64,000 nucleotides of DNA from assembly GCF_002001045.1 (NCBI RefSeq), contig NZ_MUNR01000014.1, forward strand, positions 682,001 through 746,000. Reading direction: 5' to 3'. The position numbers were made by a program, and so were the translations under genes. Each line of letters begins with the position of its first letter. Within the stretch, counting starts at the first letter, position 1. Below the pieces are notes generated by a model, which saw only the letters and a list, made by a program, of their open reading frames with translations, searched no databases and had not been told where the DNA came from. Positions 1-64,000 of the stretch are shown here, one piece after another. This DNA is from Rhodanobacter sp. C01 (GTDB taxonomy: Bacteria; Pseudomonadota; Gammaproteobacteria; Xanthomonadales; Rhodanobacteraceae).

Positions 1-99
1 CCGAATGGAAACCGTGATCGGGGTCCACTTTCTAGAGAAAAATTTGGACGAAGATAACAGGCTAGTTAAATCCTCTAGCCGGCATCCAAAATGCAAAAT

Positions 100-120
100 G
101 GGGGCAGATATCCCCTTTTT
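100..120 (+). terminator. Rho-independent terminator-like hairpin
   Basis: A run of five G (100-104), a short loop, four C (112-115) and five T (116-120) form a small hairpin with a T tail on the + strand. It probably ends a transcript entering from the left of the window. Bases 1-99 show no gene I can support. Confidence 0.5.
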
Positions 121-187
121 CGTTGAACGACACAGGCCTATGCTGTAGCGACGGCGGCGAATGCCGCGTTACATCCGGAGATGTGTC

Positions 188-595
188 ATGGCGAAGAAAT
201 TCATTCGGCGGTTACCGGTGCTTCTGCTGATGCTCGCACTGCCCGTAGCTGCGCAGGCGGCGGATTCGCACGATGCGGCATCGAAGCAGGCCGCGACGGC
301 CAGCGCACACGCCGGCATGGCGCTTGGCGCCGCAGATCTGAAGACGGCGCATACGCATCTGCACCACGTCATCAACTGTCTGGTCGGGCCGTCAGGAAAG
401 GGTTTCGATGCCGATGCCGGGAATCCCTGCCAGGGCATGGGGCAGGGCGCGATCGTCGATGCCAGAGGCGATGCCGCCGCCGAGTCCAGGCTGCACTCGG
501 CGCTGCTCCGGGCCGAGCATGGCGTGAAGGCCACGACGCTGGATGGTGCGCATGCGGATGCGCAGCAGGCCTTGGACAACCTGCAGGCGAAATAG
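188..595 (+). CDS. Small exported His-rich protein of unknown function
   Basis: A 135-residue protein with an N-terminal signal peptide: a positive MAKKFIRR start, then a hydrophobic core ending in AQA. The mature part is Ala-rich and helical. It carries a His cluster (THLHHVINCLVG) followed by a second Cys in NPCQGMG, which would suit metal binding or a disulphide in the periplasm. I recognise no named family. The ATG at 188 was chosen over an upstream in-frame ATG at 161 because GGAG lies 7 bases before it. The next gene is convergent and starts only 5 bases after the stop. The metal-binding idea is inference. Confidence 0.7.
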   Translation: MAKKFIRRLPVLLLMLALPVAAQAADSHDAASKQAATASAHAGMALGAADLKTAHTHLHHVINCLVGPSGKGFDADAGNPCQGMGQGAIVDARGDAAAESRLHSALLRAEHGVKATTLDGAHADAQQALDNLQAK

Positions 596-600
596 AGCTT

Positions 601-1767
601 TCACTGGAGCGGCCACGGCGCGGCACGCCAGCAGGCCTGGTAATACTCCCTGAGGGTGCTTCGTACGGGACCAAGTGCGAAGCTGAAGCCGTATCGGAAT
701 GCGCTGGTGCGGCCACCGACCCAGGCGCCGACGGAGCGTGCAAAAAGCAGTTTGACCAACTGAGTCGGTGGATAGGGCCGGGTGATCATGACCGACTCGC
801 TGGCGACACGGGCGCCGTCGCGCTGCTGCGTCAGCGTCTCCTCCCCGTTGATCTCGAAATAGGACCGCGTTCCGCGTGCCACGATTTCTTCCGCGCGCGC
901 TGCACCGACGAGGTCGTATGCGGTGAGCGTCACGCCGCCGGGCCCGCACTGGAGCGTGATCCGGTGCTCGCCTTGGCGGTCGACCTGACTGAGTACCAGG
1001 TGAGGCGTCTGGGGCGACGGCTGATACTTTGCCATGAGTGGAAGGCGTCCATTGTTGGCAAGCCCCGTGGAGAGCATCTGGTCGGCAGTGAGCCACACCA
1101 CGTCATCGCGTGATGCTGTCGATGCCGACGCAAACCCATCGAGGTTGATGCCCATGTCCTTCAGATACGCAGCAACCTCATCCGGAGATGGTCGTATGGG
1201 GCCAGGAGCGTCTGTTTTCGGGTCCATCACGAGATGCGCGGGCAGACCGATACGGTCGCTACCCGTGGGTGCCCACCGATAAAGGCCGCCCAGATACGCA
1301 TAGCTGCATGCTCCCGTGCAGATGGCCGTCTTGACCACGTATGCCGACGAGTGGCTGCGTCGTGGCGTGCCCAGGTGAGTCACCATCGAGCCGGTGCGGA
1401 ACAGCCTCCCCAGCGCCATGCCGGCGCCCAGGTCGCCGTCCGACGAGTTCAGGTAGATGTCGGACCCGGCGGGAATCTTTCCCGACCGCATCAGTGTCTC
1501 GAATCGTTGCGGCGCCCCCGCGTCGATGACGCCATAAAGATAAACCTGCGGAACCTTGGTGACGGCGAGGGTCAGGCGATCATTGTTGACCTGCATGGAT
1601 AGCGTGTCGGCGCGTGCCCCCACATTTTCAGCGTGCTTCCTGACGTCGCGGGCGTGGACCTTCGGCGCCGATCCGATGCAGATGGCCAGCAACAGGGCAA
1701 CCCACAGAGGATAGGGTCTCCATCTTTCGTGGCCAGCAGAATGTTCGTCAGCGTTGCCGTATCGCAC
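601..1767 (-). CDS. COG3904-like periplasmic protein with ClpP-like fold
   Basis: About 388 residues with a signal peptide (LWVALLLAICIG core). Residues ~75-165 follow the pattern of the predicted periplasmic COG3904 group, which has a ClpP/crotonase-like fold: YLYGVIDAGAP, then IYLNSSDGDLGAGMALG, then CTGACSYAYLGG with Ser155 in the position of a nucleophile. The second half has no domain I recognise. The start is GTG at 1767, with AGGA six bases upstream; there is no convincing ATG before the signal peptide. Family assignment is from the motif pattern and peptidase activity is not established. It converges on the small exported gene at 188-595. Confidence 0.6.
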   Translation of the reverse strand: MRYGNADEHSAGHERWRPYPLWVALLLAICIGSAPKVHARDVRKHAENVGARADTLSMQVNNDRLTLAVTKVPQVYLYGVIDAGAPQRFETLMRSGKIPAGSDIYLNSSDGDLGAGMALGRLFRTGSMVTHLGTPRRSHSSAYVVKTAICTGACSYAYLGGLYRWAPTGSDRIGLPAHLVMDPKTDAPGPIRPSPDEVAAYLKDMGINLDGFASASTASRDDVVWLTADQMLSTGLANNGRLPLMAKYQPSPQTPHLVLSQVDRQGEHRITLQCGPGGVTLTAYDLVGAARAEEIVARGTRSYFEINGEETLTQQRDGARVASESVMITRPYPPTQLVKLLFARSVGAWVGGRTSAFRYGFSFALGPVRSTLREYYQACWRAAPWPLQ

Positions 1768-1845
1768 TGCAGGTCCTGAAGTTCAAATCGTGCAGTGTCC
1801 ATGTTTCAGATGTCCTGCAGGTGAATATCGCGGCCACATGAGTTC

Positions 1846-2712
1846 TCAGGTCCCGTCTTGCAGGGTATTACGCTCATCGCCCCGGGTTGCGCCTTCGATC
1901 AGTGCCCGCACGCCCGCCCTGTCCCTGGCCGTCACCGGGTTGTAGATCACCATGCCAAGATGTGGCTTGCCGTCGACCGCGAAAGCCGAGTATTCCAGCG
2001 TGATCAGTCCCAGCGTCGGGTGCTGAATGAGCTTGGTGCCTTCGCCATGCGTGCTGACGTCATGTTCGAGCCACATGGCCGTAAATTCCGGACTGACCTG
2101 GCTCAGTTCGTCGATCAGCGCTCTCGTGCGAACGCCGGCGCCATGCTTGGCGGTTTCGGTGCGAAAGGTCGCGACGACAAAGCGTGCCACGTTTTCCCAG
2201 TCGAGCATCTTCTCCCGCACGTGTGGTTGGCAGAAGACCAGGCGAAGCATGTTGCGCTGCCCTTCGGGTAGCACCAGAAGGCCAGCCAGCAACACTTCGG
2301 CGGCACGATTCCATGCGATGACATCCCAGTCCGGCGTTTTCACATAGGCCGGGCTGAACTCCAGCGTGTCCAGGATCCGTTGCAGTGGTGGCGTGACTTC
2401 CAGAGACTGTTGATGCTGGACCTCGGGTGGTCTGTTCTGGGCAAGCAGGAAGAGATGCTCGCGTTCCACGTCGGTCAGGGCGAGCGCGCTGGCGAGCCGG
2501 TCGAGCACGTCGGCCGATGGCGCACCGCCACGCCCCTGCTCGAGCCACGTATACCAGGTGACGCTGACGTTGGCGCGCTGCGCCACCTCTTCGCGGCGCA
2601 GGCCGGGCGTGCGCCTGCGAGTAGTGGGATAGCCAAGGCGTGCGGCGTCCAGCCTGGTGCGGCGGTCTTTCAGATACTGCCCAAGTGGATTGTCATCGTG
2701 CACGGTGGCCAT
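1846..2712 (-). CDS. XRE-type transcriptional regulator with MmyB-like ligand-binding domain
   Basis: A 288-residue regulator. Residues ~5-75 hold the helix-turn-helix of the MmyB/MLTR group, with the diagnostic TPGLRREEVAQRANVS stretch followed by TWYTWLEQGR. Residues ~100-270 form the MmyB-like ligand-binding domain: a WDVIAWN motif, an N-terminal LxxILDTL helix, and a C-terminal HPTLGLITLEYSAFAVDG stretch. Relatives often regulate a nearby oxidoreductase or dehydrogenase, but no such gene is adjacent here, so the target is unknown. I start at the ATG at 2712; a TTG seven codons upstream is possible. Confidence 0.85.
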   Translation of the reverse strand: MATVHDDNPLGQYLKDRRTRLDAARLGYPTTRRRTPGLRREEVAQRANVSVTWYTWLEQGRGGAPSADVLDRLASALALTDVEREHLFLLAQNRPPEVQHQQSLEVTPPLQRILDTLEFSPAYVKTPDWDVIAWNRAAEVLLAGLLVLPEGQRNMLRLVFCQPHVREKMLDWENVARFVVATFRTETAKHGAGVRTRALIDELSQVSPEFTAMWLEHDVSTHGEGTKLIQHPTLGLITLEYSAFAVDGKPHLGMVIYNPVTARDRAGVRALIEGATRGDERNTLQDGT

Positions 2713-3028
2713 GCTTTGCCTGCGGATGTTCAAGCCCGTATGACGTCACGATTATCTGTCGATCGGGAGACCCACATATTGCATCAAACCATCGAAGGAG
2801 GATGTTCACGCAGAGGCCGCACTTGCTTGCTGACATGCGTGACAGCGGGTACTTCGCATGAGTCGGGCAACGAATATCCAAAGGATTCGACCAGCCGGAA
2901 CCAGTGCTTTCGATGACCTTGGCCAAGGTGAGCTTGCCGGCATGGATCCGTGGGGGAATTCATGCCTGAGAGATTAGCCCTGCCAGCGCTGCATGGAGCC
3001 GGGCCGGCGAGGGTGCTCGTGGTGGAAT
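2713..3028. other. Intergenic region, no supported gene
   Basis: About 316 bases between two minus-strand genes. Short frames are open on both strands, but none has a convincing start, ribosome site or family resemblance. The promoter of the XRE regulator should lie here. Confidence 0.5.
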
Positions 3029-5335
3029 CTATGATGGCTTGTTCAACAATGCGGTCAGCCGGTCGAGTTGTGCGCGGTAGCGACCGAGTACTTCCGCGGT
3101 GACCACGGTGTAGTGGTTGGCCTCGTCCCAGCGGCGTGCCTCGATGGCTTCGCGCACACCGGGTACGGTCTTGACGCCGTAGCCGGTGAGCATGCCGGGC
3201 GCATAGATGAAGTGCTTGAACCAGGGCCGGCCTGGCAGGCCGGCGGGATCGGTCAGTCCCTGTTCCATGCTGCCCATCAGCTGGTTCAGTTGCTGCTGCT
3301 GGGCTGCCGGCATGTTGAAACCGGTGGCGGCACGTTTGGCGTAGGCGGCCTGATACGCCTGGGCACTCTGCTTGAGCTGTTTTGCCGCCTGGTCCAGCGG
3401 GGCCAGATCGATCTCAGGTACATCGGAGTCGCGTGCCGGCGGTGCGATCGGCCGGGTCGGGTCGCTGGTCAGCGTGAACGCGTGTGCGTCCAGCAATTGA
3501 TGCTGCTGTTCGGTGGCCTTGCGGGTGTCGTCGACCAGCTTGTGCAATTCGCCCACGTAACGATCAAGCGTACTGCTGAAATCGCCGAAGCGCATCGGCA
3601 ACACATTGGCATCGGCGGTGCGCAGCACGATGTGACCGGCGACCTTGGCCAGCGCCACGCCGTACTCGAAGGTCGGGTCACCGAAGCGGATGTAGTGGTC
3701 GAACGAGTCGTAGCGCGAGTGGTAGATGCCACCGTCGTCGTCCTCGCCACTGAAGCCGAGATCGAGCGAAGCGATGCCCAGATGTTCCAGGAAGGCGCTG
3801 TAATCGGAGCCCGAGCCCAGTGCCTCGATCGGCAGGTCGCCGCCTTCCGCTGCCAGTTTCGCGTCGGCCTTGGCCTCCGGCTTTGCGTCCTTGCCGGAGC
3901 CGTCGACCAGCATGCGCGCGCGCATGCGTTCACCCACGCTGACATGGGTCTCCGGATCGGTCACGCCATCGGCGACCTGATTGACCAGATGCTGCAGCGA
4001 ATGGCTGCCGCCGGCATCGAGGAAGCCACGGCCGTTGGTGTCCGAATTGACGTACAGCACCGCCTTGGCCTGCAGCTCCTGCGCATGCGTCTCGGCCCAT
4101 TCGGTCGAGCCTAGCAGGCCCGGTTCCTCGCCATCCCAGCTGGCATAGACGAGCGTGCGCTGCGGCCGCCAGCCCTGTTTGAGCAGACTGCCGATCGCCT
4201 TGGCTTCGGCCATCAGGGCGACATTGCCGGCAAGCGGATCCCAGGCACCGAACACCCAGCCGTCATGGTGGTTGCCGCGCACGATCCACTGGTCCGGCGC
4301 GGTGGAACCCTTGAGTACGGCGATCACATCGTAGACCGGTTTCTGACCCCAGTCCGACAGTACGACGAGATGTGCCTTGGCCGCGCTCGGCCCGACGTGG
4401 TAGGTCAGCGGCAACGATCCGCGCCAACCAGCCGGCACCACCGGGCCGCTCAGTGACCGCAGCAGGGGCGTGGCATCCGCATAGGAGATCGGCAGCACCG
4501 GAATCTTCAGGATGGTCTTCGCATCCTTCAGCGCCAGCCGTTTGGCGCCTGGCGTGGAACCGATGCCAGGGGTCAACGGATCGCCGGGATACTGCTGCAT
4601 GTCGGCGACTGAGCCGCGCTGCACACCCTGTGCCGGACGCCAGCCGCCCTGCGGATAGACATCGCCCTGGGCATAGCCGTCGTCATGGGGATCGGAGTAG
4701 ATCAGGCAGCCGACTGCACCGTGTTCCTGCGCCAGCTTGGGTTTCAATCCGCGCCAGCCACCGCCGTAACGGGTGATCACGATCTTGCCACGCACATCGA
4801 TGCCGCGTCGGGCCAGTTCCTTGTAGTCGTCCGGCATGCCGTAGTTGGCATAGACCAGCTCTGCCGTGACGTCGCCATCGCCACCGTAGACGTTGTATGG
4901 CGGCAGCGCCCCCGAGAGGTCGGAGGTGGCGTCGCCGGCTATCGCCGGTTCCTTCAGTGACGCGGTGTAGGGATGCGGCCCCAACAGTTCCAATGCCTCT
5001 TTTTTCGGCGTGGGATACAGCACGCTGAAGGTCTCGATATGCGCGTCCCAGCCCCATTCGCGGAACTTCGCCAGCATGAACTCGGCGTTGGCCTTGTCGT
5101 GTGGCGAGCCGACCTGGTTGGGTTCGGATGACATCTGCTTGAGCCAGCTGCGCTGATCGGCAGGATCGAGCTGAGCGTCGAAGCGCTGTTCCAGACTTTG
5201 CTGGGCAGCGGCATTGGCAGGACTGAAACCGAACATGGCGCCGTCGTGACTAGCCTGGTCAGTGGCAGCGGCAGCCGCGCAGGTGGCCAGCACGCCGGCC
5301 AGGGTCAGCAACGGGCGCATTTTCCATCGAGTCAT
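3029..5335 (-). CDS. M28 family metallopeptidase, glutamate carboxypeptidase II / transferrin-receptor-like
   Basis: A 768-residue exported zinc aminopeptidase/carboxypeptidase. The order is: signal peptide (ends near ATCAAAAA), PA domain (~115-290), M28 catalytic domain (~335-590) and a C-terminal transferrin-receptor-like dimerisation domain (~625-765). Co-catalytic zinc ligands line up with human GCPII: His356 in NHHDGWVFGAWDP, Asp366 in the same motif, Glu403/Glu404 in SWDGEEPGLLGSTEW, Asp432 in YVNSDTNG, and the His of IYHSRYDSF. The length is typical. The ATG at 5335 is preferred over the one at 5353 because GGGGAG lies about 10 bases upstream. It likely trims peptides in the periplasm; the substrate is unknown. 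Confidence 0.9.
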   Translation of the reverse strand: MTRWKMRPLLTLAGVLATCAAAAATDQASHDGAMFGFSPANAAAQQSLEQRFDAQLDPADQRSWLKQMSSEPNQVGSPHDKANAEFMLAKFREWGWDAHIETFSVLYPTPKKEALELLGPHPYTASLKEPAIAGDATSDLSGALPPYNVYGGDGDVTAELVYANYGMPDDYKELARRGIDVRGKIVITRYGGGWRGLKPKLAQEHGAVGCLIYSDPHDDGYAQGDVYPQGGWRPAQGVQRGSVADMQQYPGDPLTPGIGSTPGAKRLALKDAKTILKIPVLPISYADATPLLRSLSGPVVPAGWRGSLPLTYHVGPSAAKAHLVVLSDWGQKPVYDVIAVLKGSTAPDQWIVRGNHHDGWVFGAWDPLAGNVALMAEAKAIGSLLKQGWRPQRTLVYASWDGEEPGLLGSTEWAETHAQELQAKAVLYVNSDTNGRGFLDAGGSHSLQHLVNQVADGVTDPETHVSVGERMRARMLVDGSGKDAKPEAKADAKLAAEGGDLPIEALGSGSDYSAFLEHLGIASLDLGFSGEDDDGGIYHSRYDSFDHYIRFGDPTFEYGVALAKVAGHIVLRTADANVLPMRFGDFSSTLDRYVGELHKLVDDTRKATEQQHQLLDAHAFTLTSDPTRPIAPPARDSDVPEIDLAPLDQAAKQLKQSAQAYQAAYAKRAATGFNMPAAQQQQLNQLMGSMEQGLTDPAGLPGRPWFKHFIYAPGMLTGYGVKTVPGVREAIEARRWDEANHYTVVTAEVLGRYRAQLDRLTALLNKPS

Positions 5336-5524
5336 TCGGGTATCACTCCCCATCGGTTGATCGTTGTCTGGATGGCGGTGCCAGCATCAGGGATGCTGGT
5401 CGACTGTCACCATGTGTGGTCTGTTATACGCCCCGCCGGAAAGCCTGTTCGGGAAATGGTCGTGCCTTCAGCGGCATCGCGCGGTCTTCACTCTCATCGG
5501 GCAGTCGGAAAGTTTTGGTGCTGC

Positions 5525-6952
5525 TCATGAGCCGGATGGTCCCGTGGCAGTCCCTGTTTTTGCCGGTGACGAGGGTTGTGCTGGACCGCCTTGATCAGAT
5601 GCCTTGTCAGCGTCATTTTCCGGGATCGTGATGTTAAGCGCAGACAGCGAATGTGCTTCCGTATCGCTATAGGTCAGTCGGTATTTTCCGGGCCGCAAAT
5701 AGAGTTCGCCGAAGGGAGGGCCCGACATGAACTTGATGCGATCCATGGGTACGGCATTCAGCGGGACCGGGTCGAGTGCCAGGCGGTCAGCGGGGATGGC
5801 GTCGTCGGCCTCATCGGCGTAGCGCGCCTCGACCAGGCAGGGATAGCTGCCCTGGCAGCGCTCGCCGCTGACGAAGTTGGGCTTGCGTTCGCCACCCAGG
5901 CTCAGCCAGGTAGGCCGGCCGCGCCGGATTATCTGTGGCGGGAAGAACACGCTGACGTCATAACCCGGGCGCAGGGACCACGGTTTGCCGGCTTTGTCCA
6001 CGAACACGATCGGTACCTGTGGTTGCAGCTGCTGCATGATGGGGGCGTAGTCCGGATGATCGTCGCCGGCGGATGGGTGTGGATAGAGCATGGTCTGTTC
6101 AACCGTAAACGGAACGAGGCCGCTGAGCTTGTGCAGGTGCTCGGCCATGGACGATCCGCCCAGGAATACCCCCGATGTCTGGATGTGCGCGTACCCGGCG
6201 TCGACTACCAAGCGTGCCGAAGGGTCCTTCTTCAGTACCTGCTGATAGATGTTGCGTGCCTGTTCGGCTTCGCGGGCGTCGCCGGTGGCATTGGAGAGTG
6301 CCTCGTAGGCGACCACCTTGAAGCCAAGTTTCAGGGCGGTGCGCACCATTTCGGCACAGATCGGTTCCTGGGTGTAGAAGCCGCTGTCCTTGGTCGGGTA
6401 GCCGCGCGACTGCAGTTTGGTATCCGTCTGGTAAAGCGTTTCGGCGGCGAAGTAGTTGAAGCCTTCCGCGCGCAACTTGCTGAGCAATTGCACGGTCAGG
6501 GTGCGGGTGAGCGGGATGTTGTGTGCCTCGTTGAAGAACACGGCACGGTAGTTCTTTGCCAGTTCGGGGATCGCCTCCAGCGCAGGACGGGCGGTGTAAT
6601 CGGGGTTGCCCAGCGGCGAGGGGCGATCGTCCGGGGCCGCCGGTTGCCTGATGGAGAAAGCGGTTGCGGCGTCCGGATAGTCCCCGATGAAGGTCTGGTA
6701 CCAACTCAGATACTGGCCGAAGATGACATGGAAAGCGGGATCCTTGTTGCCGGCATGGGCATAGCGCATTACCTGGTACTGGGCCAGCAGGCTCTTGTGC
6801 TTGTTGGCCTCCTGCATGATCTGCTCGGATTTGATCGAAGCCTCGATCTGACGAGCCTGCCATTGCGAGGCCGACTGGGCGCGGCCTGGTGTGGCTGCGC
6901 TGGCCAGTAGCAGTGCACAGCCAAGCGTGGTTCCTGTACGAAGCGATGCCAT
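5525..6952 (-). CDS. Exported Tiki/ChaN/EreA-like protein
   Basis: A 475-residue protein with a signal peptide (ends near GRAQ). Residues ~135-300 show features of the Tiki/ChaN/EreA-like fold: VFFNEAHNIPL with Glu142 and His144, a following helix and YFAAETL with Glu171, then VDAGYAHI. In that superfamily the Glu/His pairs bind metal or haem or form an esterase/protease site. A C-terminal region (~300-475) is beta-rich and ends in a low-complexity Ser/Pro/Gly tail. The ATG at 6952 has AAGGAGG about 8 bases upstream; the in-frame ATG at 6970 overlaps that ribosome site. The superfamily call is by motif pattern only, and no enzymatic role is established. Confidence 0.55.
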   Translation of the reverse strand: MASLRTGTTLGCALLLASAATPGRAQSASQWQARQIEASIKSEQIMQEANKHKSLLAQYQVMRYAHAGNKDPAFHVIFGQYLSWYQTFIGDYPDAATAFSIRQPAAPDDRPSPLGNPDYTARPALEAIPELAKNYRAVFFNEAHNIPLTRTLTVQLLSKLRAEGFNYFAAETLYQTDTKLQSRGYPTKDSGFYTQEPICAEMVRTALKLGFKVVAYEALSNATGDAREAEQARNIYQQVLKKDPSARLVVDAGYAHIQTSGVFLGGSSMAEHLHKLSGLVPFTVEQTMLYPHPSAGDDHPDYAPIMQQLQPQVPIVFVDKAGKPWSLRPGYDVSVFFPPQIIRRGRPTWLSLGGERKPNFVSGERCQGSYPCLVEARYADEADDAIPADRLALDPVPLNAVPMDRIKFMSGPPFGELYLRPGKYRLTYSDTEAHSLSALNITIPENDADKASDQGGPAQPSSPAKTGTATGPSGS

Positions 6953-7160
6953 GGATGTTCCCTCCTTCATTGCGACCGGCAACGTGACTGTGTCTGTTTT
7001 ACCAGTGCGCGCGAACGCTGTCGCGTGAGGGGTGCACTTGCGGTCGTCGTGCGAGCCATCATCGGGCTCAATTCGGTCCGGTGCACCATGCCAAGCGGCA
7101 CAGGGCCAGCGCCTCGATTGAGGAGCACAATCGACACTTCCCCCGATGAAGGAGTACGTC

Positions 7161-7934
7161 ATGCGTCCGACTGCCCTTGCTTTGCTGCTGGCCCTCGCGC
7201 TTCCCGCCACGGCCCTGGCCCAGGCCCCATCCATGAACGACGGAACGATCCCTGCCGGAGTGACCAAGGCGCTCGCCGACCCCGCGCGGCAGGCCGATGC
7301 GGTCGACGATGCGCGCCGCAAGATTGCCGAGGTGATGGCATTCGCCGAGGTCAAGCCGGGGCAGCGCGTGCTCGAGCTGGTGCCCGGCAGCGGATACTGG
7401 ACGCGTGTGTTCAGCGCCATCGTCGGGCCGCAGGGCCATGTCTACACGGTCTGGCCGGATGAAATGGGCAAGTATTCCGCCAAGAGCTTCGCCAACTGGC
7501 AGCATCTGGTTGCCACGCCGCACTACGCCAATGTCAGCCTGCTGAAGCAGCCGGCGGCGCAGTTGAACGCGCCGAAGCCGGTGGACCTGGTATTCACCGC
7601 GCAGAACTACCACGACTATCACGACCCGTTCATGGGACCGGTCGACATGGCCAAGTTCGACAAGGAGGTCTATGCGGCGCTCAAGCCGGGCGGCCTGTTC
7701 GTGGTCATTGATCACGTGGCGCCGACCGGTTCGGGCATTGCCGACACCGATACCTTGCACCGCATCGATCCAGCCGTGGTGAAGCAGGAAGTGGAGGCAG
7801 CCGGTTTCGTCTTTGATGGCGAGAGCCAGGTGCTGCGCAATCCGGCAGACTCGCACGACAAGAAAGTATTCGACCCATCGATACGCGGCCATACCGACCA
7901 GTTCATCTACCGCTTCCGCAAACCTGCGAAATGA
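7161..7934 (+). CDS. Exported SAM-dependent methyltransferase-like protein (COG4798 type)
   Basis: A 257-residue protein with a clear signal peptide (LALLLALALPATALAQA) followed by a class I methyltransferase fold. SAM motif I is VLELVPGSGYWT (~70-81), with an acidic or aromatic motif II near VYTVWPDE, the NYHDYHD motif around residue 155, and LKPGGLFVVIDH as motif IV. This matches the predicted methyltransferase group COG4798, whose members are often exported. A SAM-dependent activity outside the cytoplasm is puzzling, so the fold may serve another purpose. The ATG at 7161 follows AAGGAG at 7-base spacing, better than the ATG at 7146. It is divergent from the Tiki-like gene. Confidence 0.8.
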   Translation: MRPTALALLLALALPATALAQAPSMNDGTIPAGVTKALADPARQADAVDDARRKIAEVMAFAEVKPGQRVLELVPGSGYWTRVFSAIVGPQGHVYTVWPDEMGKYSAKSFANWQHLVATPHYANVSLLKQPAAQLNAPKPVDLVFTAQNYHDYHDPFMGPVDMAKFDKEVYAALKPGGLFVVIDHVAPTGSGIADTDTLHRIDPAVVKQEVEAAGFVFDGESQVLRNPADSHDKKVFDPSIRGHTDQFIYRFRKPAK

Positions 7935-7958
7935 TCGGCGAAGCCGGGGCGCCTTGAT

Positions 7959-9140
7959 CTATTCGGGGCGTTCCGGCTGCAAACCGCGCCAGACTGCATC
8001 GAGCAGCTCGCCTTGCGGGTCCTCGCCTTGCTCCCAGTACATGATGCCGCCAAGCTGATGGGACTTGACGTAGGCCGCCTTGGCAGCGATCGACTGCGGA
8101 TCGTCATAGCTGATGAAACGGTGTGTCGCTGCGTTCCACAGAAATGGCGCTTGGGACACTTCATCCCAGTAGCGGATGTAGCCGCTGTGGTTGATGAATT
8201 CGGTTTTCAGCCGCGGCCACGAATACTCGCCCTGGTAGTGCCCGTAAGCCTGATACAGGCCATCGTGCGCGGGTTGTACATCGGCGAATTCGCGGCCGTA
8301 GAACGCTACGCCGATCAACAGTTTTTGCGATGGCACGCCAGCGGCGAGAAACTGCCGCACCGCCTTGTCCGTGCTACGCGCGCCGACTGGCGCGTATGTC
8401 GAGCTGTACAGGCCGCTGTGGTGGCCGGTCGTCGGCGTCATCGAATTGACAAAGTCGTAGGTCATCAGGTTCAACCAGTCGAGGCTGGGTTCGACCGCGG
8501 GGATGTCGATGCTGCTGACGAATACGCCGTCGGCAGCCGCGATGCTCAATGTGTAATGGCTGGCACCGTGCCGGCCGTGGGCATCGCCAGCGCGATCCAG
8601 TGTCGTGCGGAGATCCTTCAGCAGGAGCGTGAAGTTGTCCCGGTCCTGCGCGCTGGCCTTGATGTGGGCCTCGGTGTGCCCTGGATATTCCCAGTCCACA
8701 TCCAGTCCGTCGGCATCGTTCGCTGCCAGCAGCCGTGCCGCACTGTCGGCGAATCGTTGCCGGCTCGCCGCCGTGCTGGCTGCATCCGAGAAACCGTCGA
8801 CCGTCCAGCCGCCCACGGAAACCACCACGTTTAGCCGTGGATGCGTGGCTTTCAGGGCGATGAGCCGGTGCAGGTGCACGGCATCGGCAGGCGGGAGTGT
8901 GACCTCGCCGTCGACGAGCCTCGCGAACGCGAAGATCAGCGTGTCGATCTTGCCGACATCCTGCGGGGCGATGTCGCTCTTCACCGTGTCGTATCCCACC
9001 ACGCGATAGTGTCTGGCGTGGTGCGCTGGCTGTACATCGTGCATGCCGCAGCCAGCGAGCATCCCGGCAAGGATGGCGATCCATGCGCTGCACCACGGGG
9101 CCAGCTGCCGCAGGGCATAGTCGCTGTCAATTCGCATCAT
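7959..9140 (-). CDS. Glycoside hydrolase family 18 lipoprotein (chitinase-like)
   Basis: A 393-residue protein. A lipobox LAGC (Cys31) predicts a lipid-anchored, exported protein. The GH18 TIM barrel follows: SVGGW (~108-112), and the catalytic motif DGLDVDWE with Asp144, Asp147, Asp149 and the acid Glu151 all present. The region near MTYDFVNS (the Met-Tyr-Asp loop of GH18) and a C-terminal GGIMYWEQ motif are also intact. It should hydrolyse beta-1,4-linked GlcNAc polymers. GGAG lies 5 bases before the ATG at 9140; a second ATG follows immediately. It converges with the methyltransferase-like gene, with about 24 bases between the stops. Confidence 0.9.
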   Translation of the reverse strand: MMRIDSDYALRQLAPWCSAWIAILAGMLAGCGMHDVQPAHHARHYRVVGYDTVKSDIAPQDVGKIDTLIFAFARLVDGEVTLPPADAVHLHRLIALKATHPRLNVVVSVGGWTVDGFSDAASTAASRQRFADSAARLLAANDADGLDVDWEYPGHTEAHIKASAQDRDNFTLLLKDLRTTLDRAGDAHGRHGASHYTLSIAAADGVFVSSIDIPAVEPSLDWLNLMTYDFVNSMTPTTGHHSGLYSSTYAPVGARSTDKAVRQFLAAGVPSQKLLIGVAFYGREFADVQPAHDGLYQAYGHYQGEYSWPRLKTEFINHSGYIRYWDEVSQAPFLWNAATHRFISYDDPQSIAAKAAYVKSHQLGGIMYWEQGEDPQGELLDAVWRGLQPERPE

Positions 9141-9281
9141 GTCTGCTCCGGGGTGGCGACCGCCGACGGATCTTCGCAGCCACGGGACGATCTGCCAATG
9201 ACCGGCGAACCGCTCTTTATCGGCGTGGTGCGCTTGAGCCACATCGCGATAGGCTGCACCATCTGGCATCAGGAAACGCCG

Positions 9282-9452
9282 ATGAACGACGAGGCAGCCG
9301 ATATCGATGATCCGCCACCACTGCCTCCGATCGAACCGGAGGCAGCTGACTGCTGCGGCGAAGGTTGTGCACGCTGCGTGTTCGATGTTTACGAGGAAGC
9401 GCTCGAGCGCTATGAAGCGGCACTGGCCGCGTGGCGTGTCCGGCATCCTTGA
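9282..9452 (+). CDS. Oxidoreductase-like domain protein (small, Cys-rich)
   Basis: A 56-residue protein matching the Oxidored-like family (PF09791): a Pro/acidic leader PPPLPPIEPEAADCC, then GEGCARCVFDVYEEAL with four Cys in total, then a short helix. It is the usual bacterial length. AGGAAA precedes the ATG at 9282. The four Cys suggest metal or redox binding; function is unproven. It lies just upstream of the DDAH-family gene on the same strand. Confidence 0.75.
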   Translation: MNDEAADIDDPPPLPPIEPEAADCCGEGCARCVFDVYEEALERYEAALAAWRVRHP

Positions 9453-9490
9453 GAATCGCTGGCATGCCGATCATCGGGATGGGAAATGTC

Positions 9491-10261
9491 ATGTGGATTG
9501 CAGTCACCCGTGAAGTCAGCCCCGCCCTCGGCGACTGCGAGTTGTCTTACGTCCCGCGTACTCCGATCGATGCCGCGCGTGCTGGCCGGCAGCACCACGA
9601 TTACCAGCGTGCACTGGAAGTGCTCGGCTGTCACCTGGTGACGCTACCGGCCGAACCAGCATGGCCCGATTCGGTCTTCGTCGAGGACGTGGCGATCGTG
9701 CTGGACGAGGTCGCGATCATGACGCAGCCCGGCGCGTTGTCCCGTCGAGCGGAAGTGGCAAGCGTCGCCACGCTATTGCGCAGCTACCGGCCCGTGCTTG
9801 CCATCGAGACACCTGGAACTCTGGATGGCGGTGATGTCCTGCGACTCGGTAGTACCCTGTACGTCGGCCAGTCGGCCCGCAGCAATGCACAAGGCATCGG
9901 GCAATTGCGCGAGCTGCTGGCCAGCCATGGTTATACCGTGCACGCCGTGCCGACCCGCGGTTGCCTGCATCTGAAATCAGCCGTGACACAGCTCAACGAC
10001 GATACCCTGTTGCTGCAGCCGGCGTGGGTGGATCGCGAACAGTTTGCCGGGTTTCGCATCATCGAGGTCGATCCCGTCGAACCGCATGCAGCCAACGTGC
10101 TTCGCATAGGTGACGCGCTGCTGATGCCGGCGAGTTTCCCGCGCACGCGGCAGCGGCTGCTCGATGCCGGCTTCGAGGTCACGGCGGTCGACGTCACCGA
10201 GCTGCAAAAAGCCGAAGGTGCGGTGACTTGCTGCAGCCTGGTCTTTCGTGCGAAGGAATGA
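9491..10261 (+). CDS. Dimethylarginine dimethylaminohydrolase (DDAH) family protein
   Basis: A 256-residue guanidino-group-modifying enzyme of the DDAH/amidinotransferase fold. Visible motifs are DSVFVEDVAIVLDE (substrate carboxylates), GTLDGGDVL, CLHLKSAVT containing the catalytic His, and a C-terminal EGAVTCCSLVF with the nucleophilic Cys near residue 249. Length matches DDAH, which hydrolyses methylated arginines to citrulline and methylamines. Strict substrate specificity cannot be read from the sequence. Several upstream ATGs are in frame; 9491 gives the family-length product, with GGGA a few bases before it. Confidence 0.85.
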   Translation: MWIAVTREVSPALGDCELSYVPRTPIDAARAGRQHHDYQRALEVLGCHLVTLPAEPAWPDSVFVEDVAIVLDEVAIMTQPGALSRRAEVASVATLLRSYRPVLAIETPGTLDGGDVLRLGSTLYVGQSARSNAQGIGQLRELLASHGYTVHAVPTRGCLHLKSAVTQLNDDTLLLQPAWVDREQFAGFRIIEVDPVEPHAANVLRIGDALLMPASFPRTRQRLLDAGFEVTAVDVTELQKAEGAVTCCSLVFRAKE

Positions 10262-10345
10262 GCCGAGCGCGAAATCCTGCATCGGCAATGCGGTGGTCAG
10301 GGCTACACTGTGTCGATACCTTGTCGACACCTCACAGGAAAGCCC

Positions 10346-10855
10346 ATGACCGACGCCACCTACACCAGCTCCATCCCCGTATTCAGGCAGATGCTCGGCA
10401 GCCTCGACGCGATCTTGGCCAAGGCTGCGACGCATGTGGCGGAGAAGAGCATAGAACCAACGGCGCTGACTCAGGCGCGCCTGTTCCCCGACATGTTTCC
10501 CCTGGCCAAGCAGGTGCAGATCGCCTGTGATTTCGCGCGCGGGGTGTCGGCGCGGCTGGCTGGTGCGGAGGTGCCGAAATACGAGGACAACGAGCAGACG
10601 TTCGCGGAACTGCGCGGACTGATTGCGCGCAGTCTCGATTTCATCGGCAGTCTCAGCGCGACGCAGTTCGAAGGCGCCGCAGAGCGCGAGATCGTGATAC
10701 GGCCAGGCACACCGAAGGAACGCCGCTTCAACGGACAGGCTTATCTGCTGAGTTATGGCCTGCCGCAATTCTTCTTCCATGTCACCACCGCGTACGCGCT
10801 GCTGCGCCATAACGGCATCGAGATCGGCAAGCGGGATTACATGGGGCAGTACTGA
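10346..10855 (+). CDS. DUF1993 family protein
   Basis: A 169-residue soluble helical protein that fits DUF1993 (DinB-like four-helix bundle): an N-terminal SIPVFRQMLGSLDAILAKA, a middle FPLAKQVQIACDFARG, and a C-terminal PQFFFHVTTAYALLRHNG that contains the conserved His. The family has no established biochemical role. AGGAAA precedes the ATG at 10346. A long hairpin follows the stop. Confidence 0.85.
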   Translation: MTDATYTSSIPVFRQMLGSLDAILAKAATHVAEKSIEPTALTQARLFPDMFPLAKQVQIACDFARGVSARLAGAEVPKYEDNEQTFAELRGLIARSLDFIGSLSATQFEGAAEREIVIRPGTPKERRFNGQAYLLSYGLPQFFFHVTTAYALLRHNGIEIGKRDYMGQY

Positions 10856-10868
10856 TCGGGTGGCCCTC

Positions 10869-10912
10869 GATTCCATACCGGGCAGGAAGTGGTTCCTGCC
10901 CGGCATGGAATC
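10869..10912 (+). terminator. Long hairpin after the DUF1993 gene
   Basis: A 20-bp stem with one mismatch and a 4-base loop (arms 10869-10888 and 10893-10912), 13 bases after the DUF1993 stop. It has no T tail, so it may be a transcript-end stabilising hairpin rather than a classical terminator. Confidence 0.5.
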
Positions 10913-10946
10913 GCCTGAACGGTGTTGGCCCGAGCAGGCGAGGAGG

Positions 10947-11048
10947 TCACTTGTTCTTTTTCTTTTCCTGCTTGGCGGCCTTTTTTTCCTTCATGGTCTT
11001 GGCCGGTTTTTTCTTCTCGCTTTTCTTTGAATCCATGCCCTTGCTCAT
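10947..11048 (-). CDS. Tiny lysine-rich conserved-type protein (33 aa)
   Basis: A 33-residue protein starting MSKGMDSKK and ending in KKKNK; 17 of 33 residues are Lys. AAGGAG sits 6 bases before the ATG at 11048. Very similar small Lys-rich proteins (MSKGMD...KKKPAKT...) are, as I recall, common in proteobacterial genomes, so this is likely a real gene. The charge suggests nucleic-acid or ribosome contact; that is inference. It lies alone between the DUF1993 gene and the RsuA/RluF-like gene. Confidence 0.7.
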   Translation of the reverse strand: MSKGMDSKKSEKKKPAKTMKEKKAAKQEKKKNK

Positions 11049-11167
11049 GGCATACTCCTTGGTGTGGTCGGGTGGTGTGCTGCGTATGACGCGCAGGGAA
11101 GTCTAAGCTGATCCGCTGCCTGTTGTGCAGGGTCCGCGTACGGCGTTGCTGCGGTTGCGCGGAATGC

Positions 11168-11890
11168 TCAGATGCGTTCGCTGGGAGCCAGATAGCGCCA
11201 TTGCCCGGGCGCCAGTTTGGCCAGGGGGATGCGGCCGACGCGCAGGCGTTTCATCGCCAGTACCTTCAGACCGACCGCCTGGCACATCGGCTCGATCTGG
11301 GTCGGCTGCAACACCTTGAATGCGAAGCGCAGTCGCTGTTCGCTCTGCCAGCTGACCTTGATCGGTGGCATCGCGTAGTTGTTGAAGCGCAGGCCGTGAT
11401 TGAGCAGGGCCAGTCCATTCGGGATCAGTGTGCCCTCGACATCGACGACGAATTCCTGCTCGACCCGGTCGATGTCCTCGGTGAGTTTGCGGGTGACGCG
11501 CCAGTCCTGGCTGAAGATCAGCAGGCCACTGGCGCTGGTCGGCATCGGTAGCGGTGTGGTCAGCCGTTGCAGGTGCCGCTTCAGCGGACGCACGTTGGAG
11601 GCATCGTCGAGTGAACGCGTCTCCGGTGTGACCAGCGCGCTGGCTGGGTTCGGGCCGCTGCCGGCGTCGTAACCGGCCGGTTTGTGCAGCACCAGGGTGG
11701 CCGGTTCGGTAGCGATCGATTGGGCGGCGGGATCGAGTTCGACGGTTTGCATGCCGACCATGAATTGCGGCTCTTCCACCACGATGCCGTCGACACGCAC
11801 CCAGCCGCCTTCGATGTATTGCTCGGCCTCGCGTCGCGAGCACTGAGTCAGCGCGACGACTCGTTTGGCGAGGCGGACGGGTTCGTTCAT
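11168..11890 (-). CDS. RsuA/RluF-like S4-domain protein with altered catalytic motif
   Basis: A 240-residue protein. An S4 RNA-binding domain (~5-50: [20 protein letters not shown]) is followed by an RsuA/RluB/E/F-type pseudouridine synthase domain ([12 protein letters not shown], then [17 protein letters not shown] at the end). In active enzymes the core motif reads RLDxxTSGL with Asp as nucleophile. Here the aligned stretch is [14 protein letters not shown], so the Asp position is Pro117 and the Thr is Ala120. It may therefore bind rRNA without modifying it, or use a different residue. I start at the ATG at 11890; in-frame sequence upstream is a REP palindrome. Confidence 0.75.
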
Positions 11891-11941
11891 CGGGACGCCA
11901 CAGAGCGATGGTGGGCCATTGTAGCCGCCCATGGCTGCGAC

Positions 11942-12024
11942 TGTAGGAGCGGCTCCAGCCGCGATGCTTCTTCTGTTTCTATCCATTGCGGCAAAGAGCG
12001 ATCGCGGCTGGAGCCGCTCCTACA
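11942..12024. repeat. REP-type palindrome 1
   Basis: Two 24-base arms (11942-11965 and 12001-12024) are perfect reverse complements, each containing GTAGGAGCGGCTCCAGCCGC or its complement, around a 35-base loop. It sits in the divergent gap between the S4-domain gene and the monooxygenase gene. Related copies occur at 14990, 54353 and 56639. Confidence 0.85.
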
Positions 12025-12097
12025 AAAAACGCGCCGGATGGTGGCAATTGTTGCGGGAGCCCCCAGATCAGGAACTTCATTATGGCGAGACTTCGAC

Positions 12098-13108
12098 ATG
12101 ATTCCCTTTTCCATCCTCGACCTGGCACCGGTTACCGAAGGCAGCGATGCCGGCCACGCATTCCGCAATACACTCGATCTGGCGCAACTGGCCGAGCGTC
12201 TCGGCTATCGGCGCTACTGGCTGGCCGAGCATCACAACATGCCCGGCATCGCCAGTGCGGCGACGGCGGTGCTGATCGGTCATGTGGCCGGCGGAACCTC
12301 AGCCATTCGTGTCGGTGCCGGGGGCGTCATGCTGCCGAACCATGCACCGCTGCAGGTGGCCGAGCAGTTCGGCACATTGGCCTCGCTGTATCCGGGGCGC
12401 ATCGATCTGGGACTGGGGCGTGCGCCGGGTACCGATCAACCCACCGCCAAGGCATTGCGTCGCTACTTCGACAGCGCCGACGCGTTCCCGCACGACGTGG
12501 TCGAACTGCTCGGCTACTTCGAACCGGTTGTTCCCGGCCAGCAGGTGCGCGCCGTGCCCGGCGCCGGCATCGAGGTGCCGGTATGGCTGCTCGGCTCCAG
12601 CCTGTTCAGCGCCAAGCTGTCGGCACAGCTTGGCCTGCCGTTCGCGTTTGCATCGCATTTCGCGCCCGATGCGATGGACGAGGCGTTGGCGCTGTACCGA
12701 CGCGATTTCCGCCCTTCGACACGCCTGCAGCAACCGTACGCAATGCTCGGCATCAACGTGGTTGCCGCCGACAGCGATGCGGAGGCACGGTGCTTGTTCA
12801 CCACCCAGCAGCAAAGTTTCATCAATCTGCGTCGTGGCCGGCCGGGGCTGATTCCGCCGCCGATCGACGACATCGAGTCATATTGGACACCGCCCGAGAA
12901 ATTGATGGTCGAACGCGCGCTGGCCTGTGCAGTGGTCGGTGCTGCGAATACGGTGCAGGACGGTATCGAGGCCTTCATTGCACGGCATCGGCCGGATGAA
13001 CTGTTGATCACGGCCAACGTGTTCGAGCACGCGGCGCGGCGTTATTCTTTCGAAATCGCGGCAACGGTTCGGGAGCGATTGGCTGCTTCCAACCTGCACG
13101 CCAGTTGA
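12098..13108 (+). CDS. Luciferase-like monooxygenase (LLM class, MsnO8/YhbW type)
   Basis: A 336-residue flavin-dependent monooxygenase-like protein. It begins with the family's [11 protein letters not shown] start, then [31 protein letters not shown] and [13 protein letters not shown], and ends with a helix containing [12 protein letters not shown]. Length is normal. Members use FMN or F420-like cofactors; the substrate of this subgroup is unknown. The ATG at 12098 opens with the conserved N-terminus. It stands alone after the REP palindrome. Confidence 0.85.
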
Positions 13109-13272
13109 TGGCGCAATCGTGGCAAGATGTTGCGCGTACCAAGTCTGCCAGAAATCCATTCCTCCGCCTTCGCTCGAAGCTCCTGTTTTCTCTGGCTGTT
13201 TGCATGGATGCGTTGCCTGAAGCGACCTATAAAGAAGCAACCTGACGTGTTCGACAATTGAGGAACTGAACG

Positions 13273-14010
13273 ATGAATCCGGCCGCCTATCTGGAAATGG
13301 GTGAAGTCGAAGCCACGCATTGGTGGTTTTCAGGCCGCCGGCAGATTCTTTTGTCGACGATGGATCAACTTCGCTTGCCGAAGAATTCGAGAATATTGGA
13401 AGTTGGCTGTGGCACCGGCGGCAACTTGCAGATGCTGGCCAGGTTCGGTGATGTAAGCACCTTCGAGATGAATGCGGTCGCTCGAGACATAGCATCGAGG
13501 AAAACCGGCGGACTTTATGACATCAGGGCGGGTCAATGCCCGCATGAAATTCCATTCAACGAAGAAGGCTGCTTCGATCTGATCTGCCTGTTCGATGTCC
13601 TGGAACACATCGAGCAGGATACGGAGACGCTGGTCGCTCTGAGGTCGTTGTTGGCAAAGGACGGGCGTATCTTGATCACGATACCTGCAGGTCAGTGGCT
13701 TTACGGCAGTCACGACAGGTTTCTTCATCACAAGAGGAGGTATTCGTCGAGGCAGTTGCGGATGAAGCTTGCAGACGCAGGATTGCGCCCCGTCAGGTTG
13801 TCCCATTTCAACACGATCCTGTTTCCGCTCGCGGTCGTTGCTCGACTCAAGGACAAGCTGTTCCGGAGTGTATTCGCAACGGGGGCAGGCGTTCCGCCGG
13901 CTCTCATCAACGGCCTTTTCCGGAATGTGTTTGGCAGCGAGCGATTTTTGCTGAGGTATTTCAATCTTCCTTTTGGTGTTTCGTTGATCTGCGTGATCGA
14001 GGCTGCCTGA
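13273..14010 (+). CDS. Class I SAM-dependent methyltransferase
   Basis: A 245-residue methyltransferase. Motif I is ILEVGCGTGGNLQML (~43-57), the following acidic position is FEMN, motif II/III is FDLICLFDVLEHIEQD, and post-motif is DGRILITIPAG. The N-terminal EATHWWFSGRR pattern (HWWF.GRR) is typical of methyltransferases found with glycosyltransferase or lipid-carrier genes. GGAAC precedes the ATG at 13273. Codon use looks less GC-biased than its neighbours, which may point to transfer; no related pathway gene is nearby. Confidence 0.85.
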   Translation: MNPAAYLEMGEVEATHWWFSGRRQILLSTMDQLRLPKNSRILEVGCGTGGNLQMLARFGDVSTFEMNAVARDIASRKTGGLYDIRAGQCPHEIPFNEEGCFDLICLFDVLEHIEQDTETLVALRSLLAKDGRILITIPAGQWLYGSHDRFLHHKRRYSSRQLRMKLADAGLRPVRLSHFNTILFPLAVVARLKDKLFRSVFATGAGVPPALINGLFRNVFGSERFLLRYFNLPFGVSLICVIEAA

Positions 14011-14120
14011 TGCTCGCTGCGTCATGGCGTGGGCAACCCGATAGCGACAAAAAAGCCGGGATGTGGGCCGATCGGCCATAATGGGCGTTCTACCCCGGAA
14101 TTGCAGAAGCCATCCCACGC

Positions 14121-14978
14121 ATGAAAACCCCCAAGGGACTGCAGGATCTGATCGATGAAGGCGTGATCGACCAGGTGCTGCGACCGCTGAAGAGCGGCAA
14201 GGAAGCCTCCGTCTACGTCGTCCGTTCGGGTGATGACATCCGTTGCGCCAAGGTCTACAAGGACATGGCCCAGCGCAGCTTCCAGCAGCGCGTGCAGTAT
14301 CAGGAAGGTCGCAAGGTACGTGGCAGCCGGCAGGCGCGCGCGATGGGCAAGGCGACGAAGTTCGGGCGTAAGGAAGCCGAGGCGGCCTGGAAGAATGCCG
14401 AAGTCGACGCGCTGTACCAGCTGACTGCGGCCGGCGTGCGTGTGCCGAAGCCGTACGGCTATTTCAACGGCGTGCTGGTGATGGAGCTGGTCACCGATGC
14501 GGATGGTCATTCGGCCCCGCGGCTGGGTGAAGTGGAGCTGTCGGCGGACACCGCCCGTGAATACCACCGTTTCCTGATGCAGCAGGTGGCGCGGATGCTG
14601 TGCGTCGGCCTGATCCATGGCGACCTGTCCGAATACAACGTGCTGGTCGGGCCACAGGGGCCGGTGATCATCGATCTGCCGCAGGCGGTCAGCGCCTCCG
14701 GCAACAACGCCGCCCGTGCCATGCTGCGAAGAGACGTGGGCAATATCACGATCAGCCTGTCACGTTTCGCGCCGGAACTGCTGGATACCTACTACGGCGA
14801 GGAAATGTGGGCGCTGTACGAGCTGGGAGAGTTGCATCCGGACAGCGAGCTCACCGGCCATTTTGAATTCGACGAGCGCATCGCCGATGTCGACAGCGTG
14901 ATGCAGTCGATCATCGACGCGCGGGAAGAGGCGATCATTCGCCAGCAGGGCCGCGATGAGGCGGCGCAGCAGGATTGA
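14121..14978 (+). CDS. RIO1-family serine protein kinase
   Basis: A 285-residue RIO-type atypical kinase. The nucleotide-binding part includes LKSGKEASVYVVRSG (glycine-loop equivalent) and CAKVYKD with the ATP-contacting Lys. The catalytic loop is LIHGDLSEYNVL with Asp168 and Asn173, and the metal-binding motif IIDLPQAV has Asp185. RIO kinases are best known in eukaryotic and archaeal ribosome maturation; the bacterial branch is poorly understood. The C-terminal tail (~250-285) is acidic and Gln-rich. The gene is apparently monocistronic. Confidence 0.9.
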   Translation: MKTPKGLQDLIDEGVIDQVLRPLKSGKEASVYVVRSGDDIRCAKVYKDMAQRSFQQRVQYQEGRKVRGSRQARAMGKATKFGRKEAEAAWKNAEVDALYQLTAAGVRVPKPYGYFNGVLVMELVTDADGHSAPRLGEVELSADTAREYHRFLMQQVARMLCVGLIHGDLSEYNVLVGPQGPVIIDLPQAVSASGNNAARAMLRRDVGNITISLSRFAPELLDTYYGEEMWALYELGELHPDSELTGHFEFDERIADVDSVMQSIIDAREEAIIRQQGRDEAAQQD

Positions 14979-14989
14979 TACAAGATGCC

Positions 14990-15064
14990 GCAGGAGCGCA
15001 GCTTGTGCGCGAGGGCTCTTTTCTCACGTCCCCGAAAAGCATCGCGCACAGGGTGCGCTCCCGC
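14990..15064. repeat. REP-type palindrome 2 (imperfect)
   Basis: Arms at about 14990-15012 and 15042-15064 are imperfect reverse complements containing the AGGAGCGCA...TGTGCGCGA pattern. It lies between the convergent RIO kinase and FKBP genes. It belongs to the same subtype as the copy at 54353. Confidence 0.7.
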
Positions 15065-15070
15065 GAAACG

Positions 15071-15505
15071 TCATGGGGTATTGACGCCGACCAGTTCCAC
15101 CTCGAACACCAGCGAGGCATTCGGCGGGATGTCGTCGCCGGCGCCGTTGGCACCATAGCCGAGCGCTGCCGGAATCAGCAGGATGCGCTTGCCGCCGACA
15201 TGCATGCCGGCCACGCCCTGGTCCCAGCCGGCGATCACGCTGCCCTGGCCGAGCAGGAAGGAGAACGGTTCGCCATGATCGAGCGAGCTGTCGAATTTCG
15301 CGCCGTGATGATCCTTCGCCTTGTCGTCGTACAGCCAGCCGGTGTACTGCACCGTTACCTTCATGCCGTCCTTAGCTTCGGCGCCGGTGCCGACTTTCTG
15401 GTCGATGACGGTGAGCTTGTCCACGCTTCCGGTGGCGTGCGCGGGTGGTGCGGCCGTACAGGCGGCGAGGGCAAGCAAGGCAAGCAGGGACAGCAACCAG
15501 CGCAT
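15071..15505 (-). CDS. FKBP-type peptidyl-prolyl isomerase lipoprotein
   Basis: A 144-residue protein with a lipobox (LALAAC) and one FKBP domain (~35-144). Signature segments are VTVQYTGWLYD, GAKFDSSLDHGEPFSFLLG, VIAGWDQGVAGMHVGGKR, PAALGYG and IPPNASLVFEVELV, which keep the usual binding-pocket aromatics. It should catalyse proline cis-trans isomerisation at an envelope membrane. The ATG at 15505 has GGAG 7 bases upstream; an in-frame ATG at 15523 lacks one. Confidence 0.9.
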   Translation of the reverse strand: MRWLLSLLALLALAACTAAPPAHATGSVDKLTVIDQKVGTGAEAKDGMKVTVQYTGWLYDDKAKDHHGAKFDSSLDHGEPFSFLLGQGSVIAGWDQGVAGMHVGGKRILLIPAALGYGANGAGDDIPPNASLVFEVELVGVNTP

Positions 15506-15604
15506 GGCGTGACTCCGGGTCATGGTGAAGACAGGGTATGGGTGCGCGATTATCCGGCAAACGACGACGGCATGGCGGTATCGCGTTGTTCGCGACGACG
15601 CGGA

Positions 15605-16162
15605 TCAGCTCACGGTTTCGGCAGGTGCCATGCGCCGCAGCGGATCGACCGCGACCGAGTCGGCATCGTTCATCAGCTGCAGCTGGCCGTCCTGGATCAG
15701 GCATTGCAGGCGCATGCCACGCTGCAGCAGAGCGGCGAGCCCGGCGACAGTGCTGGTCGGAATGTCCAGGACCGTGAGGTTCCTGTTGCGGCTCAGTGAG
15801 GTGCCGATCTTGTTCCACCAGATCTCCGCGGCGTTGCCGCCGTAACTGATCACCACGACCTGGCGCGAACGCCCGCAGGCCTTGCGGATGCGAGTCTCGT
15901 CCGGCTGGCCGACCTCGATCCACAGTTCGATCTCGTCGGTATACGCCTTGCGCCACAGCGCCGGCTCGTCCTCGTCGCTGATCCCCTTGCCGAACTCCAG
16001 CCGTTCGTCCGCGTACAACGCAAACGCGAGCAGACGCACCATCAGGCGCTCCTCGGTTTCCGACGGGTGCCGTGCCAGGGTCAGCGCATGGGTGGCGTAG
16101 TAATGCCGATCCATGTCACTGACCTGCAGTTCGACCTTGTAGATGGTGGAGTTGAGGGCCAT
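15605..16162 (-). CDS. yaeQ: YaeQ family protein
   Basis: A 185-residue protein that matches YaeQ over its full length: it begins MALNSTIYKVELQVSDMDRHYY, where family members are nearly invariant, followed by LARHPSETEERLMVRLLAFALYA and WIEVGQPDE. YaeQ has a PD-(D/E)XK-like fold; its function is unresolved. Strand and spacing suggest possible co-transcription with the downstream FKBP gene (about 99 bases apart). Confidence 0.93.
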   Translation of the reverse strand: MALNSTIYKVELQVSDMDRHYYATHALTLARHPSETEERLMVRLLAFALYADERLEFGKGISDEDEPALWRKAYTDEIELWIEVGQPDETRIRKACGRSRQVVVISYGGNAAEIWWNKIGTSLSRNRNLTVLDIPTSTVAGLAALLQRGMRLQCLIQDGQLQLMNDADSVAVDPLRRMAPAETVS

Positions 16163-16244
16163 GGACGTGCCTTGAGACGGTAACCAGCCATTCTACGCTG
16201 TGCCAGCCACCGGCGCGGCTTGTCATGGCTGTTTTCCGGCAGTC

Positions 16245-18269
16245 TCAGTGCTCGTTTACCTGCAGGTCTTTCAACAGCAGGTCGAGCTTGCTCTTCATGG
16301 CCGCCTGCGGGACCGACCCCTCGGCTGCGAAGAACGCCGTATAGAGCACGCTGGACGAATCGCCCGGCTGCCCGGCGACCGTGCCGATCTCGGTCATGTC
16401 GTTCTTGCTGTAAGCGACGCTGTCATCGGGGTGCTCGCGCTGCTTGAGTTGCTTCCACCGGCTTCGGTAGCTGTCGTCGAGGTCATCGGTGGGGGCAATG
16501 TGCCGATTGAGGTTGATCCGTGCCTTGCTGTGGGCGTCTCCTTTGACCTCGACGTCTCTCACGTCCCAGTTCACCTTGCCGTGGTCGTTGATATAGCCAA
16601 AGCCAAGCGTGAGATAACTGTCCTGATCGATCTTCTGCAGCTCGGGCGTGTAGGAGAAGCCAAGACGGCTCGAGTGGTAACCGAGCCGATGGCCGTAGTC
16701 GAAATCGAGCCGGATCCCGGAGAGTGCGCCTGGCAGCAACGCGGTATTCGTCAGATAGTCCTTCCATTGTGCGAGCGTTCCGCCATAGGACACGTCGACA
16801 AAGTCACACGTCGCCTGCATGTCGATCATGACCGGATGGGTCTCGCCAGCAGGCACCAGCCGCATGATCGCCACATAACCATCCGGCACCGGCAACGAGA
16901 AGGAGATCACCCGGGCGTTTGCGTAGGCCAGTGGCCACGCCCGCACCTGCCAGTGCCGCTGGTAGGCATCGGTGTAGATCGAATCTTCGGCAGGTTTGCC
17001 CAGCGAGGTGATCCGGGTTTTCTCCGCGCCGATATCGCGGGTGAACGACCAGCCGCTCAGCAACAGATCCATGGATTTTTCGGGATTGCCGTAGAGCTGG
17101 CTTGCCGACAGATCGTCGGGTTTCCGCAGATGTACCAGCAGCAGGTTGCCGATTGCGCCGGTTGCCACATAACCGTTGTGCGGCAGCGGTTCACGGTTTT
17201 GCGGCGGCCGCGCAGGTACCCAGATGCCATTGCTGTTGTGACGGATCAGCGACGGGAACGTATGCAGGTCGACACCGGCATGCAGCAGGCGATGGGAACC
17301 GCTGCCATGCGGAAACAGCTGGTCCGCATTCTTGTCGCGCAATGTCTTCAGTTGCTCATCGGCAAAGGCATCGCCGAATTTCAGATAGGCCGTGCTGAAA
17401 TCTGGAAAGCTTTTCGGCAGTGCGAACTGCTGCTTGAAGATGGCGGTCTGAGGGGTGTCGAAGAAACCCGGCTGATAGTTCAGCCGCTTGTTGATCAGTG
17501 CCAGGTTGTCGGGTGCCTTGAGCACTTCACCGATCGGGAGTGCGTAGTTGAGGTTTTCGCTCGGCGATTTCATCACCACGATGCCGATGACCTTGCCATC
17601 CTTGTCCAGCAGCGGGCCGCCGCTGTTGCCCGGTGAGGCGGCAGCCGAGAAGCGTATCCACTTCCAGCGACCATCCTGATCTTCCGGTGTGTCGGATGTG
17701 TACAGGCCGTCGCGAACCACCACGCCCGTGCCCAGCGCATTGCCGACGGCGTAGACCACCTGATTAAGGCCGGGTGCGGTATCGGTCTCGAGCGCCACTG
17801 CGCCTGGTGGTTCCTTGACGAGCGAGAACTCCACGAAATCCTGGCCCAGCGAAAATCTGGTGATCTGGTCGATGGCATACACATGGCCACCCGCATCGCG
17901 CAACGCCGGTGTACCCATCAGGCTACCGATGCCAGCGTCCAGCACGTGTGCTGCAGTGACATAGCGGTTGTTGCCGAGCGCAAACGCGGTGCCGATCGAG
18001 AAATATTTGTCGTTGCGGAATTGATAGGGCAGCTGGTCCAGCGGCAACGGCTTCTCGTACTTGAGCGGATCATCGACCGGCTTGGGAATGACCACCTCGA
18101 ACGTGGCTGCCTGCACTTTCGACAGCAGGCCTGGATCCAGGCTGGCAGCGATGCCGGGAGTGGCGATGCAAACGGCGAGCACAAGCATCAGCAGCAAGGC
18201 AGAAGCTGGTCGCGGGATGAGCAGACGCACGCTGAAAGCGATTCTTTCCGGGGCTTTGGCAATGGGCAT
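16245..18269 (-). CDS. Large exported trypsin-fold serine protease
   Basis: A 674-residue protein with a signal peptide/anchor (LLLMLVLAVCIATPGIAAS). The protease domain (~85-240) shows a full triad: His108 in VTAAHVLD, Asp144 in GQDFVEFSL, and Ser216 in SPGNSGGPLLD, in the order of HtrA/trypsin enzymes. There is no recognisable PDZ domain. The ~430-residue C-terminal part (240-674) is mostly beta and matches nothing I can name. It is alone on its strand and divergent from the RluA-type gene. The substrate is unknown. Confidence 0.75.
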   Translation of the reverse strand: MPIAKAPERIAFSVRLLIPRPASALLLMLVLAVCIATPGIAASLDPGLLSKVQAATFEVVIPKPVDDPLKYEKPLPLDQLPYQFRNDKYFSIGTAFALGNNRYVTAAHVLDAGIGSLMGTPALRDAGGHVYAIDQITRFSLGQDFVEFSLVKEPPGAVALETDTAPGLNQVVYAVGNALGTGVVVRDGLYTSDTPEDQDGRWKWIRFSAAASPGNSGGPLLDKDGKVIGIVVMKSPSENLNYALPIGEVLKAPDNLALINKRLNYQPGFFDTPQTAIFKQQFALPKSFPDFSTAYLKFGDAFADEQLKTLRDKNADQLFPHGSGSHRLLHAGVDLHTFPSLIRHNSNGIWVPARPPQNREPLPHNGYVATGAIGNLLLVHLRKPDDLSASQLYGNPEKSMDLLLSGWSFTRDIGAEKTRITSLGKPAEDSIYTDAYQRHWQVRAWPLAYANARVISFSLPVPDGYVAIMRLVPAGETHPVMIDMQATCDFVDVSYGGTLAQWKDYLTNTALLPGALSGIRLDFDYGHRLGYHSSRLGFSYTPELQKIDQDSYLTLGFGYINDHGKVNWDVRDVEVKGDAHSKARINLNRHIAPTDDLDDSYRSRWKQLKQREHPDDSVAYSKNDMTEIGTVAGQPGDSSSVLYTAFFAAEGSVPQAAMKSKLDLLLKDLQVNEH

Positions 18270-18480
18270 TGCACTACCTCATGTTCGGCATTTCGATGTC
18301 GGGATGCGAGTCGACATCCCTTTTGCTCAAGCATCTCCTCACCAGCGCCGAGTGTATTTAAAAGATGGCGCAATTCCACATGACGGACGGCACACGGGTG
18401 GTCGAAAAAAGCTGCGAAAAATGTACCCGAAGAAGTCTGGCGCTGGCCGCAGGTCTGACCTGGCGCATTAGACTGCGGTC

Positions 18481-19365
18481 ATGAATTCTTCCGCACCCTT
18501 CATTCGCGATGTCCATGCCAGCACGGTGCATCTGGCACCCGGTGAATGGGATACCGTGCTCGATGGTCTTTGCGTGCAATTCGGCACGATCAGTCGTGCG
18601 CAATGGCTGGATCGCATGGCGCGTGGACGGGTAATGGACGGGCAGGGAGGCACGATCACGCCACATACGCCTTACCGGGCCGGGCTGCGCATCCACTACT
18701 ACCGCGAAGTGGTGGATGAGGTGCCGATTCCGGTTGTCGAAAACGTGCTGCATGTCGACGCACACCTGGTGGTGGCGGACAAGCCACACTTTCTGCCAGT
18801 GACGCCGGCTGGCGGCTTTGTCGAGCAGACCTTGCTGCGGCGATTGATCCGCCGGCTGGACAATCCCGATTTGGTGCCGTTGCACCGGATCGACCGGCTA
18901 ACCGCAGGGCTGGTGCTGTTCTCGGCCAATCCGTCCAGCCGCGCCGCATACCAGGCATTGTTTCGTGAACGCCGGATCGACAAGCGTTACGAGGCGCTGG
19001 CCCCGGCATTGCCGGCGCTGGCGTTTCCGTTGCAACGCCGCTCGCGCATCATCGCGGGTGAGCCATTCTTTCGCATGCAGGAAGTCGAGGGCGAGCCAAA
19101 CAGTGAGACGAGGATCGAGTCGATCGAGCATGGTGACGGCCATTGGCGTTACGCGCTGCATCCGGTCACGGGCAGGAAACACCAGCTGCGCGTGCACATG
19201 GCCGCGCTGGGTGCGCCAATCGCCGGCGACACGTTGTATCCGGTGCTGGCCGCGCAATCCGCAGACGACCACCAGCATCCGTTGAAGCTGCTGGCGCACG
19301 GCCTGATGTTCGTCGATCCGCTATCCGGCAAACCGCGCCGATTCAAGAGCCAGCTCGCTTTGTGA
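18481..19365 (+). CDS. RluA-family RNA pseudouridine synthase
   Basis: A 294-residue pseudouridine synthase. The catalytic motif PLHRIDRLTAGLVLF has the nucleophile Asp138; further motifs are FRERRIDKRYEAL and HPVTGRKHQLRVHMAALG. The sequence is closest in arrangement to RluA-type enzymes acting on tRNA position 32 and/or 23S rRNA 746, but the target cannot be set from this alone. An N-terminal extension (~1-90) resembles an S4-like module, with FGTISRAQWLDRMARGRV. Confidence 0.88.
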   Translation: MNSSAPFIRDVHASTVHLAPGEWDTVLDGLCVQFGTISRAQWLDRMARGRVMDGQGGTITPHTPYRAGLRIHYYREVVDEVPIPVVENVLHVDAHLVVADKPHFLPVTPAGGFVEQTLLRRLIRRLDNPDLVPLHRIDRLTAGLVLFSANPSSRAAYQALFRERRIDKRYEALAPALPALAFPLQRRSRIIAGEPFFRMQEVEGEPNSETRIESIEHGDGHWRYALHPVTGRKHQLRVHMAALGAPIAGDTLYPVLAAQSADDHQHPLKLLAHGLMFVDPLSGKPRRFKSQLAL

Positions 19366-19420
19366 TGGCCTCGCATGGTTCCGTTCGGGAACTGTCGGGC
19401 CGTGTCAAGGGTAACCACGC

Positions 19421-21499
19421 ATGGCCATTACACGCTATCTTCCACCGCAGCATCCATCCGGGGGAGAACCATCCGTGAGCGCCCAGCCATCATCCATTGC
19501 GCCAGTGCGCAAAGAATTGACCGTACGCGGCCTGGTCATCGGCATCCTGATTACCGTGGTGTTCACTGCAGCGAATGTGTATTTCGGGCTCAAGGCAGGC
19601 CTGACCTTCGCTACCTCGATCCCGGCGGCGGTGATCTCGATGGCTGTGCTGCGTTACTTCAAGGGCTCCACGATGCAGGAGAACAATGTCGTGCAGACCG
19701 TCGCGTCAGCGGCCGGCACCTTGTCCTCGATCATCTTCGTGCTGCCGGGCCTGATCCTGATTGGCTGGTGGACCGGCTTCAATTACTGGACTTCATTCGC
19801 GATCTGCGCGCTCGGCGGCATCCTCGGTGTGATGTATTCGATCCCGCTGCGCCGCGCGCTGGTGACCAATTCCGACCTGCCGTATCCCGAAGGCGTGGCC
19901 TGCGCCGAGGTATTGAAAGTCGGCGCCGGCGGTAGTGAAGGCATCAGTGCCGAGGCGGCGGCCGAGTCCAACCGTGCCGGCTTGCTCGCCGTGCTGTGGG
20001 GCTCGATCGTTTCTGCCGTCTTCGCGGTCGTGGTGGCCACGCGGGTGTTCGCGGGCGATGTGGTGCATTACTTCCGTGTGGGTGGCGACAAGGGTGGTGT
20101 GACCGGGTTCGACTTCTTTCTCTCATTTGCCTTGTTCGGCATTGGTCATCTGGTCGGGCTGTGGGTGGGCATCGCGATGCTGGTTGGTGCCGTGATCGGC
20201 TGGGGCTGGGGTGTTCCGCATTTTTCGGCGCTTGCCCCTTCGGCAGGTGCGATAGCGGAACTCGCCAACGCAACCTGGAGCCACAAGGTGCGCTTCGTCG
20301 GCGCGGGCACGATCGGTGTTGCCGCGGTGTGGACGCTGGCCAAGCTGGTCAAACCGGTCATCAGCGGGCTCACTTCCGCGATGGCCGCATCGCGTGCGCG
20401 CAGTGCCGGCGATGCCGCGTTGCTGCCGCGTACCGAACAGGACATCCCGATCGGGCAGGTCGCCTTGATCTCGCTGGTCTGCCTGGTGCCGATCGGCTGG
20501 CTGATCGCCAATTTCGCACTGACCGCCGGTCATGGCCTGGGTGACCACGTCGTGACCCTGGTGATCGCCGGGTTGATCTTCGTCGTCCTGATGAGTTTCT
20601 TTGTGTCCGCCGTGTGCGGTTACATGGCTGGTCTGATCGGTTCGTCGAACAGCCCGCTGTCGGGCATCGGCATCATCGTCGTGATCAGCGCGGCTCTGCT
20701 GCTGGTGTTCGGGATCCGCTCATCGCTGCCTGCAGGCAGCGAGAACGCGCTGGTGGCATTTGCCCTGTTCATCACCTCGATCGTTTTCGCTGCCGCGGCG
20801 ATCGCCAACAACAACCTGCAGGATCTCAAGACCGGACAACTGGTCGATGCGACGCCGTCGAAACAGCAGTGGGCGCTGGTGGTAGGTGTGTTCGCGGGCG
20901 CAGCGATCATTCCGCCGATACTTGATCTGCTCAATCACGCCTACGGCTTCGTCGGTGCACCGGGCCCTGTTCGCGATCACGCACTGGCCGCACCACAGGC
21001 TGGCCTGATTTCGGCGCTCGCACAGGGCGTGATCCAGAACAACATCGACTGGAGCCTGATCGAGATCGGCGGCGTGATCGGCGTGGTCATGATCGTGATC
21101 GACGAGGTGCTGCGCCGCACGACCAAGTCGGTACATCTGTCGCCGCTCGCGGTTGGCCTGGGCATCTACCTGCCGACCCAGAGCACGTTGATGGTGGTGG
21201 TCGGTGCGGTCGCAGGCTGGTGGTTCGACCGTCGTGCCGATCGCACGTCGAAGAATCCCGAGGCGACCAAGCAGCTCGGCGTCCTGCTCGCCTCCGGCAT
21301 GATTGTCGGCGAGGGCCTGCTCGGCGTAGCGATCGCAGCCTGTGTCGCCTTTTCCGGCAAGGACTTCCCGCTTGCCCTGGTCGGCGACGAGTTTGCCAAT
21401 GGTCCGGCGCTATGGGTTGGTGGCGTGGCGTTCGCCGTGTTGATGGTATTGCTGTATCGCTGGGTGAGCCGCCTGGGGCAGGCTTCAGCGAACGCCTGA
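19421..21499 (+). CDS. OPT family oligopeptide transporter
   Basis: A 692-residue inner-membrane protein with roughly 14-16 hydrophobic segments. Segments typical of the OPT superfamily are visible: ELTVRGLVIGILITVVFTAA at the start, the conserved NVYFGLKAGLTFATSIPAAV, then EGVACAEVLKVG, and the NNLQDLKTGQLVDATP loop. It likely imports small peptides or metal complexes by proton symport. An alternative GTG start at 19475 has a strong GGGGGAG upstream and would remove 18 residues. A hairpin terminator follows at 21521. Confidence 0.92.
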   Translation: MAITRYLPPQHPSGGEPSVSAQPSSIAPVRKELTVRGLVIGILITVVFTAANVYFGLKAGLTFATSIPAAVISMAVLRYFKGSTMQENNVVQTVASAAGTLSSIIFVLPGLILIGWWTGFNYWTSFAICALGGILGVMYSIPLRRALVTNSDLPYPEGVACAEVLKVGAGGSEGISAEAAAESNRAGLLAVLWGSIVSAVFAVVVATRVFAGDVVHYFRVGGDKGGVTGFDFFLSFALFGIGHLVGLWVGIAMLVGAVIGWGWGVPHFSALAPSAGAIAELANATWSHKVRFVGAGTIGVAAVWTLAKLVKPVISGLTSAMAASRARSAGDAALLPRTEQDIPIGQVALISLVCLVPIGWLIANFALTAGHGLGDHVVTLVIAGLIFVVLMSFFVSAVCGYMAGLIGSSNSPLSGIGIIVVISAALLLVFGIRSSLPAGSENALVAFALFITSIVFAAAAIANNNLQDLKTGQLVDATPSKQQWALVVGVFAGAAIIPPILDLLNHAYGFVGAPGPVRDHALAAPQAGLISALAQGVIQNNIDWSLIEIGGVIGVVMIVIDEVLRRTTKSVHLSPLAVGLGIYLPTQSTLMVVVGAVAGWWFDRRADRTSKNPEATKQLGVLLASGMIVGEGLLGVAIAACVAFSGKDFPLALVGDEFANGPALWVGGVAFAVLMVLLYRWVSRLGQASANA

Positions 21500-21520
21500 C
21501 GAATCAATGGGATGCTTCAC

Positions 21521-21549
21521 GACAGGCGGCCGTGGGTTGGCCGCCTGTC
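21521..21549 (+). terminator. Hairpin after OPT transporter gene
   Basis: A perfect 11-bp stem (21521-21531 and 21539-21549) with a 7-base loop, 21 bases after the transporter stop. There is no long T run. Confidence 0.6.
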
Positions 21550-21682
21550 TGGATGATGACGACCGCAATGAAGCGTGAGATATCGTCGGGACTGACGATC
21601 ATCGGATGCGGCGGATCGCAAAAGATTGCCAGTCAGCTTCGGTGTGGCAACCTAGTCGATCTTTACAAGGGGTAGTGGTCGA

Positions 21683-24292
21683 GTGGAGCAGGAAAAGGTC
21701 GAGCAGGTTCCGAGCGCCGAGGAGATTCTGGCGCCGCCGAGCCAGCGCACGGTATTGCTGCGCAGGCTGGCTGGGCCGTTGCTGTCGGTAGGCATGCTGT
21801 GCCTTGCGTTGTGGGCACTGCATTTGCTGGCCAGGGAAGTGAACTACCACCAGGTGCGCACCTACGTGCAGAGCATCTCGCGCCTGCGCCTGCTGCTGGC
21901 CGCGCTGTTCACCCTGCTGGGTTATGGGGTGATGACGCTCTACGACCGTTTCGCGCTGGCCTCCATCGGGCGGCGACTGTCGTGGCGACGGGTGACCCTG
22001 ATTTCGTTCATCAGCTATGCCTTCAGCAATGCGGTGGGCATGTCATTGCTGGTGTCTGGTTCGATCCGTTACCGCTTCTATATCCAGAACGGGCTGTCCA
22101 CCGGCGAAGTGGCCAGGGTGGTGCTGTTTTGCACCACCAGTTTCTGGCTTGGCCTGCTGGCACTGACTGGTGTGACCCTTTTGCTGGTGCCGCTGCCGCC
22201 GAATCTGCCGTTGGCGGAATTCAGCCGCCCGCTCGGGGTGTTGCTTGCCGTGCTGCCGCTGGCATGGCTGCTGGCTGGCTGGCGGCTGCGCCGACCGCTG
22301 CGCTTGTGGCGCTGGCGCATCGGGCTGCCAGCGCCGGTAATTGCCTTGCAGCAGATCCTGGTAGGTGCGTTCGACTGGGGGCTGGCGGCGGCCGTGCTCT
22401 ACATTCTGATGCCGGATGAACTGAACAACGGCTTCGGGCATTTCCTGGCGATCTTCGTGATCGCACAGATCATCGGCCTGATCAGCCATGTGCCGGGTGG
22501 CCTCGGCGTGTTCGAGGCGGTCATGCTGGCCGGCTTCGGCGCCACCGGCAATCAGGCGCTGGCTGCACCGATCCTCGGTGCATTGGCTGCGTTCCGCGTC
22601 ATCTACTACCTGCTGCCGCTGTGCACGGCGACCGTGCTGGTCCTGCAGCGCGAGGCGCGCGGCCTGCGCGAGAAGTCCCTGTTGACGCCCTGGTTCACCG
22701 GTCTGTTGCCATCGTTTTTCGCCGGGTTGACCCTGGTTTCCGGCGCGGTGTTGCTGTTTTCCGGTGCGACTCGCGCACTGCCCTTGCGCATGGCGATCCT
22801 CAGCGAGGTGCTGCCGCTGTCGGTGCTCGAGGTGTCGCACCTGCTGGCCAGCGTGATCGGCATGCTGCTGCTGATCCTTGCCCGCGGCCTGCAGCGCCGA
22901 CTGGATGCAGCCTACTGGCTGACCCTGGTGTTGCTGCTGGCGGGCGCGGTGTTCTCGCTGCTGAAAGGCATCGATTACGAGGAAGCGACCCTGCTCACCT
23001 TGCTGGCGATGGCGCTGGCGCCTGCGCATCGGCTGTTCTATCGGCGCGCCTCGTTGTTCAGTACCAGTTTCTCGGTCGGCTGGATCGTGGCGATCGTGGC
23101 GATCCTCGGCTGTGCGACGTGGCTGGTGTTCTTCAGTTACAAGCACGTCGAGTACAGCACCGACCTGTGGTGGGAGTTCAGTTTTCACCGGGGTGGTGCG
23201 CCGCGTGCACTGCGCGCACTGGTCGCCGCCGCTGCCGCCGGCATGTTGTTCGCGCTGGCCAGCCTGATCCGTCCGCACAAGCTGCGGCACGAGCTGCCGA
23301 GCGAGGCGGAGCTGGCGCAGGCGTTGCCGTTGATCAAGCAGTTCCCTTCTGCCCAGGCGCATCTGGCGCTGATGGGCGACAAGACCCTGCTGTTCGGCCC
23401 GGATCACAAGGCTTTCCTGATGTTCGATACCGAGGGACGCAGCTGGGTGGCGATGGGTGACCCGGTGGGTGCCGACGAAAATGCCCGGCGCGAACTGGTA
23501 TGGGCATTCCTGGAGCAGTGCGAACGTGCCGGCGGCTGGCCGGTGTTCTACCAGGTGAATCCGGCCGATCTGGACCTGTATCTGGAGGTGGGCCTGAACC
23601 TGCTGAAGATCGGCGAGGAGGCGCGCGTGCAACTGGACAGCTTCAATCTCGACGGCAAGTCCAGGAAAGTGTTGCGCAACACGGTGAACAAGCTGACCCG
23701 TGAAGGCCTGCGGCTGGAGATCATACCTGCCGAGGCGGTGGCACCGTTGTTGCCGCGCCTGAAGGAAATCTCCGATGCATGGATGCGCGACAAGAACGTA
23801 CGCGAGAAGCGTTTCTCGCTCGGTGCATTCGATCCGCACTATCTGGTGCGCATGCCGATGGCGACCGTGTGGCAGGGCGATCAACTGGTAGCGTTCGCGA
23901 ACCTGTTCCTCAATGAAACGAAACAGGAAGCCTCGGTGGACCTGATGCGACACATGCCCGATGGGCCACCCGGGATCATGGATTACCTGTTCGTGGAGCT
24001 GATGCAGTGGGCGCGCGGCGAAGGCTACCGCTGGTTCAATCTCGGCATGGCGCCGCTGGCCGGTCTGCACAACCGACGGCAGGCGCCGCTGTGGAACCGC
24101 TTCGGCGCGCTGGTGTTTGGTCGCGGCGAGCGCTTCTACAACTTTCGTGGACTGCAGCGCTACAAGGACAAATTCGGGCCGGAATGGGAGCCGCGCTACA
24201 TGGCGGTGCCCGGCGGCATTGCGTTGCCGATGATCCTGACCAATGTGGCCAGCCTGATCTCCGGTGGACTTTCAGGCGTGGTGCGTCGATGA
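21683..24292 (+). CDS. mprF: Bifunctional lysylphosphatidylglycerol flippase/synthetase
   Basis: An 869-residue MprF. Residues ~40-340 are the polytopic flippase domain (SYAFSNAVGMSLLVSGSIRY, SHVPGGLGVFEAVML), then more membrane segments to ~530, then the cytosolic synthase domain (~545-865) with SWVAMGDPVG, EGYRWFNLGMAPLAGL and FNFRG-type end motifs. It transfers Lys from Lys-tRNA to phosphatidylglycerol and flips the product, lowering surface negative charge. The start is GTG at 21683, a short way after AAGGGG. The stop overlaps the acvB start (ATGA). Confidence 0.93.
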   Translation: MEQEKVEQVPSAEEILAPPSQRTVLLRRLAGPLLSVGMLCLALWALHLLAREVNYHQVRTYVQSISRLRLLLAALFTLLGYGVMTLYDRFALASIGRRLSWRRVTLISFISYAFSNAVGMSLLVSGSIRYRFYIQNGLSTGEVARVVLFCTTSFWLGLLALTGVTLLLVPLPPNLPLAEFSRPLGVLLAVLPLAWLLAGWRLRRPLRLWRWRIGLPAPVIALQQILVGAFDWGLAAAVLYILMPDELNNGFGHFLAIFVIAQIIGLISHVPGGLGVFEAVMLAGFGATGNQALAAPILGALAAFRVIYYLLPLCTATVLVLQREARGLREKSLLTPWFTGLLPSFFAGLTLVSGAVLLFSGATRALPLRMAILSEVLPLSVLEVSHLLASVIGMLLLILARGLQRRLDAAYWLTLVLLLAGAVFSLLKGIDYEEATLLTLLAMALAPAHRLFYRRASLFSTSFSVGWIVAIVAILGCATWLVFFSYKHVEYSTDLWWEFSFHRGGAPRALRALVAAAAAGMLFALASLIRPHKLRHELPSEAELAQALPLIKQFPSAQAHLALMGDKTLLFGPDHKAFLMFDTEGRSWVAMGDPVGADENARRELVWAFLEQCERAGGWPVFYQVNPADLDLYLEVGLNLLKIGEEARVQLDSFNLDGKSRKVLRNTVNKLTREGLRLEIIPAEAVAPLLPRLKEISDAWMRDKNVREKRFSLGAFDPHYLVRMPMATVWQGDQLVAFANLFLNETKQEASVDLMRHMPDGPPGIMDYLFVELMQWARGEGYRWFNLGMAPLAGLHNRRQAPLWNRFGALVFGRGERFYNFRGLQRYKDKFGPEWEPRYMAVPGGIALPMILTNVASLISGGLSGVVRR

Positions 24293-25095
24293 AGCGTAGA
24301 AGTGGAATCATCCTGGCGGTGGCGGGTGCATGCCTGCTGGGCATCGTGCTGGTCTGGAGTCCGTGGACGCGGACCAGCCTGGAGGATGCCAGCGTGGTGC
24401 TGCCGGTCAGCAGCATCAGCGTGGCGCCGCCGGCCGGCAAGGGCGACGTCATGGCGATCATCTATTCCGGTGATGGCGGCTGGGCCGATCTGGACCGACG
24501 CCTGGGCATCGCCTTCATCGACCGCGGCATTCCGGTGCTCGGGGTCAACACGTTCAAGTACTACTGGCGCGAGCGCACGGCGGACGAGTCAGCGCGCGAG
24601 CTCGATGCGCTGATGACGAAGTACCTGGGTGTGTGGGGCCGCAAGCGCATCTGGCTGGTGGGATTCTCGTTCGGTGCCGATGTGTTGCCGACCATCATCG
24701 ACAAGCTCAGTCCAGCCAACCGTGCGCGGATTACCCAGCTGGTGCTGCTGTCGCCCAGCCGGGATGTGACCTTCGAGATCGAACTGGAGGGCTACATGAT
24801 CAAGCAGGGCTGGTTCAAGGAGCACGTCAAGACGCTGCTGCAGTCGATCAATCCGATCACGCACTACGACACGATGCCGCCGCTGCAGGCCCTGCATGGC
24901 CAGCCGCCGACGGTGTGTTACTACGGCCTGGACGACAGCGACGACACCATCTGCGACGAGCCCGACCTGCCGCCCTGGGTGACGGTTCATGCGAAGAAGG
25001 GCGGCCACCATTTCGACGGCGGCTATCAGCCGCTGGCCGCGCAGATGCTGCAGGAATTGCCGGCCGCCGCCCCGGTGGCCGACGGCATCCACTGA
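24289..25095 (+). CDS. AcvB/VirJ family protein, probable lysyl-phosphatidylglycerol hydrolase
   Basis: A 268-residue protein with an N-terminal signal/anchor (GIILAVAGACLLGIVLVW) and an alpha/beta-hydrolase domain. The AcvB/VirJ motif IYSGDGGWADLDRRLG is followed by the nucleophile elbow GFSFGAD (Ser127) and a C-terminal GGHHFDGGY carrying the likely catalytic His. In Agrobacterium, AcvB is encoded with the lpiA/mprF gene and hydrolyses lysyl-phosphatidylglycerol in the periplasm. The 4-base overlap with mprF here supports the same job. It is the single-domain (VirJ-length) form. Confidence 0.88.
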   Translation: MKRRSGIILAVAGACLLGIVLVWSPWTRTSLEDASVVLPVSSISVAPPAGKGDVMAIIYSGDGGWADLDRRLGIAFIDRGIPVLGVNTFKYYWRERTADESARELDALMTKYLGVWGRKRIWLVGFSFGADVLPTIIDKLSPANRARITQLVLLSPSRDVTFEIELEGYMIKQGWFKEHVKTLLQSINPITHYDTMPPLQALHGQPPTVCYYGLDDSDDTICDEPDLPPWVTVHAKKGGHHFDGGYQPLAAQMLQELPAAAPVADGIH

Positions 25096-25187
25096 ATGGC
25101 AGATATCCATCCACCTATCCACTGGCGCACTATGGGCGACCACGGCCGGGCGCGGTGTCTGGTCGCCATATCAGCGAGGAGACTTCC

Positions 25188-25529
25188 ATGTTGGATTGGC
25201 TGGGTTACCGCAAGGAATTGATCGGGCGCATCGGCGAGATCGGCAAGCTGAGCCCCGATACGCTGAAGGGCTACCAGACCCTGTCCGGTGCTGGCGAGAA
25301 GACCGGACACCTGGACGCCAAGACCCGCGAACTGATTTCGCTGGCGGTGGCGGTCACCACCCGCTGCGATGGCTGCATCACCGTGCATACCGGCGAGGCG
25401 CTGAAGCACGGCGCCACCCGCGAGGAAATTGCCGAGGCACTCGGTGTTGCCGTGGCGATGAATGCCGGCGCCGCGATGGTGTATTCGGCGAGGGTGATGG
25501 ATGCGGTAACCGCACACAGCGGTAGCTGA
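25188..25529 (+). CDS. AhpD/carboxymuconolactone decarboxylase-like protein
   Basis: A 113-residue protein of the CMD family. The AhpD-like core holds the RCDGCITVHTGEALKHGATREE motif split around CxxC and His, as in alkylhydroperoxidase-type members that use the two Cys for redox chemistry. GAGGAG lies about 8 bases before the ATG at 25188. It sits 92 bases after acvB on the same strand and may be a separate unit. Confidence 0.88.
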   Translation: MLDWLGYRKELIGRIGEIGKLSPDTLKGYQTLSGAGEKTGHLDAKTRELISLAVAVTTRCDGCITVHTGEALKHGATREEIAEALGVAVAMNAGAAMVYSARVMDAVTAHSGS

Positions 25530-25596
25530 GCCGGCATGTCGTCACCTTCGGTGTAAGTGTGACGACAGGCAGCATGCGGAGCACCCGACGCGGGTG

Positions 25597-25971
25597 TCAG
25601 TCGGGTTCCTTCAACGTACGATCATTGCGACAGATCTTGAGGGCCTTCGCACGGGCGCCCGTGATGCGGATGATTTCGTGCGTGTGCGTCGAGGTCACGA
25701 CATCGAGGCAGGCGCAGCCATGTCCATGGTGTCCGTTGGTGTCGACCCATTGGCTGTCACTGAATTCGGGCCAGTCCCCATCGGCCTGGTGACCGCCCTG
25801 GATGCCAATGATCCATTCGCCGTCGCGGTCGTACAGCGAGGCGTTGCCTGGGGTCGGATTGTCGAACCAGCCACAACGGATCTGGGCCGTGGCGGGTGAT
25901 TCCTGTGCCTGCGCCGTGGATGCGAACAGCATGGCGCAGAACAGGATAGGTAGAGTTTCCCCGTGCTTCAT
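25597..25971 (-). CDS. DUF4087 exported protein
   Basis: A 124-residue protein with a signal peptide (ILFCAMLFASTAQAQ). The mature part has the DUF4087 pattern: RCGWFDNPTPGNASLYDRDG, then WIIGIQGGHQADGDWPEF, and later Cys pairs (GCACLD and KICR) likely forming disulphides. Function is unknown. It is the only minus-strand gene between acvB and rsmC. Confidence 0.85.
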   Translation of the reverse strand: MKHGETLPILFCAMLFASTAQAQESPATAQIRCGWFDNPTPGNASLYDRDGEWIIGIQGGHQADGDWPEFSDSQWVDTNGHHGHGCACLDVVTSTHTHEIIRITGARAKALKICRNDRTLKEPD

Positions 25972-26100
25972 GGCTTTCCCTGTGGGTTGGCGTCCAATTC
26001 GTGGGACATGCTACGACAGTCTTGCTGGATCATGACGTACGGGTACCGGCAATGCTCACCACGTACAATGCCGGTACTGTTTCACGATTGAAGAATTGAC

Positions 26101-27171
26101 GTGACTGCTGGCGGATTTTTCGCGGCCGCGCCGGATGCGGCGCTGGCGGCTCTGTTTGTTCCGTTCGAATCGGCAGAGTTGCGACTGCCGACGGATGGTC
26201 GCGTGCTGTTCCTGCGTGCGCGGGCTGGGGGGCGCCTGCGCGAGATGGCGCAGCCCGGCTGGCTGTGCGAGCAGAGCTTCATGCCGTTTGCCGACGAGCT
26301 GGGCCGCAACGGTCTGCGCGTGGGCGAGCCGGCAGTCGACGAAGTGTTCCCGCTGGTGCTGGTGCTGCCACCGCGCCAGCGCGACGAAGCGCGCGCCTTG
26401 TTCGCTCGTGCGCTTCGGCACACGGCACCCGGTGGCGTCGTGCTGGCGTCGATGCCGAATGCCGAAGGTGCGAAGTCAGGCGAGGCGGACCTGGCGAAAT
26501 TGGCCGGCGCCGTGCAACACCTGTCCAAGCACAAATGCCGGGTGTTCTGGAGCACGCCGAACGCGACCGACATCAACCAGGCCTTGCTGGCCGAATGGCT
26601 GGGGCTGGATGCACCACGTGCGACCGGCGATGGCTACCTCAGCCGTCCCGGCCTGTTCGCGTGGGACCGCATCGACCATGCCTCGGCGCTGCTGGCAGCC
26701 CACCTGCCGAATGACCTGCATGGACGCGTGGCCGATCTCGGCGCCGGTTACGGCTATCTGGCCAGCCAGGTCGTCGCACGGTGTCCGAAGGTCGAGGCGA
26801 TCGATCTGTACGAGGCCGAGGCGCGTGCGCTGGAGCCGGCACAGGCCAATCTGGCCAGTGCGCAGCACAAGTGCGGACGCGAACTGGCGGTGACGGTGCA
26901 CTGGAGCGATGTCACCCGCGGCCTGCCGCAGCGTTACGACGTCATCGTCAGCAATCCGCCATTCCACCAGGGACGTGCCGATCTGCCGGAGCTGGGGCAG
27001 GCTTTCATCGCCAGTGCGGCCGATGCACTGCAGCCGGCAGGACGCTTGTTCATCGTGGCGAACCGGCATCTGCCGTACGAGGCGGTACTTGCCGCGCGTT
27101 TCAGTGAAGTGCGCACGCTGGTCGTGCAGGAAGGTTTCAAGGTGATCGAGGCAACTGGGGTACGGCGATGA
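26101..27171 (+). CDS. rsmC: 16S rRNA (guanine-N2)-methyltransferase, RsmC type
   Basis: A 356-residue protein with the two-domain layout of RsmC: a degenerate N-terminal methyltransferase-like domain (~1-170) and an active C-terminal one (~180-356). The SAM motif is VADLGAGYGYLASQVV and the catalytic motif is VIVSNPPFHQGR. RsmC makes m2G1207 in 16S rRNA. The start is GTG at 26101. The stop overlaps rsuA (ATGA), pairing two 16S rRNA modification genes in one operon. Confidence 0.85.
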   Translation: MTAGGFFAAAPDAALAALFVPFESAELRLPTDGRVLFLRARAGGRLREMAQPGWLCEQSFMPFADELGRNGLRVGEPAVDEVFPLVLVLPPRQRDEARALFARALRHTAPGGVVLASMPNAEGAKSGEADLAKLAGAVQHLSKHKCRVFWSTPNATDINQALLAEWLGLDAPRATGDGYLSRPGLFAWDRIDHASALLAAHLPNDLHGRVADLGAGYGYLASQVVARCPKVEAIDLYEAEARALEPAQANLASAQHKCGRELAVTVHWSDVTRGLPQRYDVIVSNPPFHQGRADLPELGQAFIASAADALQPAGRLFIVANRHLPYEAVLAARFSEVRTLVVQEGFKVIEATGVRR

Positions 27172-27869
27172 AACTGGTCAAACTCATAGCGAACCTGGGC
27201 TACGGCAGCCGCAAGGATGTCACCCAATTGTTTCGTTCGGGGCGCATCACCGATGCGGATGGCGAAGTGTTGTACGCCGACGATGTGGTGGCCCACGAGC
27301 ACATCCGCGTCGACGACGAACCGCTCGATCCGCCGCCTGGCCTGGTATTGATGTTGAACAAGCCGCTCGGTGTCACCTGTTCGCGCAAGGACCCGGGACG
27401 GGTGGTGTATGACCTGCTGCCTCCACGCTACAACGTGCGTACGCCGGCGTTGTCGAGCGTGGGTCGGCTCGATCGCGATACCAGCGGACTGCTGCTGTTC
27501 ACCGACGATGGTGCGCTGCTGCACCGGATCATCTCGCCGAAGGCGCAGGTGACCAAGGTCTACGAGGCTACCCTGGGGCAGGACCTGCGTGGTGATGAGG
27601 GTGCACTGTTTGCCAGCGGCACCGTGATGCTGGAAACCGAGAAGGAGCCGCTGGCGCCAGCGGCGCTCGAGGTGTTGGGGCCGCGGCATGCGCGGCTCAC
27701 CGTCACCGAAGGCCGCTATCACCAGGTACGCCGCATGTTCGCCGCCGCCGGCAATCACGTCGAGACGCTGCGACGCCTCTCGGTCGGCGGACTCACCCTG
27801 GGCGAGTTGCCGCTGGGTGAATGGCGTGCGCTTGGTGCCGACGAGATCGCGTCGATCTTCGCCGCGTAG
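27168..27869 (+). CDS. rsuA: 16S rRNA pseudouridine synthase, RsuA type
   Basis: A 233-residue protein with an N-terminal S4 domain (KLVKLIANLGYGSRKDVTQL) and a synthase domain. The catalytic motif SSVGRLDRDTSGLLLFTDDG has the nucleophile Asp102, and the C-terminal GRYHQVRRMFAAAGNHV motif is intact. RsuA converts U516 of 16S rRNA. It overlaps rsmC by 4 bases. Confidence 0.9.
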   Translation: MKLVKLIANLGYGSRKDVTQLFRSGRITDADGEVLYADDVVAHEHIRVDDEPLDPPPGLVLMLNKPLGVTCSRKDPGRVVYDLLPPRYNVRTPALSSVGRLDRDTSGLLLFTDDGALLHRIISPKAQVTKVYEATLGQDLRGDEGALFASGTVMLETEKEPLAPAALEVLGPRHARLTVTEGRYHQVRRMFAAAGNHVETLRRLSVGGLTLGELPLGEWRALGADEIASIFAA

Positions 27870-27871
27870 GG

Positions 27872-28204
27872 CTAAAGCATGTGCACCGCGGTGGGAATCG
27901 CGTCGCCGAACCACTTGTGCCGTTCGTCGCGGCAACTCGGGCTGCCCATCGCGTACTTGCGGCAGATCACCGGGCGATCCGCGTAGATCGTGCACCCGGA
28001 AGTATTCGGGTTGACTGCGGAGCACCAACCATCCTCGCCCTTGGCCAGGGTTTCCAGTCCGTACTCGTCGCGATGGATCAGCCAGGTCGGTACATGATCC
28101 TCGGGCATCAGTACCACGGTAAGGCGACAGCACACGGCCTCGCAGGTCGTGCATTGCACGCTCGGGTCGACGCTTTCCGCGTAGGGATCGGGGAGATTGT
28201 TCAC
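27872..28204 (-). CDS. YkgJ-type cysteine cluster protein
   Basis: A 110-residue protein with the CxxC...C pattern of the YkgJ zinc/iron chelating family (PF03692): VQCTTCEAVCCRLT at the start, then GWCSAVNPNTSGCTIYADRP and ICRKYAMGSPSC. The eight or more Cys suggest metal binding. The likely start is GTG at 28204, with only a weak ribosome site. It converges tightly on rsuA (2 bases between the ends). Confidence 0.82.
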   Translation of the reverse strand: MNNLPDPYAESVDPSVQCTTCEAVCCRLTVVLMPEDHVPTWLIHRDEYGLETLAKGEDGWCSAVNPNTSGCTIYADRPVICRKYAMGSPSCRDERHKWFGDAIPTAVHML

Positions 28205-28264
28205 TCGTCAGCATGACAGCTTCGTCCCGAGTGAATGTGAACTGCACGTTGCGCGTGGGGGCGT

Positions 28265-28855
28265 TCAGCCCTTCGTGTCGTGCCACAACGCCTGCCAGCC
28301 ATCGATGCCGAGCCGTTGCAGCGTCTCGATGTTGCGCCGGTAGATGCTGTCGGTATCGCTCATCGAATCCATCGCACGCTCGATGCTGGCTTCGCGCAAC
28401 AGATGCAGCGTAGGGTAGGGCGAGCGGTTGCTGAAGTTCTCGATGTCGTCTTTCGCGCTGTCGGCAAACTGGTAGTCGGGATGGAAGCTGGCCACCTGCC
28501 ATTCACCTTCGAGTCCGAGCGTCTGTACCGCGGCATCGGCCACGTCGAGGAAATCGTTGTAGTCGAGGAAATCCGTCAGCACGAATGGATGGATCAGCAG
28601 GCCGGTCTCGCATTCATCCGGCGTCAACGCGTTGAGCGATTGCAGTTCGCCGCACAGATCGTCCAGCAACGCATCGGCATCGCGAGCCTGGCTGACCCGC
28701 ATGCGCAGTTTGCCCTGCACATGCGGTGCGCGGGCAAACGGGCAGAGATTGAGGCCGATCACTGCCCGCTCCAGCCAGCTTGTGGTGGCATCGATGTATG
28801 GCCTGTCCTCGGGCAGCGCATCGTAATTCATGGGCAGGCGTGGCGTGTCGTTCAT
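28265..28855 (-). CDS. DUF1415 family protein
   Basis: A 196-residue protein matching DUF1415: TTSWLERAVIGLNLCPFARA near the start, LLIHPFVLTDFLDYNDFLDV in the middle, and YQFADSAKDDIENFSNRSPY and HLLREASIERA toward the end. No membrane segments. Function is unknown. The ATG at 28855 was taken; a second ATG lies eight codons in. It is probably co-directional with the YkgJ-type gene 60 bases downstream. Confidence 0.88.
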   Translation of the reverse strand: MNDTPRLPMNYDALPEDRPYIDATTSWLERAVIGLNLCPFARAPHVQGKLRMRVSQARDADALLDDLCGELQSLNALTPDECETGLLIHPFVLTDFLDYNDFLDVADAAVQTLGLEGEWQVASFHPDYQFADSAKDDIENFSNRSPYPTLHLLREASIERAMDSMSDTDSIYRRNIETLQRLGIDGWQALWHDTKG

Positions 28856-29500
28856 GCAATTTCCAGCGTATTGGCGGTGTTGGTTATAAGATTGGTGATC
28901 TTGTTCGCAGTTTATTGGGTATGCAGGGCATGCGACTTGCTTGGAATTGCCCGGTGTTTTGCGCCGGCAAACCGTTGCCCGGGTCTTCCCGCAGATCCTC
29001 ACGCGGATGACCGAGGCCCGGAGTTGATCCAACGGCGCGTTTCGTTGCGACCGGCATTCCCGGTTCGGCCGACGCTGCCAAGGCAGGATCCGGACTGTGG
29101 TGCATCGCACGTTGCCGTGTCCATTTTGTTTGACAAGGATTCGCTTGTGGATGGTTTGATCGACCGACTCACCGATGCTGCAAGTCCGGATGTCCTTGGG
29201 CGCGCGGCTGCCGGTGGCTTCGAGGCCGGGCAGTCGAAGGGCACTCCCCTCGACGCCCCGTCGAGTGTGCGGTCCAGGCGGACCCATCCGCTTCCCGCCG
29301 CAACGCAGCGCAGGTCGAGCCGGGTCTATCTGATGTCGCCGGCGAGCTGGAAGGCCGCCAGCTCGGCCGCCAGCAGCAGGCCCGCGAACTGGTCGGCGCA
29401 GGCATGGACTCCTTCGCAGTGGGCGAATCGGCGGCCTGTGTCAGCTCCCGCGCTCGCTGTTCCATCGTTCAGGAGCCGGATTGGCTTTCTCACGCTCCTG
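28856..29500. other. 645-bp stretch without a supported gene
   Basis: High GC leaves frames open on both strands, but none has a convincing start or family resemblance. It must hold the promoters of the DUF1415 gene (-) and of the SLT-domain gene (+). It could also contain a decayed gene or the true N-terminal part of the SLT-domain protein. Confidence 0.4.
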
Positions 29501-30463
29501 ATGAAGCAAACGGGCGGCTTTTGCGGCGCCGCATTGAGTCGGGGTGTTCGTGCGGCACGCGTGTTCCGTGTTCGAGCTTGGGTAGTGCAGTGGCCACGAT
29601 GGAACCAGGCAGGCCGGCGCGGGACGATTGCGGCAGTCTCATTGTGCGCCTTGCTCGGCGCCATGCTCGTCCTGCCAGGCATCATGATGAAGGCGCATCC
29701 GAAGCTGCAATCGGGGCTGGCCACGCTTGCCAGTGCCCAGGTGGCTCCAACCGGCAGCCATGCGCTCGCCACGGTGGCAGTGGTTTCGGTTGCCTCGCCC
29801 GCACCAGCGCGCATTGTGAAGGCAGCACCCGCACCGTCACCGGAGCCGTCATCGCCCGCGTCAACGCCGTCGAATGCCCCGGATGCCTTGCTGGCGGATG
29901 TCAGCACCATGGATCTGATGATGCCGGTTGCCGAGCCGGACCTGGACATCGCATCCCGGGACAGTCTGTGGGCCGAGGTAGGCAAGTCGTCCGGTCTGGA
30001 TCCGCTGCTGCTCTACAGCGTCGCGCTGGTCGAGTCGCGCGCGCTGCTTCCCGGTGGAAAGGTCGGGCCGACGCCATGGTTGTTCAGGGTCAACGATCAC
30101 CTGGTGCTCGGTGACCGCCGGCACGTGCAGATGGAGATGGCCGTGGCCAGCCAGTTCGGCTCCATGGTCCAGGACGTCGGCATCATGCAGGTCTACTACC
30201 CGATGCACAGGGATGCGGTTCGCGACCCGTTGACCCTGCTCGACCCGCGCACGAACATCACCGTGGCAGCGAAGATCCTGCGCGACGGCATGCATGAAAC
30301 GCGCGATCCGGTGCTGGGGGTCGGCTATTACCACAGTCACACACCCGAACTCGCCAGGGATTACGGCGCGGCCGTGCTGGCGGTCTATCAGCGGCTCAAG
30401 AGCCTGTATCGCCCGGGAAGGGCTGTGCAGATCGCGGCTCGCCAGTCCGCAGTGCATGCCTGA
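29501..30463 (+). CDS. Lytic transglycosylase-like (SLT domain) protein with Ala/Pro linker
   Basis: In the model from the ATG at 29501 the protein has 320 residues: a basic N-terminus, one membrane segment (~42-62), an Ala/Ser/Pro-rich linker (~75-130), and an SLT-type domain (~155-300). The domain contains LLYSVALVESR with the presumed catalytic Glu178, a PTPWLFRVN segment, QDVGIMQVYYPMHR and ARDYGAAVLAVYQRL. This resembles IagB/PilT-type transglycosylases that open peptidoglycan for envelope machines; no such machine is nearby. The start is uncertain: no clear ribosome site is seen and the frame stays open far upstream. Confidence 0.65.
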   Translation: MKQTGGFCGAALSRGVRAARVFRVRAWVVQWPRWNQAGRRGTIAAVSLCALLGAMLVLPGIMMKAHPKLQSGLATLASAQVAPTGSHALATVAVVSVASPAPARIVKAAPAPSPEPSSPASTPSNAPDALLADVSTMDLMMPVAEPDLDIASRDSLWAEVGKSSGLDPLLLYSVALVESRALLPGGKVGPTPWLFRVNDHLVLGDRRHVQMEMAVASQFGSMVQDVGIMQVYYPMHRDAVRDPLTLLDPRTNITVAAKILRDGMHETRDPVLGVGYYHSHTPELARDYGAAVLAVYQRLKSLYRPGRAVQIAARQSAVHA

Positions 30464-30563
30464 GCTTCGTCGACACGCCGGGTACGCGCGCAGCCGTTGA
30501 GGTATTGCATGGCGTGTCATGTGCCCGGATATAAGGTGCGTATCGTCACCCGGCCTTTCGTCC

Positions 30564-32123
30564 ATGCCCATGCTGCACTTTGACAACGCGTTCGTCCGCG
30601 AACTGCCCGGTGATCCGGAGCAGGGGTCACGCCTGCGCCAAGTCGAGGGTGCGCTGTATTCGCGGGTCGATCCCACGCCGGTCGCCGCACCGCACCTGCT
30701 CGCGCATTCGCTCGAAATGGCGACGACGCTGGGTTTCAGCGAAGCCGAAGTCGCCACGCCGGAGTTTGCGCGGTGGTTCGGCGGCAATGCCTTGCTGGAT
30801 GGCATGCAACCGTATGCGGCGAATTATGGCGGGCACCAGTTCGGCAACTGGGCCGGTCAGCTGGGTGACGGGCGGGCGATTTCATTGGGCGAGATCATCA
30901 GCGCCGCGGGCGAGCGCTGGGAACTGCAACTCAAAGGCGCCGGACTGACGCCGTATTCGCGCGGCGCAGACGGTCGAGCGGTGCTGCGTTCGTCGGTGCG
31001 CGAGTTCCTGTGCAGCGAAGCGATGCACCACCTCGGCGTGCCGACCACGCGCGCCTTGAGCCTGGTCGATACCGGCGAGCCGGTACTGCGCGACATGTTC
31101 TATGACGGCAACGCCGCATCTGAGCGTGGCGCCGTCGTCTGCCGCGTGGCACCGTCATTCATCCGCTTCGGAAATTTCGAATTGCCGGCCTCGCGTGGCG
31201 ATATCTCATTGCTGAAGCAGCTGGTCGACTTCACCATCCGCCGCGATTTCCCGGAACTCGGCGGGCAGGGCGAAGCGTTGTATGCGGAATGGTTCGCACA
31301 GGTATGCGAGCGTACCGCAACGATGATCGCGCACTGGATGCGCGTGGGTTTCGTGCATGGCGTGATGAACACCGACAACATGTCGATTCTAGGTCTCACC
31401 ATCGACTATGGCCCGTATGGCTGGGTCGACAACTACGACCCGGATTGGACGCCGAACACCACCGACGCGCAACGTCGCCGCTACCGCTTCGGCCAGCAGC
31501 CGAACGTGGCGTGGTGGAACCTGAGCCGCCTGGCCGGTGCGCTGGCGCCGTTGTTTGAGGGTGTCGAACCGTTGCAGGCCGGGCTGGATCGTTACGCGGC
31601 GGCCTATGCCGTCGCCGATCGCGCCAACATCGCCGCCAAACTCGGTCTGGCCGAATGCCGCGATGACGACGTGGCATTGATGCAGTCGCTGCAGTCGTTG
31701 ATGCAGCAGGCCGAGATCGACATGACGCTGTGGTTTCGTGCGCTGGCCGACGTCGATGAGCAGGCGCCGACCCTGGTGACGATGCGCGATGCGTTTTACG
31801 ACGAGGCGAAACGGCGTGAGGCAGAGCCAGCGCTCAATGACTGGTTGCTGCGTTATGTCGCACGGCTTGCTACCGACCCTCAATCAGTTGAACAGCGTCG
31901 AACGGGCATGTGCATGGCCAACCCACGCTACGTGTTGCGCAACTATCTGGCCCAGCAGGCGATCGACCGGGCCGAGCAGGGCGATCCCGGCGGCATTACG
32001 GAATTGCTGGATGTGATGCGGCGTCCGTACGATGACCAGCCCGGTCGCGAGGCGTTCGCACAGAAGCGTCCGGACTGGGCCCGGCACAAGGCGGGTTGCT
32101 CGATGCTGTCGTGCAGTTCCTGA
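30564..32123 (+). CDS. selO: SelO family protein adenylyltransferase (YdiU)
   Basis: A 519-residue SelO pseudokinase that AMPylates proteins. Motifs are [20 protein letters not shown], the Lys-containing [13 protein letters not shown], the active-site [13 protein letters not shown] and the metal-binding [15 protein letters not shown]. The C-terminus ends GCSMLSCSS, where animal homologues carry selenocysteine; here it is Cys, encoded by TGC. Length matches bacterial members. Two adjacent ATGs (30564, 30570) are possible. It is followed by a strong hairpin. Confidence 0.92.
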
Positions 32124-32134
32124 GCCGGAAAGCA

Positions 32135-32159
32135 CAAAGGCCGGCATCGCCGGCCTTTG
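32135..32159 (+). terminator. Terminator hairpin between selO and tRNA-Arg
   Basis: A perfect 11-bp stem (32135-32145, 32149-32159) with a 3-base loop, starting 11 bases after the selO stop. A-rich and T-rich flanks make it usable on both strands, so it may also end the minus-strand tRNA transcript. Confidence 0.75.
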
Positions 32160-32170
32160 GATGTCACAAA

Positions 32171-32247
<77 letters not shown>

Positions 32248-32384
32248 AGCGGCGGCGATTTTCGCATGGATCCCGCGCCTGTGCGATCCGTGCCGTGCTC
32301 TGGCAAGAACCGATGGCCTGCTAGAATGGGCAATTAACCGTCATCACCTCGGCGCCCACGGGCGCGCAAGTCCAGGAGACATCC

Positions 32385-33920
32385 ATGTCCCACGCAATCC
32401 TCACCGCACTTGGCCTTCACGGCGAACAGTCCGGCACGTACCTCGGTCAGGGCGAGTGGTCGAAGACCACCGACGCCGGCGCGCTGCAGCCGGTGAATCC
32501 GGCCACCGGCGACGTGCTCGGTACCGTGCATGCCTCCAGCGCTGCCGATTACGAGGTGATCGTCAAGCGTGCGCAGGCCGCCTTCAAGGTGTGGCGCACC
32601 ACGCCGGCACCGCAGCGCGGTGAAGCGGTGCGCCTGTGCGGCGAAGCGCTGCGCAAGCACAAGGATGCGCTCGGTTCGCTGGTTGCGCTGGAAATGGGAA
32701 AGATCAAGCCCGAAGGCGACGGTGAAGTGCAGGAGATGATCGACATCGCCGACTTCGCGGTGGGTCAGAGCCGCATGATGTACGGCGCCACCATGCACTC
32801 GGAGCGCCCGGGTCATCGCATGTACGACCAGTACCACCCGCTGGGCCTGGTCGGCATCATCAGCGCGTTCAACTTCCCGGTCGCGGTGTGGGCATGGAAC
32901 TCGTTCCTCGCCACCATCGCCGGCGACATCTGCATCTGGAAGCCGTCGCCGAAGACCCCGCTGTCGGCGATCGCCACCATCCGCATCTGCAACGAGGCGT
33001 TGAAGGCTGGCGGTTTCCCGGACCTGTTCTTCCTGTTCAACGACGCCGGCACCGATCTGTCGCAGGGCTTCGTCGACGACAAGCGCATCCCGCTGATCAG
33101 CTTCACCGGTTCGACCAAGGTCGGCCGCATGGTTGGCGAGCGCGTGGCGCAGCGCATGGGCCGCTCGCTGCTGGAGCTGGGTGGCAACAACGCGATCATC
33201 CTCGACGAGAGCGCCGACCTGAAGCTGGCGATCCCGGGCATCGTGTTCGGCGCCGTCGGCACCGCGGGCCAGCGCTGCACCACCACGCGCCGCCTGTTCG
33301 TGCACGAGTCGATCTACAAGAACGTGCTGGAGACCCTGGTCAAGGCGTACAAGCAGGTCGAGGGCAAGATCGGCGATCCGAACCTGTCCACCACCTTGAT
33401 GGGTCCGCTCAACAGTGCCGAAGCGGTAAGCGCCTACCTCGGCGCTATCGAGAAGGCCAAGGCGGCCGGTGGCACGATCGCCACCGGTGGCGCGGCGCTG
33501 ACCGATCGCAAGGGCAACTTCGTGCTGCCGACGATCGTCACCGGTATCGCGAACTCGCATGAAGTCGTGCAGACCGAGACGTTCGCGCCGATCCTTTACG
33601 TGATGCCGTTCAAGACCCTGGACGAGGCGATCGACATGCAGAACGACGTGCCGCAGGGCCTGTCCTCGTCGATCTTCACCAACAACCTGCGCGCGGGCGA
33701 GCAGTTCCTGTCGGCGGCCGGTTCGGATTGCGGTATCGCCAACGTCAACATCGGCACGTCCGGTGCGGAAATCGGTGGCGCGTTCGGTGGCGAGAAGGAA
33801 ACCGGTGGTGGTCGTGAGTCCGGCTCGGATGCATGGAAGGTCTACATGCGCCGCCAGACCAACACGATCAACTATTCGGACGCGCTGCCGCTGGCCCAGG
33901 GCATCAAGTTCGATCTGTAA
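32385..33920 (+). CDS. amaB: Aminoadipate-semialdehyde dehydrogenase, ALDH7 family
   Basis: A 511-residue aldehyde dehydrogenase of the antiquitin (ALDH7) group. NAD-binding and catalytic motifs are [38 protein letters not shown] with the general base Glu264, and [12 protein letters not shown] with nucleophile Cys298. The C-terminal [20 protein letters not shown] stretch is typical of ALDH7. It likely oxidises alpha-aminoadipate semialdehyde in lysine breakdown. AGGAG lies upstream of the ATG and a perfect hairpin follows the gene. It appears monocistronic. Confidence 0.9.
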
Positions 33921-33930
33921 GTGATGTGTT

Positions 33931-33960
33931 CGATCGCGGGTGGCAAGCCACCCGCGATCG
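33931..33960 (+). terminator. Hairpin after amaB
   Basis: Perfect 14-bp arms (33931-33944 and 33947-33960) with only two bases between them, 10 bases after the amaB stop. No T run follows. Confidence 0.6.
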
Positions 33961-34012
33961 GTGGCAATGCGGTGCGGCGTCCTCCCTGGTTCCCATAGCG
34001 AGTGCAGCGACG

Positions 34013-34330
34013 ATGAGCTATCAGCCTGCGTATCGACCTGCTTCCAGCACCAGCACGCTGGCGGTGGTGAGTCTGGTTTTCGGCATTCTTTCCTGGTGCC
34101 TGTTGCCCTTCATTGGCGCGATCGTGGCCGTCATCTGCGGTCACCTGGCACGCAGCGAAATACGGCGCGCTCCGGCGGGCACCCTCATCGAGGGTGATGG
34201 CATGGCCATCGCCGGGCTGGTACTTGGCTATATCCATCTGGCGATCGCGATCATCGCGGTCGTCGTGCTGATGCTGCTTTTCGGTGCCATGTTCCTGCAT
34301 CTTGGGCCGCACTGGCATGTGTTTTCATGA
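34013..34330 (+). CDS. DUF4190 small membrane protein
   Basis: A 105-residue protein with two to three membrane segments. It follows the DUF4190 pattern: LAVVSLVFGILSWCLLPFIG, GHLARSEIRRAPAG and GDGMAIAGLVLGYIHLAI. Function is unknown. Its TGA overlaps the ATG of the SDR gene (ATGA), suggesting translational coupling. Confidence 0.85.
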   Translation: MSYQPAYRPASSTSTLAVVSLVFGILSWCLLPFIGAIVAVICGHLARSEIRRAPAGTLIEGDGMAIAGLVLGYIHLAIAIIAVVVLMLLFGAMFLHLGPHWHVFS

Positions 34331-35103
34331 CGGCCCTCATGCCGAACACGGCGTTTGATTTTCACGGCTACCGTGTGGTCATCGCCGGCGGCAGCAAGGG
34401 TATCGGCCGCAGTATCGCGCTGGCATTCGCCTCGGCCGGGGCGGCGGTATCGGTTTGTGCGCGCGACCATGCAGCGCTGGACGAAGTGGCACGTGAAATC
34501 ACTGCGCTTGGTGCCGACGTCCATGTACAGAGCTGCGACCTGGCCGACGCGTCAGCCGTCAATGACTTTGTGGAAGCTTCAGCCACTGCCATGGGCGGTA
34601 TCGACGTGCTGGTCAACAACGCCAGCGGTTACGGTTTCGGCGATAACGATGAAGCGTGGCTGGCCGACTTCAATGTCGACCTGATGGCCGCCGTGCGTGC
34701 CTCACGGGCGGCGCAGCCGCATCTGGCGAAATCGGCGCATGCCAGCATCCTGCATACCAGTTCGATCGCGGCGCTGCGCCCGCGTCCGGCAGGCCCGTCC
34801 TATGCAGCGATGAAGGCGGCACTTAGCCACTACACCATGTCGCAGGCGCTGGCACTGGCTTCACAGCGCATCCGGGTCAACGCCATCGCGCCCGGTTCGA
34901 TCGAGTTTGCCGGCGGCATGTGGGATCGCTGCAGGCATGAGGATCCCTCGCGCTACGCCGCCGTACTGGCCAAGATCCCGTTCGGCCGTTACGGCACGCC
35001 GGAGGAAGTCGCTCATGTCGCGTTATTCCTCGCTTCGCCCTGGGCCGGCTGGATCACCGGACAGACTCTTGCCGTCGATGGCGGCCAGATGCTCAATGGC
35101 TGA
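34327..35103 (+). CDS. Short-chain dehydrogenase/reductase (SDR)
   Basis: A 258-residue classical SDR. The cofactor motif is VVIAGGSKGIGRSIA (~17-31), followed by LVNNASGYG and the catalytic set Ser (HTSSIAALRP), Tyr and Lys (SYAAMKAAL); here YAAMK satisfies the YxxxK motif. The C-terminal ITGQTLAVDGGQ is typical. The substrate is unknown. It is the second gene of a run continuing to the methyltransferase 19 bases downstream. Confidence 0.88.
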   Translation: MTALMPNTAFDFHGYRVVIAGGSKGIGRSIALAFASAGAAVSVCARDHAALDEVAREITALGADVHVQSCDLADASAVNDFVEASATAMGGIDVLVNNASGYGFGDNDEAWLADFNVDLMAAVRASRAAQPHLAKSAHASILHTSSIAALRPRPAGPSYAAMKAALSHYTMSQALALASQRIRVNAIAPGSIEFAGGMWDRCRHEDPSRYAAVLAKIPFGRYGTPEEVAHVALFLASPWAGWITGQTLAVDGGQMLNG

Positions 35104-35122
35104 GTGAAACGGAGTCGATGAC

Positions 35123-35890
35123 ATGAACGATCTGCACTCTACCGCGCGTTTCAGTGATCGTGTCGACGACTACGTGCGCTACCGGCCGGATTATCCATCG
35201 GCCTTGCTCGACTGGCTGCAGCGCGAGCAGGGCATCGATGCCGGCTGGCGCGTTGCCGACATCGGCGCCGGCACCGGCATCTCGTCGAAGATGTTTCTCG
35301 ACGCCGGCTATCACGTGACGGCGGTGGAACCCAATGCGCCGATGCGTGCCGCTGCCGAACAGTGGTTGCATGCATACGATGGATTTAAGGCTGTGGCCGG
35401 CACCGCGGATGCGACGGGGCTTGCCGGTGCCAGCATGGACCTGGTCACCGTAGCGCAGGCATTCCATTGGTTCGACGAGAAGGCGACACGGCACGAATTC
35501 GCGCGCATACTGCGGCCACGTGGTTTGGCGGCAATCTGGTGGAATTCGCGTCGGCTGACCGGCACGCGTTTTCTCGAAGGCTACGAGGCCTTGCTGCAGA
35601 CTTACGGCACCGACTACACCAGCGTCGCAGAGCGCTATGCCGACGATGCACGCATGCGTGCCTGGTTTGGTGCGGGGTATCGCGGGAGCGCCAGTTTCGA
35701 GCATGGCCAGCGACTCGATTTCGACGCGTTGCGGGGCAGGTTGATGTCCTCGTCGTATGCGCCCCAGGCCGGCCATCCGAAACACGAGCCGATGCTGCAC
35801 GCGTTGCGCGAACTGTTCGACGCCTGCGCCGAGCGCGGCACGATAAGCTTCGACTACGACACCCGCATCTTTGCCGGACATCTGGCCTGA
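35123..35890 (+). CDS. Class I SAM-dependent methyltransferase
   Basis: A 255-residue methyltransferase of the COG2226/UbiE-like type (trans-aconitate-methyltransferase-like N-terminus). It has a [11 protein letters not shown] motif near the start, SAM motif [46 protein letters not shown] and [11 protein letters not shown]. Typical length. It ends 2 bases before pyrD, so the SDR, methyltransferase and pyrD may share a transcript. Confidence 0.88.
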
Positions 35891-35892
35891 CC

Positions 35893-36930
35893 ATGTACGA
35901 CTACCTGCGCCCGCTGCTGTTCAAGCTTGACCCCGAGACCGCGCATCACCTCACCCTGTACGGTCTGGGCGTGGCCCAGCGCAGCAACTTCGCGCGCTGG
36001 ATCGCCCAACCGCCGGCGGATCTGCCGACTACGGTATTCGGCATCACGTTTCCCAATCCGGTCGGCCTGGCCGCGGGCCTCGACAAGAACGCCGAGCATC
36101 TCGACGCGTTGAACGCGCTCGGTTTCGGCTTCATCGAGGTGGGCACGGTGACGCCACTGCCGCAGCCGGGCAACGACAAGCCGCGCATGTTCCGGCTGCC
36201 GCGGCACGAGGCAATCATCAACCGGCTCGGCTTCAACAACGGCGGCGTCGATGTGCTGGTACGCAACGTGCAGCAGTCCAGCTACCACGGCGTGCTCGGC
36301 ATCAACATCGGCAAGAACAAGGACACGCCGAACGAGAAGGCGGTCAACGATTACCTGACCTGCCTGCACAAGGTCTACGAGCATGCCAGCTATGTCACGG
36401 TGAACATCTCCTCGCCGAACACCCAGGGCCTGCGCGACCTGCAGCAGGAAGCCACGCTGTACAAGTTCATTTCGCTGCTTCGCGCGGCGCAGGAACGGTT
36501 GGGCTCGCAACATGGCCGGCGCAAGCCGATGCTGCTGAAGATCGCGCCGGATCTCACCGAAACCGAGCTGGATGCGATCGCCGAGGTGCTGCTGCGCACC
36601 GGTATCGACGGAGTGATCTGCAGCAACACCACGATCGACCATGCAGCGGTAGCTGACGATCCGCATGGCGGCGAAACCGGCGGGTTGTCCGGGAAGCCGC
36701 TGTTCGAACGTTCCACCGGGGTGCTTGCCGGCATGCACAAGCGCCTGCAGGGGCGCATCCCGCTGATCGGTGTGGGCGGCATCCTCGATGGCAGCGATGC
36801 GGCCGAGAAGCTCGACGCCGGTGCCTCGCTGGTACAGGTCTATTCGGGCCTGGTCTATCGCGGGCCGCAGCTGGTCGGCGAATGCGTCGATGAAATCCGT
36901 CGTCAGCGCGAGGCTGCAAATGTTGCCTGA
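35893..36930 (+). CDS. pyrD: Dihydroorotate dehydrogenase (quinone), class 2
   Basis: A 345-residue PyrD. Class 2 is shown by the N-terminal membrane-associating helix region ([18 protein letters not shown]). FMN-site motifs are [47 protein letters not shown], the catalytic Ser in [11 protein letters not shown], and [19 protein letters not shown]. It oxidises dihydroorotate to orotate with ubiquinone at the inner membrane. The start ATG at 35893 follows the methyltransferase stop closely. Confidence 0.95.
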
Positions 36931-36961
36931 ACGCACGGACATGCCAGCGGAGCGAGTGGAC

Positions 36962-38020
36962 ATGGGCGGCTACACGCTCATCGAAAATGCCTCGCTGGCC
37001 AATCGCAATACGTTGCGCGTAGCTGCACGGGCGAAGCTTCTGGCGGAGATCCGCGACGCCACGAAACTGCCTGAACTGCTCGATTTCCCGGCCGTGCGCA
37101 ACGGGCGTCTGCTGGTGCTGGGCGAGGGCAGCAACATGCTGTTCACCGGCGACTTCGACGGCACCGTGCTGGCGATGGAAACCCGCGGCGTCCATGCTGA
37201 AGCGCTTGCCACAAGCGGCGTTCAAGTCGAGAGTGATGGTGACAGCGCGCGCATCGCAATAGCTGCCGGCGAGCGTTGGGACGACTTCGTGCGCTGGACC
37301 CTGGGTCAGGGCTACGCCGGCCTGGAAAACCTGATCCTGATTCCCGGCACCGTCGGCGCCGCACCGATCCAGAACATCGGCGCCTACGGCTGCGAGGTGG
37401 CGGAGTTCATCGAAAGTGTGGAGGCGTGGGATATCCGCGAACGCCGCGTGGTGACGCTCGATCATGCGACCTGCGCATTCGGTTATCGCGACTCGTTGTT
37501 CAAGCATGAGCCGGGGCGTTACATCGTCACTGCCGTGCGTTTCGTGCTGCCGCGCAGTCGCCCGCTGCGCACGGATTACGCCGGCATCAACGAACAGCTG
37601 GCGCGGATGGGTGTGGACAAGCCCGCGCCGTTCCATGTGGCCGAAGCGGTGGTGCACCTGCGCACCAGCAAGCTGCCCGATCCGATGGTGATCGGCAACG
37701 CCGGCAGCTTCTTCAAGAACCCGATCATCGACGCGGCGCTGGCGGATGCGCTCAAGCGCGAACATCCCGGGCTGGCCGTGTGGCCGCAGCCGGACGGCCG
37801 TTGCAAAATATCCGCAGCCTGGATGATCGAGGCGGCCGGCTTCAAGGGCGTCCGAGAAGGCGATGCCGGCATCTCCAATCGGCATGCGCTGGTGCTGGTC
37901 AACCACGGCAAGGCCAGTGGCCCCGAGCTGTGGGCACTGGCGCAGAGGGTGATCGCCGGTGTCGAGGCAAAGTTCGGTGTGCGGCTGGAGCCGGAACCGG
38001 TGGTGATCGGCGCCGTCTGA
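36962..38020 (+). CDS. murB: UDP-N-acetylenolpyruvoylglucosamine reductase
   Basis: A 352-residue type I MurB. FAD-domain segments are NTLRVAARAKLL, LVLGEGSNMLFTGDFDG, GLENLILIPGTVGAAPIQN and IGAYGCEV; the catalytic Ser is in NAGSFFKNPI, and the C-terminal AAWMIEAAGFKG and SNRHALVLVN are intact. It reduces the enolpyruvyl group to make UDP-MurNAc. Starts at 36920, 36941 and 36962 are all in frame; the last is best placed relative to GGAG and the family N-terminus. The upstream options overlap the pyrD end. Confidence 0.93.
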   Translation: MGGYTLIENASLANRNTLRVAARAKLLAEIRDATKLPELLDFPAVRNGRLLVLGEGSNMLFTGDFDGTVLAMETRGVHAEALATSGVQVESDGDSARIAIAAGERWDDFVRWTLGQGYAGLENLILIPGTVGAAPIQNIGAYGCEVAEFIESVEAWDIRERRVVTLDHATCAFGYRDSLFKHEPGRYIVTAVRFVLPRSRPLRTDYAGINEQLARMGVDKPAPFHVAEAVVHLRTSKLPDPMVIGNAGSFFKNPIIDAALADALKREHPGLAVWPQPDGRCKISAAWMIEAAGFKGVREGDAGISNRHALVLVNHGKASGPELWALAQRVIAGVEAKFGVRLEPEPVVIGAV

Positions 38021-38112
38021 ATTACCTGCTGCCTCAGGCACCCCTTTCACGCAACCGAAATAGCGCCCATGCCAGCATGGGTGACTTGCCACGGTCATGA
38101 AGGAATGCCGCG

Positions 38113-39843
38113 ATGGGAATCAGCAACGTTGCCGATGTACTGGTCGAAACCCTCGTCCAGGCCGGGGTGAAGCGCATCCACGGACTGGTCGGCGACAGCC
38201 TCAACGGCATCACCGAATCGTTGCGTCAGCGCAAGGACATCAGCTGGTTTCACTATCGGCATGAAGAGGCCGCGGCCTTCGCCGCCAGCGCCGAGTCGCA
38301 ATTGACCGGCGAGCTGGCCGTTTGTGCAGGCTCCTGCGGACCGGGCAACCTGCACCTGATCAACGGGCTGTATGACGCGCAGCGCACGCGTACCCCGGTG
38401 CTGGCCATCGCCGCGCATATTCCTTCCGTGGAAATCGGCAGCGACTATTTTCAGGAAACCCACCCGCAGAACCTCTTCCAGGAATGCAGCCACTACTGCG
38501 AACTGGTCAGCGACGCTTCGCAGATCCATCGCGCCGCGGCCATCGCGATCCGCACAGCGATCGCCAAGCGTGGCGTGGCGGTCCTGGTGATACCCGGCGA
38601 TGTCGCCCTGTCGGCCGCTTCCGGTCCGGTGGTTTCCACCGCCGGCCTGCTGGCGCCAGCACCACAGGTTACGCCGCCACCCGCACAACTAGATCAGCTG
38701 GCTCAGTTGCTCGGCAGCGGCCGCAAGGTCACCTTGTTCTGCGGTCGCGGTTGCGCGGGGGCGCACGATGCGGTGATCCGTCTGGCGGAAATGCTGAAGG
38801 CACCGGTCGTGCACGCGTTGGGTGGCAAGGAATACGTCGAGTGGGACAACCCCTACGACGTCGGCATGACCGGCCTGATCGGCTTCAGCTCCGGCTACGA
38901 AGCGATGATGGATTGCGACACGCTGTTGCTGCTCGGCACCGATTTTCCGTACCGGCAGTTCTTTCCCAGCGATGCGAAGATCTGCCAGATCGACTTGCGT
39001 GCCGAAAATCTGGGGCGCCGCTGTCACCTCGACATGGGCCTGGTCGGTGACGTCAACGCCACCATCGAGGCGTTGTTGCCGCGCCTGAAACCCGCCACGG
39101 ATGATAGCCATCTCAAGAACAGCCTGGCCAACTATCGCAAGGCACGCGAAGGCCTCAACGACCTGGCTACCGGCAAAGCCGGCAACAAACCGATTCACCC
39201 GCAGTACGTCGCCAAGGTGGTCAGTGACGCAGCCAGCGACGATGCCGTGTTCACCTGTGACGTCGGCACTCCCACGATCTGGGCTGCACGCTATCTGCAG
39301 ATGAACGGCCGTCGCCGCCTGCTCGGTTCGTTCGTGCACGGCTCGATGGCCAATGCGATGCCGCAGGCAATCGGTGCGCAGACCGCGTATCCCAAGCGAC
39401 AAGTGGTCAGCCTGTCCGGTGACGGCGGCTTCACCATGCTGATGGGGGATCTGCTGACTCTGGTGCAGCACAAGCTGCCAGTGAAGATCGTGGTGTTCAA
39501 CAACGGCACCCTGGGTTTCGTGGAACTGGAGATGAAGGCCTCCGGCTTCCTGCCGGTGGGCGTGTCCCTGGACAATCCGGACTTCGCTGCCGTGGCGCGT
39601 GCCGCCGGTATCTATGGTGTGCGCGTGGAAGATCCGGGCGATCTGGAAAAGGCAGTACGCGATGCCTTTGCCCACGACGGCCCGGCTCTCGTCGACGTGG
39701 TGACCAATCGACAGGAGTTGTCGATGCCGCCGAAGATCCAGCTCGAGCAGATGAAGGGTTTCAGTCTGTGGGCGTTGCGGACGGTGATGAATGGGCGCGG
39801 TGATGAATTGATCGAACTGGCGCGCAGCAATCTGCTGCGCTGA
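38113..39843 (+). CDS. poxB: Ubiquinone-dependent pyruvate dehydrogenase (pyruvate oxidase)
   Basis: A 576-residue TPP enzyme with the three-domain PoxB layout. The active-site [17 protein letters not shown] region, [19 protein letters not shown], and the TPP/Mg motif [10 protein letters not shown]...NNGTLGFVE are intact. It converts pyruvate to acetate and CO2 and passes electrons to ubiquinone. The C-terminal ~25 residues that bind membrane in E. coli PoxB are replaced by a tail ending [14 protein letters not shown] precedes the ATG. It is apparently its own unit. Confidence 0.9.
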
Positions 39844-40488
39844 GCTGATTACGCACCCGCAATGCTCAGCTTGGTTTTTGCTTGATCCAAAGCAAAGGGC
39901 TTTCGTGCTCCTGCGGAGCCCGAGTTACTTTTCTCTTGCGTGGCCAAGAGAAAAATAACCAAAAGAGAAGGCCACCCCGCTTGGCGCTTGCCGGCCATCC
40001 ATGCCCGGCAAGTCCGGTGAGCCGGGGCCGGGCTTTTCGACAGCACATCCCTGTGCAGACGAAAAGGAATCGGCATCCTGCCGATTCCCCCTGCGGGGCC
40101 TGTCGTCCCCGACTCATCGCCGCACAGGGGCCCGGGTAGAGCAGTGGGCCATCGTGGCCCGCACTCGTTGAAAGGCTGAAAGCTCAGAAGCCACTGCAAG
40201 AGCTAAGCATCGCTCTCCCGTGGCTTCGGTTTTCCTCCGCTTTTGATCTGGCACTTCTAAAAAGTACGCACAGGATGCGCGTCGCTCTACCCGGAGCCCC
40301 TCTGAAGCGGCGGGCGGGTGGAGGAAAGCCCGCAAGGCGCGTAAGCGGGGTGTCGTTTTCTCTTGGGTACTTCTCTTTTGGACAAGCAAAAGAGAAGTAC
40401 CTCGCCCTTCGAAGGAGGGTGAAAGCTCTGCTTCAAATCACCCAACCCAGAGCAAATCATCGCGGCTGAAGCCGCTCCAACAAAGAAG
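39844..40488. repeat. Gene-poor block of hairpins and repeat remnants
   Basis: No supported gene. Two similar hairpins with a TACTTTTCTCTTG-like arm lie at 39924-39959 (15-bp arms, one mismatch) and 40367-40400 (perfect 14-bp arms). Between them is GC-rich sequence with many short inverted repeats. A half REP site (ATCGCGGCTGAAGCCGCTCC) is at 40459-40478. From memory, similar intergenic modules recur in Xanthomonadales genomes; copy number here cannot be tested. Confidence 0.55.
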
Positions 40489-41739
40489 CTACGCGTGAGC
40501 CCGTTTCTCGATATTCGGCAGAAACACCGTAATCAACCCCATCAACGGCAGATACGCGCACAGCCGGTAGACGTACTCGATGCCATGCGCATCGGCCAGT
40601 CCGCCGAGCACTGCGGCGCCAATGCCACCCATGCCAAACGCGAAGCCGAAGAACAGCCCCGAGATCATGCCGACCCGGCCCGGAATCAGCTCCTGCGCGT
40701 AAACCAGGATCGCCGAGAACGCCGAAGCGAGGATCAGACCAATGATCACCGTCAGCACGCCAGTCCACATCAGGTTCGCGTGCGGCAGCAGCAGGGTGAA
40801 CGGTGCTACGCCGAGGATCGATACCCAGATCACCCACTTGCGCCCGATCCGGTCGCCGATCGGGCCACCGATCAGCGAGCCGGCAGCCACCGCGAACAGG
40901 AACACGAACAGGTGTACCTGCGCGCTCTGCACCGACACGCCGAACTTGTGGATCAGGTAGAAGGTGTAATAGCTGCTGAGACTGGCCAGATAGAAATACT
41001 TGGAGAAGATCAGCAGGCCGAGGATCGCCAGTGCACCGATGATCTGGTGACGCGACAGCGCCACGACCGTCAGGTGCCGCGCCGCCGACTTGCTGCGCGC
41101 GACATGATGCTGCGCATACCAGCGGCCGACCTGCAGCAGCACCACGATCGCCAGCAGCGCCGCCAGCGAGAACCACGCCACGCTGCCGCGCCCGTGCGGC
41201 ACGATGATCCACGCGGCCAGCAACGGCCCCAGCGACGAGCCGGTGTTGCCGCCGACCTGGAACAGCGATTGCGCCAGGCCATGCCGGCCGCCCGACGCCA
41301 TTCGCGCCACTCGCGAGGATTCCGGATGGAATACCGACGACCCGGTGCCGACCAGTGCAGCGGCGACCAGCAGGATCGGGAAGTTCGGCGCCACCGCCAG
41401 CAACAACAGGCCGCACAGGGTGAAGCCCATGCCCACCGGCAGCGAGTACGGCATCGGCCGGCGGTCGGTGACCATGCCGACCAGCGGCTGCAGCATCGAG
41501 GCGGTGAGCTGATAGGTCAGGGTGATCAATCCGACCTGGGCAAAGCTCAGGTGGAAGTCGCTTTTCAGGATCGGATAGATCGCCAGGATCAGCGACTGGA
41601 TCATGTCGTTGAGCATGTGCGCGAAGCTGATGCCGCCCAGCACGCCGAAGGCGGTGCCTTCGTTGTGGTGCGAAGAAGTCGTCACCGGCGGGGCCATCGG
41701 CTGAACCTGCAGGCTCGCCTCGTCGACGCGGGTATCCAT
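40489..41739 (-). CDS. MFS transporter, fosmidomycin-resistance (Fsr) type
   Basis: A 416-residue protein with about 12 membrane segments. The N-terminal GGISFAHMLNDMIQSLILAI, LITLTYQLTASMLQPLVGM and VGTGSSVFHPESSRVARMAS segments are characteristic of the Fsr group of drug/proton antiporters. The central loop (~205-225) is basic. It is divergent from the AraC gene (about 130 bases between starts), which probably regulates it. Actual substrates are unknown. Confidence 0.88.
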   Translation of the reverse strand: MDTRVDEASLQVQPMAPPVTTSSHHNEGTAFGVLGGISFAHMLNDMIQSLILAIYPILKSDFHLSFAQVGLITLTYQLTASMLQPLVGMVTDRRPMPYSLPVGMGFTLCGLLLLAVAPNFPILLVAAALVGTGSSVFHPESSRVARMASGGRHGLAQSLFQVGGNTGSSLGPLLAAWIIVPHGRGSVAWFSLAALLAIVVLLQVGRWYAQHHVARSKSAARHLTVVALSRHQIIGALAILGLLIFSKYFYLASLSSYYTFYLIHKFGVSVQSAQVHLFVFLFAVAAGSLIGGPIGDRIGRKWVIWVSILGVAPFTLLLPHANLMWTGVLTVIIGLILASAFSAILVYAQELIPGRVGMISGLFFGFAFGMGGIGAAVLGGLADAHGIEYVYRLCAYLPLMGLITVFLPNIEKRAHA

Positions 41740-41870
41740 GGAAAATTCTCGGGGATGGGGAAGGGGTGGCGCATTGCATCGCCAAGGGCATCACTTTAGA
41801 GTGGCTGGCGTCGGCCCGCATGCATTGGTGGGTCAGCTTCTGTCGAATTCGGGCCAAATCGCTGCTCATC

Positions 41871-42671
41871 ATGCGCAACGCACGTGTCACCCATTACGAA
41901 GACACCCCGCGCGATGTCGTCACCACCGGCAACGACTATCCGCCGCATTACGTCCTGCCACGCCACGCCCACAAGCGCGGCCAGCTGCTGTATGCCGCAA
42001 CCGGCGTGGTTACGGTGATCACCGACGAGGGCAGCTGGGTGGTGCCGCCGCGCCGCGCGCTGTGGATTCCGGCCGGCGTCGCGCACGAGGTGCACATGAG
42101 TGGCGTGGTATCCACCCGCAGCGCCTATGTGCGGGACGAGGCTTCGGCGCAGTTGCCGCGGCATTGCCGGGTGATCGGTGTGTCGTTGCTGCTGCACGCC
42201 TTGTTGCTTGAAGCGGTGGATCTGCCAGCCGAGTACGCGCTGGACGGCCGCGATGGCCGGGTGATGGCATTGCTGCTGGACGAGATCGCCGCGATGCCCG
42301 CACTGGCGCTGAACACGCCGTTGCCGCGCGACCCGAGGCTGACCCGTCTGTGCCGCGCCCTGATGGCGGCGCCGGCGCTGGAGATCGACATCGACGCGAT
42401 GGCGCACAAGGCAGGCATGAGTCGGCGCAGCTTTACCCGGCTGTTTCGCCAGCAGACCGGCATGAGTTTCAGCGCATGGCGGCAGCAGGCCTGTCTGCTG
42501 GTGGCACTGACCCGGCTGGGCAGTGGCGAATCGATCACCCAGGTAGCCGTCGATCTGGGCTACAGCAGCGCCAGCGCGTTCACGGCGGCGTTCCGGCGGG
42601 TGCTCGGTGCTGCGCCCAGCCGTTATCTGGCATCGCACGAACGCATCGATCGCAGCGTGGTCGATGCATGA
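41871..42671 (+). CDS. AraC family transcriptional regulator
   Basis: A 266-residue regulator: an N-terminal cupin (~15-90, RHAHKRGQLLYAATGVVTV, ALWIPAGVAHEV) and two C-terminal helix-turn-helix motifs (IDAMAHKAGMSRRSFTRLF and ITQVAVDLGYSSASAFTAAF). It resembles regulators found divergent from Fsr/MFS exporters, as here. The ATG at 41871 begins the conserved part; an in-frame ATG at 41766 is less likely. Confidence 0.9.
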   Translation: MRNARVTHYEDTPRDVVTTGNDYPPHYVLPRHAHKRGQLLYAATGVVTVITDEGSWVVPPRRALWIPAGVAHEVHMSGVVSTRSAYVRDEASAQLPRHCRVIGVSLLLHALLLEAVDLPAEYALDGRDGRVMALLLDEIAAMPALALNTPLPRDPRLTRLCRALMAAPALEIDIDAMAHKAGMSRRSFTRLFRQQTGMSFSAWRQQACLLVALTRLGSGESITQVAVDLGYSSASAFTAAFRRVLGAAPSRYLASHERIDRSVVDA

Positions 42672-42862
42672 ACCACCGGCTGTCTGGTCGCCACATGACG
42701 TGGCTACGGTCACTGGTATGTCAAAGTCGGGTGGCAAGCTGGGTTGGCCGCGTCTGGCCCTGTCACATCCCCACTGCCATGCCGGCACGGGGTTACCATG
42801 TCGATTCTTGTGACAGTTCCCGGGCTGCGCGATCTCTCTGACCGGATCATGGATTTGCACCA

Positions 42863-45028
42863 ATGAACAGCCGCATCATCCGCGAGACCCTGCCGCCAGA
42901 CGCCTCCGTGCCAGCCGCCAACGATGCATTGCCATCCGCGACGCCGCCGACGGTGGATCTGGGTGACAGCCGGTTGTACATCCATCGCGAACTGTCCCAG
43001 CTGCAGTTCAATATCCGCGTGCTCGACCAGGCGCTGGATGAGCGCACGCCGCTGCTGGAGCGGTTGAAGTTCCTGCTGATCTTCTCGCGCAACATGGACG
43101 AGTTCTTCGAGATCCGCGTGGCCGGGCTGAAAGGCCAGATCGCACTGGATCACGAGCTGATCGGTCCGGATGGCATTCCGCCGCGCCGCGCGCTGGCCGA
43201 GATCAGCGAGATCGCGCACAAGCAGATCGAACGGCAGTACGCGATCCTCAACGAACGCATCCTGCCGGAGCTGGCCGGGCAGGGCATTCGCATCGTCCGC
43301 CGCACGCAGTGGACGCACCGGCAGAAGCTGTGGGTGCGCCGCTATTTCCGCGAGGAAGTAGCACCGCTGATCACGCCGATCGGCCTGGATCCGACCCATC
43401 CATTCCCGCTGCTGGTCAACAAGAGTCTGAACTTCATCGTGCGGCTGGATGGTATCGATGCGTTCGGCCGCGACTCCGGCCTGGCGATCGTGCCGGCGCC
43501 GCGCGTGCTGCCGCGGCTGATCCGCATGCCGCTGGAAATCTGCGAGGGCGGTGACAACTACGTGCTGTTGTCCTCGATGATTCATGCCCACGCCGAGGAG
43601 CTGTTTCCCGGCATGACGGTGCTCGGCTGCTACCAGTTCCGGCTGACCCGCAACGCCGACCTCACGCTCGATCCCGAGGACGTCGAGGACCTGGCGCTGG
43701 CCTTGCGCGGCGAACTTTACTCACGTCGCTTCGGCGACGCGGTGCGGCTGGAAGTGGCCGACAACTGCCCCAAGGACCTGACCGATTATCTGCTCAAGCA
43801 GTTCGGCCTCAACGAATCGGAATTGTACGAAGTGAACGGTCCGGTCAACCTGGCGCGGCTGTTCCGCATCGCCAGCGAGGCGGGCTATCCGCAGTTGCAA
43901 TACCCCTCGTTCACGCCGGCGCTGCCGAAGTCGCTCAAGCACGCCGAAGACCTGTTCCAGGTGATCGGCAAGCAGGACGTGCTGCTGCTGCATCCGTACG
44001 AATCGTTTTCGCCGGTGGTCGACTTGCTGCGCCAGGCAGCGAAGGACCCGCAGGTGCTGGCGATCAAGCAGACGCTGTATCGCACCAACGCGAACTCGGA
44101 AATCGTCGATGCCCTGGTCGACGCGGCGCGCGCCGGCAAGGAAGTGACGGCCGTGGTCGAGTTGCGCGCACGCTTCGACGAAGAATCGAACCTCTCGCTC
44201 GCCTCACGGCTGCAGCAGGCCGGGGCGATGGTGATCTATGGCGTGGTGGGCATCAAGACGCACGCCAAGCTGATGCTGATCCAGCGCCGCGAAGGCACCG
44301 AACTGGTGCGCTACGCGCATCTGGGCACTGGCAACTACCACACCGGCAACGCGCGCCTGTACACCGACTACAGTCTGCTCACCTCCGACGAGGCCTTGTG
44401 CGAGGACGTGCACAAGCTGTTCAGCCAGCTCACCGGCATGGGCAAGGTGTTGCGCATGAAGAAGTTGCTGCATGCACCGTTCACGCTGAAGAAGGCCCTG
44501 CTCGAGCTGATCGCGCGCGAGACTGCGCACGCCACTGCCGGCAAGCCGGCGCAGATCATCATCAAGGTCAACGCGCTGACCGAACCGAAAGTGATCCGTG
44601 CGTTGTACAAGGCCAGCATCGCCGGCGTGCACGTCGAGCTGATCGTGCGCGGCGTCTGCTGCCTGCGCCCCGGCGTGGAAGGCGTCTCCGAGAACATCCG
44701 CGTGCGTTCGATCATCGGACGCTTCCTCGAACATAGCCGCGCCTACTGGTTTGCCAACGACGGCGACCCGCAGTTGTATCTGGCCAGTGCCGATCTGATG
44801 GAACGCAACCTGGATCGCCGCGTCGAATCCGCGTTCCCGCTTGAAGGCAAGAAACTGCAGCAGCGCGTACGCAATACACTGGATCTCTATCTCGGCGACA
44901 ACACCAGCGCATTGCTGCTGCAGCCTGACGGCCAGTACCTGCGTGCGCCCGTGGCCAGCGGCGAGCCCGCCCGCAACGTGCAGGCCGAGTTGCTGGAGAA
45001 GCTGTGCGGGGTGGCCGCCAAGCCCTAG
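42863..45028 (+). CDS. ppk1: Polyphosphate kinase 1
   Basis: A 721-residue PPK1 with the N, H, C1 and C2 domains. Landmarks are YIHRELSQLQFNIRVLDQA, SRNMDEFFEIRVAGLKGQ, the phosphorylated His467 in GVVGIKTHAKLML, YAHLGTGNYHTGNARLYTD, and NRRVES-like DRRVESAFPLEG near the end. It reversibly polymerises the gamma-phosphate of ATP into polyphosphate. The ribosome site is weak. The stop (45028) marks the distal boundary of the integron array. Confidence 0.95.
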   Translation: MNSRIIRETLPPDASVPAANDALPSATPPTVDLGDSRLYIHRELSQLQFNIRVLDQALDERTPLLERLKFLLIFSRNMDEFFEIRVAGLKGQIALDHELIGPDGIPPRRALAEISEIAHKQIERQYAILNERILPELAGQGIRIVRRTQWTHRQKLWVRRYFREEVAPLITPIGLDPTHPFPLLVNKSLNFIVRLDGIDAFGRDSGLAIVPAPRVLPRLIRMPLEICEGGDNYVLLSSMIHAHAEELFPGMTVLGCYQFRLTRNADLTLDPEDVEDLALALRGELYSRRFGDAVRLEVADNCPKDLTDYLLKQFGLNESELYEVNGPVNLARLFRIASEAGYPQLQYPSFTPALPKSLKHAEDLFQVIGKQDVLLLHPYESFSPVVDLLRQAAKDPQVLAIKQTLYRTNANSEIVDALVDAARAGKEVTAVVELRARFDEESNLSLASRLQQAGAMVIYGVVGIKTHAKLMLIQRREGTELVRYAHLGTGNYHTGNARLYTDYSLLTSDEALCEDVHKLFSQLTGMGKVLRMKKLLHAPFTLKKALLELIARETAHATAGKPAQIIIKVNALTEPKVIRALYKASIAGVHVELIVRGVCCLRPGVEGVSENIRVRSIIGRFLEHSRAYWFANDGDPQLYLASADLMERNLDRRVESAFPLEGKKLQQRVRNTLDLYLGDNTSALLLQPDGQYLRAPVASGEPARNVQAELLEKLCGVAAKP

Positions 45029-45032
45029 GAAC

Positions 45033-45063
45033 GATCGGTTCGGCTTGAATGAATTGTCAGGTG
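45033..45063 (-). repeat. Truncated attC remnant at the array end
   Basis: Read on the minus strand, CCTGACAATTCATTCAAGCC parallels the first half of the complete attC sites (CCTAACTACTCGTTCAAGGC). The second half is missing; the ppk1 stop codon lies 5 bases away. It marks the old distal end of the array. Confidence 0.55.
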
Positions 45064-45392
45064 TCACCAGCCCGAAGCGGAACCAGGAAATCCGATATCG
45101 GCTCGAGGATCAATTCTGGCAGGCTCTCGGCGATGGATTCGCGCAACTGCTGCCAGGCTTCAGGATCGACAGACGTGCGAGCGAGCCCTTCAGCCTTTGC
45201 AGCAGCGGACGGCCACTGCGTATAGCTGTACCAGATGTTGTCTGGGCCACGGTGCAAGCGCGAACCCAACGAACCTCGCTCGGTCAGTTGTAACTGAGTG
45301 ATTCGCGACCAGGCCTGGACAAAAGTCTCTTCGGACCCAGGATGCAGGCGCCAGCGGTAGATGGCGCAGAACGCGGGACAGTCATCGCTCAT
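45057..45392 (-). CDS. ABM-domain protein, last integron cassette
   Basis: A 111-residue protein that resembles the antibiotic-biosynthesis-monooxygenase (ABM, dimeric alpha-beta barrel) family: FCAIYRWRLHPGSEETFVQAW at the start, GSLGSRLHRGPDNIWYSYTQW in the middle, then a helical end. Such proteins are often small oxygenases or stress proteins; the role is unknown. Its stop lies in the attC remnant, so it is likely the most distal cassette. No attC separates it clearly from the next gene. Confidence 0.7.
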   Translation of the reverse strand: MSDDCPAFCAIYRWRLHPGSEETFVQAWSRITQLQLTERGSLGSRLHRGPDNIWYSYTQWPSAAAKAEGLARTSVDPEAWQQLRESIAESLPELILEPISDFLVPLRAGDT

Positions 45393-45448
45393 ATTTCTCC
45401 CGTCGGTGCGGCAGTCTTGCTGATATCCACCATGGCGAATATCGGTTG

Positions 45449-46117
45449 TCAGGCGTCATTGTGCCCTTGGCGCCGGAGTACAACGTGGGTGGCTTTCCCC
45501 GACGCGACGAACTGAACGCATTCGTATCCCAGGGTGCGCACGTCAATCCCCTCGAACAGTCGCTCTCCACTGCCAAGCAGGACCGGTGAGATAGCGATAT
45601 GCAACTCATCGATGAGGCCTGTACGAAGATATTGCTGGATAGTGTGGACTCCGCCGCCAATGCGCACATCCATTCCGTTGGCTGCGTCGCGTGCCCGGTC
45701 AAGCGCCTCGTGTATACCGCCTGTGACGAAGTGGAATGTCGTTCCACCTTCCATCTGGATGGGCGGGCGCGCGTGATGAGTCAGGATGAAAGCAGGAACG
45801 TGATAGGGCGGGTTGTCCCCCCACCAGCCTTTCCAGTTCATGTCGGGCCAGGAACCGCGAATCGGTCCGAACATGTTTCTTCCGAGAATCCAGGCGCCAA
45901 CATTCTTGAAGCCTCGCGCAGCGAAGTCGTCATCGATTCCCGTTGCGCCATCGTTGGCGCCAAACAGGATCTGTTGGAACGTGCGTGTCGGGACCAACCA
46001 CTGGTGCAAATCTGTTCCGCCCACGCCGAGCGGATTCCCGATGTCCTGATTCGGACCAGCCGCGTATCCGTCAAGCGCGATGGTAAAGCTCTCAACTCGG
46101 ACGCGTGTCATTTTCAT
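45449..46117 (-). CDS. RibD C-terminal / dihydrofolate-reductase-like cassette protein
   Basis: A 222-residue protein of the RibD_C/DHFR-like fold: TIALDGYAAGPNQ near the start, GAWILGRNMFGP, PAFILTHHARPP, the IGGGVHTIQQYL motif and IDELHIAISPVLLGSGERLF. Members are predicted NADPH-dependent reductases; the substrate is unknown. The ATG at 46117 has AAGGAAGG just upstream. The stop reads GCCTGAC, an attC-like inverse core, but the rest of an attC is not visible below it. Confidence 0.8.
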   Translation of the reverse strand: MKMTRVRVESFTIALDGYAAGPNQDIGNPLGVGGTDLHQWLVPTRTFQQILFGANDGATGIDDDFAARGFKNVGAWILGRNMFGPIRGSWPDMNWKGWWGDNPPYHVPAFILTHHARPPIQMEGGTTFHFVTGGIHEALDRARDAANGMDVRIGGGVHTIQQYLRTGLIDELHIAISPVLLGSGERLFEGIDVRTLGYECVQFVASGKATHVVLRRQGHNDA

Positions 46118-46135
46118 GCCTTCCTTTCGATTGAT

Positions 46136-46192
46136 GCCTGACGCTGGAGTCAAGCAATGACGAAGCCGTCCGCCTTGAACGAGATGTTGGGC
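46136..46192 (-). repeat. attC site
   Basis: 57 bases with ends GCCTGAC (46136-46142, plus-strand reading) and GTTGGGC (46186-46192) and the shared CCGTCCGCCTTGAACGA centre. The left arm is altered (CAAGCAATGACG). A second attC end fragment, ending GTTAGGT at about 46209, follows directly. Confidence 0.8.
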
Positions 46193-46258
46193 GGACGCGA
46201 ATGGTTAGGTGGCAAGAGCAAGTGAATGGACTAGGGCGACTTGAAGTTTCCTCCTGCT

Positions 46259-46318
46259 GCCTAACGCGCTAATCAAGCGGACCGCTGTAGCCGGGTCCGC
46301 TTGAAGGAAGGGTTGGGC
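46259..46318 (-). repeat. attC site
   Basis: 60 bases with ends GCCTAAC (46259-46265) and GTTGGGC (46312-46318) and a different stem-loop from the main family. Only 66 bases separate it from the attC at 46136, so no gene fits between. Confidence 0.8.
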
Positions 46319-46366
46319 AGCGGGCGCTTAGATACAGCCGATCTTCAGGCGGATGGATTCTGCCAT

Positions 46367-46735
46367 TCACGCTCCACCCGCGTAGAAATATTCCTCGCGT
46401 ACGATCTTTCCATCCTGAATGGTGAAGAGTCCAACTTCGTCCATCTTCATTCTCCGGCCGGAGGGCTTGTTCGTTACGTCGTATTGAAATCCGACAACGA
46501 ACCTATTGCCATGGGGCCACGGACCCGTGACAGAGGCCGAATGGATTTCGTGATTGGCACGCCACCATTCGCCCTTCGCCTTGATGGCTGCAAGGCCTCT
46601 TGTTTCTTGCTCTGCGCCTGGCATCGTAATCGCTTCTACGCTCACAGCGTCGGAAGCGTACAACGCCTTCGCCTCATCGTTCTTTCCTTGCTTGCAGAGG
46701 TCCACCAGCTTGTTGGCAATATCGAGAGTGTTCAT
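46367..46735 (-). CDS. NTF2-like (SnoaL/ketosteroid-isomerase type) cassette protein
   Basis: A 122-residue protein of the NTF2-like superfamily: N-terminal helices (IANKLVDLCKQGKNDEAKAL) with YASDAVSVEAI, a central WWRANHEIHSASVTGPWP, a FVVGFQYDVTN strand, and GLFTIQDGKIVREEYFY at the end, a typical SnoaL-like close. Catalytic or binding function is unknown. The ATG at 46735 has GGAAGGAA upstream. Its attC is at 46259-46318. Confidence 0.8.
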   Translation of the reverse strand: MNTLDIANKLVDLCKQGKNDEAKALYASDAVSVEAITMPGAEQETRGLAAIKAKGEWWRANHEIHSASVTGPWPHGNRFVVGFQYDVTNKPSGRRMKMDEVGLFTIQDGKIVREEYFYAGGA

Positions 46736-46911
46736 GCGTTTTCCTTCCGGTCGAAGTGAGAGATTCGGGCCTCCAAATTGGAGTGTTGGCCTTGTCCCAA
46801 GCGATTGTTGACGAGTCACGCTGCATCACCATCGACGCGGCGCCGTCAAAGAGTTTCCAGCAGACCTGCTGACAACATGGTGTCAGGAGAGATCAAGACG
46901 AGATGAAAGAC

Positions 46912-46990
46912 GGCTAACGCCTTGTTCTGGCGCCAAAGCGAGTTGGCGCGGTGGTCGTGCAAGCAAGCGTCGTGGCAATGCCCCTTGGTC
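46912..46990 (-). repeat. Divergent attC-like region
   Basis: Minus-strand reading ends in AACAAGGCGTTAGCC, which resembles the right half of an attC (GTTAGCC core), with inverted GGCGCCA elements before it. The left end is not clear. It lies where an attC is expected after the MazG-like gene. Confidence 0.4.
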
Positions 46991-47005
46991 GCTCAGCAAC
47001 AGTTT

Positions 47006-47332
47006 TTATGTTTCGAGTTCCTTGGATACATATTCCATTAGTCCTTTAATATTCTTGGAGAACTCCGCCTCCAGATCAATGCCGCATTTATTGGCAAGAA
47101 CGATAACCGACCACAGACAATCTGATAATTCATGGCCTAGTTTTGATTTGAAATCGTCGATGTTGCGAATACCTGCATTCGCCTGAATCAGTTTTGCCAA
47201 ATCACCGATGTCTCCTACGAATCCGAGCGCCAGTTCTTCCGTGCTCCAAACTCGACCATACAACTTGATTTCGAGCTCCTCATAAAGCTCGTTGAGTTTT
47301 AGCGCGGATTCTTCCAATTCTCTATATTTCAT
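47006..47332 (-). CDS. MazG-like nucleotide pyrophosphohydrolase-domain cassette protein
   Basis: A 108-residue all-helical protein resembling MazG-type NTP pyrophosphohydrolases: ALGFVGDIGDLAKLIQ replaces the usual ExxE(x12)ExxD helix start, and KLGHELSDCLWSVIVLANKC gives the second E/D pair. Some canonical acidic residues look substituted, so activity is uncertain. Base composition is clearly more AT-rich than the rest of the window, suggesting an outside origin. The start is taken at the ATG at 47332; an in-frame extension to 47398 is possible. Confidence 0.65.
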   Translation of the reverse strand: MKYRELEESALKLNELYEELEIKLYGRVWSTEELALGFVGDIGDLAKLIQANAGIRNIDDFKSKLGHELSDCLWSVIVLANKCGIDLEAEFSKNIKGLMEYVSKELET

Positions 47333-47425
47333 GTTTGATCTCAGTGCTGGTGGAAACATGATGCTTGACATGTAGCCTGCGGGGAGACGTTCCCTCAATG
47401 GAAGGTTCAGGCATCAGCTGCGGAG

Positions 47426-47995
47426 TCATGGGTGGAGCTTTTCGCCGTTGTTGAGCATTTCGACGAACTGAGCGATCTTCTTTGCGCGGGTCTCCGGTTT
47501 TTTCACGTTCTGGATCCTGAACAGGACAGCGTACCGATTCCGACTGTCGAGCGTCGCAAAGAAGGCCTTTGCTTTCGGATTCGCTTCAAGCGCCTCCAGC
47601 AAGTCACCTGGGACGGTTGCATTGCTCGCGGATGAATAAGCGGCATCCCAACGACCGTCCTGCTTGGCTCGATTGATCTCGTCCAGGCCGGCCCGGCGCA
47701 TTCGCCCCGATGCAATCAGAGCTTCCGCCTTCGCCCTGTTGATCTTCGACCAAATGCTCCTGGCGGCTCTAGGCGTAAATCGCTGAAGCCAATGGTGCGC
47801 GCTCTCTGCCTGCTTCTGACCGTCGACCCACCCGTAGCACAGGGCACTTTCCAGCGCTTCGGCGTAGGAGACGGTTGCATCGGCTGCACTTTTCTTCGCC
47901 AGGCGGAGCCACACACCTGACGAGGTACTCCCGCTTCGCTCAAGCCAAGCCTCCCACTTTGCCTGTGTTGCGAAGCTGAGTTTTGGGTCGTCCAT
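47426..47995 (-). CDS. YdeI/OmpD-associated family cassette protein
   Basis: A 189-residue protein matching the YdeI/OmpD-associated family (COG4430): WEAWLERSGSTSSGVWLRLAKK, SYAEALESALCYGWVDGQKQ, FTPRAARSIWSKINRAKAEA, a WDAAYSS segment, LEALEANPKAKAFFATLD and NRYAVLFRIQNVKKPETRAK at the end. Function is unknown. The upstream attC is at 48011-48067, but no attC is evident between this gene and the MazG-like gene, so these two may travel together. Confidence 0.85.
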   Translation of the reverse strand: MDDPKLSFATQAKWEAWLERSGSTSSGVWLRLAKKSAADATVSYAEALESALCYGWVDGQKQAESAHHWLQRFTPRAARSIWSKINRAKAEALIASGRMRRAGLDEINRAKQDGRWDAAYSSASNATVPGDLLEALEANPKAKAFFATLDSRNRYAVLFRIQNVKKPETRAKKIAQFVEMLNNGEKLHP

Positions 47996-48010
47996 AGAGG
48001 GCTGGCTGAT

Positions 48011-48067
48011 GCCTGACGCTGGAGTTAAGCGGTACCGGAGGCGTCCGCCTTGAACGAGTAGTTAGGC
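48011..48067 (-). repeat. attC site
   Basis: 57 bases with ends GCCTGAC and GTTAGGC. It keeps GCTGGAGTTAAGCGG and GTCCGCCTTGAACGA; the loop region differs (TACCGGAGGC). Confidence 0.9.
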
Positions 48068-48071
48068 CGGC

Positions 48072-48419
48072 CTAGGAGCTCGACCGCCGAATGAGCTCTA
48101 AGATGAGTTGTGGTTGGTATGTTGCCCACCAACCGAACAAGCCTAGCGTGATGCTGCCAACGATACCGAAGCCAGCTGCAGCAATGCCACGTTGCAATCG
48201 CTTGCGCCAAAACAACCAGACGCACACGACCAAAACCGGCAAGCCCAAGCACAGGTAGTAGAACGAGAATACGACCTTGGCTTGAGGTGGAAGTTGGCCA
48301 GAAACAGGCGCATAGAAGGCGATACAACCTGGAACCAAAACGAACGCCAAAAATACGATGATGATGGCTGGAAGAAGGCCAGTCAGAAGCAGCACGATGT
48401 CCTTGGTGCTCGATTTCAT
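48072..48419 (-). CDS. Cassette-encoded small membrane protein
   Basis: A 115-residue protein with three hydrophobic segments (~8-30, ~48-70, ~80-100) and a basic WFWRKRLQRG-type loop between the second and third. No family recognised. The ATG is only 3 bases after the GTTAGGC core of the upstream attC. Confidence 0.65.
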   Translation of the reverse strand: MKSSTKDIVLLLTGLLPAIIIVFLAFVLVPGCIAFYAPVSGQLPPQAKVVFSFYYLCLGLPVLVVCVWLFWRKRLQRGIAAAGFGIVGSITLGLFGWWATYQPQLILELIRRSSS

Positions 48420-48422
48420 AAA

Positions 48423-48479
48423 GCCTAACGCTGGAGTTAAGCGGCGGCGAAGCCGTCCGCCTTGAACGAGTGGTTAGGC
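48423..48479 (-). repeat. attC site
   Basis: 57 bases with ends GCCTAAC and GTTAGGC and the main-family stem. The stop TAA of the 198-residue gene at 48474 lies within the GTTAGGC end (TAA of GCCTAAC on the minus strand). Confidence 0.92.
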
Positions 48480-49070
48480 CGCAGAGCTAGGAACAATGCC
48501 TGCGGACGTGGCTCCGTGAACTTCCGGGCCGAACCATAACGCTGCCCCTTCTTGGACAGATGTATACGCATGACGCAAGACTGGGCGAGCATGCAGCTTT
48601 GCGCAAGCCATTTTGTTGCGTATATGGCGTTGGACTTGCCCCGACAGTTTTGATAGTTCGCGCCAGTTGCAATCGCCAGCTGGGTGGATGGAGCTTTGCC
48701 GCGCACCAGCTTCGCTCCAGTGGCCGAAGTGCGTGTGATGAATGACGCCTTCTTGTATGCCACTGAGGTACAACTGCATCAGGCCAGCACCTTCAACTGA
48801 ATAGCGATGCGGGCTTTGGGGCAACCCAGCCATATCTATGCGACGAATCACGGGCTCAACCATCACCGACGGCGACCAAAGTTGGAGATATGCTGCTCGA
48901 TAGTTGCCAAGTGCAATGACCTCCTCCAGAGCAGGCAGAGAGCGGAATTGACGCACGGGCAAATTGTGCTCGGACGATGATTCGTATACGACGATGTCTG
49001 TCTCACCAAAAAGAAACCGGAAGAGTTCTCGAAGGTCGTCTGCAGCAGCGTAAAAGTCGAGATTTGCCAT
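48474..49070 (-). CDS. Cassette-encoded hypothetical protein (198 aa)
   Basis: A 198-residue soluble-looking protein. The start MANLDFYAAADDLRELFRFL and FGETDIVVYESSSEHN resemble small proteins of unknown function found in other bacteria; I cannot name a domain. The C-terminal third is richer in Ala, His and Gly. It ends exactly on the TAA supplied by attC. Confidence 0.65.
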   Translation of the reverse strand: MANLDFYAAADDLRELFRFLFGETDIVVYESSSEHNLPVRQFRSLPALEEVIALGNYRAAYLQLWSPSVMVEPVIRRIDMAGLPQSPHRYSVEGAGLMQLYLSGIQEGVIHHTHFGHWSEAGARQSSIHPAGDCNWRELSKLSGQVQRHIRNKMACAKLHARPVLRHAYTSVQEGAALWFGPEVHGATSAGIVPSSAA

Positions 49071-49085
49071 TGCCGTTGGTATGTA

Positions 49086-49142
49086 GCCTAACGCTGGAGT
49101 TAAGCGGCGGCGAAGCCGTCCGCCTTGAACGAGTAGTTAGAG
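49086..49142 (-). repeat. attC site
   Basis: 57 bases with ends GCCTAAC and GTTAGAG and the main-family stem. The gene at 49137 stops within it. Confidence 0.92.
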
Positions 49143-49439
49143 CGCATTACCTGGATGCAGGTAGCACCAGCAGCTATTGCAACAGATGCTTGATTGATCA
49201 AGCTGCAACTGTGGCGAAATGGCGGCTAGAGCACTCTTTGATATTTGTGGAAGCTCTCCGGACACGAACGCAAAAACTTCGGCGCTACGGTTGCAGCCTA
49301 CCAACATCTTGATGATATGTAGCTTGTCAAAGCCAGCATCGCCGTCGATGAGCGGACGCATGTGGACGCATAGATGATGATCCCATCGACTTGGATCGAG
49401 GTCATCGCACTTTAACCCGCGAAAAGTCGTAATGGTCAT
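49137..49439 (-). CDS. Cassette-encoded hypothetical protein (100 aa)
   Basis: A 100-residue protein of unknown function: N-terminal RGLKCDDLDPSRWDHHLCVH, a middle KLHIIKMLVGCNRSAEVF and a C-terminal Cys cluster (ICCNSCWCYL, four Cys in eight residues). The ATG is 3 bases after the upstream attC core, and the stop TAA is part of the downstream attC. Confidence 0.6.
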   Translation of the reverse strand: MTITTFRGLKCDDLDPSRWDHHLCVHMRPLIDGDAGFDKLHIIKMLVGCNRSAEVFAFVSGELPQISKSALAAISPQLQLDQSSICCNSCWCYLHPGNAL

Positions 49440-49442
49440 GAG

Positions 49443-49499
49443 CTCTAACGCTGGAATTGAGCGGCGGCGAAGCCGTCCGCCTCGAATGATTGGTTAGGT
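49443..49499 (-). repeat. attC site
   Basis: 57 bases with ends CTCTAAC and GTTAGGT. It has two changes in the stem (GGAATTGAGCGG and CCTCGAATGAT). Confidence 0.9.
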
Positions 49500-49937
49500 G
49501 CCGTTTCCATATCCATGAGCCAGGAGAAGCATTGTCTCTACGTTGCTCTTCAAGTTCGGTTCTTCGCAATCGCCAACTAAGTCTGAAAGAAATTCTACAA
49601 CGACTTGTTTGCCAAAGTTTCGGCACCAATACCATGGGAGCTCTTCGACGCCGCGATCCCAAATGGTTGCCGCAGCGAAAACAGATCCGTCCAGAGCAAG
49701 AGGCGACGGTGGAGCAACCGAGAGCAAAAGTTTCCCGGCGAGTCGCTGCCGCTCGAATTTGTTCTCTTGCAAAGAAGGATCGAAGAAAAATGAGAATAGC
49801 CCGAAGAAAACTTCTCTTGATGGTGCATCGCTGCAGTCAATTGCAAGTTGCTGACACTGTTGATGGTTATGAAATCCATAGCGGTCAGCTGCCGATTTGA
49901 CAGCCTCTGTGATTTTTTCCCGATCCCATGAATTCAC
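49494..49937 (-). CDS. Cassette-encoded hypothetical protein (147 aa)
   Basis: A 147-residue soluble protein, acidic overall: DREKITEAVKSAADRYGF, FGLFSFFFDPSLQENKFERQ and VVVEFLSDLVGDCEEPN are its main segments. No family recognised. The start is GTG at 49937; AGGT of the upstream attC core is placed as a possible ribosome site about 6 bases away. The stop TAA belongs to the downstream attC. Confidence 0.6.
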   Translation of the reverse strand: MNSWDREKITEAVKSAADRYGFHNHQQCQQLAIDCSDAPSREVFFGLFSFFFDPSLQENKFERQRLAGKLLLSVAPPSPLALDGSVFAAATIWDRGVEELPWYWCRNFGKQVVVEFLSDLVGDCEEPNLKSNVETMLLLAHGYGNGT

Positions 49938-49943
49938 AGAGGC

Positions 49944-50006
49944 ACCTAACGCTGGAGTTAAGCGGCGCGCGGCTTTTCGCGCGTCCGCTTGGACGACGGG
50001 TTAGGT
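49944..50006 (-). repeat. attC site (63 bp variant)
   Basis: Ends ACCTAAC and GTTAGGT, with a longer loop (GCGCGCGGCTTTTCGCGCGT) than the 57-bp family. The gene at 49958 reads almost through it. Confidence 0.88.
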
Positions 50007-50362
50007 TGCTCGCCGATATGTTGGAGAGTCAACTCAATTTCGTTGATTAAATATGGCCACTGAAACTCAGGGTCTACCGAGAATTTGTTGCGGAGGTTGT
50101 TGAGTATGCGGCCTGTGACCTCGTAGTACCTTTTGAAGTGCCGCAGCTCGAAAACAACGGCCACCTGCCTGTCGATCCATGCGACTTGGGAGGCAGGATC
50201 CGGCTGAACAAGCTCTTTGATGAGCCGATGGTAAGCCTCGAACTCTTGCGCCCTTTGCTCGCGGCCGCGTACGAGAATGAACTGAATGGCCGACCACACA
50301 AACGCAATCGCGGCGCCCAAGGCGCTGAGAGCAGCTATGTTTTGGGCTAGCCATGCAGCCAT
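49958..50362 (-). CDS. Cassette-encoded single-pass membrane protein (134 aa)
   Basis: A 134-residue protein with one N-terminal membrane segment (AALSALGAAIAFVWSAIQFI), then a helical cytoplasmic part (EQRAQEFEAYHRLIKELVQ, RYYEVTGRILNNLRNKF). Its last ~17 residues (EQPNPSSKRTREKPRAA) are encoded by the attC itself and the TAA is in the distal attC arm. No family recognised, though the layout resembles DUF4760-type proteins. Confidence 0.6.
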   Translation of the reverse strand: MAAWLAQNIAALSALGAAIAFVWSAIQFILVRGREQRAQEFEAYHRLIKELVQPDPASQVAWIDRQVAVVFELRHFKRYYEVTGRILNNLRNKFSVDPEFQWPYLINEIELTLQHIGEQPNPSSKRTREKPRAA

Positions 50363-50370
50363 GCTTTAAA

Positions 50371-50427
50371 ACCTAACGCTTGAGTTAAGCGGCGGCGTAG
50401 CCGTCCGCCTTGAACGAGTAGTTAGAC
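50371..50427 (-). repeat. attC site
   Basis: 57 bases with ends ACCTAAC and GTTAGAC; stem GGCGGCGTAGCCGTCCGCC. Confidence 0.9.
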
Positions 50428-50440
50428 CCCTTGCGAGGGC

Positions 50441-50770
50441 CTACCACGGAGATTTAAGCCAATAGAAGCAGTGCGGACAATAGTCGATGTCTAGGGGTGA
50501 TGCCCGCTCGAATGGACTGACTGGAGTTTGGGAGCAGTGGGGGCAGACCAAGCTGACTCTCTCTGCGGCGCGAGCGATCATGAGGGCAAGAAAGAAAACA
50601 AGGAACAGGGCAACAATATAGATGTTTTGCAGATAGACGCCGGCAGCTATACAGGCCAACGCTGCCAAGCCGATGGAGGGCTGCACAAGTTTGTATCGCT
50701 TGCGATACGTCGATGTCGCTTGTGCCCAAGCGGCAATTACTTGTGGATCATTTACGGCTCGAATCGGCAT
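50441..50770 (-). CDS. Cassette-encoded membrane protein with Zn-ribbon-like tail
   Basis: A 109-residue protein: a basic N-terminus, two adjacent membrane segments (~32-46 and ~50-66), then LVCPHCSQTP and DYCPHCFYWL, two CPxC knuckles about 25 residues apart that would bind one zinc in the cytoplasm. No named family. The ATG is 3 bases after the attC core. Confidence 0.65.
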   Translation of the reverse strand: MPIRAVNDPQVIAAWAQATSTYRKRYKLVQPSIGLAALACIAAGVYLQNIYIVALFLVFFLALMIARAAERVSLVCPHCSQTPVSPFERASPLDIDYCPHCFYWLKSPW

Positions 50771-50773
50771 TGG

Positions 50774-50829
50774 CTCTAACGCCTGAGTTAAGCGGCGCCG
50801 GAGGCGTCCGCTTGAATGATTAGTTAGGT
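50774..50829 (-). repeat. attC site
   Basis: 56 bases with ends CTCTAAC and GTTAGGT; variant stem GGCGCCGGAGGCGTCCGC. Confidence 0.88.
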
Positions 50830-50831
50830 GC

Positions 50832-51095
50832 CTAACCTAGAAGAACAATGAAGGGCCACGCAATACCAACAAGCGCCAGCATGAGAAAGAATGCCGTAAG
50901 AAGTGAATTTTTAGCGCCCGCAACGCACATAAGCCCCCATGGCAAGCACACCAATGGCCCAGCTAGTGCGAAGCCAATGACGGAACGAGCAAGAAAAATT
51001 AGAGCGACCGAAACGGCTAGCCCGATCATGGCTGTAGCAAAAAGCTTCTTACGGTAGGGAAGCAATGATGCTGAAAGCCGCTGAAGGGATGTCAT
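50832..51095 (-). CDS. Cassette-encoded small membrane protein (87 aa)
   Basis: An 87-residue protein with a basic N-terminus (LLPYRKKLF) and three hydrophobic segments (~18-36, ~40-58, ~66-85). No family recognised. The ATG is 4 bases after the attC core. Confidence 0.6.
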   Translation of the reverse strand: MTSLQRLSASLLPYRKKLFATAMIGLAVSVALIFLARSVIGFALAGPLVCLPWGLMCVAGAKNSLLTAFFLMLALVGIAWPFIVLLG

Positions 51096-51099
51096 AGAT

Positions 51100-51156
51100 A
51101 CCTAACGCTGGAGTTAAGCGGCGGCGAAGCCGTCCGCCTTGAACGAACTGTTAGGC
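51100..51156 (-). repeat. attC site
   Basis: 57 bases with ends ACCTAAC and GTTAGGC; main-family stem. Confidence 0.92.
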
Positions 51157-51161
51157 GATTG

Positions 51162-51407
51162 CTAGTTGCGATATGAGTGCCACGCAAGCCAAGCAAAGCC
51201 GATGAGCCCGGCGATGTACGCGAAAAGCATAAACCCATACTGCGAAGGATGTGCCGCGCTTGAATAGTTGGTGTCGGTGACCCACCAAGCGAGACTTGGG
51301 CCTGGAGTCACACCTGACCTGAGTGATGAAAGGATTAACGCGCCGCTGGAAATTGCGCCCAGCAAGCCAGTGACGATCAGGAACCATCGCTTTACCGAGT
51401 CGTTCAT
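51162..51407 (-). CDS. Cassette-encoded small membrane protein (81 aa)
   Basis: An 81-residue protein with two membrane segments (~9-28 and ~58-76) joined by a ~30-residue polar loop. No family recognised. Unlike several neighbours it has its own ribosome site (GAGGGGAA) before the ATG and its own TAG stop before the attC. Confidence 0.62.
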   Translation of the reverse strand: MNDSVKRWFLIVTGLLGAISSGALILSSLRSGVTPGPSLAWWVTDTNYSSAAHPSQYGFMLFAYIAGLIGFAWLAWHSYRN

Positions 51408-51431
51408 TTCCCCTCGCTCCCTGTTCTTGGG

Positions 51432-51488
51432 GCCTAACGCTGGAGTTAAGCGGCGGCGTAGCCGTCCGCCTTGAACGAAATGTTAGAC
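51432..51488 (-). repeat. attC site
   Basis: 57 bases with ends GCCTAAC and GTTAGAC; stem with GGCGGCGTAGCCGTCC. Confidence 0.92.
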
Positions 51489-51953
51489 CGCATGCGCGCG
51501 GTGCCATGCTTGCGAGTCTTTGACGAACTGACCCTTGAACGCGTCGTCCACGAACGCGCGTGCAGGAACGATTAGAGCATTGCCCGTAGTGCTGGTGATT
51601 ACCACAGAGTCTCTTGCTTCTTGAACCGATGCAATCTCCGCCCAGCGTCGTGAGCCAGATTTGTTGCCAATTTTGGTTGACCAGCCATCCGGCCCGACAA
51701 GAAGAGTGCGTTCTTTGCTCTTGAACATGACTTGCGGCCACAGAGCAAAGAAGAGCGTTACAGCTGGCAAAGCACCAAAGAAGTACAGCACGTAGGAGCG
51801 GATTGCAGGAGGAACACCAAGTATGTCGGGCAGCACAAACGCGAGTACAGCGGCGACAAGCAGATGCACGCGCCAAAGACGCGCTCTCCAAGCGTCCCAG
51901 TAAAAGCGCCAGACTTCGGATCGAGATGAGCGATAGCTAAGGGAGTAGTTCAT
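51483..51953 (-). CDS. YcxB-like membrane protein in integron cassette
   Basis: A 156-residue protein with two membrane segments (~28-48, ~52-72) followed by a small beta domain ending VPARAFVDDAFKGQFVKDS, which fits the YcxB-like family, whose last motif is typically a P-x-R-x-F segment. Function is unknown. The ATG is 3 bases after the upstream attC core; the stop TAA is the attC one. Confidence 0.65.
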   Translation of the reverse strand: MNYSLSYRSSRSEVWRFYWDAWRARLWRVHLLVAAVLAFVLPDILGVPPAIRSYVLYFFGALPAVTLFFALWPQVMFKSKERTLLVGPDGWSTKIGNKSGSRRWAEIASVQEARDSVVITSTTGNALIVPARAFVDDAFKGQFVKDSQAWHRAHAV

Positions 51954-51956
51954 GCG

Positions 51957-52013
51957 GTCTAACGCTGGAGTTAAGCGGCGGCGAAGCCGTCCGCCTTGAA
52001 CGAGTTGTTAGAG
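51957..52013 (-). repeat. attC site
   Basis: 57 bases with ends GTCTAAC and GTTAGAG; main-family stem. Confidence 0.92.
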
Positions 52014-52036
52014 CATATTGCCAAATCGATTGGTAA

Positions 52037-52363
52037 TCATGAAGTTGCTTTGAGCAACCGCTTTAGCTCTGATTCTGTGACTCCGGGCGCATCCTCAGCC
52101 AGCCAGTGCTCAAACTTTTCTTTGTGAGAAAAATGGTGCATGTGGCCTTCGATGACATGATCTTTTTGCGTACCGAACTTGCATACGAAGACTAGGTGAT
52201 TGCGGGCTGCGGCTACCAATTTGATGTGCGTAAGAGGAGGCGGATCTGCTTTTGGCGCTCTTGCGGCTTTGTCGGTGTACGGAGACGAGCCGAACAAGAG
52301 GTCACGTAGTTCTGGCGCGTGGCCTTGATTCAGAAGTGCTCGAATAATCTCGGCCTTTGCCAT
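52037..52363 (-). CDS. Cassette-encoded hypothetical protein (108 aa)
   Basis: A 108-residue soluble protein: KAEIIRALLNQGHAPELRDLL helix, a Lys/Pro loop, THIKLVAAARNHLVFVCKFG strand pair, a His-rich HVIEGHMHHFSHKEKFEHW segment (five His in 13 residues) and an acidic helical end. No family recognised; the His cluster might bind metal. The ATG is 6 bases after the attC core. Confidence 0.6.
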   Translation of the reverse strand: MAKAEIIRALLNQGHAPELRDLLFGSSPYTDKAARAPKADPPPLTHIKLVAAARNHLVFVCKFGTQKDHVIEGHMHHFSHKEKFEHWLAEDAPGVTESELKRLLKATS

Positions 52364-52369
52364 GATGAG

Positions 52370-52426
52370 CTCTAACGCTGGAGTTAAGCGGCGGCGAAGC
52401 CGTCCGCCTTGAACGAAATGTTAGGC
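52370..52426 (-). repeat. attC site
   Basis: 57 bases with ends CTCTAAC and GTTAGGC; main-family stem. It belongs to the second copy of the duplicated cassette. Confidence 0.92.
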
Positions 52427-52738
52427 CGCGGCTGCGACCAGCAGAACCTCTGGACAAATGAGCTGCAACTTTGCCACTTGCTCGGTTGAGAACGTACTGC
52501 CGGAAAGTACGAGTGATGCTAGTGCCGGAATGCGGGCAATTGCCTCAACAGCAGCAAAAGAGAGATTGGATGCGTTGAGCGCAATTTGCTGCACGCCTCG
52601 AAGATCTTGAAGGCCAGCAACCTGAGTATCAGTGACGGGAACCTTCATAAGGGTAACGGCGAAGATCTCCGGCTCCCAGACATAACCACCGCCGAGGGCT
52701 TCGACATGAGAAAGAATTTCTTCGTTGTTTGCTGCCAT
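52421..52738 (-). CDS. Cassette-encoded LRR-like protein, copy 2
   Basis: A 105-residue protein identical to the one at 52815-53132. The spacing of Leu/Ile in LQDLRGVQQIALNASNLS and IPALASLVLSGSTFS resembles a short stack of leucine-rich repeats. There is no signal peptide or membrane segment. The stop TAA lies in attC. Function is unknown; it may be a protein-interaction module. Confidence 0.7.
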   Translation of the reverse strand: MAANNEEILSHVEALGGGYVWEPEIFAVTLMKVPVTDTQVAGLQDLRGVQQIALNASNLSFAAVEAIARIPALASLVLSGSTFSTEQVAKLQLICPEVLLVAAAA

Positions 52739-52763
52739 GGGACCGTCAACTAGCTCCTATGAG

Positions 52764-52820
52764 GCCTAACGCTGGAGTTAAGCGGCGGCGAAGCCGTCCG
52801 CCTTGAACGAAATGTTAGGC
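52764..52820 (-). repeat. attC site
   Basis: 57 bases with ends GCCTAAC and GTTAGGC; identical to the 52370 site except for the outermost bases at the left end. It separates the two copies of the duplicated cassette. Confidence 0.93.
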
Positions 52821-53132
52821 CGCGGCTGCGACCAGCAGAACCTCTGGACAAATGAGCTGCAACTTTGCCACTTGCTCGGTTGAGAACGTACTGCCGGAAA
52901 GTACGAGTGATGCTAGTGCCGGAATGCGGGCAATTGCCTCAACAGCAGCAAAAGAGAGATTGGATGCGTTGAGCGCAATTTGCTGCACGCCTCGAAGATC
53001 TTGAAGGCCAGCAACCTGAGTATCAGTGACGGGAACCTTCATAAGGGTAACGGCGAAGATCTCCGGCTCCCAGACATAACCACCGCCGAGGGCTTCGACA
53101 TGAGAAAGAATTTCTTCGTTGTTTGCTGCCAT
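52815..53132 (-). CDS. Cassette-encoded LRR-like protein, copy 1 (first cassette)
   Basis: The cassette nearest intI, and so probably the best expressed. The product is 105 residues, the same as at 52421-52738, with an LRR-like Leu pattern and no known family. The whole 394-base unit (gene plus attC) appears to be repeated without change. The stop TAA lies in attC. Confidence 0.7.
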   Translation of the reverse strand: MAANNEEILSHVEALGGGYVWEPEIFAVTLMKVPVTDTQVAGLQDLRGVQQIALNASNLSFAAVEAIARIPALASLVLSGSTFSTEQVAKLQLICPEVLLVAAAA

Positions 53133-53157
53133 GGGACCGTCAACTAGCTCCTATGAG

Positions 53158-53323
53158 GCCTAACGCTAAGTAGACCCCATATCCGGGGTATAGCGTCGGA
53201 TCGTTCAGCATCACACCCGTTGCCGTCAAGCCATATTCCTACAGGCGATCAGCAACTTGCCCTGTTCTGTCAGGTAGGTCTAGTCGAGGAGACTGCCTGG
53301 AAAACAGCAGGGAGTGGCTGGAT
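53158..53323. other. attI-like region and intI upstream region
   Basis: The last cassette junction is GCCTAAC at 53158-53164 (GTTAGGC on the minus strand), after which attC symmetry ends; this is where attI must lie. The segment to the intI start has a short hairpin (ACCCC/GGGGT arms, about 53175-53190). The cassette promoter Pc (minus strand) and the intI promoter should be here or within the start of intI, but I cannot point to convincing -35/-10 pairs. Confidence 0.6.
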
Positions 53324-54331
53324 ATGTCTTATGACCCTGGAAGTAGCGGTATATCTGCTGATGGCGAAGTGCCGCGCGTGCCGCGGCTTTTCGATGAAGT
53401 TCGGCGCCACATGCGGTTGAAACATTACAGTTTGCGCACCGAGAAGGTGTATCTCGCCTGGATGCGCCGGTTCATATTGGCTAACAACAAACGGCACCCG
53501 CGCGAGATGGGCGCGGTCGAGGTTGAGCGTTTTCTGAGCAGTCTCGCGGTCGAGGGAGATGTGGCGGCCAGCACACAGAATCAGGCGTTGTCGGCGTTGC
53601 TGTTTCTATATCGGCAAGTGCTTGGCATGGACTTGCCGTGGATGGACAGCATGGTGCGGGCCAAGCGCCCGCGCCGGTTGCCGACGGTGCTGTCGGTGGA
53701 AGATACGCGACGGTTGCTGGCTGCGATGGATGGGCGGCCGTGGCTCTTGGCCAGCCTGCTTTACGGCACGGGCATGCGCCTGATGGAGTGTTTGCGCTTG
53801 CGCATCAAGGATGTCGATTTCCGCCGCGGCGAAATTACCATACGAGACGGCAAGGGTGGCAAGGATCGTCACACCATGTTGCCGCGCGCACTCGTCGAAC
53901 CGCTGCAGCGCGAGATTGAACGTGCGCGCTGCCTTCATCAGGAGGATCTTGCAGGCGGTTTCGGTGAGACGCGATTGCCTCATGCGCTCGCTCGAAAATA
54001 TCCCAGGGCCGCACGGGAACTCGGCTGGCAGTTTGTGTTTCCGTCGCTGCAGCGCTCACGTGATCCGCTGGATGGCACCTTTCGCCGGCATCACTTCGAT
54101 GAGCGGATCCTGGCCAGGGCAATGAAGCGTGCAAGGGTGCTGGCGGATATCGCCAAGCCGGTCAGTGCACACACCTTGCGCCACTGCTTCGCCACGCATT
54201 TGCTGGAGGCGGGTTATGACGTGCGTACCGTGCAGGAGTTGCTCGGTCACAAGGATGTCGCCACCACGCAAATCTACACGCATGTGCTCAACCGCGGCGG
54301 ACAGGGCGTGCTGAGTCCGCTGGATCGTTGA
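53324..54331 (+). CDS. intI: Integron integrase
   Basis: A 335-residue tyrosine recombinase. Catalytic residues are Arg152 ([14 protein letters not shown]), His283 and Arg286 ([14 protein letters not shown]), His309 ([10 protein letters not shown]) and Tyr318 (QIYTHVLN). The IntI-specific insert is present at ~217-241 ([19 protein letters not shown]), which distinguishes integron integrases from XerC/D. The N-terminal half has [18 protein letters not shown] and [15 protein letters not shown], also typical. Nothing disrupts the frame, so it looks functional. It is transcribed away from the cassettes, the usual integron arrangement. Confidence 0.96.
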
Positions 54332-54352
54332 GGTTCGGCTCGCGCCGCCGGC

Positions 54353-54429
54353 TGTAGGAGCGCACCCTGTGCGCGAATGCTTTTCGCAAAATCACCTCAG
54401 AGCATTCGCGCACAGGGTGCGCTCCTACA
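54353..54429. repeat. REP-type palindrome 3
   Basis: Perfect 29-base arms (54353-54381, 54401-54429) containing TGTAGGAGCGCACCCTGTGC, with a 19-base loop. It lies between the convergent ends of intI and mfd and may end both transcripts. Confidence 0.85.
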
Positions 54430-54436
54430 TATGTCA

Positions 54437-57400
54437 TCAGCCCAGTCGGCGTGCGCCCAGTAGGATCAACACTTCCTGCGCGCTGCGGATGCGTTCGGTG
54501 GCGCCGGGCAGGTCAAGTGTGATTTTCAGCTTGTCCTGGCCATCGAGCTTGTAGACGCGTGGCAGCTGCTGGATCAGCTTGATGATCAGCATGGGGTCGA
54601 CGTCGGGTTTCTCGCGGAACACGATGCGGCCGCCGTTGGCGCCGAAGTCGAGTTTGCGGATGCCGAGCGGGGTGGCCATCAGTTTCAGACTGGCCACGGC
54701 GAACAGTTGCTTGGCACTCTCCGGAAGCAGGCCAAATCTATCGATCATTTCCACCTGCAGGTCGCGCAAGTCGTCTTCGCTGCGCGCGCTCGCGATGCGC
54801 TTGTACAGTGTCAGGCGCGCATGAACATCGCCGAGGTAGTCGTCGGGGATCAGCGCGGGCAGGTGCAGTTCGACTTCGGTTTCGTGTTCGCTGCTGAGGT
54901 CGAAGTCGGGGATCTTGCCGGACTTCAGCGCACGCACGGCGCGGTCGAGCAGCTCGGTGTACAGGCCGAAACCGATCTCCTGGATCTGGCCGGATTGTTC
55001 GTCGCCGAGCAGCTCGCCTGCGCCGCGGATTTCCAGGTCGTGCGTGGCGAGAGTGAAGCCGGCGCCGAGCTCTTCCAGCGACGCGAGTGCTTCCAGCCGC
55101 TTCTGCGCGTCGGCGGTGATCGACTTGCGGTCGGGCACGACGAGATAGGCATAGGCGCGGTGATGCGAGCGGCCGACGCGGCCGCGCAGCTGATGCAGCT
55201 GGGCCAGGCCGAAACGGTCGGCGCGGTTGATGATGATGGTGTTGGCGCTGGGGATGTCGATACCGGTTTCGATGATCGTGGTGCATACCAGCACATTGAA
55301 GCGCTGGCGGTGGAAGTCGGCCATCACGCCTTCCAGTTCGCGTTCGGGCATCTGGCCGTGGGCAATGCGGATGCGCGCCTCGGGGACCAGTTCCTCGAGT
55401 TCACGCACGGTGCGCTCGATGCTCTGCACTTCGTTGTGCAGAAAATACACCTGGCCGCCGCGTGACAGCTCGCGTTGCAGCGCCTCGCGGATCGTCGCCG
55501 GGTCCCACGCCGAGATGAAGGTGCGCACGGCCGAACGATGTGCCGGTGGCGTGGCGATCAGCGAGAGATCGCGCAGGCCGGCCATCGCCATGTTCAAGGT
55601 GCGCGGGATCGGCGTGGCGGTCATGGTCAGCAGGTCGACTTCGGCGCGCAGCTTTTTCAGCTGCTCCTTCTGGCGCACGCCGAAGCGCTGTTCCTCGTCG
55701 ACGATCACCAGGCCGAGATTCTTGAACTTGATGTCCGGCTGCAGCAGTTTGTGCGTGCCCACGATCACGTCGATCTGGCCGTCGGCGAGGCGCTTCAGCG
55801 CCTCGTTCACTTCCTTGGTCGACTTGAAGCGCGACAGCACGTCCACGCGCACCGGCCAGTCGGCGAAACGGTCGGCGAAGTTGCGGTAATGCTGCTGGGC
55901 GAGCAGGGTGGTCGGCACCAGCACGGCGACCTGCTTGCCCGCGGTGGCGGTGGCGAATGCGGCGCGCAGTGCGACCTCGGTCTTGCCGAAGCCGACGTCG
56001 CCGCAGATCACACGATCCATTGCGCGCGGTGCGGCCAGGTCGGCAAGCACGGCCTCGATCGCGGTTTCCTGGTCGGGGGTTTCCTCGAACGGGAAGGTGC
56101 TGCCGAATTCTTCCACCAGCTGGCGGTCGATCGGCATTGACTCGCCGCCACGCGCCTGCCGCTGCGCATAGATCGCCAGCAGTTCGGCGGCGACGTCGCG
56201 CACTTTTTCCGCGGCCTTCTTGCGCGCGCGCTCCCACGCGTCGCCGCCCAGCGAATGCAGCGGCGCCAGCTCCGGCGCGGTGCCGGAGTAGCGGCTGACC
56301 AGGCCGAGTTGCGCCACCGGCACGTACAGCTTGTCGCCCTTGGCGTACTCGATGGTGAGGAACTCGCCATCCATGCCGCCGACGTCCATCGAGAGCAGGC
56401 CCTGGTAGCGGCCCACGCCGTGATCGACGTGCACGATTGGTGCACCGAGGGTGAGCTCGGTGAGATCGCGGATGATCGCTTCCGGATCGCGCGCAGTGCC
56501 ACGGCGGCGCTTGCGGTCGCGCTCGCTGCGCACGCGTTCGCCGTACAGCTCGCGCTCGGTGAGTACGGTGATCGCCGGCGCGGTGAGTGCGAAGCCCTGT
56601 TCCAGGCTGGCGATGGTGATGGCGAAGCGCGGTGCACCTGTAGGAGCGGTTGTAGGAGCGGCTTCAGCCGCGATGCTTCTGTTGCCGATGCCGGTCGCGG
56701 CTGAAGCCGCTCCTACAGGAGGTTGCGGCTGCAGGAAGGCCTGCCAACCCTCCACGTTCTGCGGCTTCAATCCCGCCGCCGCCAGCGTTTCGATCAGCGC
56801 CTCGCGCCGTCCGGCCGAATCCGCGGCGATCAGCACGCGGCCCGGATAGCTGGCGAGGAAGTGCCTGAGCGACGTGCCCGGCTCCTCACCCTTGCGGTTG
56901 AGCGGCAGCTCCGGCGCGGGCTGGGTGCCGCTGGCGACGGCATGCTCATGGCCGCTGTCGACCACTTCCACGCGCAGTCGCTTGTTGAGGCGTTCGCGCA
57001 ATTGTTCCGGCGGCAGATAGAGTTCGGCCGGCGGCAGCACCGGGCGTTCGATGTCGTGCGCGCGCTGGTCGTAGCGCTCGGCGGTCTGCGTCCAGAACTG
57101 GTCGGCGGCGTCGCCCGCGCCTTCGCCAAGCACGAACAGCGCGTCGTCGGCGAGGTAGTTGAACAGCGTGGCGGTCTCGTGGAAGAACAGCGGCAGGTAG
57201 TACTCGATGCCGCCGGGCGTGACGCCTTCCTTCATGTCCTGGTACAGCGGGCAGCGGCGCACGTCGATCGGGAAGCGTTCGCGCAGGTTGCCGCGGAATT
57301 CCTTCGCCGCCTCGTCGGTGAGCGGGAACTCGCGTGCGGGCAGCAGCTCGATCTTCTCCACCTGTTGCTGCGAACGCTGGGTTTCCGGATCGAAGCTGCG

Positions 57401-57982
57401 GATCGAGTCCACTTCGTCGTCGAACAGCTCGATGCGATACGGCTCGGCCGTACCCATCGGGAAGATGTCGAGCAGCGCGCCACGTACCGCGAAGTCGCCC
57501 GGCTCGGCCACCTGCGGCACGTTGCGGTAGCCGGAGGCTTCCAGCCGGCGCTGTTCGGCAAGCAGATCCAGCTTCTGGCGCTTGGCCAGCACCAGGCCGG
57601 AGCCGGTGATGTGCGTGCGCGGCGCGATGCGTTGCATCAGCGTGGCCACCGGCACCACCAGCACGCCGCGCTTCACGCTCGGCAGCTGGTACAGCGTGGC
57701 GATGCGCTGCGAGACGATCTCCGGATGCGGGCTGAACACGTCGTAGGGCAGGGTTTCCCAGTCCGGGAAATGCAGCACCGGCAGGCCGCCGGCGTAGATC
57801 TTCAGCTCGGCTTCCAGTGCCTGCGCGCGCTGGGTGTCGCGGGTCACCGCCACCAGCAGGCCGTCGTGCGTGCGTGCCGCCTCGGCAATCAGCAGCGCCC
57901 GTGCGGAGCCGTGGGGCGGCGTCCAGTAACGGCGTTGCTTGGGGGTGCTGGGAAGGGGCGGATGCTTGATCAGGCTGGACAT
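54437..57982 (-). CDS. mfd: Transcription-repair coupling factor Mfd
   Basis: A 1181-residue Mfd. Order: UvrB-homology module (~1-400), RNA polymerase interaction domain (~505-610, with VHVDHGVGRYQGL), and translocase (~620-980) with CGDVGFGKTEVALRAAF (Walker A), DEEQRFGVRQKE (Walker B), TATPIPRTLNMAMAGLRDLS and the TRG-type RGRVGRSHHRAYAYLV region; then the C-terminal D7 domain. It removes stalled RNA polymerase and recruits UvrA. Residues ~421-448 (VGAASAATGIGNRSIAAEAA) are encoded by an inserted REP palindrome in frame, in the linker before the polymerase-binding domain, which makes the protein somewhat longer than the usual ~1150. Confidence 0.95.
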   Translation of the reverse strand: MSSLIKHPPLPSTPKQRRYWTPPHGSARALLIAEAARTHDGLLVAVTRDTQRAQALEAELKIYAGGLPVLHFPDWETLPYDVFSPHPEIVSQRIATLYQLPSVKRGVLVVPVATLMQRIAPRTHITGSGLVLAKRQKLDLLAEQRRLEASGYRNVPQVAEPGDFAVRGALLDIFPMGTAEPYRIELFDDEVDSIRSFDPETQRSQQQVEKIELLPAREFPLTDEAAKEFRGNLRERFPIDVRRCPLYQDMKEGVTPGGIEYYLPLFFHETATLFNYLADDALFVLGEGAGDAADQFWTQTAERYDQRAHDIERPVLPPAELYLPPEQLRERLNKRLRVEVVDSGHEHAVASGTQPAPELPLNRKGEEPGTSLRHFLASYPGRVLIAADSAGRREALIETLAAAGLKPQNVEGWQAFLQPQPPVGAASAATGIGNRSIAAEAAPTTAPTGAPRFAITIASLEQGFALTAPAITVLTERELYGERVRSERDRKRRRGTARDPEAIIRDLTELTLGAPIVHVDHGVGRYQGLLSMDVGGMDGEFLTIEYAKGDKLYVPVAQLGLVSRYSGTAPELAPLHSLGGDAWERARKKAAEKVRDVAAELLAIYAQRQARGGESMPIDRQLVEEFGSTFPFEETPDQETAIEAVLADLAAPRAMDRVICGDVGFGKTEVALRAAFATATAGKQVAVLVPTTLLAQQHYRNFADRFADWPVRVDVLSRFKSTKEVNEALKRLADGQIDVIVGTHKLLQPDIKFKNLGLVIVDEEQRFGVRQKEQLKKLRAEVDLLTMTATPIPRTLNMAMAGLRDLSLIATPPAHRSAVRTFISAWDPATIREALQRELSRGGQVYFLHNEVQSIERTVRELEELVPEARIRIAHGQMPERELEGVMADFHRQRFNVLVCTTIIETGIDIPSANTIIINRADRFGLAQLHQLRGRVGRSHHRAYAYLVVPDRKSITADAQKRLEALASLEELGAGFTLATHDLEIRGAGELLGDEQSGQIQEIGFGLYTELLDRAVRALKSGKIPDFDLSSEHETEVELHLPALIPDDYLGDVHARLTLYKRIASARSEDDLRDLQVEMIDRFGLLPESAKQLFAVASLKLMATPLGIRKLDFGANGGRIVFREKPDVDPMLIIKLIQQLPRVYKLDGQDKLKITLDLPGATERIRSAQEVLILLGARRLG
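56639..56717. repeat. REP-type palindrome 4, inside mfd
   Basis: Arms at 56651-56673 and 56695-56717 are perfect 23-base reverse complements (TGTAGGAGCGGCTTCAGCCG type), preceded by a partial duplicate TGTAGGAGCGGT at 56639-56650. The unit is translated in frame as part of mfd. Confidence 0.85.
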
Positions 57983-58045
57983 AGGGGGCGCAGGTTCATG
58001 GCGCCGTCATCGAGCCGCGCCGGGGAAAGCGGGCAAGTGTAACGC

Positions 58046-58071
58046 GACAGCCCCGGCATGCCGGGGCTGTC
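58046..58071 (-). terminator. Palindromic hairpin between GNAT gene and mfd
   Basis: A perfect 26-base palindrome centred on CCGGCATGCCGG, 24 bases downstream of the GNAT stop (minus strand). It probably separates that gene from mfd. Confidence 0.6.
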
Positions 58072-58094
58072 TTCATCGTGTGCTGAGGGTGCGA

Positions 58095-58700
58095 TCAGAG
58101 CTTCAACGTGATCTGCGCCGTACCCGGCTCATCCGGGATCAGGCGCTGCTTGAAGCCCAGCTCCTTGCACAGCTCCAGCATCGGGCGGTTTTCCAGCAGC
58201 ACGTAGCCCCACAGCTCATACAGGCCGCGGCGACGGCTGTCGTCGACCAGTCGCTGCATCAGCAATGCGCCAAGGCCGAGGCGGCTCCAGTCCTGCTCCA
58301 CCAGCACCGAGAACTCGGCACTGTCGGTGGCTTCGTCGACAAAGATCCGGCCCACGCCGCGCATCTCCGCCGGCTTGACCGATTCATCCATCAGCACAAA
58401 GGCGGTTTCAAGTGTCGGGTCGATACGGCACAACCGCTGCGCCATCGGTGCCGGCAGTTCGGACATGGCATGCAGGAAGCGGCGGCGGATGTCCTCCGGC
58501 GACAGCCGGGTGAAGCAGCGCTGCATTGCCGCTACATCGCCCGGCTCGATCGCACGCAATACAAGCTCGCGGCCGTCATGGGTACGCACTCGTTCGCCCT
58601 CGCTGGACAGCGCCACACGGGGGCGGGCAAAGCGCTCGCTGCTGCGTGGCGGCAGCGGTGCAAACCGGTCGGGGGCCGAGAAGTCGATGGCAGGTATCAT
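58095..58700 (-). CDS. GNAT family N-acetyltransferase
   Basis: A 201-residue protein with a GNAT domain (~40-190): LVLRAIEPGDVAAMQRCFTRL, AEFSVLVEQDWSRLGLGALL (the acetyl-CoA pyrophosphate loop R/QxxGxG/A reads RLGLGA) and YVLLENRPMLELCKELGF. The ~40-residue N-terminal extension is basic and Pro-rich. Similar domains occur at the C-terminus of protein-acetyltransferase Pat. The substrate is unknown. Confidence 0.85.
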   Translation of the reverse strand: MIPAIDFSAPDRFAPLPPRSSERFARPRVALSSEGERVRTHDGRELVLRAIEPGDVAAMQRCFTRLSPEDIRRRFLHAMSELPAPMAQRLCRIDPTLETAFVLMDESVKPAEMRGVGRIFVDEATDSAEFSVLVEQDWSRLGLGALLMQRLVDDSRRRGLYELWGYVLLENRPMLELCKELGFKQRLIPDEPGTAQITLKL

Positions 58701-58887
58701 GGCAGCTCCATACTTTTGCGTATTGTGTGCAACGCAACATGAATTTGCAATGACGGGCGCTTTCGCGTGGTGCCAAGGCTCAGCAGGCTTGATACCTGCT
58801 GTCTAATGCCTTCGTGCTGCATAACGGCAAGACCGACAGGGCGCAGACAGGTTTTGCCGTGGACTGCACAATGGGCATAGGTTTCCG

Positions 58888-59304
58888 ATGGAGCATCAGG
58901 CAATGACCAGCAAGCGGGCCGGCGGCCTCACTGCCATCCAGCTGGAAGCGCTGTGCGGCAAGTGGCCTGGCGTGACGCGGGACATCAAATGGGGCGCGGA
59001 CCTGGTGTTCAGCGTCGGCGGCAAGATGTTCGTGGTGACACCGTCGGATGGCAGCGAGGGTGGGCGGCTCTCGTTCAAGGTCGCGGACGAGCGCTTTCTG
59101 GAATTGACCGATCAGCCCGGCATCATCGCGGCCCCCTATCTGGCACGTTCGCGCTGGATCTCGGTCACCGAGCCGCAGCGGTTCGGTACGGATGAGCTGG
59201 CGGCGCTCATCCTCGATGCGTACGTACTGGTGCGCGCGAAACTGACCAGGAAGTTGCAGGCGACATTGAACCCGATACCGACACTGAAGGTGGCCAGGAA
59301 ATGA
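58888..59304 (+). CDS. MmcQ/YjbR family protein
   Basis: A 138-residue protein with the MmcQ/YjbR fold (double-wing DNA-binding-like): WPGVTRDIKWGADLVFSVGGKMF, SFKVADERFLELTDQPGI and a C-terminal SYxLVRAKLT-type helix (DAYVLVRAKLTRKLQ). The role is unknown. The start may instead be the ATG at 58903. Its TGA overlaps the ATG of the VOC gene. Confidence 0.85.
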   Translation: MEHQAMTSKRAGGLTAIQLEALCGKWPGVTRDIKWGADLVFSVGGKMFVVTPSDGSEGGRLSFKVADERFLELTDQPGIIAAPYLARSRWISVTEPQRFGTDELAALILDAYVLVRAKLTRKLQATLNPIPTLKVARK

Positions 59305-59705
59305 AACAGCATATCGGCGCGCTGGCGCTGCTGGTTGCCGATTACGACGAGGCGATCGCCTGGTATACGCGGACCTTGCACTTCGACGTGATCGAGGACA
59401 CCGACATGGGCGGCGGCAAGCGCTGGGTGCTGCTGGCACCACCCGGTTCGCGCGAAACCCGCCTGCTGCTGGCCCAGGCGAAAGGGGCGGAGCAGGTTGC
59501 ACAGATCGGCCATCAAGCGGGTGGCCGCGTCTTTCTGTTCCTGCACACCGATGATTTCCAGCGCGACTGGCATCGCATGCGCGCCGCTGGCGTGAATTTC
59601 CGCGAGGAGCCGCGCGAGGAAGCCTACGGCACGGTGGCGGTGTTCGAGGATCTGTACGGCAATGCGTGGGATCTGTTGCAGCTGAAGCGTCAGCCCTCAG
59701 AGTGA
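59301..59705 (+). CDS. VOC family (glyoxalase/bleomycin-resistance-like) protein
   Basis: A 134-residue VOC-fold protein with two beta-alpha-beta-beta-beta modules: ALLVADYDEAIAWYTRTLHF and RVFLFLHTDDFQRDWHRMRAAG, ending VFEDLYGNAWDLLQ. The metal-ligand positions (His4, Glu near residue 117) look plausible. Its substrate is not clear. It overlaps the MmcQ/YjbR gene by 4 bases and likely shares its transcript. Confidence 0.87.
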   Translation: MKQHIGALALLVADYDEAIAWYTRTLHFDVIEDTDMGGGKRWVLLAPPGSRETRLLLAQAKGAEQVAQIGHQAGGRVFLFLHTDDFQRDWHRMRAAGVNFREEPREEAYGTVAVFEDLYGNAWDLLQLKRQPSE

Positions 59706-59740
59706 ATGAGGCCGGCGTGTCGCCCTCATACGGGTTGCGA

Positions 59741-60487
59741 CTAGGGTTTCAGGGCTTGTTCGATGGCCTGCTGTGCCAGCGGTGCCATTACCGCATAGCC
59801 GGCGGCATTCGGATGCAACCCGTCGGCTGACAGATCCTTCTTCAGTGCGTGGCGGTTGTCGAGCAACGCATCGTAATAATCCAGGTAGACGAAGCGCTCG
59901 CGCTGCGCATAGGACTTGATCCACGCGTTGAGCTCGACAATCTTCTGCGGCGGCCGCCCCGTCGTCATGCCGGCGTCGACATAGTTGTTCACTGGCGTGA
60001 CCGAGGCGAGCACGACCTTGATGCCGTTGGCGCGGGCCAGCTCGGCCATCGAAGCAAGATTGTCCTCGATCATGCCGAGTGTGGACGGGCCGGTATTGCC
60101 GGCGAGGTCGTTGGTGCCAGCGAGGATCACCACCACGCGGGGTTTCAGACCGATGACGTCGGCGCGGAAACGAACCAGCATCTGCGGCGTGGTCTGCCCG
60201 CTGATGCCGCGGTTGACATAGAGCTTGCCGGGAAAGAACACCCCGGTGCCGCGTCCCCAGAAATCGGTGATCGAATCGCCTATGAAGACCACGCGCGTCT
60301 CGCCGCGCTTCGGTGCGGGAAGCCGGGCGTTGTCGTCGCGGTAACGCGACAGTTCCGCCCAGTCGGCCACGCGTTTCTCGGTGGCGGCCAGGCGCTGCGC
60401 GAGCGCATCCGGTGCAGGCACGGAGGTTTGCGCAAGAGCGAGTCCTGCGTACAGCAGGCTGGCAAGGATCGTGGCGGATGTTTTCAT
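59741..60487 (-). CDS. Exported SGNH/GDSL hydrolase
   Basis: A 248-residue protein with a signal peptide (ILASLLYAGLALAQ). SGNH blocks are present: VVFIGDSITDFWG (Ser), GISGQTTPQMLVRF (Gly), VVILAGTNDLAGN (Asn) and SADGLHPNAAGYAVM (Asp/His). It probably removes acyl groups from a cell-surface glycan or lipid. GAGG lies upstream of the ATG at 60487. Confidence 0.9.
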   Translation of the reverse strand: MKTSATILASLLYAGLALAQTSVPAPDALAQRLAATEKRVADWAELSRYRDDNARLPAPKRGETRVVFIGDSITDFWGRGTGVFFPGKLYVNRGISGQTTPQMLVRFRADVIGLKPRVVVILAGTNDLAGNTGPSTLGMIEDNLASMAELARANGIKVVLASVTPVNNYVDAGMTTGRPPQKIVELNAWIKSYAQRERFVYLDYYDALLDNRHALKKDLSADGLHPNAAGYAVMAPLAQQAIEQALKP

Positions 60488-60577
60488 GCGCGTACCTCGC
60501 TTGCCTTGGACAGTCTGCGGCACAGATGCTGCGACAGGGACACGGAAAGCAGCTTAATTTGATTTGCGCATCAAGCT

Positions 60578-62659
60578 TCAAGGGTGGAAATCAGGCCACA
60601 GGTATTTGCAACTCAGGTCGGCTGGCGAGTGGGCCATGATGCGATCGTGGAATGCAGCCTGCATCGCGACGACATCATCGACGTCTTCCGGCAACAGCTC
60701 ATGCGCTGCGACGGCCTTGTTGGCTGCCGATCGCGTCTGCTCGATGAATGCGGCGCGCGATGCATACCGGGCCTCCAGGGACGGGCGCGGATCCCCCGCT
60801 GACTTGCGTTCGGCTTCCGTGCGTGCAAAGGGCTGGAACGAACCCTCGAACCGGTCGAGCGCCCAGCCGAAGCCGGAAGCGTCGCTCTGCTGATTCCAGC
60901 CCGTATATGTGCCGAGGGGGACTTGCACGGCGACGGGTCGCAGGCCGGCCAAATCGGTGCCGTCCTTGTCCGGAGCCGGTACCAGAACCGTATATGGCTG
61001 ACCGTGGGTTGGGGGCAGTCGGTCGATGAGACCTTGGGCGGCGAACCGGAGGCCGAAGTCCATGCGATCAGGCGCGAAGGGATTGTCCGGGGCAGCCAGG
61101 CCGATGCCTTTGGGGAACATCTGCCTGTATTGCGCCACCGATACCAGGGTGCCGCTGGCCAGCGTGGGATACGCGCTCGCAGGTGGCATGCCCTCGCCGC
61201 GCACCCAGCGATCCAGATCAATGAGCAGAGCCCGCAGGCTGGGCAGGTCGTCAATCGGATCGGAACAGTTGACCGTATTGCCCCGCATGGGATCGGGTGT
61301 CAGCAGGTGCTGCATGCCGGTGAACAGGTAGAGGCGTGTATTCGGGTCTGTTGCCACATCGGTGCTGCCATCGGGCAGCGTCTGCAGCAGCGATGCCGAT
61401 CGTCCCCAGAACTCGGTGGACTTGTTGACGAAGAAGAGCTTTGGACTCCTTCCTTTCGCGTCGCGCGCGCGTGCCAGCAGGGAGCCGGTTTGTCCCGTCA
61501 CGCGGTCGTGCTCTTCTGCCGTGGTGAACGGGAACAGGTCCGTCGGATAGTCCCGATCCAGCACCAGGCTGGCAGCGCGCGTCGGAAAGGCGAAGCGGTG
61601 ATTGAAGCTGCCTCGGCCACTGCCGCCCACGAGACTGAGCGCGCCATCGAAGACGAGCTTCTGCTGCTCGTCGAGATCGAAGCCGTCGTAGAGCATCTGC
61701 TCGATCAATCGCCCCGTCTGGCTGGCTCCGAACAGCAGCACGCGTTTGCGAGCGGGGGCACCCTCGAACGGATGGGCCCGGAACCAGGACAGCAGATCAC
61801 GGATGCCGGCTACGCCTGCAGCGACGACATACGGATCGCGCGCGGTGTAGGTGAGTTCGTAGATCAGGCCCGGCTTGAATCCATCATGCATGCGCAGTTG
61901 GGTAGATGCCTGGCCGTCCGTCGCCGGTACAAAACTCCACAGGCTGCGCTGCACCGGAACACGCGGATCGTCGGGCCGCGCTCTGACGGTCAATGCCGCC
62001 AGAGGATCATCCTTGATCGCGAGGGGATAGGCGCGCCCGTCGATGCCGGTGAAGGATGCCGTGTCTGACGGCTTGTCCACGGTAAATTCGTTCGCCACCT
62101 TTCCGGTGATCGCGCGGCCATGATCGGTGGCGATGGGTGGGGTGAACACCAGCGGATGGTCGTCCGGTCCTTCGGGCTTGACGTCCCATTGCCAGGCGGA
62201 GGCAAGCACCGTGAAGCCGTTGCGCTGGAGGAACCCGGTATCGACGAAGGGAGGCGTCCTGGTCGGGTCGATCGCGAAATTCAACATCCCGGAAATCTGG
62301 CCACCGCGGTTGTTGACGTCGTAGAGCAGAGTGGAATCGACGGCCTTGGTCGGTCGCAGCAGCACGAATTCCGTGGAGAACTCGACCTGCCCTTCGCTGT
62401 CGCGTGGCGCGTACTTGAGATCGACGATGCGGGCGTTCGCCTTGTTGTCCGGATCGAGCTTGAACCACGCGCGTCCGTGGATCGTTTCGTAAGCGCCCAC
62501 TCCGGGAAATACCTTGCCCCCCTGGTAGGGCTTGCGATCGAGGACTTCGATGTGGTCGACAGCCGCAAGCGTCACTCGCGATACGGTGGCAAGGGCGAAT
62601 CCTGTGCATGCCACCAGGGCCCAGCACGACAGGCGATGCATACGAGCTGTTCGGATCAT
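60578..62659 (-). CDS. Exported alpha/beta-hydrolase-domain protein (Abhydrolase_10 type)
   Basis: A 693-residue protein with a signal peptide (SCWALVACTGFALATV). It matches the large alpha/beta hydrolase domain (PF20091) group: HIEVLDRKPYQGGKVFPGVG at the N-terminus, YDVNNRGGQISG, the nucleophile elbow FGASQTGRLIEQ (Ser), FFVNKSTEFWGRSASL, LYLFTGMQHLL and LDRWVRGEGMPPASAYPTL. The substrate is unknown. It stands between the SGNH hydrolase and the cation transporter, all on the minus strand. Confidence 0.82.
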   Translation of the reverse strand: MIRTARMHRLSCWALVACTGFALATVSRVTLAAVDHIEVLDRKPYQGGKVFPGVGAYETIHGRAWFKLDPDNKANARIVDLKYAPRDSEGQVEFSTEFVLLRPTKAVDSTLLYDVNNRGGQISGMLNFAIDPTRTPPFVDTGFLQRNGFTVLASAWQWDVKPEGPDDHPLVFTPPIATDHGRAITGKVANEFTVDKPSDTASFTGIDGRAYPLAIKDDPLAALTVRARPDDPRVPVQRSLWSFVPATDGQASTQLRMHDGFKPGLIYELTYTARDPYVVAAGVAGIRDLLSWFRAHPFEGAPARKRVLLFGASQTGRLIEQMLYDGFDLDEQQKLVFDGALSLVGGSGRGSFNHRFAFPTRAASLVLDRDYPTDLFPFTTAEEHDRVTGQTGSLLARARDAKGRSPKLFFVNKSTEFWGRSASLLQTLPDGSTDVATDPNTRLYLFTGMQHLLTPDPMRGNTVNCSDPIDDLPSLRALLIDLDRWVRGEGMPPASAYPTLASGTLVSVAQYRQMFPKGIGLAAPDNPFAPDRMDFGLRFAAQGLIDRLPPTHGQPYTVLVPAPDKDGTDLAGLRPVAVQVPLGTYTGWNQQSDASGFGWALDRFEGSFQPFARTEAERKSAGDPRPSLEARYASRAAFIEQTRSAANKAVAAHELLPEDVDDVVAMQAAFHDRIMAHSPADLSCKYLWPDFHP

Positions 62660-62765
62660 CAGGTAGTCTCAAGTGGGTGGGGCAGCGAGGTACAAGCGAA
62701 GATATCCAATACAGACATGCCATCGCGTCCTTTCGACGCGGTCGGTCGAAAATACGCATGGCCAA

Positions 62766-63674
62766 TCAGTTCGTGATGTCTGGCTCGAAAAAGCTCCAGC
62801 GCACGTCATCGAACTTGGCCTTCATCGCCGCTTCGACGGTGTTGATCGCGTCGATCAGGGTGCGGTCGCTGGTGGCCGGCTGCATGCGCGCCTTCACCGC
62901 CACCATTACGTCGGGACCCATCTGCAGGGTGATCAGGTTCAGGACCTCGGCGACTTCCGGGCGGCTGTTGAGGAAGTCGAGTAGTTCGGTGCGGCGGCGT
63001 GGTTCGACGCCCTGGCCGATCAGCAGGGCCTTCACCTCGATCGCCACCAGCACGGCGACCACCACCAGCAGCACGCCGATCGCGATGGTGCCGAGCGCGT
63101 CGAACATCAGGTTGCCGGTGAGCATGGTGGCGCCGATCGCCAGCGCGGCCAGGCACAGGCCGATGAGGGCGGCCAGGTCCTCGCCGAAGATCACCAGCAG
63201 TTCGCTGGAGCGCGTCTCGCGGAACCACGTCCACAGGCTTTGCGTGCCGCGCGCCTGGTTCACTTCCTGCAGGCAGCCGTGCATCGAGAAGCTTTCGGCG
63301 ACGATGCCGAACACCAGCACGCCGAGTGCCAGCCACGGCCACTTCAGCGGCTCGGGATGCGTGAGCTTGTGGATGCCCTCGTAGACCGAGAACATGCCGC
63401 CGACGCTGAACAGCAGGATCGCGACCAAGAACGACCAGAAGTACAGCGCGCGCCCCCAGCCGAGCGGGAATTCCTCCGACGGTGGCCGCTTCGCCTGGCG
63501 CATGCCGAGCAGCAGCAGGCCCTGGTTGCCGCAGTCCGCCAGCGAATGCACCGCTTCGGCCATCATCGCGCCGGAACCGGTGATGATGGCTGCGAACAGC
63601 TTGGCTACGAAGATGGCGAAGTTCGCGCCGAGGGCGAGCAGGATCGGCTTCAGCGAGTTGGCGTGACCAGACAT
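62766..63674 (-). CDS. Cation diffusion facilitator family transporter
   Basis: A 302-residue CDF transporter with about six membrane segments and a C-terminal cytoplasmic domain (~215-300). The metal-site motif AEAVHSLADCGNQ (His-x3-Asp) in TM2 and the partner motif FGEDLAALIGL in TM5 are present. It exports divalent metal such as Zn or Fe in exchange for protons. The ATG at 63674 gives the family-typical N-terminus; the upstream open frame to 63851 is unlikely. Confidence 0.88.
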   Translation of the reverse strand: MSGHANSLKPILLALGANFAIFVAKLFAAIITGSGAMMAEAVHSLADCGNQGLLLLGMRQAKRPPSEEFPLGWGRALYFWSFLVAILLFSVGGMFSVYEGIHKLTHPEPLKWPWLALGVLVFGIVAESFSMHGCLQEVNQARGTQSLWTWFRETRSSELLVIFGEDLAALIGLCLAALAIGATMLTGNLMFDALGTIAIGVLLVVVAVLVAIEVKALLIGQGVEPRRRTELLDFLNSRPEVAEVLNLITLQMGPDVMVAVKARMQPATSDRTLIDAINTVEAAMKAKFDDVRWSFFEPDITN

Positions 63675-63738
63675 GCGGCGTCGATCCCTGGAGTTGATCC
63701 CGCAGTTTAGCGTTGCCGCATAATTTTGCGACCAGGCT

Positions 63739-64000
63739 TCAGCGGATGCCGACTCCGACGCCGACACCGAAGTGGATGTTGCTGCGGCCCTTTTCCATTT
63801 CCGCGGGCGTCCATACGTGCGACTGCGCGGCAACGACCAATGGGAATACATAGTCGGCTTCGCCGACCTTGCCGGCGCGGCTGCCGTTGAGCTTGCCGCT
63901 GACCGTCATCAGCGCGCCTGGCGGATAGCTGAGCGGTTCCACGTAACCAGGCATTACCACGATGAAGCGGCCGCCACCGTTGTCGCCCGCTTGTGGTCGC
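63739..64000 (-). CDS. Slp-family outer-membrane lipoprotein, 3' part
   Basis: The C-terminal ~86 residues of a protein whose 5' end lies beyond the window. RFIVVMPGYVEPLSYPPGAL, VSGKLNGSRAGKVGEADYVF and a PLVVAAQSHVW close resemble Slp/YeaY starvation-inducible lipoproteins. A Gly-Val-Gly repeat tail (GVGVGVGIR) ends it. The lipobox is not visible because of the truncation. Confidence 0.75.
   Translation of the reverse strand, partial: RPQAGDNGGGRFIVVMPGYVEPLSYPPGALMTVSGKLNGSRAGKVGEADYVFPLVVAAQSHVWTPAEMEKGRSNIHFGVGVGVGIR

Follow-up and report, generated by a model that had tools for sequence, protein, structure and literature searches.

The window, a 64,000-nucleotide stretch of DNA from Rhodanobacter sp. 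C01, harbors a complete chromosomal integron at positions 45029-54331, between ppk1 and mfd. When this element is compared with the rest of its genome and with other members of the genus, it very probably occupies a recurrent address beside mfd and forms one part of a multi-address system in which cassettes are traded between arrays. Integrons of this kind are already known; what is new is their placement at several addresses that trade cassettes.

Anatomy of the integron

The integrase gene, intI, encodes a protein that matches the NCBIfam integron integrase model TIGR02249 (E 1.2e-144; score 481.5 bits, cutoff 265) and aligns over residues 25-335 with IntI4, PDB entry 2a3v (E 1.4e-90). The expected integrase motifs are present, including QIYTHVL, with R152, K177/K180, H283, R286, H309 and Y318, which we take to be the catalytic residues. 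The stretch around residues 210-240 is presumably the integron-specific insert, and only a single-residue gap falls across it in the alignment to 2a3v. An earlier note on this DNA had proposed a complete integron with an intact integrase gene, and these matches bear that out.

The attI site is recognized by its core and position (Table 1). In 71 of the 88 loci compared, CTAAC lies 158-168 bp ahead of intI, and 5 of the remaining loci end too early to judge. No promoter match was obtained within 52700-54450. SOS control of intI would be expected to show as a LexA box upstream of the gene; 53101-53400 contains no exact box of the forms CTGT-N8-ACAG, CTG-N10-CAG or TTAGTA-TACTAA, E. coli-like ones included. 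LexA proteins of the Xanthomonadaceae are described as not recognizing the usual motif (PMC3108266).

Both flanks are housekeeping genes. In a plasmid collection the single match spans 4% of the query, a search of a phage collection gave zero matches, and not one of the 16 different cargo proteins passes an NCBIfam cutoff. By its flanks and by these plasmid, phage and NCBIfam searches the element is probably not a mobile integron of the class 1-5 type, in agreement with the earlier view of a chromosomal element rather than a mobile resistance integron.

Table 1. Features of the mfd integron and its flanks (positions in the window)
Feature	Position	Strand	Remarks
ppk1, distal flank	42863-45028	+	four polyphosphate kinase Pfam domains
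R''-L''-like fragment of terminal attC	45040-45063	-	short; 12 bp past ppk1 stop; belongs to repeat family D5
111-aa gene	45057-45392	-	antibiotic-biosynthesis-monooxygenase (ABM) domain; PF03992 E 3.6e-7
234-aa gene	45449-46153	-	RibD C-terminal (reductase) domain; PF01872 E 6.7e-18
attC 14	46136-46192	-	67.6 bits
attC 13	46259-46318	-	41.2 bits; divergent, 60 bp; bottom strand folds better than top
150-aa gene	46367-46819	-	SnoaL-like; PF20409 E 1.3e-21
130-aa gene	47006-47398	-	weakly MazG-like; PF03819 E 0.0046, below curated cutoff
189-aa gene	47426-47995	-	YdeI/OmdA family; PF13376 E 6.7e-23
attC 12	48011-48067	-	75.8 bits
Cassette 12 gene	48072-48419	-	115 aa; hydrophobic by eye, putative membrane protein; weak PAP2_3 E 6e-4, below cutoff
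attC 11	48423-48479	-	86.9 bits
Cassette 11 gene	48474-49070	-	198 aa; no Pfam, NCBIfam, PADLOC, PHROG match
attC 10	49086-49142	-	81.7 bits
Cassette 10 gene	49137-49439	-	100 aa; no Pfam, PADLOC, PHROG match
attC 9	49443-49499	-	77.7 bits
Cassette 9 gene	49494-49937	-	147 aa; no Pfam, NCBIfam, PADLOC, PHROG match
attC 8	49944-50006	-	57.5 bits; longer, 63 bp
Cassette 8 gene	49958-50362	-	134 aa; no Pfam, NCBIfam, PADLOC, PHROG match
attC 7	50371-50427	-	80.1 bits
Cassette 7 gene	50441-50770	-	109 aa; zinc-ribbon-like; PF13453 E 8e-4, below cutoff; cassette 403 bp
attC 6	50774-50829	-	69.5 bits
Cassette 6 gene	50832-51095	-	87 aa; hydrophobic by eye, putative membrane protein; no match above curated cutoff
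attC 5	51100-51156	-	83.5 bits
Cassette 5 gene	51162-51407	-	81 aa; hydrophobic by eye, putative membrane protein; no match above curated cutoff
attC 4	51432-51488	-	84.0 bits
Cassette 4 gene	51483-51953	-	156 aa; YcxB-like; PF14317 E 2.3e-4, below cutoff; cassette 525 bp
attC 3	51957-52013	-	82.8 bits
Cassette 3 gene	52037-52363	-	108 aa; function unassigned; cassette 413 bp, 100% identical in second integron
attC 2	52370-52426	-	81.7 bits
Cassette 2 gene	52421-52738	-	105 aa; genus-orphan
attC 1	52764-52820	-	86.9 bits
Cassette 1 gene	52815-53132	-	identical copy of cassette 2
attI	53158-53323	-	GTTAGGC core (53158-53164) and leader as far as intI start
intI	53324-54331	+	335 aa; intact integron integrase; TIGR02249 and PDB 2a3v matches
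Large inverted repeat (REP-like)	54350-54432	.	hairpin between intI and mfd stops; Rfam models match far below gathering scores
mfd, integrase-side flank	54437-57982	-	TRCF, UvrB_inter, DEAD, Helicase_C, MFD_D3 and CarD domains

The attC sites

The earlier count of 14 attC sites was recovered in full. A covariance model built from the window sites, run with filters off, detects 14/14 on the plus (bottom) strand at 41.2-86.9 bits, the other strand giving at most 13.5 bits, so the fear that such a model would fail on most of the repeats proved unfounded. Scoring of the window sites is circular because the model was made from them, but independent support comes from at least 39 matches elsewhere in the same genome (a lower bound, since scoring covered 150 of the 4468 first-look candidates) and from 313 matches in 28 loci of other genomes. 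Elsewhere in the window there are no further matches at E <= 0.01; at the distal end a whole-site match at 44984-45044 reaches 6.4 bits, which is noise level. The family is homogeneous, as the note had stated, with 12 of 14 sites at 56-57 bp, one each at 60 and 63 bp, and a mean column identity of 78% in the 14-site alignment. Single-stranded folding favored the bottom over the top strand in all 5 sites tested of the 14. R'' pairs with the R' of its own cassette over all 7 core positions in 11/12 cassettes, and with the adjacent R' in 3/12 (4/12 allowing G-T wobble); the pairing with the own R' marks the cassettes as captured in circular form.

Cassettes and their cargo

All 17 genes described earlier match predicted open reading frames, and every one lies on the minus strand, running away from intI. 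Their reading as a 17-gene cassette array needs amendment, since the 189-, 130- and 150-aa genes share one 1.75-kb stretch (46367-47995) with no recognizable attC between them, so that 17 genes do not equal 17 cassettes. Moreover, cassettes 1 and 2 form an identical tandem copy beside attI (394/394 bp). The protein encoded by cassette 2 may adopt an LRR-like beta-alpha pattern, a low-confidence prediction made from one sequence (AF2 pLDDT 62.5).

Had the same genes been common in relatives without the repeats, the cassette reading would have suffered. For three proteins the distribution is instead narrow: the 105-aa protein is absent from the other 44 genomes of the genus (1/45, its own), the 108-aa protein of cassette 3 occurs in 2/398 genomes of the order and the 156-aa protein of cassette 4 in 13/398, own genome included in both cases and the copies of the last counted whatever their array context.

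Other integrons in the same genome

The genome holds at least 53 attC sites, 14 of them in the window array. A second complete integron adjoins a GH94 gene, with its intI at C1:43357-44310 and its own array; its integrase is divergent, being 66% identical to that of the window. A third array possesses attI but no integrase, small attC clusters without integrase are also found, and one attC model matches all of these arrays.

The window and the second integron have three cassettes in common, window cassettes 3, 4 and 7 (413, 525 and 403 bp), which are 100% identical with 0 mismatches and occur in a different order. The identity stops at the G|TTAG crossover. For the 7/7 fully identical cassettes found in three genomes, identity continues for 4-6 bp beyond the cassette end and for 3-7 bp ahead of its start, and unrelated cassette pairs display the same border identity (medians of 4-7 bp). 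As this is no greater than in unrelated pairs, the unit shared is exactly one cassette rather than a tract of homologous recombination.

Sharing was then compared across 27 arrays of the genus, giving 9 within-genome and 342 between-genome array pairs, which are not independent. Cassette pairs at least 99% identical number 8/875 within genomes versus 0/29,861 between genomes, and array pairs holding such cassettes number 3/9 versus 0/342, counts that exclude two known between-genome matches: cassette 4, matched at 100% identity over 533 bp by a different species, Rhodanobacter sp. C05 (G015), where it is the first cassette, and part of the third array, an array not entered in the comparison, which Rhodanobacter sp. 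B04 (G014) matches at 99.1% over 436 bp. At looser cutoffs one between-genome pair is found at 97% or above and five at 90% or above. All six within-genome array pairs without a shared cassette involve an integrase about 50% identical, and several have just 1-3 cut-out cassettes. Cassette 7 has counterparts of 94-95% identity in G004 and B04, the 95% match in the latter lying in its second array. The C05 match of cassette 4 and the B04 match of the third array show a common pool, a point against the copying proposed below.

The mfd address across the genus

The closest integrase, 95% identical, is also at mfd, in B04, where Mfd is 96% identical. No window cassette is found in the B04 mfd array at 80% identity or above over at least 200 bp, the intI-attI stretch alone being matched. 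Among the other 44 genomes of the genus, G016 ranks first for full-length Mfd (98%) and for Ppk1 (96%); in some relatives Mfd is matched as two separate pieces at 94-99%. The integrase beside its mfd is nevertheless 65% identical to that of the window and 83% identical to that of the second integron. On an integrase tree with four address labels, 18 label changes are required (minimum possible 3; shuffled mean 26.8), and the well-supported branches alone call for a minimum of 5 changes for mfd and 4 for GH94. The 3' end of mfd is very probably a recurrent integron address, and integrases of different lineages occupy it.

The earlier description of a sedentary, long-resident integron is, on this evidence, only half right. 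The mfd address does not keep one integrase lineage, its cassettes have moved recently, three being identical in a second integron and one of these also in another species, and the element does not look like one platform kept vertically at one address.

Proposed mechanism and alternatives

We propose that IntI recombines the folded bottom strand of attC and inserts circular cassettes at attI, so that the newest cassette would lie next to intI. The genome would then act as a multi-address system composed of the mfd integron, the GH94 integron, the integrase-less attI array and the small clusters. Because the attC type is common to them, the integrase of either platform could act on the cassettes of the other, and either one may serve both arrays. 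Cassettes would be copied between arrays singly, and the tandem copy at attI could represent a "copy and paste" outcome; the integrases would be active, with copying taking place inside this lineage. It is possible, though we put this forward tentatively, that in Rhodanobacter the segment of about 1.17 kb between the attI crossover and the intI end forms a portable attI-intI module, repeatedly installed and replaced at a few fixed addresses. One cell would then run several integrons whose non-orthologous integrases work in trans on the same attC family and maintain a joint pool of copied cassettes, as a distributed rather than a sedentary integron.

The strongest competitor, although unlikely, is that each integron took up these cassettes on its own from a pool circulating in Rhodanobacter, with no copying in the cell. 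The matches of cassettes 4 and 7 and of the third-array stretch in other genomes are what such a pool would yield, and identical cassettes have been reported across species of plant-associated bacteria (PMC11089894). Independent capture does not readily account for the concentration of near-identical pairs within genomes, the two named cross-genome cases aside, or for zero mismatches in 3/3 cassettes shared in the source genome. An old, essentially static integron, with most cassettes long resident, has a small probability: the housekeeping flanks and the B04 integrase at the same address accord with it, as do the few sites of the distal 3 kb and the attC fragment at its end, but the different integrase lineages at mfd in close species, the absence of window cassettes from the B04 mfd array and the identical tandem and inter-array copies speak against it. 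The static reading is disfavored for the proximal cassettes and may apply to the distal 3 kb.

Two further explanations are very improbable. Homologous recombination or gene conversion could have spread the shared cassettes through the conserved attC repeats, which are similar enough to provide short homology; however, the borders fall at G|TTAG in 7/7 identical cassettes with no surplus identity beyond, and cassettes move one by one with the order differing. Mis-resolved repeats might likewise have placed identical cassettes in two contexts, as the assembly is a 14-contig draft and the identical repeats measure 403-525 bp, yet each copy is bordered at the exact crossover by different neighbors to left and right, their order differs, and two other genomes display the same pattern. 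Copying between addresses by integron integrases remains the preferred reading.

Comparison with known integrons

Two intact but divergent integrases in one genome, together with a single attC type and cassettes that are identical between the arrays, constitute a natural cross-talk experiment. It is suited to asking whether an integrase serves the array of another, whether natural copying is more frequent than cutting, and how one platform takes the place of another at a fixed address. Vibrio, in which a cell has one chromosomal platform, is the best-known source of large integrons, and the superintegron array of Vibrio cholerae is much larger. The V. cholerae integrase IntI4/VchIntIA is that of the alignment above, and the Rhodanobacter integrase is of a different lineage. 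Ghaly et al. 2021 (PMC8352920) used attC to assign 19 of the 108 resistance cassettes they considered to the bacterial order concerned here, so integron exchange here bears on the origin of such cassettes.

The chromosomal integron of Xanthomonas at ilvD (PMC12444791) belongs to the same bacterial order and is alike in its chromosomal intI and attC array, with mostly unknown cargo, and attC clusters without integrase are reported elsewhere in about half of Xanthomonas genomes. The Xanthomonas intI is described there as lying mainly downstream of ilvD, with vertical inheritance and rare exceptions, whereas Rhodanobacter uses several addresses (mfd, GH94 and others) with non-orthologous integrases, two of them intact in the source genome. 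Different chromosomal integron integrases likewise occur in one strain of Shewanella (PMC9229058), whose authors knew of no earlier case; identical cassettes common to the integrons of one strain are not described in the part of that report available to us, and three are present here with exact borders. In the class 1 copy-and-paste system (PMC8024014), an identical cassette is likewise re-inserted at attI, via semi-conservative excision. That case is experimental, plasmid-borne and drug-selected, whereas the Rhodanobacter copies, known from sequence, are chromosomal and natural, and occur also between two integrons.

A complete integron between ppk1 and mfd

The source genome comprises 3.98 Mb in 14 contigs, and the window, on contig C6 (682001-746000), holds a complete chromosomal integron of canonical layout, as the earlier note had claimed. 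Leftward from attI run 17 genes, all on the minus strand, with 14 attC sites. The integrase scores far over the cutoff of the integron-integrase model, contains all five motif blocks, and aligns with IntI4 (PDB 2a3v) over its residues 25-335. Its nearest relative, 95% identical, is found in Rhodanobacter sp. B04 (G014), a member of the same genus.

Coordinates of the integron and associated features (window positions unless a locus is named; G000 is the source genome)
Feature	Position	Strand	Remark
ppk1	42863-45028	+	one flank of integron
ORF-less stretch	46193-46258		66 bp between attC 13 and attC 14
attI core	53158-53164
intI	53324-54331	+	integron integrase
REP-like inverted repeat	54332-54436		large; hairpin 54350-54432; between intI and mfd stops, 105 bp apart
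mfd	54437-57982	-	other flank of integron
Third array	L069 (G000 C6:319500-339400), 6518-14442		adjoins MFS transporter gene
Tandem repeat	L072 (G000 C13:72000-91900), 7791-8414		~159 bp, ~74% alike, near scattered attC cluster
mfd with intI remnant	L222 (G024), about 4960-6380		integrase-less locus

A covariance model of attC was built from the 14 sites originally read from the sequence. It recovered all of them, scoring 41-87 bits on the bottom strand and at most 13.5 bits on the other, and found no further attC in the 64-kb window at E <= 0.01. This support within the window is partly circular, the model being made from the same sites. Elsewhere, the same model gave 39 extra matches in the source genome, at least 53 in all (E <= 0.001; a lower bound, 150 of 4468 candidates having been scored), and 313 matches in 28 loci of other genomes. 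Two degenerate candidates, at 46912-46948 (8.2 bits) and 44984-45044 (6.4 bits), are no better than opposite-strand noise and are uncounted. When 42800-56000 was scanned with Rfam at E up to 1, six matches came back, none to an attC-type family. Five were weak matches of the hairpin beyond intI to miRNA/RNA-OUT models and the sixth, inside mfd, was to an snoRNA model; all six fall under gathering scores and were read as chance.

In single-stranded DNA folding, the bottom strand was better than the top in each of the five sites tested, of 14. The start of a cassette pairs with its own R'' at all seven core positions in 11 of 12 cassettes, and the start of the following cassette does so in 3 of 12, which is expected if each cassette was a circle before insertion. 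Covariation is weak, with four pairs showing two-sided change and 26 of 500 shuffles equally high, because the family is so homogeneous; in a percent-paired shuffle test, 66 of 500 shuffles were as high. Support for the fold therefore rests on the slid-register control (93.9% paired in register versus at most 47.6% when slid) and on own-R' pairing, not on covariation. The attC sites of the array evidently are real, and the own-R' pairing is the most telling evidence.

Other arrays in the genome and the cassettes they share

Besides the 14 of the window array, the attC matches of the genome lie at C6:326-333 kb (16, or 17 in a second scan), at C1:45-49.5 kb (10), and on C13 (7), C10 (3), C14 (2) and C7 (one, partial). 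The array on C1 comes with an intact integrase of its own, 66% identical to the window IntI (the genes are 69% alike in DNA), and its neighbour is a glycosyl hydrolase 94 (GH94) gene of 2960 aa. In the third array, at C6:326 kb, the integrase search found none; its proximal end matches the leader-attI segment of the C1 integron at 78% over 141 bp, and the array resembles a platform from which intI has been lost. The neighbour-gene names GH94 and MFS were upheld on checking.

Cassettes 3, 4 and 7 of the window array, numbered from attI, recur in the C1 array with no mismatches over 413, 525 and 403 bp, and stand there in the order 4-7-3. Two further genomes with two integrons also share cassettes between them. 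By cassette count G007 has four, of which three are at 100% and the fourth at 99.1%; DNA comparison gives seven shared stretches in it, 364-490 bp long and 97.5-100% identical. In G014 there is one shared cassette. In all seven fully identical cassettes, identity reaches 3-7 bp outward of the G|TTAG crossover at the cassette start and 4-6 bp beyond the one at its end, and this reach is no greater than that of unrelated cassette pairs. Such exact borders are, as far as sequence can tell, the mark left by site-specific recombination acting on one cassette at a time.

Identical cassettes could reflect copying within a lineage or repeated drawing on a common pool. Sharing was counted in 34 genus arrays of at least 1.2 kb, where a degenerate attC pattern cut 256 cassettes from 27 arrays; seven arrays yielded zero cassettes, the pattern recognised 7 of 10 C1 sites, first cassettes were never counted, and the count covered arrays with an integrase. 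Between different arrays within a genome, 8 of 875 cassette pairs and 3 of 9 array pairs matched at >=99% identity, against 0 of 29,861 cassette pairs and 0 of 342 array pairs between genomes, these pairs not being independent. Between genomes, one cassette pair reached >=97% and five reached >=90%. A stricter array cut of 2.5 kb gave 3 of 13 within-genome pairs in the genus versus 0 of 393. Outside the sharing count, cassette 4 is found at 100% over 533 bp in Rhodanobacter sp. C05 (G015), a match that the stricter cut hid, and part of the third array at 99.1% over 436 bp in G014; from these two between-genome matches at >=99%, a common cassette pool exists. Copying within a lineage nevertheless appears the better reading.

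A ~50%-identical integrase (G022, G023) is present in all six within-genome array pairs that lack a common cassette and in none of the three sharing pairs; this may be a real limit to cross-talk or chance. G022 and G023 carry three and four integrases, respectively (L081-L083, L174-L177), ~50% identical types included. Their arrays fit the same attC model, and have no cassette at >=97% in common with one another. The literature searched, mainly open-access and with preprints outside its scope, gave no account of identical cassettes in two chromosomal integrons of one genome.

Integrase lineages and their addresses

Of the 45 genus genomes, 37 have an IntI match at E <= 1e-80, and eight have between two and four such matches; at E <= 1e-60, 112 genomes of the 233 in the family have one. 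By the account of an amplicon survey, Rhodanobacteraceae-type IntI occurs in up to 92% of samples (PMC9176274).

The address of 88 integrases was labelled by the downstream neighbour, assigned by tblastn, giving 10 at mfd, 12 at GH94, 6 at T, and 60 elsewhere or undetermined. The product at address T is a proline-rich protein of 676 aa in which Pfam finds no family, and the name 'tonB' was dropped for it. The integrase tree has 88 rows, after removal of the duplicates L083 and L088 and of rows <250 aa, and support is poor for 35 of its 85 inner branches. It requires 18 changes for the four labels, against a possible minimum of 3 and 26.8 for shuffled labels, and 9 for the three named addresses. 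The addresses are thus clustered on the tree, yet far from one-address-one-lineage; the well-supported branches by themselves force at least five changes for mfd, at least four for GH94 and at least three for T.

Mfd and IntI at the mfd address of other genomes, relative to the window
Genome	Mfd	IntI
G016	98%	65%
G014	96%	95%
G015	95%	68%
G026	92%	76%
G031	91%	65%
G020	90%	69%
G023	in two pieces, 99 and 95%	75%
G036	93% in part	67%

The mfd-address integrase of G016 is 83% identical to the C1 integrase of the source genome. G024 has no intI at E <= 1e-60, and downstream of its mfd lie the 3'-terminal 54 bp of an intI (91%) and four attC; judged from this remnant, it is an mfd address from which the integrase was lost. 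The ppk1-mfd neighbourhood is visible in 4 of 45 genomes, and draft contigs may conceal others. The two genes are 9.4 kb apart in the source genome and 20.2 kb in G014. In G025 (2.0 kb apart) and G039 (1.4 kb apart) no attC match lies between ppk1 and mfd, and so the interval occurs also without an integron. The description of the integron as sedentary and long-resident, which had accompanied its recognition, needs revision: cassettes are common to two platforms of the genome, and the mfd address changed integrase among close species.

The attI-intI module and its border

Modules were compared in nine chosen pairs from one clade at different addresses and in eight same-address pairs. In all nine different-address pairs, homology extends from 164-168 bp upstream of intI, at the attI crossover, to between -4 and +8 bases of the intI stop, whereas at the same address it continues past the stop in six of eight pairs and resumes after a gap in the other two. 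The left border is expected because the cassettes differ; a right border of this kind would be seen for any gene that has a conserved end and stands in a new location. Sequence information is down to 0.04 bits at the third base of the last intI codon. An IntI-made junction at the 3' end of intI (...CTGGATCG|) was weighed as a route of platform movement and not adopted, since ordinary protein-end conservation suffices. What the comparison says is that attI and intI apparently travel together and little else does; the result does not indicate a mechanism.

The position of the intI stop tracks the address, with one extra codon at T in 6 of 6, none at GH94 in 11 of 12, and none at mfd in 8 of 10. 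The T loci with exactly one extra codon are L095, L097, L100, L110, L113 and L163, the last being of a different integrase lineage from the other five. At mfd in Rhodanobacter sp. C05 (L161), the start of a similar inverted-repeat sequence to that of the window follows intI; in Rhodanobacter sp. B04 the intI and mfd stops are ~3 bp apart.

Cargo and regulation

Four of the 17 genes, all distal, pass the curated Pfam cutoff (ABM, RibD_C, SnoaL, OmdA), and YcxB-, MazG-, PAP2- and zinc-ribbon-like matches fall below it. That the cargo comes from defence systems or phages is unsupported: of the 17 genes, 10 cassette proteins entered each of two scans, in which PADLOC gave 0 defence families (E up to 0.1) and PHROGs 0 phage protein families (E up to 0.01), and a phage DNA search gave no match. 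The 105-aa protein of cassettes 1 and 2 occurs in 1 of 45 genus genomes, its own, and a scan of viral contigs gave no relative. Among 398 order genomes, own included, the 108-aa protein of cassette 3 occurs in 2 and the 156-aa protein of cassette 4 in 13. Structures predicted from single sequences had a mean pLDDT of 62.5 for the 105-aa and 56.8 for the 108-aa protein, too low for fold search.

No exact E. coli-like LexA box was found upstream of intI; an E. coli-like LexA motif is described as not recognised by Xanthomonadaceae LexA proteins (PMC3108266). A sigma-70-like promoter had no match in 52700-54450.

History inside the window array

The far (ppk1) end of the array looks older. Its distal part has a 1.75-kb stretch in which three genes follow one another with no intervening site, and contains the weakest site, attC 13 (41.2 bits), and an attC fragment abuts the ppk1 end; a weak site also occurs mid-array, at attC 8 (57.5 bits). 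The ORF-less stretch between attC 13 and attC 14 holds an apparent fragment of another attC (CCTAACCATTC), and may be the remains of a cassette that was deleted or had no gene.

At the other end, cassettes 1 and 2 are identical over 394/394 bp, such that the newest, attI-adjoining position carries a copy of its neighbour, and this identity is a sign of recent movement within the array. Semi-conservative excision is described as giving a 'copy and paste' cassette outcome (PMC8024014), and the copy of cassette 1/2 at attI is the same outcome as that account presents.
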